DNA of 45,302 nucleotides from Clostridia bacterium (GTDB lineage: Bacteria; Bacillota; Clostridia; Oscillospirales; CAG-272), in contig JAFTPV010000006.1 in NCBI GenBank assembly GCA_017463125.1, forward strand, positions 1 to 45,302. Direction: 5' to 3'. Numbering within the stretch: the first letter of the stretch is position 1; each line of letters begins with the position of its first letter. The notes under the pieces were generated by a model, which saw only the letters and a list, made by a program, of their open reading frames with translations, was not told the DNA's origin and made no database searches. Below are positions 1-45,302 of the stretch, one piece after another. The translations under genes were made by a program, and so were the position numbers.

Positions 1-94
1 GGTCAAACATGTGTCAAGGCTCTGAAATCGGGATTTTCAGGAGCATTGATAGAGCCGAAAAAGTCAGTGTTTACAAGTCTTTTCGGCGTTTTTG

Positions 95-163
95 AGTTAG
101 AGAACCAAGCGGAACGGACACAGTGTCCCGAAACTGGCGCGATACCACCTTCGCTACGCCTCG
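95..163 (-). pseudogene. Second, more diverged tRNA-like 5' half
   Basis: The minus strand from 163 reads CGAGGCG-TA-GCGA-AGGTGGTA-TCGC-G, then the same CCAGTTTCGGG anticodon-arm word as the copy at 286-356. The D stem is GCGA/TCGC here and GCGC/GCGC in the other copy. Both strands changed and pairing was kept. No T arm or acceptor 3' strand is found. No promoter of its own is evident; it lies downstream of the other copy on the same strand. It belongs to the 192-bp tandem repeat. Confidence 0.4.
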
Positions 164-285
164 ATTGATAAAAAACTATTGATTTTTGTTGTGGTCAGTT
201 ATGTGGTCAACCCCGAATTTTGACCATTTTTTCGGAGTTGGTGAAGTGCGAAAAGTCTAGTGTTTTCAAGGGGGTTCGGCATTCG

Positions 286-356
286 TGCTGATGCTCAGTT
301 GAACAAGAGACCACAAGCACCCGAAACTGGCGCGCTACCAACTGCGCTACACCTCG
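286..356 (-). pseudogene. tRNA-Pro(CGG)-like gene with lost 3' half
   Basis: Read on the minus strand from 356, the sequence starts CGAGGTG-TA-GCGC-AGTTGGTA-GCGC-G, a canonical acceptor 5' strand plus a fully paired D arm with the invariant A14, G18G19 and A21. An anticodon-loop-like TTCGGGT then gives CGG (proline), followed by a TGGTC variable region. After that the tRNA consensus fails. There is a TTCAA T-loop-like word but no paired T stem, and no CACCTCG to close the acceptor. It therefore looks like a 5' tRNA half joined to foreign sequence. A good promoter lies directly upstream (387-415). It could be a truncated tRNA or a tRNA-derived small RNA. Confidence 0.5.
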
Positions 357-386
357 TTATTCTGCATTACTATTTAGTGCCTAATT

Positions 387-415
387 ATTTTATCACATTG
401 AGCGAGATTTGTCAA
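387..415 (-). promoter_or_regulatory. Sigma-A-type promoter for the tRNA-like unit
   Basis: On the minus strand, TTGACA (410-415) and TAAAAT (387-392) are separated by 17 bp. Transcription would start about 25 nt before the tRNA-like CGAGGTG at 356. That geometry is normal for a stable-RNA gene. Confidence 0.6.
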
Positions 416-498
416 GCGGTTTTTGGTCACAAGGTATTAATTTTTCAAAAAACACGCACATTGCAAAAAGTAAAGGGAAAATTAGGAAAGAAATGATA

Positions 499-527
499 TT
501 GAATTTTTTATTTTCGGAAGGTATAAT
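499..527 (+). promoter_or_regulatory. Promoter of ygjV-like gene
   Basis: TTGAAT (499-504) and TATAAT (522-527) are spaced by 17 bp, about 43 bp before the start codon at 570. Confidence 0.6.
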
Positions 528-569
528 TATTTCAGAAGCATATTTTAATTAAAGAAGGGGTGAGCCAAT

Positions 570-1133
570 ATGGAGCTTTTAGCGCAGGTGGTCGGGATTT
601 TTGCGGTACTGCTGTTTTTGTTAAGCTATCAGCAAAAGAAACGAAGAAATATAATTGCCCTTAACGCTCTTTCCAGAGTCCTTTACATAATTCAGTATAT
701 AATGCTGGGAGCTTTTTCGGGCGCGGTTCTCGACGTTTTGGGCACCGTTTCATCGGTGGCGGCACAGAAAAAGAATTCGGCTTTTATAAAGAGACACCTT
801 AAGCTAACCATTATAATTATAAACGTTTTAATAGTTATTATCGGGTTTTCGTTATATGAAAACATTTTTAGCATTTTACCGATTCTCGGCGTACTGTTTC
901 ACACCGGCGCCTTCTGGCTGGAGGAGGAAAGGGCGGTTCGATGCATGTCTCTTATCGGATCCCCCTTTTGGTTAATTTATAATTTCGTTACTCATGCATA
1001 CGGCTCGGTGATAGGCGATATTTTATCTATCATATCTATAATCGTCGCAATCCTGCGCTACGATGTTGTTAAGAAAAAATCGAACAAGGGGGAAGAAAAT
1101 GATAAAATCAAGCTTTTATTCCGTAGGAGATAA
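570..1133 (+). CDS. YgjV-family inner membrane protein
   Basis: This 187-residue hydrophobic protein has the pattern of the YgjV (Imp-YgjV) family. An N-terminal helix (about residues 4-19) is followed by a basic QQKKRRN turn, several more membrane segments, and a conserved-looking GSPFWLIYN stretch near residue 130. The cellular role of the family is not established. The start follows the purine-rich ribosome binding site AGAAGGGGTG. The C-terminus is lysine/arginine rich and presumably cytosolic. The last 35 bp overlap the next gene in another frame, so the two are probably co-transcribed and perhaps translationally coupled. Family assignment is fairly secure; function is unknown. Confidence 0.75.
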   Translation: MELLAQVVGIFAVLLFLLSYQQKKRRNIIALNALSRVLYIIQYIMLGAFSGAVLDVLGTVSSVAAQKKNSAFIKRHLKLTIIIINVLIVIIGFSLYENIFSILPILGVLFHTGAFWLEEERAVRCMSLIGSPFWLIYNFVTHAYGSVIGDILSIISIIVAILRYDVVKKKSNKGEENDKIKLLFRRR

Positions 1134-3006
1134 TGTAAAGAACTATTTCAGCTGTTACGGGAGCTTTGGCGATATTTGCGGCGACGTGACACGCTCTGAA
1201 GGACGTATTTTTTTGCAATCAGAGGGTTACAAGCTCATCTCACTCTTTGAAGAAGACGAAAACGGCGTTATCTCACGCCGTGACAGCTTTGAAAATATCT
1301 CGGACAGCCCCTTGAACCTAAGGCGCTTTAAGTCTCGCTTTGTTTTTGAGGGCGGAGAATACGAGGTATACACGCAGTTCAACACGTGGCAAAACGAAAG
1401 CTTGGGACTTTGGCAACCGCTTAACACCTCTGTTTCAGCCTATGGAGGCAGCTCTCGTACCGCTCAAGACGCGACGCCTTTTATAGCAATATGGAGCATT
1501 CAGGCAGGACGCGGTTACGCCTTTCATCTTTTGCCAGGCTCGACTTGGGAAATGCGGGTTTCACGTATTGGCCATAACTCAAAATACACCAAAATCATCG
1601 TTGAAATCGGCGTGTCGGACTATAATTTTGACATTACGCTTGCTCCCCACGATTGCTTTTTTGCTCCTGAGATACTTTTATACGAAATAGAAAACAGAAT
1701 AGATATGGATTGCCATAAGCTCCATAGCTATATGCACGCGAAATACCCAAGGCGCAGCTTGCCTATCGTGTATAACAGCTGGATGTGTCGGTTCGATGAC
1801 ATCAGTTACGAAAATCTTGCGCCGCAGGTCTTACGCGCGGCGGAGCTCGGGGTTGAGTATTTCGTTATTGACGCAGGCTGGTTTGGTGACGGTAAGCCTT
1901 GGTATTTAAGCGTTGGCGACTGGGTAGAGAACGAAAGCTCGGCAATGAAGGGGAGAATGAAGGAGCTTGCGGACCTTGTGCGCGCGAGTGGAATGAGGTT
2001 TGGACTTTGGCTTGAGCCGGAGAGGGCAGTTCCTACCGCAAAGGCTGTATCCGAGCACCCCGAGTTTTATATAAAGGGCGATGCGGAGCCTGAATTTTTG
2101 TTCTTGGATTTTGCAAACGATGATGCGCTTGAATGGATTTTTGAGAAAGTATCCGGGCTTATAGATAAGTATGAAATTGATTTTATCAAGGACGATTACA
2201 ATGCCGATATTTGCTTTGATCCTCGTCATAGCGCTTTTCTGGAATACCATAAAGGGTATGAGAAATATATAAAAAGGTTAAGAGAGAAATATCCCGGACT
2301 TTACATAAGCTGCTGCGGCTCGGGCGGGGAGAGAATGGAGTTAAGAAGCTACACGCTATTTGACAGCTTCTGGCCCAGCGATAACGAAAGCCCTTACACG
2401 CAGCTCGGAATATACAAGGACACCATTTTGCGTATGCCGCCCCAGGCTTTTGAGAGGTGGATATCAGTACACTCCGCTCTTGAAAATGAAGATATATATA
2501 AGCCGTTCGTCAATTATAACGACGGCGCGTCAGAGAGAATTATCGCCTGTGCCGATGCTGTCTGGCACAACGTGGTGGGCGTTCAGCCGTCATGGCTTGA
2601 GGGCTTTGCCACCGCCGGCCCCGTTTGCTTCAGCTGCGACCTGACAAAAATTTCCAAAGAGAGCTTTGAGAGGTTTAAGAGCTATATTACGAGAGTTAAG
2701 AAGGATAGAGAATATTTGAGCTCGGTTAACGCCCGAATTCTTTCGGATACAAAAAGCTGTGTGATAATACAGTATAGCGACGAAGATTTCAACCGAGTAA
2801 CCGTTCAGATATTCACAAACGAGCCGCAACAATCGGCGTTTTGCGTTTATCCGAGAGTTGACGAGAGGGCGAACTATTGTTTCGACGGAGAAATCATTGC
2901 GGGCAAAGATATAAAGCGCTTCGGTGTGTCCAAAAAACTCAACGAGTCATTTGACAATTGGCATGAAATGATAGAATTTACTATGGAAAAATGCAAACAA
3001 TTATAG
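1099..3006 (+). CDS. Alpha-galactosidase, GH36/GH27-type (clan GH-D)
   Basis: The 635-residue enzyme should hydrolyse terminal alpha-1,6-galactosides such as melibiose and raffinose oligosaccharides. The N-terminal ~220 residues are the beta-sandwich domain. The (beta/alpha)8 barrel begins at NSWMCRFDD (about 225), with DAGWFGDG and GLWLEPE strand ends. The catalytic nucleophile is Asp366 in FIKDDYN; the acid/base is Asp428 in FWPSDNES. There is no signal peptide, so it acts in the cytoplasm on imported oligosaccharide. I chose ATG 1099, preceded by AAGGGGGAAG, over the in-frame ATG at 1063, which lacks a good ribosome binding site. No transporter lies beside it. A galactokinase-like gene sits far downstream at 39717. 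Confidence 0.9.
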   Translation: MIKSSFYSVGDNVKNYFSCYGSFGDICGDVTRSEGRIFLQSEGYKLISLFEEDENGVISRRDSFENISDSPLNLRRFKSRFVFEGGEYEVYTQFNTWQNESLGLWQPLNTSVSAYGGSSRTAQDATPFIAIWSIQAGRGYAFHLLPGSTWEMRVSRIGHNSKYTKIIVEIGVSDYNFDITLAPHDCFFAPEILLYEIENRIDMDCHKLHSYMHAKYPRRSLPIVYNSWMCRFDDISYENLAPQVLRAAELGVEYFVIDAGWFGDGKPWYLSVGDWVENESSAMKGRMKELADLVRASGMRFGLWLEPERAVPTAKAVSEHPEFYIKGDAEPEFLFLDFANDDALEWIFEKVSGLIDKYEIDFIKDDYNADICFDPRHSAFLEYHKGYEKYIKRLREKYPGLYISCCGSGGERMELRSYTLFDSFWPSDNESPYTQLGIYKDTILRMPPQAFERWISVHSALENEDIYKPFVNYNDGASERIIACADAVWHNVVGVQPSWLEGFATAGPVCFSCDLTKISKESFERFKSYITRVKKDREYLSSVNARILSDTKSCVIIQYSDEDFNRVTVQIFTNEPQQSAFCVYPRVDERANYCFDGEIIAGKDIKRFGVSKKLNESFDNWHEMIEFTMEKCKQL

Positions 3007-3040
3007 TCAAAAATGCACAATAAGAACGATTTACGCACTA

Positions 3041-3068
3041 AAAGGCAGATTTCACTCTGCCTTTTTCT
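3041..3068 (+). terminator. Rho-independent terminator after alpha-galactosidase
   Basis: A 9-bp stem (AAAGGCAGA 3041-3049 with TCTGCCTTT 3056-3064) has a 6-nt loop and a T-rich tail. Confidence 0.85.
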
Positions 3069-3154
3069 TGTATTATTTTGAAGAAAATAGGTGGGTTTGT
3101 CGGTGACTTTATGATAATTGAAATAAAATCAAAGGAGTTTTCTGCTCGAAAATA

Positions 3155-3183
3155 TTGACAAATCAGATATTTTGTTATATAAT
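3155..3183 (+). promoter_or_regulatory. Consensus promoter of pheST
   Basis: TTGACA (3155-3160), a 17-bp spacer and TATAAT (3178-3183) form a perfect consensus. The predicted leader before pheS is only about 50 nt, too short for a T-box. Confidence 0.85.
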
Positions 3184-3241
3184 TAAACGTTGTATAATAT
3201 TTTACTGTCAAACGGTATCTACCGAAAGGAACTATCAAAGT

Positions 3242-4264
3242 ATGCAGAACAGAATTGAAGAGCTTAAAAGAAGCTTTGTCACATCTCTCGGCGCGGCAGG
3301 CTCTGCGGAGTCGCTCGAGGCGCTTCGAGTTGAGTATCTCGGTAAGAAGGGATACGTCGCCGAGCTTATGAAGGGGCTTAAGGACGCTTCTGACAAAAAG
3401 GCGGCAGGTCAGCTTATAAACGAATTTAAGACCGAGGTTGAGGACTCTATCGCAAAGGCAACGGAGGAGCTTCGCGCGGCACAGATCGCGGCGAAAATCA
3501 GAGGTGCGAAAAAATATAATCCCACCCTTCGCGCAGAGGCGGAGTTCGGCTCATATCACCCGATAACCCTTGCTACCCGTGAGGTTGAGGAGATATTCGT
3601 GAGCATGGGCTTCACTATCGAGAATTACTTTGAGATAGTTGACGATTATAAGTGCTTTGAGGCTCTTAATATTCCAAAGCATCACCCCGCAAGAGATATG
3701 CAGGATACCTATTATCTCGATAACGGACAGCTTCTTAAGACGCATACCTCTGCGGCGCAGAACGCTATTATGAAAAAGTACGGCGCACCTCTTCGTGCGA
3801 TATTCCCCGGACGCTGCTTCCGTAATGAGTCCACCGACGCCTGCCACGAGAATACCTTCTTCCAGATGGAAGGTATGATGATAGACGAGAATATCTCTAT
3901 CTCCAACCTTATCTACTTTATGAAGACTATGCTCTCCGAGGTGTTTAAGCGTGACGTTAAGGTTCGCCTTCGTCCCGGATTCTTCCCCTTCGTCGAGCCG
4001 GGCTTCGAGCTTGATATAAATTGCGAGATCTGCGGCGGCGAGGGCTGTCCCTCATGTAAGAACTCCGGCTGGCTTGAGCTTTGTCCCTGCGGGATGATAC
4101 ACCCCAACGTGCTCCGTGAGGGCGGTATTGATACCGAGAAATATACGGGCTTTGCCTTCGGTCTTGGCCTTACCCGTCTTGCTATGATGAAATACGGCGT
4201 TAAGGATATCCGTGATTTTAATAGCGGAAATCTTAAGGCGCTCTCGCAGTTCAAGTCTATTTAA
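3242..4264 (+). CDS. pheS: Phenylalanine--tRNA ligase alpha subunit
   Basis: This is the catalytic subunit of the (alpha-beta)2 phenylalanyl-tRNA synthetase, 340 residues, a normal length. The N-terminal ~95 residues form the tRNA-contacting coiled coil. The class II core follows, with THTSA (167-171), motif 2 FRNESTDACHENTFFQMEG (193-211) and motif 3 GFAFGLGLTRLAMM (303-316). A cysteine-rich insert (Cys261, 264, 269, 272, 281, 283) resembles the CxxC pattern seen in other PheS proteins. ATG 3242 is chosen because GAAAGGAAC precedes it and translation then begins MQNRIEELK; an upstream in-frame ATG would add an untypical leader. pheT follows after 17 bp. Confidence 0.97.
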   Translation: MQNRIEELKRSFVTSLGAAGSAESLEALRVEYLGKKGYVAELMKGLKDASDKKAAGQLINEFKTEVEDSIAKATEELRAAQIAAKIRGAKKYNPTLRAEAEFGSYHPITLATREVEEIFVSMGFTIENYFEIVDDYKCFEALNIPKHHPARDMQDTYYLDNGQLLKTHTSAAQNAIMKKYGAPLRAIFPGRCFRNESTDACHENTFFQMEGMMIDENISISNLIYFMKTMLSEVFKRDVKVRLRPGFFPFVEPGFELDINCEICGGEGCPSCKNSGWLELCPCGMIHPNVLREGGIDTEKYTGFAFGLGLTRLAMMKYGVKDIRDFNSGNLKALSQFKSI

Positions 4265-4281
4265 GAAAGGAAAAAGAGAAT

Positions 4282-6651
4282 ATGTTTTTATCTATGAATT
4301 GGATAGGCGATTTTGTTGACCTTTCCGGACTTGACAGAAAAGCTCTGATCAGAAACTTTACCCTCTCAACAGCAGAGGTTGAGGACATAATAGAGAAGGG
4401 ATGTGACATCTCGGGCGTTGTTGTCGCGAAGATCCTCTCGGTTGAAAATCACCCTGAATCAAAGAAGCTCCATCTTCTTAAGGTGGACAAGGGTGACGAG
4501 GTCGTTGACATCGTTTGCGGTGCTCCTAACGTAAGAGAGGGAATGAAGGTGGCACTTGCTACCGTTGGCGGCAGGGTTGGTGAAATCACCATAGCGCCTC
4601 GTAAGCTTGCGGGCTACACCTCATACGGTATGTGCTGCTCCGAGGCGGAGCTTGGAATATCCGACGATAACTCGGGTATTTGGGAGATTACGGACGATAT
4701 CGCTCTCGGAACCGATATCAAAACTGTTTACGATATTGATGATATAATCTTTGAGGTTGATAATAAGTCGCTCACCAACCGTCCTGACCTCTGGAGCCAC
4801 TACGGTATGGCAAGAGAGTTTGCTACCCTTACCCAGCGTGAGCTTAAGTGCCCCGCGCTCCTTGATACGAAGCAGTTTGATAGCCTTCCTCCCGTTGCAA
4901 TAGACGTTAAGGCTACCGATCTCGTTTACCGCTATTCCGCTATCAAGGTTGAGAACATTACGAGAAAAATCAGCCCCGTTAATATGAGGATAAGACTCTT
5001 CTACTGCGGCTCCCGCGCAATTAACTTCCTCGCCGACCTTACTAACTACGTTATGATGGAGCTCGGTCAGCCTATGCACGCCTTCGATAACGCAAAGGTT
5101 GATAAGATTGAGGTCCAGACCTTCCCCAAGGGACTTAAGTTTACAACCCTTGACGGCGTAGAGAGAAATATTGACGATAAGATGCTTATGATAACCTCGG
5201 GTGACGTTCCCGTTGCTATCGCGGGCGTTATGGGCGGCGACGCATCGAAGATTGAGGACGACACGACCTCTCTGCTTCTTGAATCCGCAACCTTTGACGG
5301 TGTTTCTGTCAGAAAGACTACTACAAGACTCGGCCTGCGTACAGACGCGTCGCAGAGATATGAAAAAATGCTCGATCCCGAGCTTTGCAGAACTGCAACC
5401 GAAAGGCTTCTCTCGCTTCTCGAGCAGTACGACAAGGGCGCGACTGTTATATCTGCGTTTACCGATGCTTACGTAAACCGCTATCCCGAGATAACCCTCA
5501 CCTTTGATAAGAAATACGTTGACCGTTATACAGGTATTGAGATTTCTAACGAAACCATTGTAAGAACTCTCACGTCCCTCGGCTTTGCCGTGACCGCCTG
5601 CGGTGACGATTTCACCGTCGTAGTACCCTCGTGGCGCGCGACAAAGGACGTAACAATCAAGGCGGATATAATCGAGGAAATAACCCGTATCTACGGCTAC
5701 GATAACTTTGAGATATTCACATCCTCAAGCCCGCTTCTCCCCGTTCGCAAGGAGGTCATCAAGTCAGACGAGGACAGAATGAAGGATATTCTCGTTAAGA
5801 GCTACCGTATGCACGAGGTTCACTCTTACATCTGGTCGGATTCCAAGAAGAATGACGAGCTTGGCATCAAGACTCCCGAGAACGTTAAGGTAATTAACGC
5901 GCAGACTCCCGACCATTCGTATCTCCGCGTATCTATGATACCTACTCTTCTCGCCTTCGTTAAGGAAAACAAGGCGTACGGCGACAGCTTCTCCATATTT
6001 GAGATAGGCCACACCGTTGAGGGCCTCAAGGAAAACGGAGAGTGTAACGAGGTTAATAAGCTTGGCGTGGTTCTCTATTCCAGAGGCGAGTCCGAGGAGT
6101 CGGTGTTCCTCCGCGCGCGTGACGCGGTAGCAGAGCTTGCCGCCGACATTCTTCACAAGAATATAGAGTTCGCCTCGTCCGAGTGTGACTACGACTTCGA
6201 GCATCCCGTAAATTCCTTTGATATTAGAATTGACGGCAAGAAGGTCGGTTTCATCTCCACCCTTCACCCCACCGTGCTTGAAAATATTGATAAAAAGTGC
6301 GCCGTTGCAGTCTTTGAGATTTCAACTCAGCTCTTTGCTGACGTTGCGGTGGCGAATACCAAGTATTCCGAGCCCTCAAAGTTCCCGGCAATCGATATTG
6401 ACATCACCTTCACCGCCGATGTTGGCGCGATAGTTTTCGACGAGCTTGTGTCTTGTGCAAAGAATGCCGCAGGTGAGCTTTTATCCGACGTTAAGATGAA
6501 GGATATCTACACCGCCGACGGCTCCTCTGCCGTAACCTTCCGTTTCTCCTTTGTTTCAAGTGAGAGAACGCTTACCAAGCAGGAGCTTACACCCGCTACC
6601 GAGGCTATATGCAAAGCGCTCGAGCCTCTCGGCCTTACCCTTAAGGCGTAA
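4282..6651 (+). CDS. pheT: Phenylalanine--tRNA ligase beta subunit
   Basis: This 789-residue beta subunit handles tRNA recognition and editing of mischarged Tyr-tRNA(Phe). In order: the N-terminal region with the EMAP/OB-type tRNA-binding domain (about 40-150, GVVVAKIL...HPESKKLHLLKVD), the B3/B4 editing domain (about 200-385, with GQPMHAFD and GVMGG), the B5 domain (about 400-470), the catalytic-like core, and the C-terminal FDX-ACB anticodon-binding domain (about 697-789, KFPAIDIDITF). Length and order match bacterial PheT. The ribosome binding site is AAGAAAGGAAAAAG. It ends in a strong terminator, closing the pheST operon. Confidence 0.97.
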   Translation: MFLSMNWIGDFVDLSGLDRKALIRNFTLSTAEVEDIIEKGCDISGVVVAKILSVENHPESKKLHLLKVDKGDEVVDIVCGAPNVREGMKVALATVGGRVGEITIAPRKLAGYTSYGMCCSEAELGISDDNSGIWEITDDIALGTDIKTVYDIDDIIFEVDNKSLTNRPDLWSHYGMAREFATLTQRELKCPALLDTKQFDSLPPVAIDVKATDLVYRYSAIKVENITRKISPVNMRIRLFYCGSRAINFLADLTNYVMMELGQPMHAFDNAKVDKIEVQTFPKGLKFTTLDGVERNIDDKMLMITSGDVPVAIAGVMGGDASKIEDDTTSLLLESATFDGVSVRKTTTRLGLRTDASQRYEKMLDPELCRTATERLLSLLEQYDKGATVISAFTDAYVNRYPEITLTFDKKYVDRYTGIEISNETIVRTLTSLGFAVTACGDDFTVVVPSWRATKDVTIKADIIEEITRIYGYDNFEIFTSSSPLLPVRKEVIKSDEDRMKDILVKSYRMHEVHSYIWSDSKKNDELGIKTPENVKVINAQTPDHSYLRVSMIPTLLAFVKENKAYGDSFSIFEIGHTVEGLKENGECNEVNKLGVVLYSRGESEESVFLRARDAVAELAADILHKNIEFASSECDYDFEHPVNSFDIRIDGKKVGFISTLHPTVLENIDKKCAVAVFEISTQLFADVAVANTKYSEPSKFPAIDIDITFTADVGAIVFDELVSCAKNAAGELLSDVKMKDIYTADGSSAVTFRFSFVSSERTLTKQELTPATEAICKALEPLGLTLKA

Positions 6652-6678
6652 TTATCTGTAAATAAAAAGAAAAGTAAA

Positions 6679-6720
6679 AAAGCAAACCGTTTTGATCAGA
6701 AGTCGCGCGGTTTGCTTTTT
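6679..6720 (+). terminator. Terminator of pheST
   Basis: AAAGCAAACCG (6679-6689) pairs with CGGTTTGCTTT (6708-6718), followed by T residues. The A-run on the left means it may also stop leftward transcription. Confidence 0.9.
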
Positions 6721-6761
6721 GTATATATCGGTGTCTGTGCTTATTAAGAATATTTTCCAAA

Positions 6762-7157
6762 CTATTTTATTATTAGCGCCAAGGTTAGAACAGCGGTTTG
6801 CAGAATTAAAACACACGGATAATAGACGAGAATTATTTTTTGCAGTATGTTGACAGATAAACCGATTTTTTTAGCAAAGTATCTGATTATATTCTCCTCC
6901 GAATAGTCCTTCAAGACAAGAATATACATTAATATCGCCCCGTAAATCAGAATTAGAGCCGAGATTGTTTCTCCTCTTGAAAGAGCGATAATTCCAAAAA
7001 AGGCCAAGAAAAAATCATAGATTATAGTTACGCCCTTCATAACTATTCTGTATATTTCAACAAAAACCAATTTAATCCCTCTAAGGTCTATCGTTTCTTT
7101 AAGCGTTTGCCTTCTTTTTACTGTTGCTAATATGAGTAAATATTGAAAAAGTCCCAT
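6762..7157 (-). CDS. Small three-helix membrane protein, unknown
   Basis: I do not recognise this 131-residue protein. After a basic N-terminal segment (KRRQTLKE), hydrophobic stretches at roughly 42-62, 66-84 and 108-130 suggest three transmembrane helices, with a charged SEENIIRYFAKK loop between the second and third. It starts 9 bp after the stop codon of the AbrB-type gene, with AAGGTTGG as ribosome binding site, so the two are almost certainly one leftward transcript. The pairing suggests it may be controlled by, or work with, that regulator, but nothing in the protein shows a function. Confidence 0.65.
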   Translation of the reverse strand: MGLFQYLLILATVKRRQTLKETIDLRGIKLVFVEIYRIVMKGVTIIYDFFLAFFGIIALSRGETISALILIYGAILMYILVLKDYSEENIIRYFAKKIGLSVNILQKIILVYYPCVLILQTAVLTLALIIK

Positions 7158-7166
7158 AATCCAACC

Positions 7167-7415
7167 TTAAACGTTATAGTTTTTCACCTTTTCGATGCAA
7201 GAGGGGCAAAGACCTAGGTCTGAATTTAGCTCTCCTGGCTTTTTGCACATAGCACAAAGGCTCTCATAAGCCTTTATAAGCACGGTTTCCTCGTCCATGC
7301 TAATCAGAACTCTTGAATTTCTTTCGATTCCAAGCCTTTTTCTGAAATTTATAGGAAGAACAACCCTGCCGAGCTTGTCAACCTCTCTTTCTATTCCGTT
7401 ATCTCCTTTTTTCAT
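7167..7415 (-). CDS. AbrB/SpoVT-type regulator with C-terminal CxxC pair
   Basis: This 82-residue protein carries an N-terminal swapped-hairpin DNA-binding domain (about residues 9-50: REVDKLGRVVLPINFRKRLGI...VLIKAY), the hallmark of AbrB/MazE/SpoVT transition-state regulators. The C-terminus has Cys54-x2-Cys57 and Cys70-x2-Cys73, a probable small zinc ribbon. I start it at 7415, after TGAGGT at good spacing; a longer frame exists upstream but would run through the structured leader. Its mRNA has an unusual ~230-nt 5' leader with a terminator-like hairpin just before the ribosome binding site. Targets unknown. Confidence 0.85.
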   Translation of the reverse strand: MKKGDNGIEREVDKLGRVVLPINFRKRLGIERNSRVLISMDEETVLIKAYESLCAMCKKPGELNSDLGLCPSCIEKVKNYNV

Positions 7416-7425
7416 AAAATACCTC

Positions 7426-7460
7426 AAAAAACAAAAGATGCGGCAACCGAAGTCACCGCA
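7426..7460 (-). terminator. UUCG-capped terminator or attenuator before abrB-type gene
   Basis: On the minus strand TGCGGTGAC-TTCG-GTTGCCGCA (7460 to 7439) is a 9-bp stem including G-U pairs, followed by ATCTTTTGTTTTTT. The ribosome binding site of the AbrB-type gene starts immediately after. Transcription would have to read through it to express the gene, unless it ends a separate small RNA. Confidence 0.6.
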
Positions 7461-7647
7461 CCGAAAAACGCAAACCCCGATTTTTGTCGGGAAACAAAAC
7501 TTAATAAAGGTATAGTTGTAAACCGCTACCATTACGCACGGAATTTGCGCTTTTGCCAAATTCTAGCGTAATGATAGGCAAAAAAAAGGTACAACTATCG
7601 CTATGATGAAAAAATACCTTGTTTTTAATATTAAGTTTTGTTTCCCG
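7426..7647 (-). ncRNA. Structured leader RNA or small RNA upstream of abrB-type gene
   Basis: From a predicted start near 7647 the minus-strand transcript opens with one arm of a perfect 19-bp inverted repeat (7629-7647 with 7488-7506). Inside are further helices: 7614-7620 with 7507-7513, 7590-7598 with 7512-7520 (overlapping alternatives), 7566-7573 with 7530-7537, and an apical stem 7557-7563 with 7541-7547. The result is a rod about 160 nt long with bulges mostly on the 5' side. A UUCG-capped hairpin and U-tract follow (7426-7460). This could be a cis-regulatory leader with attenuation or a stand-alone RNA of 6S-like shape. I cannot assign a known family. Confidence 0.5.
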
Positions 7648-7652
7648 AACAT

Positions 7653-7681
7653 ATTATATCACACTTGTAATTTGTTTTCAA
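7653..7681 (-). promoter_or_regulatory. Promoter of the leader RNA/abrB-type operon
   Basis: The minus strand has TTGAAA (7676-7681), a 17-bp spacer and TATAAT (7653-7658). The predicted start point coincides with the outer edge of the 19-bp inverted repeat. Confidence 0.75.
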
Positions 7682-7749
7682 GAGTTTTAAGTAAAAAAAT
7701 AAAACTCCCATAACTTACCCTGAACCTCAAAAAATGACTAGATATAATA

Positions 7750-7789
7750 AAAAGCGGAGCCACCGTTTTTATTCGGCAACTCCGCTTTT
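7750..7789 (-). terminator. Terminator of KDPG aldolase gene
   Basis: AAAAGCGGAG (7750-7759) pairs with CTCCGCTTTT (7780-7789), with an inner CCG/CGG pair. On the minus strand the stem is followed by a T-rich run. Confidence 0.85.
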
Positions 7790-7818
7790 ATTATAGTTAA
7801 ATTAATTGGATTTTTATA

Positions 7819-8784
7819 TTATTTCTGCACAAGGTGAACTGCAAAGCCTGCAATCTCGTCCTTGAAGTATACGAACTTGGGCTTGCCGGTCTTGTCATCA
7901 TAGGTGATGGAGGACTCGTCAAATTCAAAGCCCATTCTCTTAAAGTATGCTATAGCTCTGTCAACGAAGTGAGTCTTGATACCGATGTGGCCGCACTTGC
8001 CGGGGCCCTTGCCCATCATAAACTCGAAGGCATCGCCTGCAAAGTAGGACTTTGAGGTTTCCTTAACGGGCATACCGAAGAGAAGCTGGAAGATCTTTGC
8101 GGACTTTTCAGCCTCATCCTTGTTCTCGGTGTTGATACCCATGTGGGTGAACTCGAGGCCGAGCATTTTCTTAACCGCATCCTTGGTAAGAGCGGTGATC
8201 TCGTCCCACTTCTTCTCCTTAACAAGCTCGTCCTTTACCATAAATGAGCCGCCGCAAGCAACTATCTTGTTAAACTTGAGGTACTCGAGAAGGTTGTCAG
8301 CATTGATACCGCCTGTGGGCATGAAGGTGAGCTGACCGTAAGGAGCCGCCATAGCCTTAAGCATCTTAAGACCGCCTGCTGCTTCAGCAGGGAAGAACTT
8401 AACAGTCTTGAGACCAAGCTCGAGAGCCGCCTCAATGTCAGAGGGGTTAGAGCAGCCGGGAAGCATGGGAACACCCTTGGACAGACAGTAAGATGTAACC
8501 TTGGGGTTAAGACCGGGGGAAACTATAAACTTGGAGCCTGCTGCGATAGCCGCGTCAACCTGCTCTGTTGTGAGAACGGTGCCTGCACCTACGAGCATCT
8601 CGGGATATGCCTCTGTGATATTCTTGATAGCCTCGGCAGCACATGCGGTTCTGAAGGTGATTTCCGCAGCGGGAAGACCGCCGTCGATAAGCGCCTTTGC
8701 AAGAGGTACTGCATCATCAGGGTTCTCAATCTTAATAACGGGGATAAGACCGATGGAATAGAGTTCTTTCATCATGTCGTTCAT
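7819..8784 (-). CDS. KDPG/KHG aldolase fused to a VOC domain
   Basis: Residues 1-210 are a class I 2-keto-3-deoxy-6-phosphogluconate aldolase (Eda family), which splits KDPG into pyruvate and glyceraldehyde 3-phosphate. Glu41 in AEITFRT and the Schiff-base Lys129 in LKTVKFFPAE are present, as are GAGTVL and PTGGIN. Residues ~212-321 are an extra VOC (glyoxalase/bleomycin-resistance-like) domain beginning FTHMGINTENKDEAEKSA, with a second half GHIGIKTHFVDRAIAYF. Ordinary Eda is about 205-215 residues. The VOC role is unknown. The gene is monocistronic, with its own promoter, twin operators and terminator. KDG kinase, the preceding step, is encoded at 24682. The ribosome binding site is AAAGGAGAAAA. 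Confidence 0.92.
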   Translation of the reverse strand: MNDMMKELYSIGLIPVIKIENPDDAVPLAKALIDGGLPAAEITFRTACAAEAIKNITEAYPEMLVGAGTVLTTEQVDAAIAAGSKFIVSPGLNPKVTSYCLSKGVPMLPGCSNPSDIEAALELGLKTVKFFPAEAAGGLKMLKAMAAPYGQLTFMPTGGINADNLLEYLKFNKIVACGGSFMVKDELVKEKKWDEITALTKDAVKKMLGLEFTHMGINTENKDEAEKSAKIFQLLFGMPVKETSKSYFAGDAFEFMMGKGPGKCGHIGIKTHFVDRAIAYFKRMGFEFDESSITYDDKTGKPKFVYFKDEIAGFAVHLVQK

Positions 8785-8823
8785 TGTATTTTCTCCTTTA
8801 GAGTATATTATTTTGCACTATAT

Positions 8824-8853
8824 ATTATACTATATTTTCAGTAGTTACAACAA
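8824..8853 (-). promoter_or_regulatory. Promoter of KDPG aldolase gene
   Basis: On the minus strand there is a clear TATAAT (8824-8829) and a weaker TTGTTG (8848-8853) 18 bp upstream. The -35 end abuts the operator-like repeats. Confidence 0.55.
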
Positions 8854-8888
8854 TTGCAAAAATTGCCCTAGAAATTGCAAAAATTGCC
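8852..8888. promoter_or_regulatory. Twin operator-like repeat upstream of KDPG aldolase
   Basis: The 16-nt word AATTGCAAAAATTGCC occurs at 8852-8867 and again at 8873-8888, exactly 21 bp (two helical turns) apart. Within each, GCAA and TTGC are inverted arms around three bases on the minus strand (GCAA-TTT-TTGC). The position, touching the -35 element, fits a repressor site read by a cooperative dimer pair. The regulator is not identifiable from this window. Confidence 0.55.
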
Positions 8889-8924
8889 GCTAATAGCAAT
8901 ATAAAAATAAAGAATCGCGGTCAA

Positions 8925-9683
8925 CTAAATATAGATTTCCAAATCTATGTTCAGCTTTCCTTTTTTTGAGAGCGAGGCGCAACCCTTGTAAATAAATCTA
9001 CCGTGTCCCCTGACGCTTATTTTTTCGTCGGGCTTTGGGGTATAGGATACACTTTCGATGCATCTTCCAGATGCAAAAACCAGCCCTTTTTTGAAGAGTG
9101 ACTGTGCGTCATCTCTGGACAGGTAAAACACCTTTGCCACTACGGCGTCAAGCCTCTCGCTTGATACCTGTATTCTGCGCCTCTCGGTTCGGTATAGCTC
9201 GCCCTCCGGCAGAGCGTCAGCCACCGTTAGAGTAACGTCGGTGTGCCGTACCTTCGTTAAAGAGGAAATTATATATTCCGCTATTTCCTCTTTCGCGAAA
9301 ATGTAACCTACATTATCTATTATAATAATGTCACCGAGAGTTTCGCGCTCTATTCCCAGGTTCATAAGAGAGCCGAGAAAATCCCTGTGCGTCAGCCTGT
9401 CGGCAAACTTTTGGTTTTTCGGCTCTGCCCTTATAGTAATGATAGGGTATGGCACGGAGTAGCCAAGCTCCTCGGGGTCGCCAAAACGCACCATAACCCG
9501 CTCCGCGCCGTCAGCGCCACCGAACATTTCGTAATGCATGCTGCCGGTTTCACGCGCTATCTCGGAAAAGAGCGACTGCTCACCAAGACCTAAAAAGTCG
9601 GTAAACGTGAAGGTGCCCGTATTATAGGCTCTTCTTGCCAGCTCGACAAAGCGCTTTTTTATAAGCGTGGAGTCCTCCGTCAT
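8925..9683 (-). CDS. ylmH: YlmH-type S4-domain RNA-binding protein
   Basis: This 252-residue protein matches YlmH. It has an N-terminal region, a central conserved block THRDFLGSLMNLGIERETLGDI (98-119), and a C-terminal S4 RNA-binding domain at about 176-234 (SSERLDAVVAKVFYLSRDDAQSLF). In Bacillus subtilis YlmH lies in the cell-division/DivIVA neighbourhood and has been linked to ribosome-associated quality control. Here it is not in that neighbourhood but is the last gene of a leftward operon. Its ATG overlaps the parvulin stop by 4 bp, implying translational coupling. It likely acts on stalled 50S ribosomal particles. Confidence 0.85.
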   Translation of the reverse strand: MTEDSTLIKKRFVELARRAYNTGTFTFTDFLGLGEQSLFSEIARETGSMHYEMFGGADGAERVMVRFGDPEELGYSVPYPIITIRAEPKNQKFADRLTHRDFLGSLMNLGIERETLGDIIIIDNVGYIFAKEEIAEYIISSLTKVRHTDVTLTVADALPEGELYRTERRRIQVSSERLDAVVAKVFYLSRDDAQSLFKKGLVFASGRCIESVSYTPKPDEKISVRGHGRFIYKGCASLSKKGKLNIDLEIYI

Positions 9684-10426
9684 AGCATCATATCAACGGG
9701 ATAGAGAATCTTAAGCTGATTTATCTTGCTCGTATACGCGGCGCGTCTTTTCTCATTAAGAAGCGCGTCCTTTATCTCGTCCTTGATAGCCTCGTATTCC
9801 ATAGGCTCTGCCGCCTTCTTGGAATTGAGCTTTATCAGATGGTAGCCAAACTGCGTCTTAACGGGAGCCGGAGAAATCTCACCGACCTCCATAGCAAATA
9901 CCGCCGTGTCAAACTCGGGAACCATCTGTCCTCTGCCGAAATCACCGAGGTTGCCGCCGCTCTTACCGGAGGGGCAGGTAGAGTGTTCTGCCGCTGCGTC
10001 CTCAAAGCTTACCTCACCCGCCTTTATCTTGGCTAGAAGCTCGCTTGCCTTCTCCTCGGAGTCAACGAGTATGTGACTTGCGTTTACGGACTCCTCTGCT
10101 GTGAATTTGTCGGAATTTTCATCGTAGTACTTTTTAGCATCTGCATCACTTACGCTGACGCCTGAGATGGCTTTCTCTGCCGCGTAGCTTGAAAGAAGAT
10201 TATCCTTTATCTTCGCCATCTGCGCCTTAAATTCAGCCTCTGCCTCAAGAAGATTGCGCTTTGCATCAAGGAGCAAAAGCTTCGAGTCGATAAGCTGGTT
10301 TAATATCATCTTTCTGCCCTCGGGGTTGTTGTAGCTCTGTCCTCTCTGACCGAGTCCGATAAGGAACTCGTCAACGTCGTTGTCTGTGATAGGTGTACCG
10401 CCTACCATTGCAAGTACTTTGCTCAT
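9680..10426 (-). CDS. Cytoplasmic parvulin-type peptidyl-prolyl isomerase
   Basis: The 248-residue protein has an N-terminal SurA/trigger-like helical region (IDSKLLLLDAKRNLLEAE) and a parvulin PpiC domain at about 113-202 (NASHILVDSEEKA...GGNLGDFGRGQMVPEFDTAVFAM...TQFGYHLIKL). It catalyses cis-trans isomerisation of prolyl peptide bonds. There is no signal peptide or lipobox, unlike PrsA, so a cytosolic foldase is inferred. It lies between the rsmF-like gene (43-bp gap) and ylmH (4-bp overlap), in an operon concerned with rRNA modification and ribosome quality. ATG 10426 follows AAAAGGAG. Confidence 0.87.
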   Translation of the reverse strand: MSKVLAMVGGTPITDNDVDEFLIGLGQRGQSYNNPEGRKMILNQLIDSKLLLLDAKRNLLEAEAEFKAQMAKIKDNLLSSYAAEKAISGVSVSDADAKKYYDENSDKFTAEESVNASHILVDSEEKASELLAKIKAGEVSFEDAAAEHSTCPSGKSGGNLGDFGRGQMVPEFDTAVFAMEVGEISPAPVKTQFGYHLIKLNSKKAAEPMEYEAIKDEIKDALLNEKRRAAYTSKINQLKILYPVDMML

Positions 10427-10469
10427 TATATTATACTCCTTTTGTAAATAATTATTTTCATTTTTGTGT

Positions 10470-11837
10470 TTATTTGTTTCTTAATCCTTTAGGATAATGA
10501 TTTTTTATTCTTCCGCCCGAGGCCTTGCCGCCGCCTAGAGCCACTCCCTCGTACGTTACAGCGCACCAGCCCGCAGAGGCTTCTTTTGCTTCTATCTCCT
10601 CGCCCTTAAGATATGCCTCCGTACGTTTGTCATGTGAGGTTAAATTTTCCTTATTTTTCATATCCGTGCCGTAAGCGGAGAAGAACTGATGATGCGGGAA
10701 GAGAAGCCCTCCTCGTACCTCGCCGACCATAACTCCTGCCATAAATGTCTTACGAGGAGGTATCGGGATCCCCTCGGGGACGATAGCGATGCCGTCGCCC
10801 TGCTTTATCAAGCGCCCCTTTGGTGCGGTTATCATATTTTCCTTAAAGAATTTCTCGATTGCGGCTCGCTCGTCGCGCGTCGGTGACACGATATTTTCCT
10901 TAAAGAGAATTTTATCCTCTTCGCCCTCTTCTGCTCTTTTCATAAGAGCAATAAACTGCCCTTCACCCTCTGACACGTGCGGATAAAATCTGCGGCATTT
11001 CTTTGAATCCTCTGCGGAAAGTCCGTCAACCCGCATACCGTCACGGGTACAGGCGATAAGCTCTTCCTTAACGCTCGTGAGAGCGAAATCCTTATGCTTA
11101 TCCAGGAAATACGCTACGTTTTCTTCGTTTTCTTCTACGGAATAGGTGCAGGTGGAGTAGAGAAGATAACCTCCCACCTTGACCGTTCCCGCAACGTTGT
11201 CTAGGATTTCGCGCTGTCTTTTTGCCGAGAGCGTGACGTTTTCCTCACTCCACTCGTTAAGCGCCTCCTCGCTCTTTCTGAACATACCCTCACCCGAGCA
11301 GGGCGCGTCGCATAAAACAAGGTCAAAGTATCCGGAGAACATCTCGGATAGCTCTCTTGTGTCAAGAGAGGTGATAACGCCGTTCCTTATTCCCATTCTC
11401 TCAAAGTTACCGAGCATTATCTTCGCTCTCTTCGGCACGTATTCGTTTGCCAGGATAAAGCCCTCTTTGCCGATGCGGGCCGCCATCTGCGTAGCCTTTC
11501 CGCCGGGGGCTGCACAGCTGTCAAGGACACGCCAGCCGCGCTGTATGTTAAGTGCGTTTACCGTTGCCATAGCGCCGCCGTCCTGAACGTATATCATTCC
11601 CGCGTGGTGCTCGGCACTTTTGCCTATACCGTCGGCGCTCTCGGGTATAAATCCGTCGGGTGCATATTCGATTTTTGAAAGTGAGAGCGCGGTCTTTTTT
11701 AGGAAGTCACTGACGCTTATCTTCGCCGTATTGACTCTCACGGCTCTTGATGGCTCGTCCTCGAGCGCTGACTCAAATTTATCGTATTCATCGGTTAGCA
11801 AGAGCTTCATTCTTGCCTTGAATTTTTCATCGAGCAT
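10470..11837 (-). CDS. rRNA cytosine-C5 methyltransferase, RsmF-like
   Basis: This 455-residue member of the NOL1/NOP2/Sun family methylates cytosine in rRNA using S-adenosylmethionine. The SAM motif is LDSCAAPGGKATQMA (106-120). The two active-site cysteines are Cys180 in DAPCSGEGMF and Cys230 in STCTYS. The C-terminal ~150 residues form an RsmF-type extension with a PUA-like end (AGVMVGEVRGGLLFPHHQFF...). Exact target position (16S C1407-like or other) cannot be told from sequence alone. AAGGAGG precedes the ATG by 6 nt. It is first in the operon with parvulin and ylmH. Confidence 0.88.
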   Translation of the reverse strand: MLDEKFKARMKLLLTDEYDKFESALEDEPSRAVRVNTAKISVSDFLKKTALSLSKIEYAPDGFIPESADGIGKSAEHHAGMIYVQDGGAMATVNALNIQRGWRVLDSCAAPGGKATQMAARIGKEGFILANEYVPKRAKIMLGNFERMGIRNGVITSLDTRELSEMFSGYFDLVLCDAPCSGEGMFRKSEEALNEWSEENVTLSAKRQREILDNVAGTVKVGGYLLYSTCTYSVEENEENVAYFLDKHKDFALTSVKEELIACTRDGMRVDGLSAEDSKKCRRFYPHVSEGEGQFIALMKRAEEGEEDKILFKENIVSPTRDERAAIEKFFKENMITAPKGRLIKQGDGIAIVPEGIPIPPRKTFMAGVMVGEVRGGLLFPHHQFFSAYGTDMKNKENLTSHDKRTEAYLKGEEIEAKEASAGWCAVTYEGVALGGGKASGGRIKNHYPKGLRNK

Positions 11838-11870
11838 AACGAGCCTCCTTTTTTATATTTACTGATAAAC

Positions 11871-11899
11871 ATTATACTAAAAATATCGAAATATGTCAA
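11871..11899 (-). promoter_or_regulatory. Consensus promoter of rsmF-like/ppiC/ylmH operon
   Basis: The minus strand carries TTGACA (11894-11899), a 17-bp spacer and TATAAT (11871-11876). Confidence 0.85.
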
Positions 11900-12009
11900 C
11901 CTGCTTTCAAAAAAAGCTATCTCTTCGTGATAAAAGTAAACAAAAGATTAAATTTTTCTCCCGATTTTGAAAAAATTTTTACTATCCGACCAAAATCGAC
12001 TGAAAATTC

Positions 12010-12038
12010 TTGCATTTTTTGATTTTATATGCTAGAAT
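12010..12038 (+). promoter_or_regulatory. Promoter of the coiled-coil protein gene
   Basis: TTGCAT (12010-12015), a 17-bp spacer and TAGAAT (12033-12038). It is divergent from the promoter at 11871-11899. Confidence 0.6.
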
Positions 12039-12085
12039 ATATCTGTAAAGTTATATATAGGCAAAAAAATGGAGGCAAAGCTCGA

Positions 12086-14233
12086 ATGATAATAGACCTT
12101 GTTCATAACTATATTGTGAAAAACACGATTACCGATTCCTTCGTCGAGAGTGTTGAAAAAAATCTTCTGCCCGCCCTTTCCGAAAAATACGGCGCCGGAC
12201 TCTCGGGAATACAGATGTATGAGGATTATATTGCCGATGCCTTTTATCAGAGAGGCGACTGGTACTATCCTCTTACCGTTATGACCCTTGACGGTCCCGT
12301 TACGCAGTGGGTAAAATGGAAGATGAAGGCGGGTAATTTTAAGGACGGTGTTCCTTATGCTTACGTTGGAGCCGGTCTTCTTGATATTACAATTGCCGAT
12401 GATGTTCCCGAGGAATTTTCTGCAAAGCTTGTGGGCAGATCCAGATATTACGAGGGCGGCGCTATCAGCGTCAATGTTGATACAACGGTCAATGATCCTA
12501 CTCTTCTTGTAGGCAAGTATTCGCAGACCTTCGTTGACGAGATGGCACGTCAGCTTACCGTTAAAATAGAGGAGGCAATGTCCGTTAATGGTATCGCATC
12601 GAGCACCCTTTCCCTGACTCTTCTCTTCGCCCCTGCTACATATATGGAACACACCTCCGAGAACGTAACATATCGTCGTCTTCTTATATCAGACAAGGCC
12701 TCCGCACCACGCGATTTTTGGGTAAAATGGTTCCGTGAGGACGGCGCCACCGCTTACACCGTTTCTGATAACGTAAGCTGTGAGAATATCACGTTTGATA
12801 TAGGTGAGGACGCCTCCCAGAAGATCAGAGAAAAGGAATATCGCTTCCTTGTAAGTGCGGGCGGTGACAAGTACCATAACGCAATGGGAAGAAAGAATAT
12901 CACAGAGTGGCGCGAGCTGGTTAAGCGCGCCGTTAAGCGCGGAGAGCTTGAAAAGATAGAGCTTGCACCCGAGGTTGCAGAGAACGATGATATAAATAAG
13001 CGCCTTCTTGAGCTTCTGGGTAAAGCACCCGAGGTGGCAAGCGAGCCCGCTCCCGTAAAAGAGGAGAACGATGAGTTTGCGCGTGCTATGCAGTATGCAA
13101 GAGATATTGTGGCAGAGCGTGAGAGTGCCGAGGAGGAAGCGCCGGAGGCTACTGAGATTTCGTTTGAGCCGAAGAATGCGGTTGAATCGCTCTTCAATCT
13201 TGTCGAAGAAGAAAGTGCAGCATGCGTGCCTGTTATAGAAGAGGTCGAGGATGGCGCACAAGAGCCGGAAACCGTAGAGGAGGAAGCTCCGATACCCGCT
13301 CCTGCAATGATTATCGAGGACGTTGATTATGCATCGGCGTCGGATGCGGAATTTGAGGATATTATTGATGAGGAAGCTCTTGAGGAAGAGCCCGAGTCAG
13401 CACCTGTTCCCACAGTCGAGAGGATAGAGGCAGCAGCCCCTGTCGCTGAGAATCTTGAAGCAAAGCTGCGCGCAGAGATAGAGGCAAAGCTCCGTGCCGA
13501 ATACGAGGCAGAGGCAAAAGCAAAGGCTGAGGCAGACGAAGCACGCCTTCGCAAAATGGAAGAGGATCTTCGCAGGAAAAACGCCGAGATGCTTGCTGCC
13601 GCAGAGGCTGAGAACCAAAGGCTCAGAAAGCTTGAGGAAGCCCGCCGTGCCGAAGAGGAAAAGCTTCGCAACCAGCTTGAGCAGCAGCTTCTTATGGAAG
13701 CCAGAGAGCGCGAGCGCATGGCAGAGGCTGCAAGAATTGCTCTGGCAGAGCAGAAAAAAGCAGAGGCAGAGGCAGCCGCGAGAGCAAAGGCCAAGGAGGA
13801 CGAGGAAAAGAGAGCGGCCTTCGAGCGTCAGAGAGCCGAGGAGGTAGCCCGCGTTGAAGCAGAGCGCAAGGCAGAGGCAGAAAGACTTCGCCGCGAGGCA
13901 GATGAGCGCGCAAAGGAATCAAAGGCAGCAGCGGCTATATCTGCAAACATAAAGAGCAAAAATTACACCTATACCTCAAAGAGCGTGCGTCTGCTCTTCC
14001 GACGTAGCGTTGACCCTAACATCACTTCCCGTATATACGAGATAATCAAGACTACTCTCGAGTACTACGGTAAGGATAAGATGTATATGCGTATAAAGGC
14101 GACTATTCCCGACACCACGACTGTGATACTTGAGTTTGTGGAAATACCGATGGAAGAAATGGCTCTCCTCTCTAACATCATCAAGGTGCTTGGAAACAGC
14201 GGTCTTGGTATTGCTAAAGCCATCGTGGAATAA
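12086..14233 (+). CDS. Large protein with long charged coiled coil, unknown
   Basis: I do not recognise this 715-residue protein. Residues 1-300 form a compact mixed domain (MIIDLVHNYIVKNTITDSF..., with repeated aromatic WYYP, WVKWKMK and FWVKWF elements). Residues 300-455 are an acidic, Pro/Glu/Ala-rich linker. Residues 455-620 are an Ala/Glu/Lys/Arg heptad-type coiled coil with many EAxLRxE repeats. Residues 625-715 form a small alpha/beta C-terminal domain. There is no signal peptide or membrane segment. I start at ATG 12086 because GGAGG lies 11 nt upstream; the 19-residue upstream extension lacks a site. The gene is monocistronic. A cytosolic scaffold or filament-like role is a guess from shape only. 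Confidence 0.75.
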   Translation: MIIDLVHNYIVKNTITDSFVESVEKNLLPALSEKYGAGLSGIQMYEDYIADAFYQRGDWYYPLTVMTLDGPVTQWVKWKMKAGNFKDGVPYAYVGAGLLDITIADDVPEEFSAKLVGRSRYYEGGAISVNVDTTVNDPTLLVGKYSQTFVDEMARQLTVKIEEAMSVNGIASSTLSLTLLFAPATYMEHTSENVTYRRLLISDKASAPRDFWVKWFREDGATAYTVSDNVSCENITFDIGEDASQKIREKEYRFLVSAGGDKYHNAMGRKNITEWRELVKRAVKRGELEKIELAPEVAENDDINKRLLELLGKAPEVASEPAPVKEENDEFARAMQYARDIVAERESAEEEAPEATEISFEPKNAVESLFNLVEEESAACVPVIEEVEDGAQEPETVEEEAPIPAPAMIIEDVDYASASDAEFEDIIDEEALEEEPESAPVPTVERIEAAAPVAENLEAKLRAEIEAKLRAEYEAEAKAKAEADEARLRKMEEDLRRKNAEMLAAAEAENQRLRKLEEARRAEEEKLRNQLEQQLLMEARERERMAEAARIALAEQKKAEAEAAARAKAKEDEEKRAAFERQRAEEVARVEAERKAEAERLRREADERAKESKAAAAISANIKSKNYTYTSKSVRLLFRRSVDPNITSRIYEIIKTTLEYYGKDKMYMRIKATIPDTTTVILEFVEIPMEEMALLSNIIKVLGNSGLGIAKAIVE

Positions 14234-14273
14234 TTAGAAATACAAATATTTTCATAAACAATAACAGTCAAAG

Positions 14274-14316
14274 GTTCCCATGCAGGCACAAAACGGCCTG
14301 TATGGGAACTTTTGTT
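14274..14316 (+). terminator. Terminator of the coiled-coil protein gene
   Basis: A 14-bp stem (14274-14287 with 14296-14309, one G-T pair) has an 8-nt loop and a TTTTGTTT tail. The rest of 14317-14451 shows only AT-rich spacer. Confidence 0.9.
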
Positions 14317-14451
14317 TACAAAAAGCGCATTTTTGGAGGTAAAGACTGTGTTTTTATTATAATTTAGAGACTCGAGGCTAAATAAAAATCCAGCAATTGT
14401 TTTTTGTACGTTTATACCAAAAAAGCAAAAAAAATTTGTACATTTTGCTAA

Positions 14452-14480
14452 TTGTATTATTTGTTTAGCTATGCTATTAT
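14452..14480 (+). promoter_or_regulatory. Extended -10 promoter of the paralog cluster
   Basis: TTGTAT (14452-14457), a 17-bp spacer and TATTAT (14475-14480), with an extended TG at 14472-14473. About 40 bp before the first lipoprotein start. Confidence 0.5.
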
Positions 14481-14522
14481 TAATTTGCTTATCAACTGTA
14501 TTAAATGAAAAGGGGATAGATA

Positions 14523-16679
14523 ATGAAAAAATATATACAGACGGTACTGATTTTACTTTTTATGACCATATCTTTTGTGTCATGCGATTTTATTACCGTC
14601 GACAATAGCGGTGCCCAAAATGGAGCGGGCAATCAATCGCAAGAAGATAATACTGACAGCGGTGACGAAATAGTTGACGGCGACTTTATATGGAGCGCGG
14701 GCTCGGAGATCAGCGTTGTGAGCTCTGAAGCCGAGCTTGCCGATAATGATAATTCATCAAAGTATGCACGCTCCGTCAGCAATATTTACAGTATGATAGG
14801 TTCGTTTGCGGTATCGGAAAGTATAAAGCTTAATTTTGTCCCGGACTCCAAGGAGGCGACGAAGCACGAGATCGTTCTCGGCAGGTCGAGCCGCGAGGTT
14901 TCAAAGCGTGCCTACGAGCTGCTTGACGATCAAGTGACCGAGGGTGACGAGGTTGGTTGGCTTATATATTCCGACGGATACTCGGTTGCCATAGCCTTCG
15001 ATTATGATATTGAGTATTTGGCACTGGACGAGGCACTGGCGTATTTTAAGGATAATCTTGTGGGTAAATCGCTTACTCTTGATGAGGGAGTTTGTGCAAA
15101 AAGATTGATTTCTATAAACGAGGTTCACCAGAAACGAGATGATGAGCTTGTGGCATCAAGGTGGGAGGCGCTTAAAAAGAAGATATACACCGAGATGCGT
15201 GAAACTATGAGCGATAGTGATGCCGGAAAATATACCGAGGATATGATCTCCGCCCTAGAGCAAATATACGCTCTTTACAGCGATGACCTTATCGACTGGT
15301 TTGCAGGCCTTTACGAGCCTTACATTTGCGTTTGCGAGGGTGATACCTGTCAGAAAACGCGTTACTGCGGAGGCTCGGGCTTCTATTACTCCAATTCCGC
15401 GAGGGATAACGCCTACGTGACCTATAGCGGAGGCGAATATATGCTTTTGCCCGACGCTGAAACGACGGCGCAGGCTCTTGGATTTATTGCCTCCTGCGGA
15501 ATGCTTAATCAGATAGGCAGCGATTTGAAAAACGCCTTTCCGGAGGGAGAAGGCGAGAGAATGATAAGGTTCATTAAGGCTCTTCAGGACGAGAAATCCG
15601 GATATTTTTATCATCCGCAGTGGCTCTCTCTTATAGACACCGATCATTTTTGGGACTCAAGAAGGTCGAGGGATATGAACTATTCTCTTTCGGTGCTTCG
15701 ATTCTTCGGTTCGGCTCCTACGTACACTACTCCCACGAACGTTCCGGGTGACGGAATACTCTACGACGGCACCGACCTTAACGTTGGCGCCACAGCCGAC
15801 CGTCTCGTATCTCCTCTTAAAACCTCACTTGTAACAGCGGTTTCAAAAGTCATTCTTGCAAGCTCCGAGCCTGCTGTGCATCCGCATCTCGTGTCAGAGA
15901 AAACCTTCACCGATTATCTTGCAACGCTCGATTTGGAAGGTAATTCCTATTATGTAGGAAACGAGCTGGCATCTCTCGCGCCTCAAATAGTAGCCAGAGA
16001 TAAGACTCTTGGTACGGAAGACAATCCCCGACCGCTTGCTACGATACTTGACAGCTGGTTCAGATATTATCAGGATACTGAAACGGGGCATTGGCATAAG
16101 AATAACGATGCCGGATACCGAGGATATTACGCTATAAACGGACTCTTGAAGATCTCCGCATGCTACAACACTCTGATGCTCGAGTTTCCGAATCCTCTTG
16201 CGGCGACGCGCTCCGCCTTTGCTATTATAGCCAGCGAGGAGCCGATAAATCACGTTTGCGACCTCTATAACACGTGGTTCACTATAAGCAACATAATTTC
16301 CAATATCAACGCTTACTCCGACGATAAAGCACTTGCAAAGCAGATAGTTTCGGAGGTTCGGGTTGATGCTATCCCTGCGGTCATCGCAACGGCAGAAAAG
16401 ATGAAGGGACATCTGAAGGATGACGGCTCCTTCTCGTATTTTGCAAACAAATCCTCGGCCACATCTCAGAATATGCCCGTCGCAATACCGAACACCAACG
16501 AGGGTGACGTGAACGCTACCAACATCTTTACTTACGGTATTCTCGGCTATCTCTTCAGCGCTCTTGATTTTGGCTCGGCGCTTGACGTCTATACCGATTG
16601 CGACAGAGAAAGATTCATAGAATTGATAGAGGTAAAAATAGCAAATTGTGATAAACGGCAAGCGGAAGTTGCCGATTAA
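14523..16679 (+). CDS. Paralog 1: lipoprotein with probable alpha/alpha-toroid domain
   Basis: This is a 718-residue exported lipoprotein: a signal peptide with SFVSC lipobox (Cys21), then a Ser/Asp/Asn-rich spacer. Residues ~60-195 resemble the small alpha/beta domain that precedes catalytic domains in some exported glycosidase-like proteins (HEIVLGRSSREVSKRAYELL...YSDGYSVAIAFD). Residues ~200-705 are the shared family domain. It is helical, with signatures FYYSNSARDN, LLPDAETTAQ, LQDEKSGYFYHPQW, HVCDLYNTWF and GSFSYF. The Q-x-x-G-x-aromatic and DGSF elements recall alpha/alpha-toroid folds. The family is not one I recognise. Paralog 2 follows after 15 bp. Ribosome binding site AAAGGGGATAG. 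Confidence 0.8.
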   Translation: MKKYIQTVLILLFMTISFVSCDFITVDNSGAQNGAGNQSQEDNTDSGDEIVDGDFIWSAGSEISVVSSEAELADNDNSSKYARSVSNIYSMIGSFAVSESIKLNFVPDSKEATKHEIVLGRSSREVSKRAYELLDDQVTEGDEVGWLIYSDGYSVAIAFDYDIEYLALDEALAYFKDNLVGKSLTLDEGVCAKRLISINEVHQKRDDELVASRWEALKKKIYTEMRETMSDSDAGKYTEDMISALEQIYALYSDDLIDWFAGLYEPYICVCEGDTCQKTRYCGGSGFYYSNSARDNAYVTYSGGEYMLLPDAETTAQALGFIASCGMLNQIGSDLKNAFPEGEGERMIRFIKALQDEKSGYFYHPQWLSLIDTDHFWDSRRSRDMNYSLSVLRFFGSAPTYTTPTNVPGDGILYDGTDLNVGATADRLVSPLKTSLVTAVSKVILASSEPAVHPHLVSEKTFTDYLATLDLEGNSYYVGNELASLAPQIVARDKTLGTEDNPRPLATILDSWFRYYQDTETGHWHKNNDAGYRGYYAINGLLKISACYNTLMLEFPNPLAATRSAFAIIASEEPINHVCDLYNTWFTISNIISNINAYSDDKALAKQIVSEVRVDAIPAVIATAEKMKGHLKDDGSFSYFANKSSATSQNMPVAIPNTNEGDVNATNIFTYGILGYLFSALDFGSALDVYTDCDRERFIELIEVKIANCDKRQAEVAD

Positions 16680-16694
16680 GAAAGGATACATAAT

Positions 16695-18167
16695 ATGAAA
16701 GAAACAAAGTGGGAGGCGTTGAGGTCAAAAATCCAAGTCGATATGACCAAAGCTCTCGATGAGAAAAGGGCACTCGAGTATACCGACGAGATGATACGTG
16801 CGCTTCGTGAATTCTACTCGATTTACGACGGGGGTCTTGTTGATTGGTTCGCCGGTCTTTACGAACCAAGCATACGCTTTGACTCCGAGGATAAGGCTAT
16901 GGTCGAAAGATATTCCGGAGGCGCAGGCTTCTATTACTCCAATTCCGCGCGTGACAATTACAGCGTTGAGAGGGACGGAGATACCTATCAGCTTCTCCCC
17001 GATGCCGAAACCACGTCACAGGTATTTGGCTTTCTTAGCCGCTCGGGTATGCTCGATGAGGTTAATGGCGATGTCAGAGCGGCGTTCCCCGATGGCGAGC
17101 CGGAAAGGATAGTCAGATTCCTTAAGGCTTTGCAAGATGAGAAAACAGGATATTTCTATCATCCGCAGTGGATGTCTATGATTGGCACCCCGAAGTATTG
17201 GGACTCAAGACAATCAAGAGATCTCACTTATGCGACATCCGCGCTGTCAAAGCTTGGCGCACGTCCAACATATTCTACTCCCAACGGCAAGGAGGGTGAC
17301 GGAATTAGGTATGACGGTGTAAAGGTTGATATTTCCCGTGAAGCTGACGCCACTGCTGACACCGGAAGCAAAAGAACCTCGGGATACGTCCACCCGAGGC
17401 TTGAGAGCCCCGAAGTATTTGCCGAGTATCTTAAATCTCTGAATCTTGCGGGAAATTCGTACTTTGTAGGCAACGAGCTTACAGCCCTGTCAGGACAGAT
17501 ACTTCACAGAGATAAACAGCTTGCAACGGAAGACAATCCCCGCCCGCTTGCCACGATGCTCATAAATTGGCTTAACGAAAATCAGATAGCAGAGAAGGGC
17601 TATTGGCACGACGACGTAAAAAATCCTCCGTCAAGCCCATATTACGCTACAAACGGTCTTCTTAAAATAGCAACGCTATACAATAATCTCAAGATGCCTT
17701 TCCCCAACCCCCTTCCTGCCGCGCGCTCGGCGTTTAACGTTATAACCTCGGATGTGCCGATAAATCACGTTTGCGACCTTTATAACACTTGGTTTATCGT
17801 CGTTATGATGGCTATAAATCTCAGAGAGTATTCAGGAAATCCGACCCTTGCGGACGAAATAATAGCAGGCATACGCCTTGAAGCAATCCCCGCCGTTTAT
17901 GCAACGGCTAAAAAGATGAGAGCGCACAGAAAGGTCGACGGTTCCTTCTCTTATTTTGCAAACCGCTCCTCCTTCACGTCCCAAAATGCACCCGTAGCAA
18001 TAAAGGATACAAACGAGGGTGACGTGAACGCAACTGTTATTTTTACGTACGGAATTTTAGGCTTTATGTTCGAGGCTCTTGATTTCGGTGAGCCTATACC
18101 GATATGCGACGACGGCGACCGCATAAAATTCAAAAAGCTGATAGAGAAAAAAATCAAAAATCAATAA
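16695..18167 (+). CDS. Paralog 2: family domain only, no export signal
   Basis: The 490 residues cover only the shared domain, beginning KETKWEALRSKIQVDMTKAL where paralog 1 has its family domain. It keeps GGAGFYYSNSARDN, LLPDAETTSQ, LQDEKTGYFYHPQW, INHVCDLYNTWF, DGSFSYF and DTNEGDVNAT. There is no signal peptide, lipobox or N-terminal alpha/beta domain, so it is apparently cytosolic. The start follows AAAGGATACA, 15 bp after paralog 1; the two form one transcript ending at the hairpin at 18179. DNA identity to paralog 1 is locally very high around the FYYSNSAR codons. No function is assignable. Confidence 0.8.
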   Translation: MKETKWEALRSKIQVDMTKALDEKRALEYTDEMIRALREFYSIYDGGLVDWFAGLYEPSIRFDSEDKAMVERYSGGAGFYYSNSARDNYSVERDGDTYQLLPDAETTSQVFGFLSRSGMLDEVNGDVRAAFPDGEPERIVRFLKALQDEKTGYFYHPQWMSMIGTPKYWDSRQSRDLTYATSALSKLGARPTYSTPNGKEGDGIRYDGVKVDISREADATADTGSKRTSGYVHPRLESPEVFAEYLKSLNLAGNSYFVGNELTALSGQILHRDKQLATEDNPRPLATMLINWLNENQIAEKGYWHDDVKNPPSSPYYATNGLLKIATLYNNLKMPFPNPLPAARSAFNVITSDVPINHVCDLYNTWFIVVMMAINLREYSGNPTLADEIIAGIRLEAIPAVYATAKKMRAHRKVDGSFSYFANRSSFTSQNAPVAIKDTNEGDVNATVIFTYGILGFMFEALDFGEPIPICDDGDRIKFKKLIEKKIKNQ

Positions 18168-18178
18168 CGAAAAATGGG

Positions 18179-18225
18179 AAAACCGCAAGTTTTGTAAGTC
18201 ATAGTTTGCAAAACTTGTGGTTTTT
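18179..18225 (+). terminator. Terminator between paralogs 2 and 3
   Basis: AAAACCGCAAGTTTTG (18179-18194) pairs along 16 bp with CAAAACTTGTGGTTTT (18209-18224), then T residues. The remaining spacer to 18382 is AT-rich without other features I can support. Confidence 0.85.
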
Positions 18226-18382
18226 GCGTTGAGATTTATAAAATTCAGCTTCAAAATCCCGCAAAATCAAAACTGCGGTAAAAATATTTGCGGAAAAATA
18301 TTTTGCCCCCGCTTTGTGCAAAAGAGATAAAAAGCACCAAATATTTTGTAAATTTTGTCAGTATGTAAAAGTTTTTTGTTTG

Positions 18383-18391
18383 TGCTAGAAT
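18383..18391 (+). promoter_or_regulatory. Extended -10 promoter of paralog 3
   Basis: TGCTAGAAT (TG-n-TAGAAT) lies about 50 bp before the leader ORF and resembles the region upstream of paralog 1. A -35 element is not clear. Confidence 0.4.
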
Positions 18392-18437
18392 TATTATACA
18401 CATAAATATATGAGTAATGAAAGGATACAAATTATTT

Positions 18438-18482
18438 ATGCGAGCTCATGTTAGTAAAAAAGGTCTTAAGGAGGTAATTTAA
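18438..18482 (+). CDS. Possible 14-codon leader peptide before paralog 3
   Basis: The sequence ATG...TAA encodes MRAHVSKKGLKEVI. GAAAGGA lies upstream at about 12 nt, and the stop overlaps the start of paralog 3 as TAATG. The strong TTAAGGAGG site for paralog 3 lies inside this ORF. It would permit coupled translation. It may equally be chance; the codon content gives no independent support. Confidence 0.3.
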   Translation: MRAHVSKKGLKEVI

Positions 18483-21400
18483 TGAAAATGAGCAAAAGAA
18501 TATTCGGCTTAATCCTAGCCGTTATAATGCTGATCGGCGCTCTGGCATCATGCGCGCCGTCGGACGAAAGCGGAGATGGAGGGGAGAACATAAGCGGTGA
18601 TTACATATATAAGAGCGGATCATCGCTGAACGTTGTATGCTCGCAGTACGAGCTTGACCGAGCCGATACCAAGGTTAAATATAATAGCATTACAAATCAG
18701 CTTTTCAGCAGCATCGGCGGCAATTCCGCCATCTCGGTCAAAAAAACCGCTGATACATCGGTGATAGCAGAGCACGAGTTGGTGATAGGCGTTTCTGAAC
18801 GCGAAATCTCCAAGATAGCCTATGAGCAGCTTGCTAAAATTAGCCTTGACGAATATGAATCTGCGTTTTTAGTCTACTCTGACGGCAAGTCGGTCGCTAT
18901 AGCCTATAATGAGGATGAAGACTACGTAACTCCCGAGAAGGCGATTGATTATTTCGTTTCCAATTATATTGACGGAAGAAAATATCTGACGCTTGACGCC
19001 GGAGTGGTTACTGCTCAAAAAATCAAGCTTAACGAGTATTACCAAGAGCGCGACGATGCTATGGTCGAAGCGCAGTGGGACTCTGTTTTGAAAAAGGTAA
19101 CGTCGGAGATGGAGCCAACTCTCGGTGAAGAGGGGGCTGAGGAGTATGCCAAGGAGCTGGTGGCTGCATTGCGTAAATTCTACTCAATGTATAGCGACAA
19201 GCTTATATCCTGGCTTGCAAACCTTCTTGACCCGCGCATTTGCGTATGCGAGGGTGACGTTTGCCAGAATACGAGATATTGCGGCGGTGCAGCCTTTTAT
19301 TATTCAAATAGTGCGAGAAATACGAAGGGCTTCCTTCCCGATGCAGAGTCGACAGCACAGGCGCTCGGTATTCTTAAAAATTCCGGAATGCTGAGGCTTG
19401 TAAATAACGATTATGCAGCGGCATTCACCGAGGAGCTTCCCGCAAGATTTATCAGATTTGCTAAGGCACTTCAGGACGAGGAGTCGGGATATTTCTATCA
19501 TCCCCAGTGGAACAAGGAGGAGCTTTCGGTCGCAAGACTCTCCCGAGATATGAACTACGCGACGAGCGTGCTTAAGTATTTCGGCTCCCTTCCAACATAC
19601 AAAACTCCTAACGGTGATGACTATGACGGTATAACCTACGACGGAAAAGATCTTAATAATGAAGTAGCGCCGACCGCCTCTCTGCTCACGACAAGGCTCA
19701 GCACCTCCCGCGTGTCTATGGTTTCCAAGGTGGTTGCTACGGCCGGCGAGGCAGCATATCCTGCCAGAATGGAAAACGACATTGAGTGGAAAAAGCATCT
19801 TGCGACGCTTGATTTAAGAAATAATTCCTACTCTGTCGGAAACAGCCTTGCCGCATCGGCAAAGCAGCTTGTGACAAGACAGGAGCAGCTTGATAAGCAG
19901 GGCGTATCATACAACCTTATTGATATAACGGTAGACTGGTTTAAGGCAAATCAGAATAAGCAGACAGGAACGTGGTATTTCGTTAATCCCGAGAGTCCTT
20001 CCTACGATCCATATTACGGCAACGACGGCGTTCTTAAGATCTCCGCGTGGTTTAATGACGTTGGAAGACTGTTCCCGAATGCTTCTCTTGCAGCGCAAAA
20101 CGCTATCGACGCTATAATGTCAGACCAGGATATAGCCCACGTATGTAATCTCTATAACACCTGGTTCACTATTTCAAACCTTAAGAGTAACGTCAGAAAT
20201 TACGGTACGGCGTCCGATGCGGATAAGTTTATCGCAGACCTTCGCGCCGTAGCGCCCGAGGGAGTTCTCAAATCCCTTGAGAAGATAGCCGACCATCAGA
20301 AGCCTGACGGCTCCTTCTCCTATTATCAGGACCACTGCTCGCAGACGTCGCAGGGTATGCCCGTTGCTCTTGCCGATACAAACGAGGGCGACCTCAACGC
20401 TACGAGCATAGCGACCTATGGTATAACGGGCTTTATGTTCTCGGCGCTTGACATCGGAAGCTCTGTTGATATATACACCGATTCTGACAGAATGGCCTTT
20501 CTTGCCGAGGTAAGACTTCTTGATTCAGTAATAAAGGATGAGGAGATAAACAACGCCGAGCCGAATACGTTTGATCAGTACACGGTAGGCACGACCCCTG
20601 ACACAAGTGATGTGGGACGTAATATAGGCAATAAAGAGGTCAGCAGCATTACTGTTGTAGAAGATCCTCGCGAGAAGGCGGAAGGAAACATTTTGTCCTT
20701 CGCATCGGGTAAGGGTAGTTATGACTATGTTTCGTTTATGTCTAAAACCGGACTTGGAGGCTCAACCTACGTCTTTGACGCCGATATGTGCGTTTCGCAC
20801 TCGGATACGACAGGATATATAGTTCAGATAAACTTTGGTACGGGAACTGCACAGGGCAACATTTATATGGTTACCCTTCGTATAAGAGAGGTAGACGGTA
20901 AATGGGTTGTCGGAATATACGACTCCTCCTCAACCGACGATAACCGTTCTGTAAACAAGCATCTCGCCGACGTTCCTTATCAGGAATGGTTCAATCTCAA
21001 GATTGAATATTACAGGATAAACACGGAAACCAGCGAGGACATGCGCGCCAAGATATTCGTCAACGACGAGTGCGTAGCTGTAACTAATAACTATTTCGAT
21101 TTCCAGGGCAATAAGATCACCGGTGAGAGTAAGCCGAGCGTTACGTATAACCGAGTTTGGATAAATACTATGTCTACCCGTGAAACAACGCTTCTTCTGG
21201 ATAATGTTGCGGTATATAAGGACAGGCGCGCGTACATTGCCGAAAAGCTTCCTATTGAAAGCAACGTGGACGGAGTAGGAAACGAGCAAAAGACGTACGA
21301 TTTCGAGTCATCTCCCTCACTTCCAGAGGGCTTCATAGCAAGCGAGGACGGCGGTGCGTATCTTGCTTCCGTTATTGAAAACAATATCTCGAACAATAAG

Positions 21401-23251
21401 ATAATCGTAAACGGCGGCACGATACTTATGCCGAGCAATATACGCTCACCGAGGGCTAATCGCGGAAGCCTTAATATGAATATAACGGTGAATGCTGAAA
21501 AGACCGGGGACTGCGGTTCCATAGCCTTCGTTGATACGGAAACCGGTGAGAATATCATATTCAGACTGGATATGAAGGTTATTGACGTTGACGGTGTGAA
21601 ATACGTCGAGCTTTATGAGTGTCCCGCAGGAACAACGGCAGGTGCCATTGAGAATGCGCGCTTCAAGCTGGGTGAGGAGGTTAATCTGAGGATCGACTTC
21701 TATCACAAGGAGGACGTAGCTCTAATTTATATAGGCGGTACGTTTGTAAATGCGTGCGAGGCTATATTTAACAATGCAAGTAGGCTTTCCTATAGCGCAG
21801 CTATGTTAACTATGAATAATAAATCGGTAGCTATGATAGATAACGTTACGACCGATTTCGATTCCTTCGATTTCACCGAGGCTGAAGGTGTCAAGGCCGA
21901 TGGAAATCCCAATACTGACAGCTTCACAGGCGGCGTAACCGGTGCAGTTATCGGCGGTAATGCAGAAGGCTATGACGATGCGGGCGATGGAGTTATCAAG
22001 CTATCCAAGAAGAACGATTTCGTTAAGCTCATCGCCTCCGACCGTTCTGCCATAGCAGGCGCTTCTATCTTGGAGGTCGATATCGAAATCAAGGATGCGT
22101 CTTATATTGGCAATATCTTAAGAGCCGCTGTTACCGACAAGGACGGAAACGCTATTTTCGCTATAGCACTCGTAGCTACCAAGGACGGTATAAATATTCA
22201 CGAGATTTGCTCCGGTGATAAGATCTACCCCTTCGTTCTTTCAACTATTGATTGGTATAACAGAAGCTTCACTCTCAGAATTGAGTATTACGAGAAAAAT
22301 CAATCTGCGAATATCTACGTAAGCGGTACGGGTGTTGCTACGACGGCTGTTACCTATGACGTAAACAGCGCAGCGCGCGAGGTTGCATACTCCGAGATAA
22401 AGATGCTCGGTGATTGTGAGATATACGTTGATAATATGCTTTCCGACAAGATCTTTCTTTCGCAGACGGTTATTGCCGACAACAGCGGATCAAACGTTGA
22501 GGACTCTATTACGGAAAAAATGACTCTTGATTACTCCGTAAACGGAAATATTCCGAAGGCTATCACTGGCTCCTACACTACCTTTGGCGCAGGCGTATCA
22601 ATACAGCAGATGCTTAAGGTTATCGGCGACTATCAAGAGTATTCCAAGGTAGGTAAGTTCGTGACCAGCTCCGGCGGAAATGACAGCCTTATTATAAAAT
22701 CCAATAATACCTCCACCGAGCTTAACAATGCCGAAATGATGGTATTTGAGGCAGAGCTTTGTCTGGATCCTTCAACTACAGGCACGATATATCAGGTAAT
22801 CTTCGGTGACAGCACCAAGGGCCTGGTTACTGATGCCGCGTATATGTTCTGCATAAACGTAAGCTCCGGACGCGTACAGATTTACGACGCATCGTGTACT
22901 AGCGGCTCGAATTGGCGCAAGGGTGAAACCTTGAGCATAGCTGACGTTGGCGAGTGGTTCAAGCTCCGCATAGAGTATTATAAGGGCGACGGAACAGAGG
23001 ACGGCGTCAGAATAAAGACCTTTGTAAACGATGAGCTTCTCTACGTAAGTGACAACTATTTCAGAGATTATACAAAGGCCACAACCCCTAAAACCTATTT
23101 CAACATAGTACGCTTCTATTCGCAGGGCAGCTCTGTTGCCGACCTTTACTTTGACAACGTAGCGCTCTACGTTTCCGAGGGTACGTGTAACGATGAGCCT
23201 ACTCTGAAGTACACTTACGGAAGCGCGGTACCCGAAGAGAACAAACGGTAA
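18482..23251 (+). CDS. Paralog 3: giant lipoprotein with four jelly-roll-like repeats
   Basis: This is a 1589-residue lipoprotein: signal peptide with LASC lipobox (Cys24), small alpha/beta domain (~40-185, HELVIGVSEREISKIAYEQL), then the family domain (~190-680, with FYYSNSARN, LLPDAEST-like FLPDAESTAQ, LQDEESGYFYHPQW, HVCNLYNTWFTISN, DGSFSYYQ). Four tandem units follow at about 696-914, 938-1124, 1144-1321 and 1345-1564. Each has an LRIEYY-type strand, then a VNDE/IYVSG strand, and ends near DNVAVY; this is the look of concanavalin/LamG-like beta-sandwiches. Units 1 and 4 are closest. These repeats probably bind carbohydrate at the cell surface, but that is inference. Strong AAGGAGG site. 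Confidence 0.82.
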   Translation: MKMSKRIFGLILAVIMLIGALASCAPSDESGDGGENISGDYIYKSGSSLNVVCSQYELDRADTKVKYNSITNQLFSSIGGNSAISVKKTADTSVIAEHELVIGVSEREISKIAYEQLAKISLDEYESAFLVYSDGKSVAIAYNEDEDYVTPEKAIDYFVSNYIDGRKYLTLDAGVVTAQKIKLNEYYQERDDAMVEAQWDSVLKKVTSEMEPTLGEEGAEEYAKELVAALRKFYSMYSDKLISWLANLLDPRICVCEGDVCQNTRYCGGAAFYYSNSARNTKGFLPDAESTAQALGILKNSGMLRLVNNDYAAAFTEELPARFIRFAKALQDEESGYFYHPQWNKEELSVARLSRDMNYATSVLKYFGSLPTYKTPNGDDYDGITYDGKDLNNEVAPTASLLTTRLSTSRVSMVSKVVATAGEAAYPARMENDIEWKKHLATLDLRNNSYSVGNSLAASAKQLVTRQEQLDKQGVSYNLIDITVDWFKANQNKQTGTWYFVNPESPSYDPYYGNDGVLKISAWFNDVGRLFPNASLAAQNAIDAIMSDQDIAHVCNLYNTWFTISNLKSNVRNYGTASDADKFIADLRAVAPEGVLKSLEKIADHQKPDGSFSYYQDHCSQTSQGMPVALADTNEGDLNATSIATYGITGFMFSALDIGSSVDIYTDSDRMAFLAEVRLLDSVIKDEEINNAEPNTFDQYTVGTTPDTSDVGRNIGNKEVSSITVVEDPREKAEGNILSFASGKGSYDYVSFMSKTGLGGSTYVFDADMCVSHSDTTGYIVQINFGTGTAQGNIYMVTLRIREVDGKWVVGIYDSSSTDDNRSVNKHLADVPYQEWFNLKIEYYRINTETSEDMRAKIFVNDECVAVTNNYFDFQGNKITGESKPSVTYNRVWINTMSTRETTLLLDNVAVYKDRRAYIAEKLPIESNVDGVGNEQKTYDFESSPSLPEGFIASEDGGAYLASVIENNISNNKIIVNGGTILMPSNIRSPRANRGSLNMNITVNAEKTGDCGSIAFVDTETGENIIFRLDMKVIDVDGVKYVELYECPAGTTAGAIENARFKLGEEVNLRIDFYHKEDVALIYIGGTFVNACEAIFNNASRLSYSAAMLTMNNKSVAMIDNVTTDFDSFDFTEAEGVKADGNPNTDSFTGGVTGAVIGGNAEGYDDAGDGVIKLSKKNDFVKLIASDRSAIAGASILEVDIEIKDASYIGNILRAAVTDKDGNAIFAIALVATKDGINIHEICSGDKIYPFVLSTIDWYNRSFTLRIEYYEKNQSANIYVSGTGVATTAVTYDVNSAAREVAYSEIKMLGDCEIYVDNMLSDKIFLSQTVIADNSGSNVEDSITEKMTLDYSVNGNIPKAITGSYTTFGAGVSIQQMLKVIGDYQEYSKVGKFVTSSGGNDSLIIKSNNTSTELNNAEMMVFEAELCLDPSTTGTIYQVIFGDSTKGLVTDAAYMFCINVSSGRVQIYDASCTSGSNWRKGETLSIADVGEWFKLRIEYYKGDGTEDGVRIKTFVNDELLYVSDNYFRDYTKATTPKTYFNIVRFYSQGSSVADLYFDNVALYVSEGTCNDEPTLKYTYGSAVPEENKR

Positions 23252-23260
23252 AAAAACAAT

Positions 23261-23289
23261 GGAGCCTTCCGAAAAAGGCGGGAGGCTCC
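23261..23289 (+). other. Intercistronic hairpin between paralogs 3 and 4
   Basis: GGAGCCTTCC (23261-23270) pairs with GGGAGGCTCC (23280-23289) around a 9-nt loop. No T-tract follows, so it is more likely an mRNA stabiliser or partial attenuator than a terminator. Confidence 0.6.
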
Positions 23290-23308
23290 GCGACTCAAAG
23301 GAATCAAT

Positions 23309-24604
23309 ATGAAAAATTATAATAAAATCCGCGAGGATATGCGTGCGCCTAAGTGGGCGGCTATGGCAGAATATGTCGGCGGCGAGGACGGAAAAAAACT
23401 CGTTGACGCAATGCAAGACTTTTACTCCATATATACCGATGACGTTATAGATTGGTATGCGGGGCTTTACGACGTTAATATCGGCGGCTGGTACTATTCC
23501 GCTTCGGCAAGAGATAACGAAAGAAGCGTCTATATGGACAAGGAGATAATTCTCCTGCCTGACGCTGAGTCCACCTGTCAGGCTCTCGGCTTCTGGTCGG
23601 GAAGCGGTATGGCGGCAAGAGGCAATGATGAATATAAAAACGTAATTCCCGCTTGGATGCGTGACGATATTGTAAAATTCATCACCTCATTGCAGGATGA
23701 GGACGGATATTTTTATCACAAGCAGTGGGGCAAGAGTATTCCGCCTGCAAGACGCGGCAGAGATTACATGTGGTGTATGTCAATGCTTAAGACTATGGGT
23801 GCAGAGCCGAAGTACGCAAGTCTTGCCGACTGCGAAGACAATGCCGACAAGAGCGAGATTTTGATACCCGATTATCTTAAGGATAAATCCTCCTTCTTAA
23901 GCTATGCAGAAAATCTTTTCGCTACAAGGTCAACGTGGTCGGCAGGCAATGAGCTTGCAGCGCAGGTAACTTTGATTAAGGCGTCGGGTCTTATCGACAC
24001 AGCGGTCGATTTCCTCAATTCCAAGCAGCTTGCCGAGAACGGATGCTGGGAGGAGGGCGTAGGATACGCGGCGGTAAACGGTCTGCTAAAAATATCCTGC
24101 GTTTACAATAACGCGGGGCGTGCTTTGCCGTACGCTATGGAAGGCGCGAGAGCAGCCATCGGCTGCATAGTTGCAGAAGAAGATATAAAGTGCGTATGTG
24201 ACCTCTATAACACTTGGTACACGATAACCAATATAACGAATAATTTGAGAAAATACGGTGGCTCTGACGGAGAGCGCAAGGCGGAAGAGATTCTTCGTGA
24301 CATAAGGCATATTGCACCTTATGCAATACAGAGAACGAAGGAAAAAATCGCCCCGCACAAAAAGGAGTCCGGCTCCTTCTCGTATTATAAAAATTCCCCG
24401 TGTCCTACATCACAGAGCATGCCTGTTGCCGTTCCTTACTTATGGGAGGGTGACGGAAACGCAACAAATATCGCAATCGTCGGCACAACCAATTTTGTTA
24501 CTTCGGCCTTGGGTCTTGGGGCGTATAAGGTACCCTTGTTCAGCACGGATGACGGCGAGAGATACCTATCTCTTCTTGAAGAAAAAAAGAACAATGCTAA
24601 ATAA
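23309..24604 (+). CDS. Paralog 4: shortest family member, no export signal
   Basis: This 431-residue protein is again the family domain alone. It is the most diverged copy: WYYSASARDNE, LLPDAESTCQ, LQDEDGYFYHKQW, RDYMWCMSMLKTMG, AVNGLLKISCVYN, CVCDLYNTWYTITN, SGSFSYYK and EGDGNATNIA. It lacks the insert between the RDMNY-type and GNELA motifs that lengthens the other three. There is no signal peptide. It starts after AAAGGA, downstream of the intercistronic hairpin, and closes the cluster with a terminator. The conserved Arg-Asp, Asp-Ala-Glu and His/Asn-Thr-Trp positions are candidates for a shared active or binding site. Confidence 0.8.
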   Translation: MKNYNKIREDMRAPKWAAMAEYVGGEDGKKLVDAMQDFYSIYTDDVIDWYAGLYDVNIGGWYYSASARDNERSVYMDKEIILLPDAESTCQALGFWSGSGMAARGNDEYKNVIPAWMRDDIVKFITSLQDEDGYFYHKQWGKSIPPARRGRDYMWCMSMLKTMGAEPKYASLADCEDNADKSEILIPDYLKDKSSFLSYAENLFATRSTWSAGNELAAQVTLIKASGLIDTAVDFLNSKQLAENGCWEEGVGYAAVNGLLKISCVYNNAGRALPYAMEGARAAIGCIVAEEDIKCVCDLYNTWYTITNITNNLRKYGGSDGERKAEEILRDIRHIAPYAIQRTKEKIAPHKKESGSFSYYKNSPCPTSQSMPVAVPYLWEGDGNATNIAIVGTTNFVTSALGLGAYKVPLFSTDDGERYLSLLEEKKNNAK

Positions 24605-24610
24605 AAAAGA

Positions 24611-24643
24611 AAGCGCATCCTCAAAAAAGAGGATGCGCTTTTG
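24611..24643. terminator. Bidirectional terminator between paralog 4 and KDG kinase
   Basis: AAGCGCATCCTC (24611-24622) pairs with GAGGATGCGCTT (24629-24640). There are T-runs on both strands, so it can serve both convergent genes. Confidence 0.85.
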
Positions 24644-24681
24644 CACCGCAAAGACTACAAAACTTTACATTTGTACTGCTT

Positions 24682-25719
24682 TTATCTTACCATTTCGTTT
24701 TTTGGACCTTGCGTTGTGTGATTTTTAATTATTCTTTCGATATCAATAATGTCGCACTCGGTGGTGTCACCAATGACCGTGTTTTTAAGTGCCGCCATAG
24801 CGTCACCGTACTCTGCCATTTTTCTTATATCACCGTATTCAAGAAGAGCGTAGAGCGCACCCGCAACGTACGCATCACCCGAGCCTATTCTGTCAACGAC
24901 GTCAATATCTCTGTATGGCTCCTCTTCAAAATGCACGTCCTCGGCGCAGTCGTATACGAGGGAAGAGAAGGTGTGCTTTTTAGGTGAGGTGACGAGTCTT
25001 TTTGTGCTGGCTATTATCTCAAGATTTTTATATTTTTCGGCAAATTTCTTGTGTATTTCGTAAAGCGTACCAGTCATTCCGAACATACGTCGTGAGGTTT
25101 CCTCGGATATGAAAAGAATATCAATAAGCGGCAAAATTTGGCTTATAGTTTCCCTCGCGGTATCCTCGTCCCAGAGTGCAGCTCTGTAATTCACATCGAA
25201 TGAAATAAGCGCCCCTTTTTCCTTAAACAGCTTCATCATTTCTATAACGTTCTCGCGCACCGATTCCGAGAGTGCCAGAGTTATGCCGCTGGTATGGAAT
25301 ATGTTTGCCGAGGTATAGACCCTCTCGGGCAGCTCTTCCTTTTTGAAGGAGGTAAAAGAGGAGTTCTTTCTGTCGTAAGATACGACGGACATTCGGGGGT
25401 AAGCCCCGCTTTCGTAATAGTATATACCAAGGCGCATATCAGGGGATTCGTCGTAAATGATATAGTCATCGCTGCTTCCGGCGTAACGCACCTGACGTCT
25501 TGCGAACTTGCCTATCTCATTGTGCGGCAGCTTGGTTATCATACCTGTTCTTTTACCTAGCATAGAAATGCCCGAAACGACGTTGAGCTCCGAGCCTCCC
25601 GCTTTTTTCTCAAAGGTTTCGCAGAAGGAAATCCGCTCATTCCCCAGAGGTGACAGACGCAGCATTACCTCGCCTATTCCGAGCACGGAAAAATCTCTTT
25701 TTGATACAGCCTTAATCAT
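24682..25719 (-). CDS. kdgK: 2-keto-3-deoxygluconate kinase (PfkB family)
   Basis: This 345-residue sugar kinase should phosphorylate 2-keto-3-deoxygluconate to KDPG, the substrate of the aldolase at 7819. It shows N-terminal GIGEVMLRLSP, KAGGSELNV, the KdgK-like FDVNYRAALW (174-183) and the PfkB signature DRIGSGDAY (276-284) with catalytic Asp282. KDG rather than ribose or fructose specificity is inferred from these motifs. I start at 25719, after GGGAGGG; 24 in-frame upstream residues lack a ribosome binding site. It has its own consensus promoter and converges on the paralog cluster. Confidence 0.85.
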   Translation of the reverse strand: MIKAVSKRDFSVLGIGEVMLRLSPLGNERISFCETFEKKAGGSELNVVSGISMLGKRTGMITKLPHNEIGKFARRQVRYAGSSDDYIIYDESPDMRLGIYYYESGAYPRMSVVSYDRKNSSFTSFKKEELPERVYTSANIFHTSGITLALSESVRENVIEMMKLFKEKGALISFDVNYRAALWDEDTARETISQILPLIDILFISEETSRRMFGMTGTLYEIHKKFAEKYKNLEIIASTKRLVTSPKKHTFSSLVYDCAEDVHFEEEPYRDIDVVDRIGSGDAYVAGALYALLEYGDIRKMAEYGDAMAALKNTVIGDTTECDIIDIERIIKNHTTQGPKNEMVR

Positions 25720-25752
25720 AGCGCCCTCCCGAAAAATTATTTTTATAACTCT

Positions 25753-25781
25753 ATTATACTCTATATTCGCCCAAATGTCAA
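25753..25781 (-). promoter_or_regulatory. Consensus promoter of KDG kinase
   Basis: The minus strand has TTGACA (25776-25781), a 17-bp spacer and TATAAT (25753-25758). Confidence 0.85.
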
Positions 25782-25874
25782 TTGCCCGCAAAGGATTGGA
25801 TGGCGTAAAATATTGCTAAAAAATTACCGAATTTTTACTAAATAACCTTAAAATGAAAAAATCCTCTTGCATTA

Positions 25875-25902
25875 TTGACATAAAAGTGTTAAAATATATA
25901 TT
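25875..25902 (+). promoter_or_regulatory. Promoter of yuiD-like gene
   Basis: TTGACA (25875-25880) and TATATT (25897-25902) with 16-bp spacing, divergent from the KDG kinase promoter. Confidence 0.6.
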
Positions 25903-25934
25903 AGGCGTGTCTAAAATCATTTATGAGGTGAAAT

Positions 25935-26444
25935 ATGCAGGTTCTCAACTATATAGGCAATATGCTTATCGGGATTGCAAGCAACGGCATAATTATAGTT
26001 CCTTGCGTTGCATGGCTTATCGCCCAGCTCTTGAAAACAATAATCAGCTCTATAGTGAACAGAGAGGTCGATTGGCGCAGACTTATCGGTGACGGAGGAA
26101 TGCCGAGCGCCCATTCTGCAACGGTTATGTCACTTGCAATCGTTGTTGGAGATGCTTCGGGATACGGCAGTCCTCTCTTCGGTCTTGCGCTTATGTTCGC
26201 CGTTGTGGTTATGCACGACGCAACGGGCGTCAGGCGTGAAACGGGCAAGCAGGCAAAGGCTATTTTGAAAATGGCCGACGTTATAACTAACTATTTTGCC
26301 GAGCAAGACGTTAATCTTAAGACCGAGAAGCTCAAGGTTCTCGTCGGTCACACGCCTCTGCAGGTGGTTCTCGGTGCCGTCCTCGGCGCAACTGTAGCCT
26401 TCCTCTACATTTTCATATTCAGAGGAATTTTTGGTATTTTGTAA
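25935..26444 (+). CDS. YuiD/DUF212 family membrane protein (PAP2-related)
   Basis: This 169-residue protein has three or four hydrophobic segments. The family motifs are GGMPSAHSAT (about 55-64), MHDATGVRRETGKQA (about 93-107) and LVGHTPLQVVLGAVLG near the C-terminus. The His/Arg-containing motifs resemble the phosphatase motifs of PAP2 and vanadium haloperoxidase proteins, so a phosphatase acting on a lipid or polyprenyl phosphate is possible but unproven. GAGGTG precedes the ATG. ackA follows after 37 bp and may share the transcript. Confidence 0.85.
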   Translation: MQVLNYIGNMLIGIASNGIIIVPCVAWLIAQLLKTIISSIVNREVDWRRLIGDGGMPSAHSATVMSLAIVVGDASGYGSPLFGLALMFAVVVMHDATGVRRETGKQAKAILKMADVITNYFAEQDVNLKTEKLKVLVGHTPLQVVLGAVLGATVAFLYIFIFRGIFGIL

Positions 26445-26481
26445 TTTATTAATTTATACTTTTTGAAAGGAAACTAAAAAA

Positions 26482-27684
26482 ATGAAAATCTTGGTTATCA
26501 ATGCGGGCAGCTCGTCCTTAAAGTTCCAACTTATCGATATGGACGGCGAGCAGGTTATCGCGAAGGGTATCTGTGAGGAGATAGGCGGCAAGTCCGGCTT
26601 CAAGTTCAAGGTTCCCGGCAGAGAGGATTATAAGCTCGCTGTTTCTATGCCCACTCACGCAGAGGCGCTTAAGCTCGTGCTCGACACTCTCGTTGACGAG
26701 AAGCTCGGCGTTATCAAGTCTGTTGACGAAATCGGTGCTGTCGGACACAGAGTTCTTCACGGAGGTGACAAGCTCTCCGGCTCGGTTCTCGTTACACCCG
26801 AGGCAAAGGCTATCATCGAGGAGTGCTGTGACCTTGGCCCTCTTCACAACCCTGCAAATCTTAAGGGTATCGTTGAGTGCGAGAAGATAATGAACGTTCC
26901 CCAGGTTGCCGTATTCGACACTAGCTTCCATCAGACAATGCCCGATTACGCATATATGTATGCGCTTCCTTACGAGTATTACGAGAAATACAAGATCCGC
27001 CGCTACGGTTTTCACGGCACATCTCACCGCTACGTTTCCGAGAGAGCAATCGCTATGCTCGGTAAGCCCGCAGAGGAGTGCAACGTTGTAACCTGCCACC
27101 TCGGCAACGGCGCATCATTTGCCGCAGTTAAGAACGGTAAGTGCTACGATACGTCAATGGGCGTAACACCTCTTGAGGGTATTATGATGGGTACAAGATG
27201 CGGTAACATCGACTCCGCTATCATTCCTTACCTTATGCGTAAGGGTGAGCTTACCACAGCAGACGAGATCGACAAGATGATGAATAAAAAGTCCGGTATG
27301 CTCGGCGTTTCAGGCAAAACCTCCGATAACCAGGAGATCGGCAAGCTTGCCGAGGCAGGTGATGAGAGAGCTATACTTTGCGAGAAGATGTACTCTCACC
27401 AGATTGCGAAGAACGTTGGCTCTTACATCGCTTGTATGGGCGGCACCGACGCTATCGTATTCACGGGCGGTATCGGTGAGAACGCAGGCAAGTACAGAGC
27501 AGATCTCTGCGAGAAGCTTGAGTTCATGGGCGTTAAGCTTGATCCCGAGAAGAACAAGATCAGAGGCGAGGAGGTAGAAATATCTACTCCCGACTCCAAG
27601 ATAAAGGTGTTCGTAATTCCTACCAACGAGGAGCTTGTTATCGCAAGAGATACCAAGGAAATCGTTGAAAATCTTGCAAAATAA
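26482..27684 (+). CDS. ackA: Acetate kinase
   Basis: This 400-residue enzyme interconverts acetyl phosphate plus ADP with acetate plus ATP, the substrate-level ATP step of fermentation. The ASKHA-fold signatures are present: MKILVINAGSSSLKFQL at the N-terminus, GHRVLHGG, FDTSFHQTMP, YGFHGTSHRYVS, and TCHLGNGAS. Length is normal. It begins after GAAAGGAAA. Phosphotransacetylase, the usual partner, is not in this window. A perfect hairpin follows, but without a T-tract on this strand. Confidence 0.96.
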   Translation: MKILVINAGSSSLKFQLIDMDGEQVIAKGICEEIGGKSGFKFKVPGREDYKLAVSMPTHAEALKLVLDTLVDEKLGVIKSVDEIGAVGHRVLHGGDKLSGSVLVTPEAKAIIEECCDLGPLHNPANLKGIVECEKIMNVPQVAVFDTSFHQTMPDYAYMYALPYEYYEKYKIRRYGFHGTSHRYVSERAIAMLGKPAEECNVVTCHLGNGASFAAVKNGKCYDTSMGVTPLEGIMMGTRCGNIDSAIIPYLMRKGELTTADEIDKMMNKKSGMLGVSGKTSDNQEIGKLAEAGDERAILCEKMYSHQIAKNVGSYIACMGGTDAIVFTGGIGENAGKYRADLCEKLEFMGVKLDPEKNKIRGEEVEISTPDSKIKVFVIPTNEELVIARDTKEIVENLAK

Positions 27685-27708
27685 AATCGGGCCGCAAAAA
27701 CGGCAAAA

Positions 27709-27732
27709 AAGCCTTCCCACACGGGAAGGCTT
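27709..27732. other. Perfect hairpin between ackA and greA
   Basis: AAGCCTTCCC (27709-27718) and GGGAAGGCTT (27723-27732) form a perfect 10-bp stem with ACAC loop. On the plus strand it is followed by AATATACG, not T residues. The T-run lies on the minus strand, so it looks like a terminator facing the wrong way, or an mRNA-processing hairpin. Confidence 0.6.
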
Positions 27733-27756
27733 AATATACGTATAGATGGAGAAAAA

Positions 27757-28260
27757 ATGTACGACGAGCTTACAAAGGTTGATATAAAAAAGATGGAAGA
27801 GGAGATAGCCTACCGTAAAAATACGCTGGCTGTCGAGCTCGGTGCGGAGCTGAAGCGCACCCGCGAGTTCGGCGACCTCTCCGAGAACGCCGAGTATAAA
27901 GAGGCAAAGCGTGCAAAGCGTAAAAACGAGAGCCGTATTAGGTATCTTGAAAATATGATCAGAACCGCAAACGTCATTGATATAGAAAAAGCCTATGACG
28001 AGGTCGGACTATTTGACAGAGTTACTGTCTATAATGAGAAAATGAAGGTTGAAAAAGAGATACAGATAGTCACAACCTTAAGGCAAAACGCTCTTCTGGG
28101 CTACATCAGCAAGGAGTCGCCTCTCGGACAGGCAGTAATGGGTAAGAAGGTTGGAGATAGAGTCCTCGTGAGTGTCAATCCGACTATGTCGTATTATGTC
28201 GAAATCCGCAAAATAATTAAGGGCGAGGACAACGAGGACCTGCCTATAAGCGGTTTTTGA
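27757..28260 (+). CDS. greA: Transcription elongation factor GreA family
   Basis: This 167-residue factor rescues backtracked RNA polymerase by stimulating transcript cleavage. The N-terminal coiled coil carries TREFGDLSENAEYKEAK (residues 35-51), with the acidic tip residues Asp40 and Glu43. The C-terminal FKBP-like domain contains LLGYISKESPLGQAVMGKKVGDRV. Length and motifs are typical. Ribosome binding site GGAG. The MATE gene follows after 26 bp. Confidence 0.93.
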   Translation: MYDELTKVDIKKMEEEIAYRKNTLAVELGAELKRTREFGDLSENAEYKEAKRAKRKNESRIRYLENMIRTANVIDIEKAYDEVGLFDRVTVYNEKMKVEKEIQIVTTLRQNALLGYISKESPLGQAVMGKKVGDRVLVSVNPTMSYYVEIRKIIKGEDNEDLPISGF

Positions 28261-28286
28261 TTAAAAAACTAAATTAGGAAGAATAA

Positions 28287-29666
28287 ATGGAACAAATCAG
28301 AACAGAAAACAAAATGGGAACTATGAAGGTACCGCGCCTCCTGTTTTCCACCTCATTACCGATAATAATTTCAATGATAGTCCAGGCTATGTACAACATA
28401 GTAGACTCTATATTCGTAGCGATTTACGACCCCGTAGCAGGTACGGGCGCTATGACGGCGGCATTCCCTGTGCAGAATTTTATGATAGCCGTATCCGTAG
28501 GTCTTGCCGTCGGTACAAATGCGCTTCTCTCCCGGTCTCTTGGAGAGAAGAACTTTGATAAGGCTAACGTAATTGCAGGTCACGGCTTCTTTTTGAACAT
28601 CTGCGGCTACCTTCTCTTTTTGATATTTGGTCTGTTTCTTACAGGCCCCTTCGTTGCAAGTCAGGTTCACCCCTCCTCGCTTACCTATACGTACGGCGTT
28701 GAATACATCTCGATAATTTCCGTATTCTCTCTGGGAGTATTTATACAGGTCGTAACGGAGAGACTCCTACAGGCAACGGGAAAATCCTTTTATAGTATGC
28801 TGACGCAGGCAGGAGGCGCTATAGCGAATATTATCCTAGACCCTATCTTCATCTTCGGCTTCGGTCCTATTCCGTCGATGGGTGTTGCGGGTGCTGCTAT
28901 TGCAACGGTTATAGGCCAGTTCTTTGCCGCGTTGCTCGGTATCTTCTTCAATATAAAGTTTAATAAAGAAATTACTATAAGGCTGAAAAATCTTATTCCG
29001 AAATGGAAATTAGTAAAGGAAATACTTGAGATAAGTATACCTGCTGTCTTTATGCAGGCGATAGGCTCGGTTATGACCTATTCGATGAACAAGATACTTA
29101 TTGCCTTTTCCGAGGACGCAATGAACGTATTCGGCCTTTATTTCAAGCTCCAGAGCTTTGTATTTATGCCCGTCTTCGGTCTTACTAACGGAATGGTGCC
29201 GATAGTTTCCTATAACTACGGCGCAAAATATAAGAGCAGGGTGTTTGAAACGGTGAAATATTCGTTTGCTGCATCAATCTGCTATATGACTCTTGGCTTT
29301 ATTGTCTTCCAGCTTATTCCGGTAGAGCTTTTAGGGATATTCAACGCAACCGACTCTATGCTCGAGGTGGGCGTTCCCGCTCTTAGAATAATCAGCATAA
29401 GCTTCATTCTTGCCAGCATTGGTATAATCTGCTCGTCAAGCTGTCAAGCTCTCGGCAAGAGTGTTTACAGCCTTATAGTCAGCATAGGCAGGCAGCTTGT
29501 AGCTCTTATCCCTTGCGCCTTCTTGCTTTCTCTTACCGGGCAGGTGAATAACGTGTGGTGGGCGTTCCCAATAGCAGAAGGGGTCAGCATTATCCTCGCG
29601 GTGCTTTTCTTAATTCGAGCGACGAAGCGTGCTTTTGGAAAAAACAACGAATTTATAGCTGAATAA
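28287..29666 (+). CDS. MATE-family efflux transporter
   Basis: This 459-residue integral membrane protein, with about 12 transmembrane helices, couples export of a drug or metabolite to Na+ or H+ influx. It has the MATE-typical start (KVPRLLFSTSLPIIISMIVQAMYNIVDSIFVA), an internal duplicated organisation, and ATGKSFYSMLTQAGGAIANIILDPIFIFGF followed by GVAGAAIATVIGQ. The substrate cannot be deduced. The ribosome binding site is AGGAAG. It closes the greA transcript with a strong terminator. Confidence 0.92.
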   Translation: MEQIRTENKMGTMKVPRLLFSTSLPIIISMIVQAMYNIVDSIFVAIYDPVAGTGAMTAAFPVQNFMIAVSVGLAVGTNALLSRSLGEKNFDKANVIAGHGFFLNICGYLLFLIFGLFLTGPFVASQVHPSSLTYTYGVEYISIISVFSLGVFIQVVTERLLQATGKSFYSMLTQAGGAIANIILDPIFIFGFGPIPSMGVAGAAIATVIGQFFAALLGIFFNIKFNKEITIRLKNLIPKWKLVKEILEISIPAVFMQAIGSVMTYSMNKILIAFSEDAMNVFGLYFKLQSFVFMPVFGLTNGMVPIVSYNYGAKYKSRVFETVKYSFAASICYMTLGFIVFQLIPVELLGIFNATDSMLEVGVPALRIISISFILASIGIICSSSCQALGKSVYSLIVSIGRQLVALIPCAFLLSLTGQVNNVWWAFPIAEGVSIILAVLFLIRATKRAFGKNNEFIAE

Positions 29667-29672
29667 TTTTTC

Positions 29673-29708
29673 ACCGTCCGCCAAAATAAAGGCGGACGGT
29701 ATTTTATT
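29673..29708 (+). terminator. Terminator after MATE gene
   Basis: ACCGTCCGCC (29673-29682) pairs with GGCGGACGGT (29691-29700), then ATTTTATT. Confidence 0.85.
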
Positions 29709-29750
29709 CAAAAGTGCATAAAAAAAGACCTTTTTCAGTGCAAAACACTA

Positions 29751-29779
29751 TTGACTAAATAAAATATTTATAGTATAAT
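29751..29779 (+). promoter_or_regulatory. Promoter of rhaB-rhaD
   Basis: TTGACT (29751-29756), a 17-bp spacer and TATAAT (29774-29779). The leader to the rhaB ATG is about 60 nt. Confidence 0.8.
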
Positions 29780-29846
29780 TTTATATAGAAAAAATAGGAA
29801 AGACTCGGAGTATCCGACGCCTTTTCTGCGAAAGGATTTTTTCGGT

Positions 29847-31157
29847 ATGAAATACGCTCTTGCAATAGACATCGGCGCATCCGGCGGACGCCACATCGTC
29901 GGCTGGGAAGAGGGTGGTGAGATCAAAACCTCGGAGATCTACCGCTTTGCAAACGGTATGGACACACTTGACGGTCATCTTGTGTGGGACACCGATAGAC
30001 TGTTTTCCGAGGTGGTTAAGGGAATAAAACTCTCTCTTGAAAAATTTCCGACCCTTGAGAGCCTCTCGATAGACACTTGGGGTGTTGACTACGCTCTGCT
30101 TCGCGGTAACGAGGTCGTTAAGCCCGTTTATGCTTACAGGGACTCGAGAGTTGACGTACCCATAGAGGAGGTACATAAGATTATTTCCTTTGCTGAGCTT
30201 TACAGCCGCACAGGGATCCAGTTTAATAAGTTTAACACTATCTATCAGCTATACGCGGATAAGATGGCGGGACGGTTAAATGGCGTTACAGATTTTCTTA
30301 TGCTTCCCGAGTACCTTATGTACAGGCTCACAGGCGTTAAGAAAAAGGAGTTCACCGATGCCACGACAACTGGTCTTGTGAACTGTGAAACGCTGAAATT
30401 CGACGAGTATATTTGGGAAAAGCTTGGGCTCCCCGATTGCCTTATGGCAGAGATAAGCGCTCCCGGTACTCTTGTCGGAAGACTTACCGATGAGGTTAAG
30501 GCTATGGTCGGCGGAGATCTTGATGTCGTGCTTTGTGCCACTCACGACACAGGCAGTGCTGTTGAAGCAATAGATATGAAAACAAACTCTCCGTATATTT
30601 CTTCGGGTACGTGGTCGCTTCTCGGAGTTAAGACCGAGAGGGCGATAAACGATGAGTGCAGCCGTGAGTCCGATTACTCAAACGAGGGAGGCGTTGGCTA
30701 TAACCGCTACCAGAAAAACATTACGGGAATGTGGATAATACAGAGCCTGCGCCGAGAGATGTGCCCCGATACCTCTTACGGTGAGATTGCCGATATGGCG
30801 GCGGCCTCCGATTTTGAAGAGTTATTCGACGTAAATGACAACGTATTTATGGCGCCCGAATCTATGAAGGACGCGATTGCCGAATACCTCACCTCGCGCG
30901 GTAAGCCTGCACCCGTGACGGACGCGGATTATTTCAACTCCGCATACCACAGTCTTGCCGACGGATACAGAGCGGCTATCTCGGATATGGAGTCAAATAC
31001 GGGTAAGGTATATCCCGAAATATATATCGTCGGCGGGGGCGCTAAAAATGGTTATCTCAACTCACTGACGGAGAAATATACCGGCAAACGAGTCATCGCC
31101 CTACCAATTGAGGCAACCGCTATCGGCAACATAAAAATACAGCTTGGAAGAAATTAA
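29847..31157 (+). CDS. rhaB: Rhamnulokinase
   Basis: This 436-residue FGGY-family kinase phosphorylates L-rhamnulose to L-rhamnulose 1-phosphate. The N-terminal phosphate loop is ALAIDIGASGGRHIVG. SIDTWGVDYALL holds the catalytic-site aspartate region; CATHDTGSAVEA and YISSGTWSLLG are typical of RhaB rather than xylulokinase. It is slightly shorter than E. coli RhaB (about 489 residues), mainly at the C-terminus. AAAGGA precedes the ATG. rhaD follows after 31 bp; the isomerase RhaA is not in the window. Confidence 0.93.
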   Translation: MKYALAIDIGASGGRHIVGWEEGGEIKTSEIYRFANGMDTLDGHLVWDTDRLFSEVVKGIKLSLEKFPTLESLSIDTWGVDYALLRGNEVVKPVYAYRDSRVDVPIEEVHKIISFAELYSRTGIQFNKFNTIYQLYADKMAGRLNGVTDFLMLPEYLMYRLTGVKKKEFTDATTTGLVNCETLKFDEYIWEKLGLPDCLMAEISAPGTLVGRLTDEVKAMVGGDLDVVLCATHDTGSAVEAIDMKTNSPYISSGTWSLLGVKTERAINDECSRESDYSNEGGVGYNRYQKNITGMWIIQSLRREMCPDTSYGEIADMAAASDFEELFDVNDNVFMAPESMKDAIAEYLTSRGKPAPVTDADYFNSAYHSLADGYRAAISDMESNTGKVYPEIYIVGGGAKNGYLNSLTEKYTGKRVIALPIEATAIGNIKIQLGRN

Positions 31158-31188
31158 AAGGCATACAAAAAGAAAGGATACATAAAAA

Positions 31189-32001
31189 ATGAAAAAGAAC
31201 ATTCTCGAAGCACCGTTTGTCAAGGAAATGTGCGAGGCTACCGCAAATATGTACCGTCTTGGTTGGGACGAGAGAAACGGCGGTAACATCAGTTATCTTC
31301 TTGAAACAGAGGAGGTCGGCGAGTATCTTGATTTAGACAAGGTGATCCGCACTATTCCCACCGGGTTTGACGCATCGGCTCTTATCGGCAAAATATTTAT
31401 TGTAACCGGTACAGGCAAGTATTTTAAGAACGTTGAAAAGGACCCCGAATATAACCTTGGTATCGTCCGTATTGCAAAGGATGGCACTACCGCAGAGCTT
31501 CTTTGGGGCTGGTCCGACGGCGGTAAGTTTACATCCGAGTTCCCCGCGCACATGATGAGCCATATATCCAGACTTTCGGTTGACCCAGACCACAGAATAG
31601 TAATGCACTCCCACCCTACATACACTATCGCGATGAATGCTGTTTGCCCCATTGATGAAAAGGACTTTACCCACAGACTTTGGCAGTCAAACACCGAGGC
31701 TGTTGTCGTATTCCCCGACGGCGTAGGCGTGCTTCCTTGCATGGTTTGCGGCACTAACGAGATAGGTATCGCAACTGCGGAGAAGATGAAGAGCTTCAGA
31801 CTCGTTGTTTGGACCAATCACGGCATCTACGGCACCGGAAAGAATATGGACGAGGCGTTTGGTCTTATCGAAACGGTTGAAAAGACCGCGCAGATATATA
31901 TGCTCGCCCTTGGACACACCGTGAACGTGATTCCCGATAAGATTATAAAGGAGCTTGCAGCTCTTTGGAATCTTACTCCCCTTGAAGGAATTCTTGAATA
32001 A
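31189..32001 (+). CDS. rhaD: Rhamnulose-1-phosphate aldolase
   Basis: This 270-residue zinc class II aldolase cleaves L-rhamnulose 1-phosphate to dihydroxyacetone phosphate and L-lactaldehyde. GWDERNGGNISYLL (25-38) binds phosphate. Catalytic Glu117 is in FTSEFPAH. The zinc ligands are His140 and His142 in MHSHPT and His211 in TNHG, spaced as in the E. coli enzyme. The site AAAGGATACA precedes the start. It completes a two-gene rha operon and ends in a terminator. Confidence 0.94.
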   Translation: MKKNILEAPFVKEMCEATANMYRLGWDERNGGNISYLLETEEVGEYLDLDKVIRTIPTGFDASALIGKIFIVTGTGKYFKNVEKDPEYNLGIVRIAKDGTTAELLWGWSDGGKFTSEFPAHMMSHISRLSVDPDHRIVMHSHPTYTIAMNAVCPIDEKDFTHRLWQSNTEAVVVFPDGVGVLPCMVCGTNEIGIATAEKMKSFRLVVWTNHGIYGTGKNMDEAFGLIETVEKTAQIYMLALGHTVNVIPDKIIKELAALWNLTPLEGILE

Positions 32002-32073
32002 TGGTTGTCGGGTGTATTCGTACTTGATTATAGAAAAGGATATCTTGATTCCTGATTGGAAGCAATAATAGAG

Positions 32074-32101
32074 GAGGCTACCTTGGGGTGGCCTCTTTTT
32101 T
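32074..32101 (+). terminator. Terminator of rhaBD
   Basis: GAGGCTACC (32074-32082) pairs with GGTGGCCTC (32087-32095) around TTGG, followed by a run of T residues. Confidence 0.9.
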
Positions 32102-32114
32102 GCGGTAAAAGTCT

Positions 32115-32588
32115 TTAATTTTCCTCAATGCAAATAGTTATGTACATTTTTTTGCCGTAATACGAGGTACTTTTGACGGTTTTTAGTCCTTTTGAGTTCA
32201 GGGCCTTTACCGAATCGTCAAGACGAGTGATGAAAGCGTCGAGCTGCTTTAGGGCAGGGGCGCTCCCGAGTGTCCTTGGAGCTTCTGCCTCTCGCAAAAG
32301 GTCTATCAGCGCTTCTGCCTCTGCAACGGTCAGAGAACGCTCGATGATTATGTCCAGCGCCTCCATCTGTTTGTCCTTGTCGTTAAGGCGCAGAAGAGTT
32401 CTTGCGTGCCGCTCGGTCAGCGCGGAAGCTGATATTTTGTCAGCAATACTCTTATCAAGCTTTAGGAGCCGAAGCTTGTTTGCCACGTAGGATTGACTCA
32501 CCCCGAGCATTCTTGCCGCTTCTGCTTGCGAAATTCTCCGCATATCCATCATTCCCAAAAGCGAGCGCGCCTCGTCAAACATATTCAT
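32115..32588 (-). CDS. ParB-like protein consisting of the HTH region only
   Basis: This 157-residue protein carries the DNA-binding helix-turn-helix of ParB/Noc (QAEAARMLGVSQSYVANKLRLLKL, about 21-44, then ADKISASALTERHARTLLRL). The N-terminal ParB CTPase/nuclease-like domain, with GERR and EN-R motifs, is absent. The C-terminal ~50 residues end in a beta-rich TYYGKKMYITI-like tail rather than an obvious dimer coil. The start follows AAAGGACTT. No parA or parS-like site is visible nearby. It is more likely a regulator derived from ParB than a partition protein. Confident on the domain, unsure of role. Confidence 0.75.
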   Translation of the reverse strand: MNMFDEARSLLGMMDMRRISQAEAARMLGVSQSYVANKLRLLKLDKSIADKISASALTERHARTLLRLNDKDKQMEALDIIIERSLTVAEAEALIDLLREAEAPRTLGSAPALKQLDAFITRLDDSVKALNSKGLKTVKSTSYYGKKMYITICIEEN

Positions 32589-32632
32589 ATACGATCAAGT
32601 CCTTTCTTTTATATATGTATTTTAGCATAAAG

Positions 32633-32673
32633 AAACCGCAGTTTATGACGCAAAATGTCAAACTGCGGTTTTT
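32633..32673. terminator. Palindromic terminator downstream of the ogg-like gene
   Basis: AAACCGCAGTTT (32633-32644) pairs with AAACTGCGGTTT (32660-32671), extended by an inner GAC/GTC. A T-rich stretch flanks both strands. It lies between the two leftward genes, just after the glycosylase stop, and upstream of the ParB-like gene. Confidence 0.75.
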
Positions 32674-32722
32674 AATTATTTTTAGTTAAAAATATGAATT
32701 TTGTAAATAATATTTGTCAAAA

Positions 32723-33631
32723 TCAGCCGTTTTTCGATAAATTTCGTATGTAGTGGAAGATATATTGCTGCGCGACTCCTGCGTAATCTCCGAGAGATTT
32801 CGGGTCAAGCGAGCCGCCAAAGTATTCGTCTATCGCCCTCCTCATCCATACGTCGACAGGGAAGGCCTCAAGGTTCGCGAAGCCGAAGAGCGCAACGCAG
32901 GAGGCAACCTTGTCGCCGACGCCGCATATCTTTTTTAACTCTGCTACGGTATAGTCGTAGCTTTTAGCCTCAGCTATTGCAGCAAGGTCAACCTCTCCGC
33001 TCTCAACCTTTGCCGCCGCGTCGACAAGGTACTTGTATCTGAAGCCGGGCTTTGACGGAAGCAGTCCTTCGGGACGCTCGAGTATCTGCCTTGCGGTAGG
33101 GAAGGAATAGTGGGCGCCGATATTGTCTTCGCTTTCTTCGTTACATTCTTCTGCCGAAAGATTTTTTCCGTACTCAAGGCAAATAGAGCGTATTATCTTT
33201 CTTATTCTCGGTATATTGTTGTTTTGTGAAATTATGAAGGAAAACAGAGTTTCCCAGGGCTCCTGCTTCAGTATTCTTATGCCTGCAGCGGAATCGGCAG
33301 CCCGCATCAGCCACTCGGAGTCGGTGCGTGAGATTATATCCCTGCCGATAGCCTCGTAATCTCTGTCGAGGGAAAAATACGGAACGGCAATGCGCTCAAA
33401 GTCCTCGTCACTCATCCCGTAGAAAATAAGCTCTTGCTCATCTCTTTGACCAACTCTTATAATTTTCTCATACGCTACGGTCATATATTCGGTATATCCC
33501 TCGCACCTCTCCACGCACTCGTATCTGAACGCTTGACCGCATTCAAAGGTGTCGTACAGGCTGACCTTGCCTATATTTGTGACTAAAATCGCATCTCTTC
33601 CGTCCAAAACTTTATGTTTTTTGACAAACAT
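32723..33631 (-). CDS. 8-oxoguanine DNA glycosylase/AP lyase (OGG1-type)
   Basis: This 302-residue base-excision repair enzyme removes 8-oxoguanine. The N-terminal ~110 residues form the OGG1-type domain (FECGQAFRYE). FIISQNNNIPRIRKIIRSI (133-151) is the conserved OGG helix. The HhH-GPD motif is LKKICGVGDKVASCVALFGF, with catalytic Lys241, and FPVDVWMRR supplies Asp260. I start at 33631, after AGAGGAAAAGG; the 32-residue upstream extension is AT-rich low-quality sequence. It is transcribed away from the DUF6062 gene. Confidence 0.9.
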   Translation of the reverse strand: MFVKKHKVLDGRDAILVTNIGKVSLYDTFECGQAFRYECVERCEGYTEYMTVAYEKIIRVGQRDEQELIFYGMSDEDFERIAVPYFSLDRDYEAIGRDIISRTDSEWLMRAADSAAGIRILKQEPWETLFSFIISQNNNIPRIRKIIRSICLEYGKNLSAEECNEESEDNIGAHYSFPTARQILERPEGLLPSKPGFRYKYLVDAAAKVESGEVDLAAIAEAKSYDYTVAELKKICGVGDKVASCVALFGFANLEAFPVDVWMRRAIDEYFGGSLDPKSLGDYAGVAQQYIFHYIRNLSKNG

Positions 33632-33644
33632 TTTCCTTTTCCTC

Positions 33645-33673
33645 TTGAAAAACTTTAATTTATATAGTATAAT
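33645..33673 (+). promoter_or_regulatory. Promoter of DUF6062/yhaN-like operon
   Basis: TTGAAA (33645-33650), a 17-bp spacer and TATAAT (33668-33673). It begins only 14 bp from the glycosylase start codon on the other strand, so the two transcription units share a very short control region. Confidence 0.75.
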
Positions 33674-33771
33674 ATTTGGTGAAAATATTTTTATAAGTAT
33701 TTTAACATACTTTTTTCGACATTTCAAGACCTATCTTGATTTTGGATAAAAAACGTATCGGAGGAGCTGAC

Positions 33772-34473
33772 TTGGAACAAATTTATACTATACCCGTCAA
33801 CGAGGCGTTTGACACCGACTGGGAAAAGGCCGAGTGCGGTTGTCCGTTCTGCCTGCTTTACAACAAGCTTCAGGACGATGAGATAGAGATTATTCTCGGT
33901 GCGTCTATGATGGAGCCGGATATTCGTATCAAGACAAACGAGCAGGGCTTTTGCTCTCGCCATTATTCAATAATGCTCGGCAGGCGCCGTATGCTCGGCA
34001 TGGGTCTTATGCTTGAGAGCCATCTTGCCGAGGTAAAGAAAAGGCTTGACGGTCCTGTGGTGTTCGGTAATAAAAGGCAGGCGGCGATAGACTCGCTCTC
34101 CGAGCTTGAGGGTGACTGCTACGTCTGCGGCAGGATAAGCCGTAATCTTAACGCTATGATAGCAACGGCGGTTTACCTCTGGGAATCAGACCCTGATTTC
34201 GCTCCGAAATTCAAGCGTTCACCGTATTTTTGTCTGCCGCATTATAGGGCAATGCTCGACTACGCGTCAAAGAAGATGGGTAAAAAGATATTCCCCGATT
34301 TTTACAGAGATGCGTATGAGGTGGAGAAAAAATACATAGACTCACTCTCCGAGGACGTAAGCTGGTATTGTAAAAAGTTTGATTACCGCTACGACGACGA
34401 GCCTTGGTATAATTCCAAGGACTCCGTGCCGAGAGCCGTTAAATTTCTCTCGGGGGATTTGAAGAATGAATAA
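33772..34473 (+). CDS. DUF6062 family cysteine-rich protein
   Basis: This 233-residue protein has the DUF6062 pattern: a start like EQIYTIPVNEAFD, then four Cys/His clusters (CGCPFC near 23-28, GFCSRH near 60-65, CYVCG near 121-125, FCLPHY near 157-162). These could bind zinc or an iron-sulfur centre. I propose a TTG start at 33772, because GGAGGA sits 6 nt upstream and translation then begins at the conserved part. An in-frame ATG at 33736 has no ribosome binding site. It is the first gene of a rightward run that continues with the YhaN-like ATPase 21 bp on. Function unknown. Confidence 0.8.
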   Translation: MEQIYTIPVNEAFDTDWEKAECGCPFCLLYNKLQDDEIEIILGASMMEPDIRIKTNEQGFCSRHYSIMLGRRRMLGMGLMLESHLAEVKKRLDGPVVFGNKRQAAIDSLSELEGDCYVCGRISRNLNAMIATAVYLWESDPDFAPKFKRSPYFCLPHYRAMLDYASKKMGKKIFPDFYRDAYEVEKKYIDSLSEDVSWYCKKFDYRYDDEPWYNSKDSVPRAVKFLSGDLKNE

Positions 34474-34494
34474 AATTAAGGGAAGGACACTCTT

Positions 34495-36825
34495 ATGATT
34501 ATAGAGAAAATCGTTATTAAAAGCTTCGGTCTTATAACCGATATGACCCTTGAGTTTTCCAATACGGTAAACGTTATAGAGGGACAGAACGAGGCAGGAA
34601 AAAGTACGATAGCCGCATTTATCAAATATATGCTTTACGGCTTCTCCGACTCGGATATCGGAGGTGAGGTCAGCGAGAGAAAGAAGAGGATAAACTGGGA
34701 TACAGGGTACGTTCAGGGCTCTATGTACGTTAGGGTGAAGAACAAGAGATACCTCATCACCCGCTCAACCATACCTACGGATAACGCTCTGCGCGAGTCG
34801 TATAAAGAGGAGGCCTCCATCGTAGATCTTGAAACCGGCTCTCCCGCCTTCGGCAAGCTTTCGGCAGGCGAGGTATTCTTCGGAGTTGATAGAGAGCTGT
34901 TTGAAAACACGGCTTTTATCGGTCAGATAGGTGACCCTTCGATAAACGAGGGCTCCGTCAAGCAGTCTATTGAGAATATACTCTTCTCCGGAAGCGAGAG
35001 GATAAACAATCAGAGAGCTGCGGCAAAGATTGCCGACAAGATGCAGGCGCTTCTTCACGACGGTGCCGGTGGCGGTGCGATCGTTGACCTTGTTAATAGG
35101 GAGCAGGAGCTTCTTGCAAAGCTTGATGCCGCAAACGAGGATAACAGGCAAATACTCGTCAAGGAGGCAGAGCTTTATAAAATCCGCGCGCGCCGTGCCG
35201 ACGCGGAGGATAAGCAGGCAAAGCTCTATGAGCTTGATAGCTGTTACTCAAATGTAATGCTGATACAGACCTTCGATCAGCTTCACAAGCTGGAGGAGGA
35301 GTATGAGGAAAAGACTAACGCGTATAATGCTTATATCGCCGAGAATACAAAAGGAACCTTTGTTCCCGACGACCAGTATCTTACCGATCTTGCCGTAGCG
35401 CGCAAGGGGGTCAACGAGGCGTATGCATCTCTCGGGGATGCGCAGAATGCTTACACGGAGCAGCGCAGAGCTGTCGGTATTACCAAGGAAATCGAGTCGG
35501 CCATCGCTCTTTCCGATTCGGAGGGAGGAGAAGCAAAGTTGCTCTCAGGCGCTACCGCTCTTAGAAAGGGATATATTAAGGCCCTCGCTTTTGCTGTATG
35601 CTGTGGCGTTTTGGCAGTTGGCTCGGTAGTTTTTGAGATAATTGCAGCCGCTATGAGCCTCAACCTTATAGCGCAGATAGCAGTTGCCGCGCTTGCCGTT
35701 GCCTCTGTTGTCGGCGGTGCTTATTTTGGTTACCACTATTACGTAGACCACAAGGAGCTTGCAGAGCTGTTCGGCAAATTCTCCGTAGGCACGTATCAAG
35801 ACTTTGTAGGAAAGCTTGGGCTTATCACCGAGTCCAGAAATAAAAGAGATGCTCTTAACCTCGCAACAGACAGCGCAAGATTTGCCGTTGACAGAGCGAG
35901 GGAGAGATACGAGATGGCAAAGCAGCAGCTTACAGGCCTCGTTCTCCTGTGGAGCGACGACGTTCCAGCGTCCGATCTTGGCGGCTTCCTTGATAGACTC
36001 GAGGAGCGTGTGCGCTCGTTTATAAGAAAGCGTAACGAGCTCTTTGACGAGAAGAGTAATATTGAAATTACGGTCAAAGAGATAAGAAGAACTCTTTCCG
36101 ATAAGAGTGAGATTGACGTTAGAGCGCAGGTTTCGCCTCTCAAGAGGAAGGCTCTTTCGGGAATAAACCACGACGAGATAATCAACGGCATCGCCGACTC
36201 CAAGGCTCGTATGGCGGAGGAGGACAGACTCGCCTTCGACGTTGAAAACGAGCTTATGCTTATCAAGGGCAGAGCTGGCGACCCCGGTGAGTATTACTCC
36301 AGAATACGCGCTATATCCGAGCGCCGTGAGGATCTGCAAAATAAGCACAAGGCTTATTACATCGCTCTCGACGCTATAAAGAACGCCTCCGATAACTTAA
36401 GAGCCGAAATATCTCCAAGACTCAGCGATTACGCAACGAAAATGATGGAGGTTATGACCGAAAATAAGTATTCCGGCTTTAACGTAACCGATGAGCTCGG
36501 TGTTTATTTCACCGATTCCAAGGGAGAGAAAAAGTCTGTTGAGTATCTCTCCGGAGGTACGTACGAGCTTGCATACGTTGCTTTGCGTGCAGCTCTTATT
36601 GATATGCTCTATCCCGAAAGACCTCCCGTATGCTTTGACGAGAGCTTTGCTCATCAGGATAATGTAAGAGCGCGCTCTATGATGCGTGCTGTCAAGCAGC
36701 TTTCCGAGGAGGGCTCGCAGAGCTTCGTATTTACCTGCCGAGGCAGAGAATCCGCTCTTGCAAACGAGATAGTTCCTGCGGCGGCTATATTCAAGCTCTC
36801 CGTTATTGAAGAAGAAAAGGTTTAA
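34495..36825 (+). CDS. YhaN-like membrane-associated SMC/Rad50-type ATPase
   Basis: This is a 776-residue ATPase of the SbcC/Rad50/YhaN type. The N-terminal Walker A is EGQNEAGKST (29-38). The C-terminal signature and Walker B are EYLSGGTYELAYVALRAAL (about 681-699) and PPVCFDESFAHQD (about 706-718). The arms are long coiled coils (about 190-330 and 440-640). Instead of a zinc hook, residues ~360-417 form two hydrophobic helices, a likely membrane hairpin, as in Bacillus YhaN. A role in DNA metabolism or repair is inferred from the family. The usual YhaO-like nuclease partner is not adjacent. Ribosome binding site AAGGA. Confidence 0.82.
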   Translation: MIIEKIVIKSFGLITDMTLEFSNTVNVIEGQNEAGKSTIAAFIKYMLYGFSDSDIGGEVSERKKRINWDTGYVQGSMYVRVKNKRYLITRSTIPTDNALRESYKEEASIVDLETGSPAFGKLSAGEVFFGVDRELFENTAFIGQIGDPSINEGSVKQSIENILFSGSERINNQRAAAKIADKMQALLHDGAGGGAIVDLVNREQELLAKLDAANEDNRQILVKEAELYKIRARRADAEDKQAKLYELDSCYSNVMLIQTFDQLHKLEEEYEEKTNAYNAYIAENTKGTFVPDDQYLTDLAVARKGVNEAYASLGDAQNAYTEQRRAVGITKEIESAIALSDSEGGEAKLLSGATALRKGYIKALAFAVCCGVLAVGSVVFEIIAAAMSLNLIAQIAVAALAVASVVGGAYFGYHYYVDHKELAELFGKFSVGTYQDFVGKLGLITESRNKRDALNLATDSARFAVDRARERYEMAKQQLTGLVLLWSDDVPASDLGGFLDRLEERVRSFIRKRNELFDEKSNIEITVKEIRRTLSDKSEIDVRAQVSPLKRKALSGINHDEIINGIADSKARMAEEDRLAFDVENELMLIKGRAGDPGEYYSRIRAISERREDLQNKHKAYYIALDAIKNASDNLRAEISPRLSDYATKMMEVMTENKYSGFNVTDELGVYFTDSKGEKKSVEYLSGGTYELAYVALRAALIDMLYPERPPVCFDESFAHQDNVRARSMMRAVKQLSEEGSQSFVFTCRGRESALANEIVPAAAIFKLSVIEEEKV

Positions 36826-36851
36826 GTTTGATTTGAAAGAAGGAAAGACAA

Positions 36852-37787
36852 ATGGCTAATAAAAAAATACTCGTAGTTGGAAGCTCCAATATGGATTTTT
36901 CAATGAACATTTCCAGAATCCCCTCTCTTGGTGAAACGGTTATTGACGACGGTGGAGTTGCTTACACTCCCGGCGGAAAGGGTGCTAACGCTACCATTGC
37001 CTTGACCAAGCTTGGTGCTGACTGCGCCTTTGCCACCAAGCTCGGAGCAGACCTTCACGGACAAAAGCTCTATAAGTATTACAGCGATATAGGCATTGAC
37101 ACTAAATACATAAAGGTGGACCACGACCACCCCACAGGCCTTGCGGTAGTTATGCGCGAGGGCGACGGCGGTAACAGAATAGTCGTTTACCCCGGTGCGA
37201 ACTCTTATCTCACGACGGACGGTGTGCTTGCCGCCTTTGACTGTGAGCCGGACGCGGTTTATATCGGATTTGAGATACCCTTCTCCGTAGCTCTTGCTGC
37301 GGCGAAGATCGCTTATGCTAAAAACATTCCCGTATTCGTCGATCCCGCGCCTGCAAGCAAGGATTACGACCTTGAGAGCCTTCCTCCCGTCGAGGTATTC
37401 TCTCCTAATGAAACCGAAACCTTTGAATACACGGGCATTATGCCCTCTACTATGGACGCATCGCTTCGCGCAGCCTTCGCTCTCTCCAAGCGCGTTAAGG
37501 CTAAATATATAGTTATAAAGCAGGGGGCAAGAGGCGCGTATCTCTACGACGGCAAGCGCTATAACACCTATCCTGCTATAAGAGGAGAGAAGGTTGTTGA
37601 CACAACCGCCGCAGGTGATACCTTCACCGCAGCCCTGACGCTTGAGTATCTTCGTAACAGCGGCGACATTGAGGAGGCTATCCGCTTTGCAAACGCGGCT
37701 GCCGCAATAGCTATATCCCGCGTGGGCGCTTCAACCTCGGTTCCCACGAGCGAAGAGGTATATCAGCTTCTTAGCAGTCAAAAATAA
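36852..37787 (+). CDS. rbsK: Ribokinase (PfkB family)
   Basis: This 311-residue kinase should convert D-ribose to ribose 5-phosphate. The ribokinase marks are VVGSSNMDFSMNISRIPSLGET, GGKGANATIALTKLGAD (41-57) and the catalytic signature DTTAAGDTF with Asp256. No ribose transporter or RbsD lies nearby, so the substrate could be another pentose or nucleoside-derived sugar. The ribosome binding site is GAAGGAAAG. It sits in a rightward run of loosely related genes with gaps of 16-26 bp. Confidence 0.88.
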   Translation: MANKKILVVGSSNMDFSMNISRIPSLGETVIDDGGVAYTPGGKGANATIALTKLGADCAFATKLGADLHGQKLYKYYSDIGIDTKYIKVDHDHPTGLAVVMREGDGGNRIVVYPGANSYLTTDGVLAAFDCEPDAVYIGFEIPFSVALAAAKIAYAKNIPVFVDPAPASKDYDLESLPPVEVFSPNETETFEYTGIMPSTMDASLRAAFALSKRVKAKYIVIKQGARGAYLYDGKRYNTYPAIRGEKVVDTTAAGDTFTAALTLEYLRNSGDIEEAIRFANAAAAIAISRVGASTSVPTSEEVYQLLSSQK

Positions 37788-37803
37788 TTTTTCGGAGGAC
37801 GCT

Positions 37804-38742
37804 ATGAGCTATATCAGGAGTGATTTCACGTTCCCCTCCAGCGACGGTAAAAATACTGTCTACGCCGTTAAATTTGAGCCGAAGGACGTTCCCGTAAAGG
37901 CCGTCGTTCAGGTTTCACACGGTATGATAGACTATATTGACAGGTACGCCCCTCTTGCCGAATATCTTACTAAAGAGGGATACGTCATAGCGGGAAACGA
38001 GCATCTCGGTCACGGCAGAACCGCAAAGACTCCCGAGGATCTCGGATATTTTGCCGAGCGTGACGGCTGGTCACTTGTCGTAGAGGATCTTTATAAAATG
38101 AACCGTATTCTCCGTGAAGAATACTCGGGCCTCCCACTCATACTTATGGGACACAGTATGGGCTCGTTTTTGGCAAGGCTTTACGCTGTGAGATACCCCG
38201 AGAGCATAAACGCACTGATAATACACGGCACCGGCGGCAAGAATCCGATGCTTAAAGCGGGCAAGGCTGTCGTATCGTTTATCAGAAAGCTCAGGGGCTC
38301 AAGGCACAGGAGCGCGCTTGTGGGTCTGCTTGCCTTCGGAACCTATAATTCAAAATTCCCGAAATCCGATGGTATAAACGCTTGGCTGACGCGTGATGTT
38401 GCAAGGGTTGCAAGCCGCCAGACCGACCCCTACACCTCATTTAATTTCACTCTCGCGGCATACAATGACCTCTTCACTATGCTGGGTGAATGTAATAGTG
38501 ACGAGTGGTATTCAAATTATCCGAAGGATATGCCAACGCTTGTGATAAGCGGAGAGTGCGACCCCGTCGGCGATTACGGCAAGGGAGTCAGAGAGGTACA
38601 CGCAGGGCTTTGCAGCGCGGGTGTCAAGGACCTGACGCTGAAAATCTACCCCGAGTGCCGCCACGAGTTGTTTTACGAATACAATTCGGAAGAGATTTTC
38701 TCGGATATGCATTCTTGGCTTGAAAAGGTGATAGCGGAATGA
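37804..38742 (+). CDS. Alpha/beta hydrolase, monoacylglycerol-lipase-like
   Basis: This 312-residue serine hydrolase has the Hydrolase_4/lysophospholipase layout. An oxyanion region VVQVSHGMIDYIDRY is followed by GNEHLGHGRT, the nucleophile elbow GHSMGS with Ser118, an acid in SGECDPVGDYG, and a catalytic His in CRHELFYE. Likely substrates are monoacylglycerols or other esters; exact specificity cannot be read from sequence. No signal peptide. GGAGGA precedes the ATG, and its stop overlaps miaA by 4 bp. Confidence 0.88.
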   Translation: MSYIRSDFTFPSSDGKNTVYAVKFEPKDVPVKAVVQVSHGMIDYIDRYAPLAEYLTKEGYVIAGNEHLGHGRTAKTPEDLGYFAERDGWSLVVEDLYKMNRILREEYSGLPLILMGHSMGSFLARLYAVRYPESINALIIHGTGGKNPMLKAGKAVVSFIRKLRGSRHRSALVGLLAFGTYNSKFPKSDGINAWLTRDVARVASRQTDPYTSFNFTLAAYNDLFTMLGECNSDEWYSNYPKDMPTLVISGECDPVGDYGKGVREVHAGLCSAGVKDLTLKIYPECRHELFYEYNSEEIFSDMHSWLEKVIAE

Positions 38743-39707
38743 TAAAGGCGCTTGCTATCACGGGTCCCACAGCCTCGGGTAAAACCGCGCTGTCGCTTAA
38801 TATTGCCGAATCCTTTGGCTGCGAGATAATCTCCTGTGACTCGATGCAGATATATAAGGGTATGGATATCGGTACTGCAAAGGCGACGGCCGATGAGCAG
38901 AGCAGGGTGAAGCACCATCTGATAGATATCGTTTCACCTACCGAAAATTACAGTGCGGAAAGCTATAGAAACGACGCTCTGATGTCTGCCGAGCAGATAT
39001 GTGACTCGGGTATGGTTCCTCTTTTTGTCGGAGGAACGGGTCTTTATATTGATACTGTGATGCGCCCCGCCTCTCACGCTTCCCCCGAGAGCGATCCCGA
39101 ATACAGAGAGCGGATCCTTGCAGAAATAAAAACCGATAAAGACAAGGCGGCTCTTTGGAGTAGGCTTTATTCGGTTGACCCCGCCTCCGCCGAGGTAATA
39201 CATCAAAACAATGTAAAAAGGGTGATACGCGCCCTTGAAATTTACGAAAAAACAGGTGTTCCGAAATCCGTCCTTGATAAAAGGGCGCTTGAAGGCGTGG
39301 CGGACATATCCGTCGGAATGATAACGCTGGATTTTCACGATAGGGAGAATCTTTACAGGCGTGTTGACAAGAGAGTTGACGCGATGATGGAGGAAGGCCT
39401 CTACGATGAGGTGCTTTCTCTTTATAACGCAGACCTTCTTCGTGAAAAATCCACCGCCGCACAGGCTATTGGATATAAAGAAATCATTTCTGCGATAAAG
39501 GGCGAGTGTACCATAAATGAGGCAAAGGAAATGATAAAGCTTGCGACAAGGCGGTACGCAAAGCGCCAGCTCACGTGGTTCAGACACGAGAGCGAGGCGT
39601 ACAGACTCTATATGGATAGAGAAGACGGAAGTGTGCGAGCACTTAAGGATATTTTGGGTGAAGCGCACGCTTTCTGTAAACAATTTTTGTCAAATCAAAC
39701 ATTTTAA
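38739..39707 (+). CDS. miaA: tRNA dimethylallyltransferase
   Basis: This 322-residue enzyme transfers a dimethylallyl group to N6 of A37 in tRNAs that read codons starting with U. The P-loop is GPTASGKT (9-16), followed by DSMQIYKGMDIGTAK, HHLIDIVSPTENYSAE, LFVGGTGLYI and the C-terminal RRYAKRQLTWFRHE. All are diagnostic. It starts at an ATGA overlap with the hydrolase. Length is normal. The galactokinase-like gene follows after 9 bp. Confidence 0.95.
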   Translation: MIKALAITGPTASGKTALSLNIAESFGCEIISCDSMQIYKGMDIGTAKATADEQSRVKHHLIDIVSPTENYSAESYRNDALMSAEQICDSGMVPLFVGGTGLYIDTVMRPASHASPESDPEYRERILAEIKTDKDKAALWSRLYSVDPASAEVIHQNNVKRVIRALEIYEKTGVPKSVLDKRALEGVADISVGMITLDFHDRENLYRRVDKRVDAMMEEGLYDEVLSLYNADLLREKSTAAQAIGYKEIISAIKGECTINEAKEMIKLATRRYAKRQLTWFRHESEAYRLYMDREDGSVRALKDILGEAHAFCKQFLSNQTF

Positions 39708-39716
39708 GGTAAAAAT

Positions 39717-40991
39717 ATGAAAATTAATGAACTGAAAAAACTTATTTTAGACGGCGCAATTAACGAGTACTCTTATCTTTATGGTAATCTTGAGTTGGAG
39801 AACAAGAGGTTTTTATCGGCTATTTCCGCTTTTGAGAAAAAGTACGGAGATGAGCGTGACGTTTACGTTCTCTCGGTACCGGGCAGAAGCGAGATAATCG
39901 GCAACCACACCGACCACAATAACGGTAAGGTTATGGCAGGTGCTATAAACCGTGACATCATTGCCATTGTTGCTAAAAATGACGACGGTGTAATACGCTT
40001 TTATTCCGAGGGATACCCCGAAGATTCTATATTAATATCGGATACTAAAAGCCCCGATAAGTTCAGACGCTTCACCTCTCGTGCTTTGGTTGCGGGAATG
40101 GTAAACGCATTTTCGGAAAACGGCTTTGCCGTAGGCGGCTTTGACGCCTATTCTACTACCGAGGTGCTTAAGGGAAGCGGACTTTCGTCCTCTGCGGCGT
40201 TTGAGGTAATGGTTGGAAATATTCTTAACCATCTTTACAACGACGGCAGAGTTGATAATAAGGAAATAGCGAAATACGCCCAGTATTCCGAGAACGTTTA
40301 TTTCGGCAAGCCTTGCGGTCTTATGGACCAGATGGCCTGCGCTGTGGGCGGCTTCGTTTACATAGATTTTGAGAACCCGAAGGAGCCTGTGGTAGAGCCG
40401 ATAGAGTTCTCGCTTTCCGATAAGGGCTACTCTATGTGTATAGTAAATACAGGTGGAAACCACGCAAATCTCAATAACGATTACGCTTCTGTTCCTGCGG
40501 AGATGAAGGCGGTTGCCGGCGTGCTCGGACGCTCCGTGCTGCGCGGTCTTAAGGAAGAGGATATAATCAAAAATATCGGAAAAATAAGAGAAAAAACCAA
40601 CGACAGAGCAGTTCTCCGTGCTCTTCATTTTATAAGAGAGAACGAAAGGGTGGAGAAGGCAAGGTGTGCGCTCCTCTCGTCTGATATCGACGGATTCTTT
40701 GGCAGCCTGCGTCTTTCCGGCAAATCCTCCTTCGAGTATCTTCAGAACGTCTATACTAATATTAATCCCGAGGAGCAGGGTCTTTCGCTGGCTCTGGCTC
40801 TGACGGACGGCTTCCTCGGTGAAGGAAACGGAGCATACCGCGTTCACGGCGGCGGCTTTGCCGGTACGATACAGGTCTTTGTCAAAAACGGGCAGCTTGA
40901 CGCATACGTTGAGCTTATGAATTCGGTGTTTGGCGACGGTGCGGCAATGCCTCTTAACATTCGTCCGATGGGCGCAGTAAAACTTTTTTGA
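39717..40991 (+). CDS. Galactokinase-like GHMP kinase with variant motif 1
   Basis: This 424-residue GHMP-family sugar kinase probably phosphorylates galactose. It has VPGRSEIIGNHTDHNNGKV (54-72), the ATP loop LKGSGLSSSAAFEV (151-164), the catalytic GLMDQMACAVGG with Asp204, and C-terminal VHGGGFAGTIQVFV. In classical galactokinases motif 1 reads GR-N-LIGEHTDY; here Asn63 replaces Glu and His replaces Tyr. This is a variant subgroup, so galactose specificity is likely rather than proven. galT and galE are not adjacent. An alpha-galactosidase is encoded at 1099. The ribosome binding site is weak (AAGGTAAAA). Confidence 0.82.
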   Translation: MKINELKKLILDGAINEYSYLYGNLELENKRFLSAISAFEKKYGDERDVYVLSVPGRSEIIGNHTDHNNGKVMAGAINRDIIAIVAKNDDGVIRFYSEGYPEDSILISDTKSPDKFRRFTSRALVAGMVNAFSENGFAVGGFDAYSTTEVLKGSGLSSSAAFEVMVGNILNHLYNDGRVDNKEIAKYAQYSENVYFGKPCGLMDQMACAVGGFVYIDFENPKEPVVEPIEFSLSDKGYSMCIVNTGGNHANLNNDYASVPAEMKAVAGVLGRSVLRGLKEEDIIKNIGKIREKTNDRAVLRALHFIRENERVEKARCALLSSDIDGFFGSLRLSGKSSFEYLQNVYTNINPEEQGLSLALALTDGFLGEGNGAYRVHGGGFAGTIQVFVKNGQLDAYVELMNSVFGDGAAMPLNIRPMGAVKLF

Positions 40992-41031
40992 AAACCGACG
41001 CAAAGTCCGATTTATAGGACACAGACTGCGT

Positions 41032-41037
41032 TATAAT
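41032..41037 (+). promoter_or_regulatory. Possible -10 element of recA
   Basis: TATAAT lies 31 bp before the recA ATG. The -35 region is poor, but GTCC...GGAC inverted arms (41005-41008, 41017-41020) cover it. I see no LexA box of the CGAAC-n4-GTTCG type. Confidence 0.35.
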
Positions 41038-41067
41038 TAACTCACAAACAGTAAAAGGAGTCAAAAA

Positions 41068-42171
41068 ATGGCAACAAAAGCAAAAAAAGCACAGAGTGCA
41101 GATAAAGCGGCGGTGCAGGGCGCTGATAAGAAGGCTGCTCTTGAAACCGTAATGCAGAGAATAGAGAGGGAGTGCGGTAAGGGCTCTATTATGCGCCTTG
41201 GCGAGAATGCGGCTATGAATGTTTCCGCCGTTTCCACAGGCTCGCTTTCTCTTGATTTTGCCCTTGGTATCGGTGGTATTCCCAGAGGAAGAATAACCGA
41301 GATATACGGCCCCGAGTCATCCGGTAAGACTACTATTGCCCTCCACGTTATCGCGGAGGTACAGAAGCAGGGCGGTGAGGCAGCGTTCATCGACGCGGAG
41401 CACGCGCTTGATCCGATATACGCAAAGAAGCTCGGCGTTGATATAAACAATCTTCTCGTTTCCCAGCCGGACTGCGGCGAGCAGGCGCTTGAGATTGCGG
41501 AAACGCTCGTAAACTCGGGTGCTATTGACATTGTGGTTATCGACTCGGTGGCGGCACTCGTTCCCCGCCAGGAGATTGAGGGAGATATGGGGGCGTCGCA
41601 CGTTGGCGTACAGGCACGCCTTATGTCCCAGGCAATGAGAAAGCTCTCGGGTGCTATTGCAAAGTCAAATTGTATAGTTATATTTACGAACCAGCTTCGT
41701 GAGAAGGTCGGCGTTATGTACGGAAACCCCGAGGTAACGACGGGCGGTAAGGCGCTTAAGTTCTACGCCTCTGTCAGAATTGACGTAAGGCGCGTCGAGT
41801 CACTTAAAAACGGCTCCGAGGTCTACGGCTCGCACACGAGATGTAAGGTCGTTAAGAACAAGGTTGCTCCTCCCTTTAAGGTTGCGGAGTTTGACATTCT
41901 CTACGGCTCGGGTATTTCAAAGTCCTCTGAGATTATTGATATGGCTATCCAGCTTGAGATAATAGAGAAGAGCGGCGCTTGGTTCTATTATGAGGGCGAC
42001 AGACTTGGACAAGGTAAGGATAACGTAAGAAAGCTTATCGAGGCCGACAAGGAATTTATGGATAAGCTTGAAGCCCTTGTTCGTGAGAAGGTTCAGAATA
42101 TGGATCCCGAAGAGGATACATCGCTTACCGATGAAGATTTTGAAATCAAAGATTTCGACGAAGAGCTTTAA
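41068..42171 (+). CDS. recA: Recombinase RecA
   Basis: This 367-residue recombinase forms filaments on single-stranded DNA for homologous recombination and SOS signalling. Walker A is GPESSGKT (81-88). [34 protein letters not shown] and [32 protein letters not shown] are all diagnostic. The C-terminus ends in the usual acidic tail ([13 protein letters not shown]). An Ala/Lys-rich ~20-residue N-terminal extension precedes the core. AAAGGAG precedes the ATG. recX follows after 6 bp. Confidence 0.98.
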
Positions 42172-42177
42172 TCCGCT

Positions 42178-42759
42178 ATGGCAAGGATAGTTTACATACG
42201 GGACGATAAGGAAAAGAAGCTTCTGTGCCTGGGAATAGAGGAGGCGCAGGAGCAGACCCGCTATTTTATAAGCTACGCGCTTTATGCAAGGCTTGGCAGA
42301 CCTGTCAGAAACGAGGAAATAAGCTCGTCTGCCATGACGGATATAAAGTATTGCGATGAGTGCTACCGTGCAAAGAAAAAGGCCTTGTCCTACCTTGCAG
42401 TTGCCGATAATAACGAGAGAGAGCTTGTGTTAAAGCTTCTTCACGCCGGATTTCGCCGTGATATAGCCGAGCAAACGGTTGAGGAAATGGTGGGACTCGG
42501 ATATATTGACGAGACCCGCCAGCTCGAGCGGCTTATTTCCAGAGAGGCGAAGGTTAAGCTTTCTGGTCCTCGTAAGATATGTGCGCGCCTCGGAGCAAAG
42601 GGTTATTCGTTATCAAACATAAAGGACGTAATACGTGCGCTTGTTGAGAGCGGAGAGATAGATTTTGACAGTATTAAAGATGAGCTTTGTGCAAGAAAGC
42701 TTGCCGACCCCTGCGATGTCGAGGAAAAGAAAAAACTGCTTTATAAATACGGATTTTGA
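42178..42759 (+). CDS. recX: Regulatory protein RecX
   Basis: This 193-residue helical protein caps or modulates RecA filaments. It matches RecX by its repeated three-helix modules: AKKKALSYLAVADNNERELVLKLLHAGF, then AEQTVEEMVGLGYIDETRQLERLI and ARLGAKGYSLSNIKDVI. The N-terminal ~60 residues form the beta-rich segment usual in Firmicutes RecX. Immediate downstream placement to recA supports the call. There is no strong ribosome binding site, which suggests translational coupling to recA. Confidence 0.9.
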   Translation: MARIVYIRDDKEKKLLCLGIEEAQEQTRYFISYALYARLGRPVRNEEISSSAMTDIKYCDECYRAKKKALSYLAVADNNERELVLKLLHAGFRRDIAEQTVEEMVGLGYIDETRQLERLISREAKVKLSGPRKICARLGAKGYSLSNIKDVIRALVESGEIDFDSIKDELCARKLADPCDVEEKKKLLYKYGF

Positions 42760-42761
42760 AA

Positions 42762-44492
42762 ATGATAAAAAAATTCATCGGATATTATAAGCCCCATATA
42801 CCTCTTTTTTCGTTGGATATGGCGTGCGCGCTCATCGTTGCGCTTTGCAATTTAGTTTATCCCAGCATCGCCAGCAGTATCGTCGGCGGCTTTGAAACTG
42901 GCTTGGGCACCCTTGATTCTCTTTTGCTTTCTTCGTTGCTGCTTGCCGTAGTCTACGTATTAAAGGCGGTTTGTCAGTACGTCGTCGGCTATTGGGGACA
43001 CGTCGTCGGTGTCAGAATGCAGGCGGATATGAGGCGCGACCTCTTTTGTAAGTACGAAAAGCTGCCGTTTTCCTATTTTGACGACCATAAAACAGGAGAT
43101 CTGCTCTCCAGAATAACGACTGACCTGTGGGACGTTGCCGAGCTTGCACATCATGGACCGGAAAACGTGTTTCTTGCCGTCCTTATGTTCGTTGGCTCCT
43201 TCTCCATACTTGCAAGCATAAATCTGACTCTTACGCTCATAATGTTCTGTGTCGTTCCATTTATAATCTTCTTCACGGTTCTCTCCAGAAGGAAAATGAG
43301 AAGAGCTATGAACAACTCTAGGGTTCAGATGGCAGAGATAAATTCTACCCTGGAGAATTCCGTTGCGGGAATAAGAGAAACCAAGGCTTACGCGGCAGAA
43401 GACTACGAGCTTTGTAAATTTGATAAAACCAATACCCTTTTCAGAAAATACAGAAGCGAGGCAATGCAGTCGCTCGGCTCGTTTGACGCTATAATGAACT
43501 TTTTGCAGGATCTGCTCTACCTAATTATAATATTAATAGGCGGACTGTTTTTGTATAACGGCGAGATAACGGCGGCGGACTTTACTGCGTTTATCCTCTA
43601 TATTTCGATGTTCCTGAATCCGATACAGCGCTTCGTCGCGCTCTTCCAGCAGCTTCAGGAGGGAATGAGCGGTTTTTCCCGCTTCTGCGAGATAATGGCA
43701 GAGGACGAGGAGATTGACGAGGGGAAAATTGAAATAAAGGATATAAAGGGTGATCTTCGTTTTGAAAACGTGTCCTTCGGATATACTACCGAGGGGTCGG
43801 ACAAGCTCGTAATATCTCACCTCAATCTTGATATAAAGGCGGGCAAGACGCTTGCTCTTGTAGGACCGTCCGGAGGAGGAAAAAGCACGCTCTGTCACCT
43901 TATCCCAAGGTTTTATAACGTTAATGAGGGAAGGATAACCCTTGACGGTAACGACATAAGGGATATTACTATTAACTCTTTGCGTAAAAATATAGGCATC
44001 GTGTCGCAGAGCGTATTTTTATTTGATGGAACAGTGCGCGAGAATATTGCCTACGGTACAGAGGCTACCGACGAGCAGGTGATTGCGGCGGCAAAGAGCG
44101 CAAACATTCACGACTACGTTATGACGCTTGAAAAAGGGTACGACACTCACGTAGGCGAGAGAGGCGTTAAGCTCTCGGGAGGACAAAGGCAGAGAATCGC
44201 GATAGCGCGGGTCTTTTTGAAAAATCCGAAGCTTCTGATACTCGACGAGGCTACAAGCGCGCTTGATAACGCGACCGAGATGCAGATACAGTCCTCCCTC
44301 GAGGAGCTTTCAAGAGGCAGAACCGTTATCGTTGTAGCGCATAGGCTCTCTACCGTTAAGGGTGCTGACGAGATAGTAGTGATAGATCAGTCGGGAATCG
44401 TTGAGCGCGGAATGCACGAGGAGCTTCTTTCGCTTGGCGGTGAGTATAAGAAGCTTTACGACTATCAGTTTAAGGACGCAAGAGCTATATAA
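42762..44492 (+). CDS. ABC exporter, fused permease-ATPase
   Basis: This 576-residue half-transporter has six transmembrane helices (about 1-300, containing YFDDHKTGDLLSRITTDL) and a C-terminal nucleotide-binding domain. Walker A is GPSGGGKST (368-376), the signature LSGGQRQRIAIARVF is at about 472-486, and Walker B is LLILDEATSALD. It belongs to the MdlB/MsbA/LmrA-type exporters, working as a homodimer or with another half; the substrate is unknown. I chose ATG 42762; an in-frame TTG at 42756, overlapping the recX stop, would add two residues. Neither has a clear ribosome binding site, so coupling to recX is likely. Confidence 0.92.
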   Translation: MIKKFIGYYKPHIPLFSLDMACALIVALCNLVYPSIASSIVGGFETGLGTLDSLLLSSLLLAVVYVLKAVCQYVVGYWGHVVGVRMQADMRRDLFCKYEKLPFSYFDDHKTGDLLSRITTDLWDVAELAHHGPENVFLAVLMFVGSFSILASINLTLTLIMFCVVPFIIFFTVLSRRKMRRAMNNSRVQMAEINSTLENSVAGIRETKAYAAEDYELCKFDKTNTLFRKYRSEAMQSLGSFDAIMNFLQDLLYLIIILIGGLFLYNGEITAADFTAFILYISMFLNPIQRFVALFQQLQEGMSGFSRFCEIMAEDEEIDEGKIEIKDIKGDLRFENVSFGYTTEGSDKLVISHLNLDIKAGKTLALVGPSGGGKSTLCHLIPRFYNVNEGRITLDGNDIRDITINSLRKNIGIVSQSVFLFDGTVRENIAYGTEATDEQVIAAAKSANIHDYVMTLEKGYDTHVGERGVKLSGGQRQRIAIARVFLKNPKLLILDEATSALDNATEMQIQSSLEELSRGRTVIVVAHRLSTVKGADEIVVIDQSGIVERGMHEELLSLGGEYKKLYDYQFKDARAI

Positions 44493-44581
44493 ATAGAATA
44501 AAAGAATATTTCTAATATACTTTATCATAGTAAAATATTTGAAACATTTTTTAATAAATCTCACTTTTTTCAAAAAAACTA

Positions 44582-44610
44582 TTGACAAAAGCGAATTTAA
44601 GTGATACAAT
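44582..44610 (+). promoter_or_regulatory. Promoter of rpsL operon
   Basis: TTGACA (44582-44587), a 17-bp spacer and TACAAT (44605-44610). The leader to rpsL is about 70 nt. Confidence 0.8.
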
Positions 44611-44686
44611 ACATTGTAACTGTGTAAATGGGTGAGTTATGCCTATTTGCCTGGTAAATAAAAATTTTCGAGGAAGGAGGAAAATC

Positions 44687-45100
44687 ATGCCAACCTTTAA
44701 CCAGCTCGTAAAGCAGGGTCGTCAGGACAAGGCGTACAAGTCTAAGACTCCCGCGCTTCAGAAGGGCTTTAACGCTCTTAAGAACACTCCCATCGACCAG
44801 ACTGCACCTCAGAGAAGAGGCGTTTGCACCAAGGTTACTACCACTACCCCCAAGAAGCCTAACTCGGCTCTTCGTAAGATCGCCAGAGTAAGACTTACAA
44901 ACGGAATGGAGGCTACAAGCTACATTCCCGGTATCGGCCACAACCTTCAGGAGCACTCGGTTGTTCTTATTCGTGGTGGACGTGTTCGTGACTTGCCCGG
45001 TGTACGTTATCACATTATTCGTGGTACGCTTGATACCCAGGGTGTTGCAAACCGTAAGCAGGGCCGCTCCAAGTACGGAGCAAAGCGTCCGAAGGCTTAA
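44687..45100 (+). CDS. rpsL: 30S ribosomal protein S12
   Basis: This 137-residue S12 protein sits at the decoding centre. It starts [15 protein letters not shown] and contains the conserved [20 protein letters not shown] and [20 protein letters not shown], holding the lysine positions where streptomycin-resistance substitutions occur in other bacteria. These positions are the normal lysines here. ATG 44687 follows AGGAAGGAGG, a near-perfect site; upstream in-frame residues are discarded. First gene of the str operon; rpsG follows. Confidence 0.98.
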
Positions 45101-45199
45101 TAAGAGGTACGCCTCGGACTTAAAATGTGCTCACGTGCTGTGATGTTAAAGCTGTTTAGATTTTCATAAACCCAACTATATTACAAACGAGCACTAACG

Positions 45200-45228
45200 A
45201 CTCGCATCTTAAAGGGATGCATTCGAGT
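45200..45228 (+). promoter_or_regulatory. Possible regulatory hairpin in the rpsL-rpsG gap
   Basis: In the 170-bp gap, ACTC (45200-45203) plus GCATC (45204-45208) pair with GATGC (45216-45220) and GAGT (45225-45228), with a one-sided ATTC bulge. A hairpin before rpsG is where S7 autoregulation acts in other bacteria. The match to any known S7 site is not shown. Confidence 0.35.
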
Positions 45229-45270
45229 ACCTATGATATCATTTCAAATTTAATGAAGGAGGGACGTACA

Positions 45271-45302
45271 GTGCATAGAAGAGGTCAAATGTCCAAAAGA
45301 GA
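45271..45302 (+). CDS. rpsG: 30S ribosomal protein S7, 5' end only
   Basis: A GTG start at 45271 follows AAGGAGGG (45256-45263) at 7 nt. The first ten codons read M-H-R-R-G-Q-M-S-K-R, which fits the S7 N-terminus (RRG--KR pattern). Gene order rpsL-rpsG is near universal, which supports the call. The gene is cut by the window end. Confidence 0.87.
   Translation, partial: MHRRGQMSKR

Follow-up and report, generated by a model that had tools for sequence, protein, structure and literature searches.

Four adjacent open reading frames, all on the + strand at positions 14523-24604 of the 45,302-nucleotide stretch of DNA analysed here (the window), share one domain of ~430 residues. A profile of this domain aligns to all four proteins (positions 2 to at least 428 of 433; 471-513 bits), and P1, P2 and P3 show 37-38% identity with P4. 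The common domain and the strict motif signatures described in an earlier note on this DNA are both borne out, the motifs with small variants (WYYSASAR in copy 4 for FYYSNSAR, and CNLYNTW in copy 3 for CDLYNTW).

P1 (14523..16679, + strand, 718 aa) and P3 (18482..23251, + strand, 1589 aa) are predicted exported lipoprotein forms (L). Both bear a hydrophobic signal, a lipobox cysteine (residue 21 in P1 and 24 in P3) and then an alpha/beta-looking domain of ~170 aa, as the earlier note had proposed for two of the copies. P2 (16695..18167, + strand, 490 aa), which starts 15 bp after P1, and P4 (23309..24604, + strand, 431 aa), which starts 57 bp after P3, are predicted cytosolic forms (C) that lack both the signal and the N-terminal domain, P4 being the minimal version of the shared, putatively toroid domain. 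In P1 the N-terminal domain (14610..15125, + strand, by alignment), which is alignable in 29 L proteins and belongs to no family, is followed by the shared domain (15126..16646, + strand, by profile match). In P3 the shared domain (19040..20530, + strand, by profile match) is followed by four concanavalin-A/laminin-G-like repeats of the jelly-roll type (20528..23215, + strand; residues 683-928, 926-1141, 1127-1329 and 1332-1578, by profile), which are the four sandwich repeats noticed earlier; a profile search for this repeat in P1 found none. The cluster is made up of two L-C pairs (P1+P2 and P3+P4), and P1 and P2 are mutual closest relatives: the nearest relative of P2 in the tree is P1 (58% identity, support 100/100).

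A terminator-like hairpin with a 13-bp stem (24610..24641, - strand; a consensus match only) lies in the gap between P4 and a convergent PfkB kinase gene (24682..25791, - strand), whose best NCBIfam matches, an aldolase/sugar-kinase fusion and KDG kinase, are both below the cut-off. The window also bears a KHG/KDPG aldolase gene (7819..8784, - strand), the sole one found in its own genome (92% complete). The pair of KDG kinase and KDPG aldolase is a weak argument, because KDPG aldolase is found in all seven genomes tested, including a congener that lacks the family and in which a kinase of the same type adjoins it.

Similarity of the shared domain to known folds

The four window proteins all stay below the Pfam and NCBIfam cut-offs, nine more family members and partners reach none in NCBIfam, and neither P4 alone nor the family profile finds a PDB relative by sequence. 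This agrees with the earlier note, which could name no family. Searches of a phage collection with P4 and of viral contigs with A2 returned no relative, and literature searches aimed at the family gave no paper on it among the results listed. A2 and the tree were built without L053 (a contig-edge fragment) and L043_19044 (slice-cut, and the same gene as L044_2044).

Below these thresholds, the commonest Pfam match among 61 members is the prenyltransferase toroid PF00432 (8 members at E<=1, best E 6.5e-5), followed by DUF5550 (3 members); the Pfam gathering cut-off for PF00432 was not reached, and there is no match at E<=1e-5 in the window's own genome. In a profile alignment, four of six PF00432 targets outscore all 150 unrelated proteins (the other two rank 13 and 90 of 160), and a second profile places four of seven above all 150 negatives; of the three misses, two were wrong, short frames. 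With a broader 17-row profile against the PDB, 7 of the 11 sequences at E<=10 are of protein geranylgeranyltransferase beta or squalene-hopene cyclase, both toroid enzyme families (best E 0.038, no single match being significant alone); PDB searches with one protein or with the narrower 61-row profile returned no toroid protein. Moreover, a distant homologue weakly matches PF13243 (E 0.0066). Because these weak, sub-threshold matches converge, an alpha/alpha toroid, the fold suggested earlier, is supported as the predicted fold, the closest kind being that of terpenoid cyclases and prenyltransferases. The family shares with these toroids (PF00432 and PF13243) a Q-x-x-x-G-aromatic turn repeat followed by a D/E-containing stretch, in register, but it differs from them in being exported and lying in glycan loci, and the window proteins have no PF00432 match at E<=1. 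Toroids of the PF00432 class carry zinc ligands or a DxDD catalytic motif.

The likeness to lyase and hydrolase toroids proposed earlier is supported as regards the toroid but not for the particular enzymes compared. The catalytic domain of PL10 (PF09492, one sequence) ranks 18 of 163 targets, among the negatives, and two full-length GH88/GH105 targets (PF07470) rank 7 and 37 of 163, the best negative ranking 5; two additional targets in this comparison were wrong short frames. GH88 and GH105 are toroid enzymes of uronate pathways; they are encoded here by separate genes, show no profile similarity above background and have no Pfam match in the window proteins.

The alpha/alpha-toroid lyases include PL5, PL8, PL12, PL15, PL17, PL21, PL23, PL35, PL38 and PL39, and the barrels of PL5 and PL38 span residues 23-329 and 24-402 (PMC12088678). 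Toroid lyases such as PL35 use residues of the kinds Tyr, Asn, Arg and His (PMC12088678). The family would resemble them in its expected fold, in barrel length (PL5 and PL38) and perhaps in the invariant Tyr, Asn and Arg and near-invariant His of cassette members. The toroid lyase families gave no match in PDB profile searches to E 10 or in Pfam for the four window proteins, and none is among the matches listed for the 61 members (25 of 32 Pfam families).

Copy number and paired cassettes

The window's own genome (1.9 Mb) has 31 members of the family, the congener G383 has 36, and another congener has none. In G383, 24 of the 36 were fetched, the remaining 12 being on contigs C9, C22, C30, C43, C44 and C52, with one of those on C33. 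The tandem amplification of the earlier note is in fact an expansion of a multi-gene cassette across the whole genome. Together with a third, secreted protein (S), the family takes up 6.2% of its own genome, and this ~6% of 1.9 Mb is devoted to proteins that are nameless in the libraries searched.

Among the loci fetched, 25 blocks contain both L and C, and 23 of these also contain S. The intergenic gaps in the 25 L-C pairs range from -4 to 84 bp, and the divergence of L parallels that of C (Mantel r 0.62, reached in 0 of 2000 permutations). In the tree, the L/C label switches 9 times, compared with 21 in shuffles, and L and C are sisters at four loci (P1+P2 of the window, L036, L049 and L025). 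By this tree, some L-C pairs arose one from the other within a single cassette.

Jelly-roll repeats occur in 27 of 29 L proteins, one to seven in each; repeats of the P3 type in relatives weakly match Laminin_G_3, Polysacc_lyase and 3keto-disac_hyd in Pfam. A Pfam scan of the N-terminal domain in the same 29 proteins gave only single-member matches, including a weak one to NAGLU_N (E 0.035, 1 of 29); that this domain may be GH20b/GH67N-like is a tentative idea. The set of 29 is without the L protein L048_2_5167, whose sequence is truncated by its slice.

Nine positions (in P4 numbering Y62, D85, T89, Y136, Q139, R148, D152, K261 and N301) are identical in all 58 cassette rows compared (30 L and 28 C; L051, L052, L053, L030_12777 and L043_19044 left out), H137 is kept in 57 of the 58, and D382 is near-invariant. 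Such a pattern suggests catalysis, and it is equally strict in the L and C forms. As sequence positions only, N301, Y62, Y136 and R148 (58/58) and H137 (57/58) make a candidate Asn/His/Tyr/Arg set.

Neighbouring genes at other loci

AraC-type regulators (HTH_18) account for 12 of 94 near genes and 2 of 86 farther ones (p 0.011). The same contrast for GH20 is not significant (p 0.21, with the far count set at its upper bound of 1). Because GH20 and GH39 together make up just 7 of the 94 near genes, most loci lack them within two genes. One cassette is adjoined by a GH20C gene, another has a GH4 alpha-galacturonidase gene between C and S (3fef, E 8e-143), and GH39, GH43 and GH2 genes are also near members at other loci. 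In G383, a GH39-like gene and then an MFS_2-type transporter gene (L043 14391-15689, E 6e-12) come after an L-C-S block; a PDB search with the transporter found nothing. The own genome has in total two SBP_bac_1 and five MFS_2 matches; in the stretches of it examined, there is no SBP_bac_1 match (both lie elsewhere), and the sole MFS_2 match touching them is a weak one 6.7 kb from a cassette (C25:53729).

A distant single copy in genome G697 follows a PL10 pectate lyase gene at a distance of 200 bp, and genes for a GH88/105 protein and a DctP binding protein are in the vicinity. The PL10 protein carries a related jelly-roll module, its non-catalytic part matching the jelly roll of the S family (E 7e-6). 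This homologue retains Y62, D85, T89, Y136, R151, K261, N301, E380, D382 and N384, but not R68, H137, Q139, R148 and D152, so that a substrate deduced from its locus may not carry over to the cassettes. With the G697 protein as a query, one distant homologue was found in a plasmid collection, and its neighbour turned out to be a second; both lie in a carbohydrate ABC-transporter operon of Microvirga. Three other queries yielded no further homologue there. GH88/105 is present in five of the seven genomes checked, and GH88 is absent from G330, which carries one family member.

The nutrient-related role suggested earlier is supported by these neighbours, from the AraC regulators and GH20C, GH39, GH4, GH43 and GH2 to the PL10 beside the distant homologue. 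As in Gram-positive PULs, regulators, glycosidases and surface proteins are found in one locus, with a transporter too in one locus of G383; the cassettes differ in being built on a paired exported and cytosolic copy of one family plus S. Loci elsewhere show the clustering of a regulator and CAZymes with a surface protein that is expected of a PUL; within two genes of the window cluster there is no regulator, no CAZyme and no S gene.

Possible roles of the family

In this small gut-type bacterium the family occurs in many copies, as a rule one surface and one internal version next to genes for sugar digestion, and it is probably a means of using complex sugars that has not been described before. 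We consider it likely, with some reserve, that this is a new alpha/alpha-toroid family of glycan-active enzymes that work on one and the same glycan on both sides of the membrane. At each locus, one copy would be a surface lipoprotein, which jelly-roll domains usually keep attached or close to its glycan, and the second, cytoplasmic copy would act on imported fragments of the glycan; the rest of the cassette would consist of the secreted S protein and conventional glycosidases, in many cases with an AraC-type regulator as well. Each cassette may have become adapted to a separate glycan, and this would account for the 31-36 copies in a genome. The feature that the substrates most likely share is uronic-acid linkages, and beta-elimination is a likely chemistry, with hydrolysis as another possibility. 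More tentatively, the family may be a new lyase (or hydrolase) family with exported and cytosolic versions for most glycan loci, repeatedly remade from each other within a locus, which, amplified to more than 30 copies, would be the chief means of foraging for glycans in a small Clostridia genome with few sugar ABC binding proteins of the SBP_bac_1 type.

A narrower form, a new polysaccharide lyase family on uronate glycans, is somewhat less likely still. The genes beside the G697 copy (PL10, GH88/105 and DctP) and the alpha-galacturonidase inside a cassette argue for it, as do the Tyr, Asn, Arg and His of cassette members, residue kinds on which PL35 and other toroid lyases rely (PMC12088678). 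However, residue kinds alone are a weak argument, the GH20C, GH39, GH43 and GH2 neighbours point to other sugars too, and the invariant D85 and D152 and near-invariant D382 would suit a hydrolase as well. Its odds are further lowered by the absence of H137 and R148 from the very copy beside PL10, in the pectin locus.

It is rather doubtful that the domain is instead a glycan-binding or sensing module, by which L would capture glycans at the surface and C would bind or regulate in the cytosol as its partner, while cleavage would be left to the glycosidases encoded nearby. The lectin-like repeats of nearly all L proteins, the frequent AraC neighbours and the lack of an enzyme family recognised by sequence are consistent with such a role; yet nine positions identical in both compartments would be unusual for binders diversified to many ligands, and a cytosolic binder would be needed at nearly every locus. 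Large, multi-copy, repeat-bearing surface proteins might also be adhesins or decoys diversified by phage or immune pressure and not by nutrition, but this is improbable, since neither a cytosolic partner at most loci nor strict conservation of the core is then expected. That the family has the classical chemistry of the fold, acting on isoprenoids or in prenyl transfer with no link to sugar uptake, is hardly credible: prenyltransferases and squalene cyclases are the nearest folds, but the likeness is at the fold level only, roughly half of the family consists of exported lipoproteins, which mostly bear lectin-like repeats, and there are glycan genes nearby.

If the members are glycan-active enzymes, as we favour, dozens of unassigned glycan specificities in these lineages would have been missed by annotation. 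The paired exported and cytosolic copies would offer a built-in comparison of specialisation on polymers and on oligomers, and the repeated conversions between compartments a natural experiment in which secreted enzymes turn cytosolic and back.

The four-gene cluster and its cassettes

The window, contig C3 of its own genome (1.9 Mb, 28 contigs), carries four ORFs on the same strand, P1 (14523-16679), P2 (16695-18167), P3 (18482-23251) and P4 (23309-24604), with intergenic gaps of 15, 314 and 57 bp. The earlier note described four adjacent genes with a common domain, two of them lipoproteins and one bearing four sandwich repeats, and all three points hold: a ~430-residue domain (the toroid domain) is present in all four; P1 and P3 have a lipobox and a hydrophobic signal and P2 and P4 are signal-free; and P3 has four jelly-roll repeats, none being found in P1. 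No Pfam or NCBIfam family reached its cut-off for P1-P4, nor any NCBIfam family for nine other members or partners; P4 showed no match below E 0.6 among PDB sequences, no PDB relatives were found by sequence for P4 or the family profile, and a search of open-licence literature found nothing on the family. Judged against Pfam, NCBIfam and PDB, we rate the family as undescribed, with a glycan-utilisation locus built around it; it may also prove to be an existing CAZy family that has no Pfam model. Upstream of P1, a 734-aa protein (12029-14233) has a long charged, coiled-coil-looking region and matches nothing in Pfam or NCBIfam at E<=1.

Of the own-genome members, 16 are exported (L) and the other 15 cytosolic (C). 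A lipobox-like cysteine is present in 28 of 29 L proteins, and over the first 70 residues hydrophobicity peaks at 2.7-3.4 in L, compared with 0.3-2.0 across 32 C rows. To the L-C pair is often added a third, secreted family, S, consisting of a signal and ~270 aa, mostly followed by one or two jelly rolls. The loci examined (all 31 own-genome members, 24 of the 36 in the same-genus genome G383, and loci L024 and L025) form 32 blocks, of which 25 contain both L and C, spaced by -4 to 84 bp (25 pairs). S lies within the block in 21 of these 25 and just outside it in two more, L044 (where S is on L043, which overlaps it) and L050 (one gene away), whose S genes were tallied as separate blocks among the 32; L025 and the window cluster make up the remaining two. 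In L048 the slice truncates the lone L, and a C-sized member precedes it by 0.6 kb. Two own-genome L proteins are solitary, in blocks with neither C nor S (L034, 7552-10395; L039, 7847-10318). S-family or jelly-roll matches also lie apart from toroid members on own-genome contigs C1 (12892), C11 (52181), C23 (36303-38429) and C25 (115933-118634), so L and C are not always present where S or its jelly roll is.

Copy number, spread and evolution of the pairs

The own genome bears 31 members and G383 bears 36 (all candidates scored); the 31 and 13 S copies from the same stretches occupy 6.2% of the own genome. The family is rare elsewhere: matches were found in 4 of 98 genomes of the taxonomic family, 2 of 245 at order level, and 2 of 299 and 3 of 398 at phylum level, the own genome being included each time. 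The outlier genomes G330, G352, G192, G542 and G697 have one match each, without the L-type extension, that of G192 being interrupted by a stop and lying close to the end of a contig. Exact peptide patterns of P4 hit two named MAGs in public genomes, Oscillospiraceae SIG715 and goat-colon Clostridia RGIG2083.

Mapped onto a tree built from 62 toroid domains, the L/C label has to change 9 times, 7 of them imposed by well-supported branches, compared with 21 times when labels are shuffled, and separate L and C groups are the source of many pairs. At four loci L and C are sister domains (window P1 and P2, 100/100; L036; L049; L025), and one form was thus remade from the other within the cassette several times. 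The tree neighbour of P4 is another C gene (L030), not P3. Distances between L proteins correlate with those between their C partners (r 0.62, 0 of 2000 permutations), although just 6 of 25 L have their own partner as nearest C. Most simply read, the two members of a pair would serve one and the same glycan, each in its own compartment.

Fold and candidate active site

When 61 members were scanned singly, the commonest Pfam match among the 25 of 32 families listed was PF00432, the prenyltransferase alpha-alpha toroid (8 members, best E 6.5e-5), followed by DUF5550 (3 members, best E 0.017). In profile alignment, 4 of 6 PF00432 targets outscored 150 unrelated proteins, one miss being probably not the PF00432 frame; with distant homologues added to the profile, the count was 4 of 7, two misses being wrong short frames. 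Neither the one PL10 protein nor the two full-length GH88 proteins compared stood out from the unrelated set. Against PDB at E<=10, the widened profile matched 11 sequences, none significant singly (best E 0.038), 7 of them from the geranylgeranyltransferase beta and squalene-hopene cyclase families and an eighth being complement C4A, which has a related fold. The narrower profile gave two matches, both unrelated to toroids. By eye, conserved polar residues fall at six places ~43-80 residues apart (D85, R151/D152, G213/N214, N257/K261, N301 and E380/D382, P4 numbering), a spacing that would suit six inner helices, every one of them contributing a polar residue to a single cavity.

Among the positions tallied, Y62, D85, T89, Y136, Q139, R148, D152, K261 and N301 are identical in all 58 cassette rows (30 L, 28 C), and R68, H137, R151 and D382 have one exception each. 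Conservation is equally strict in exported and cytosolic forms, which argues for a chemistry common to L and C. Distant single copies conserve less of this set than cassette members: that of G697 retains Y62, D85, T89, Y136, R151, K261, N301, E380, D382 and N384 and lacks R68, H137, Q139, R148 and D152, and that of G542 retains few (Y136, N301 and D382).

Glycan genes around the family and a possible pathway

Among 94 genes at most two genes from a family or S gene, AraC-type HTH_18 occurs in 12, GH20 in 5, GFO/IDH in 4 and GH39 in 2; among 86 farther genes, HTH_18 occurs in 2, and GH20 is outside the 25 most frequent families, hence in at most one. Individual cassettes include a GH20C exo-hexosaminidase, GH39 with DUF4838 or GH2 with GH43, and in one a GH4 alpha-galacturonidase sits between C and S (3fef, E 8e-143). 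After the L-C-S block of L044 in G383 come a GH39-like gene and the gene for an MFS_2-type transporter (L043, 14391-15689).

Of the distant homologues, that of G697 is 363 aa long and its gene sits 200 bp downstream from the gene for a PL10 pectate lyase (E 2e-109). The same 19 kb contain a GH88/105 gene, and genes for a DctP binding protein and a histidine kinase are close by. S is present in the own genome and G383, and in five other genomes gave a single weak jelly-roll match only, to the non-catalytic part of this PL10 protein (E 7e-6). In G330 a DcuC-type transporter precedes the member. A further pair, in another phylum, comes from a Microvirga ossetica megaplasmid: two distant homologues encoded side by side and annotated as hypothetical (L073, 10653-12735) lie in an operon with LacI and a carbohydrate ABC transporter.

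Across G000 (the own genome), G383, G320, G330, G352, G697 and G192, GH88 matches number 2, 3, 0, 0, 2, 2 and 3, SBP_bac_1 matches 2, 2, 3, 1, 3, 11 and 8, and MFS_2 matches 5, 6, 0, 1, 3, 1 and 2, some of the last being pieces of one frame and that of G697 falling under the cut-off. In the same-genus G320 neither the family nor S, GH88 or MFS_2 was matched; in this one genome the joint absence of family, GH88 and MFS_2 agrees with a glycan lifestyle, and much of the apparatus may thus be gained or lost inside one genus.

In the pathway we propose, the AraC regulator, where present, would sense the sugar; S and L, by their sequences, would be exported and L lipid-anchored, with jelly rolls perhaps holding the glycan, as weak lectin-type matches hint; and the L toroid would cleave the polymer, as conservation and neighbours suggest. 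Fragments would be imported by symporters or another importer, given the MFS_2-type gene at one G383 locus and the transporters near the G697, G330 and Microvirga homologues, and C with enzymes such as GH20C or GH4, from their neighbourhood, would finish them inside, presumably in the cytosol. Uronate products might then enter a KDG route. A KDG-kinase-like PfkB adjoins the window cluster and a KDPG aldolase, the sole one found in the own genome, lies 5.7 kb upstream; these support the route weakly, because in the family-less congener, too, such an aldolase occurs next to a kinase of this type. Our guess for the cleavage slightly favours a lyase over hydrolysis, given the pectin-locus homologue, the galacturonidase cassette, the invariant Tyr, Asn and Arg and the near-invariant His; the loss of the His and one Arg from the pectin-locus copy counts against it. 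PL35 toroid lyases use Asn, His and Tyr, according to PMC12088678.

Elsewhere in the window, a 157-aa protein on the reverse strand (32115-32588) has a start resembling, by eye only, a ParB-type helix-turn-helix. Sugar catabolism is further represented in the window by an FGGY kinase adjoining a class II aldolase (29847-32001) and, at 36852-40991, by a PfkB kinase and a galactokinase-like gene.
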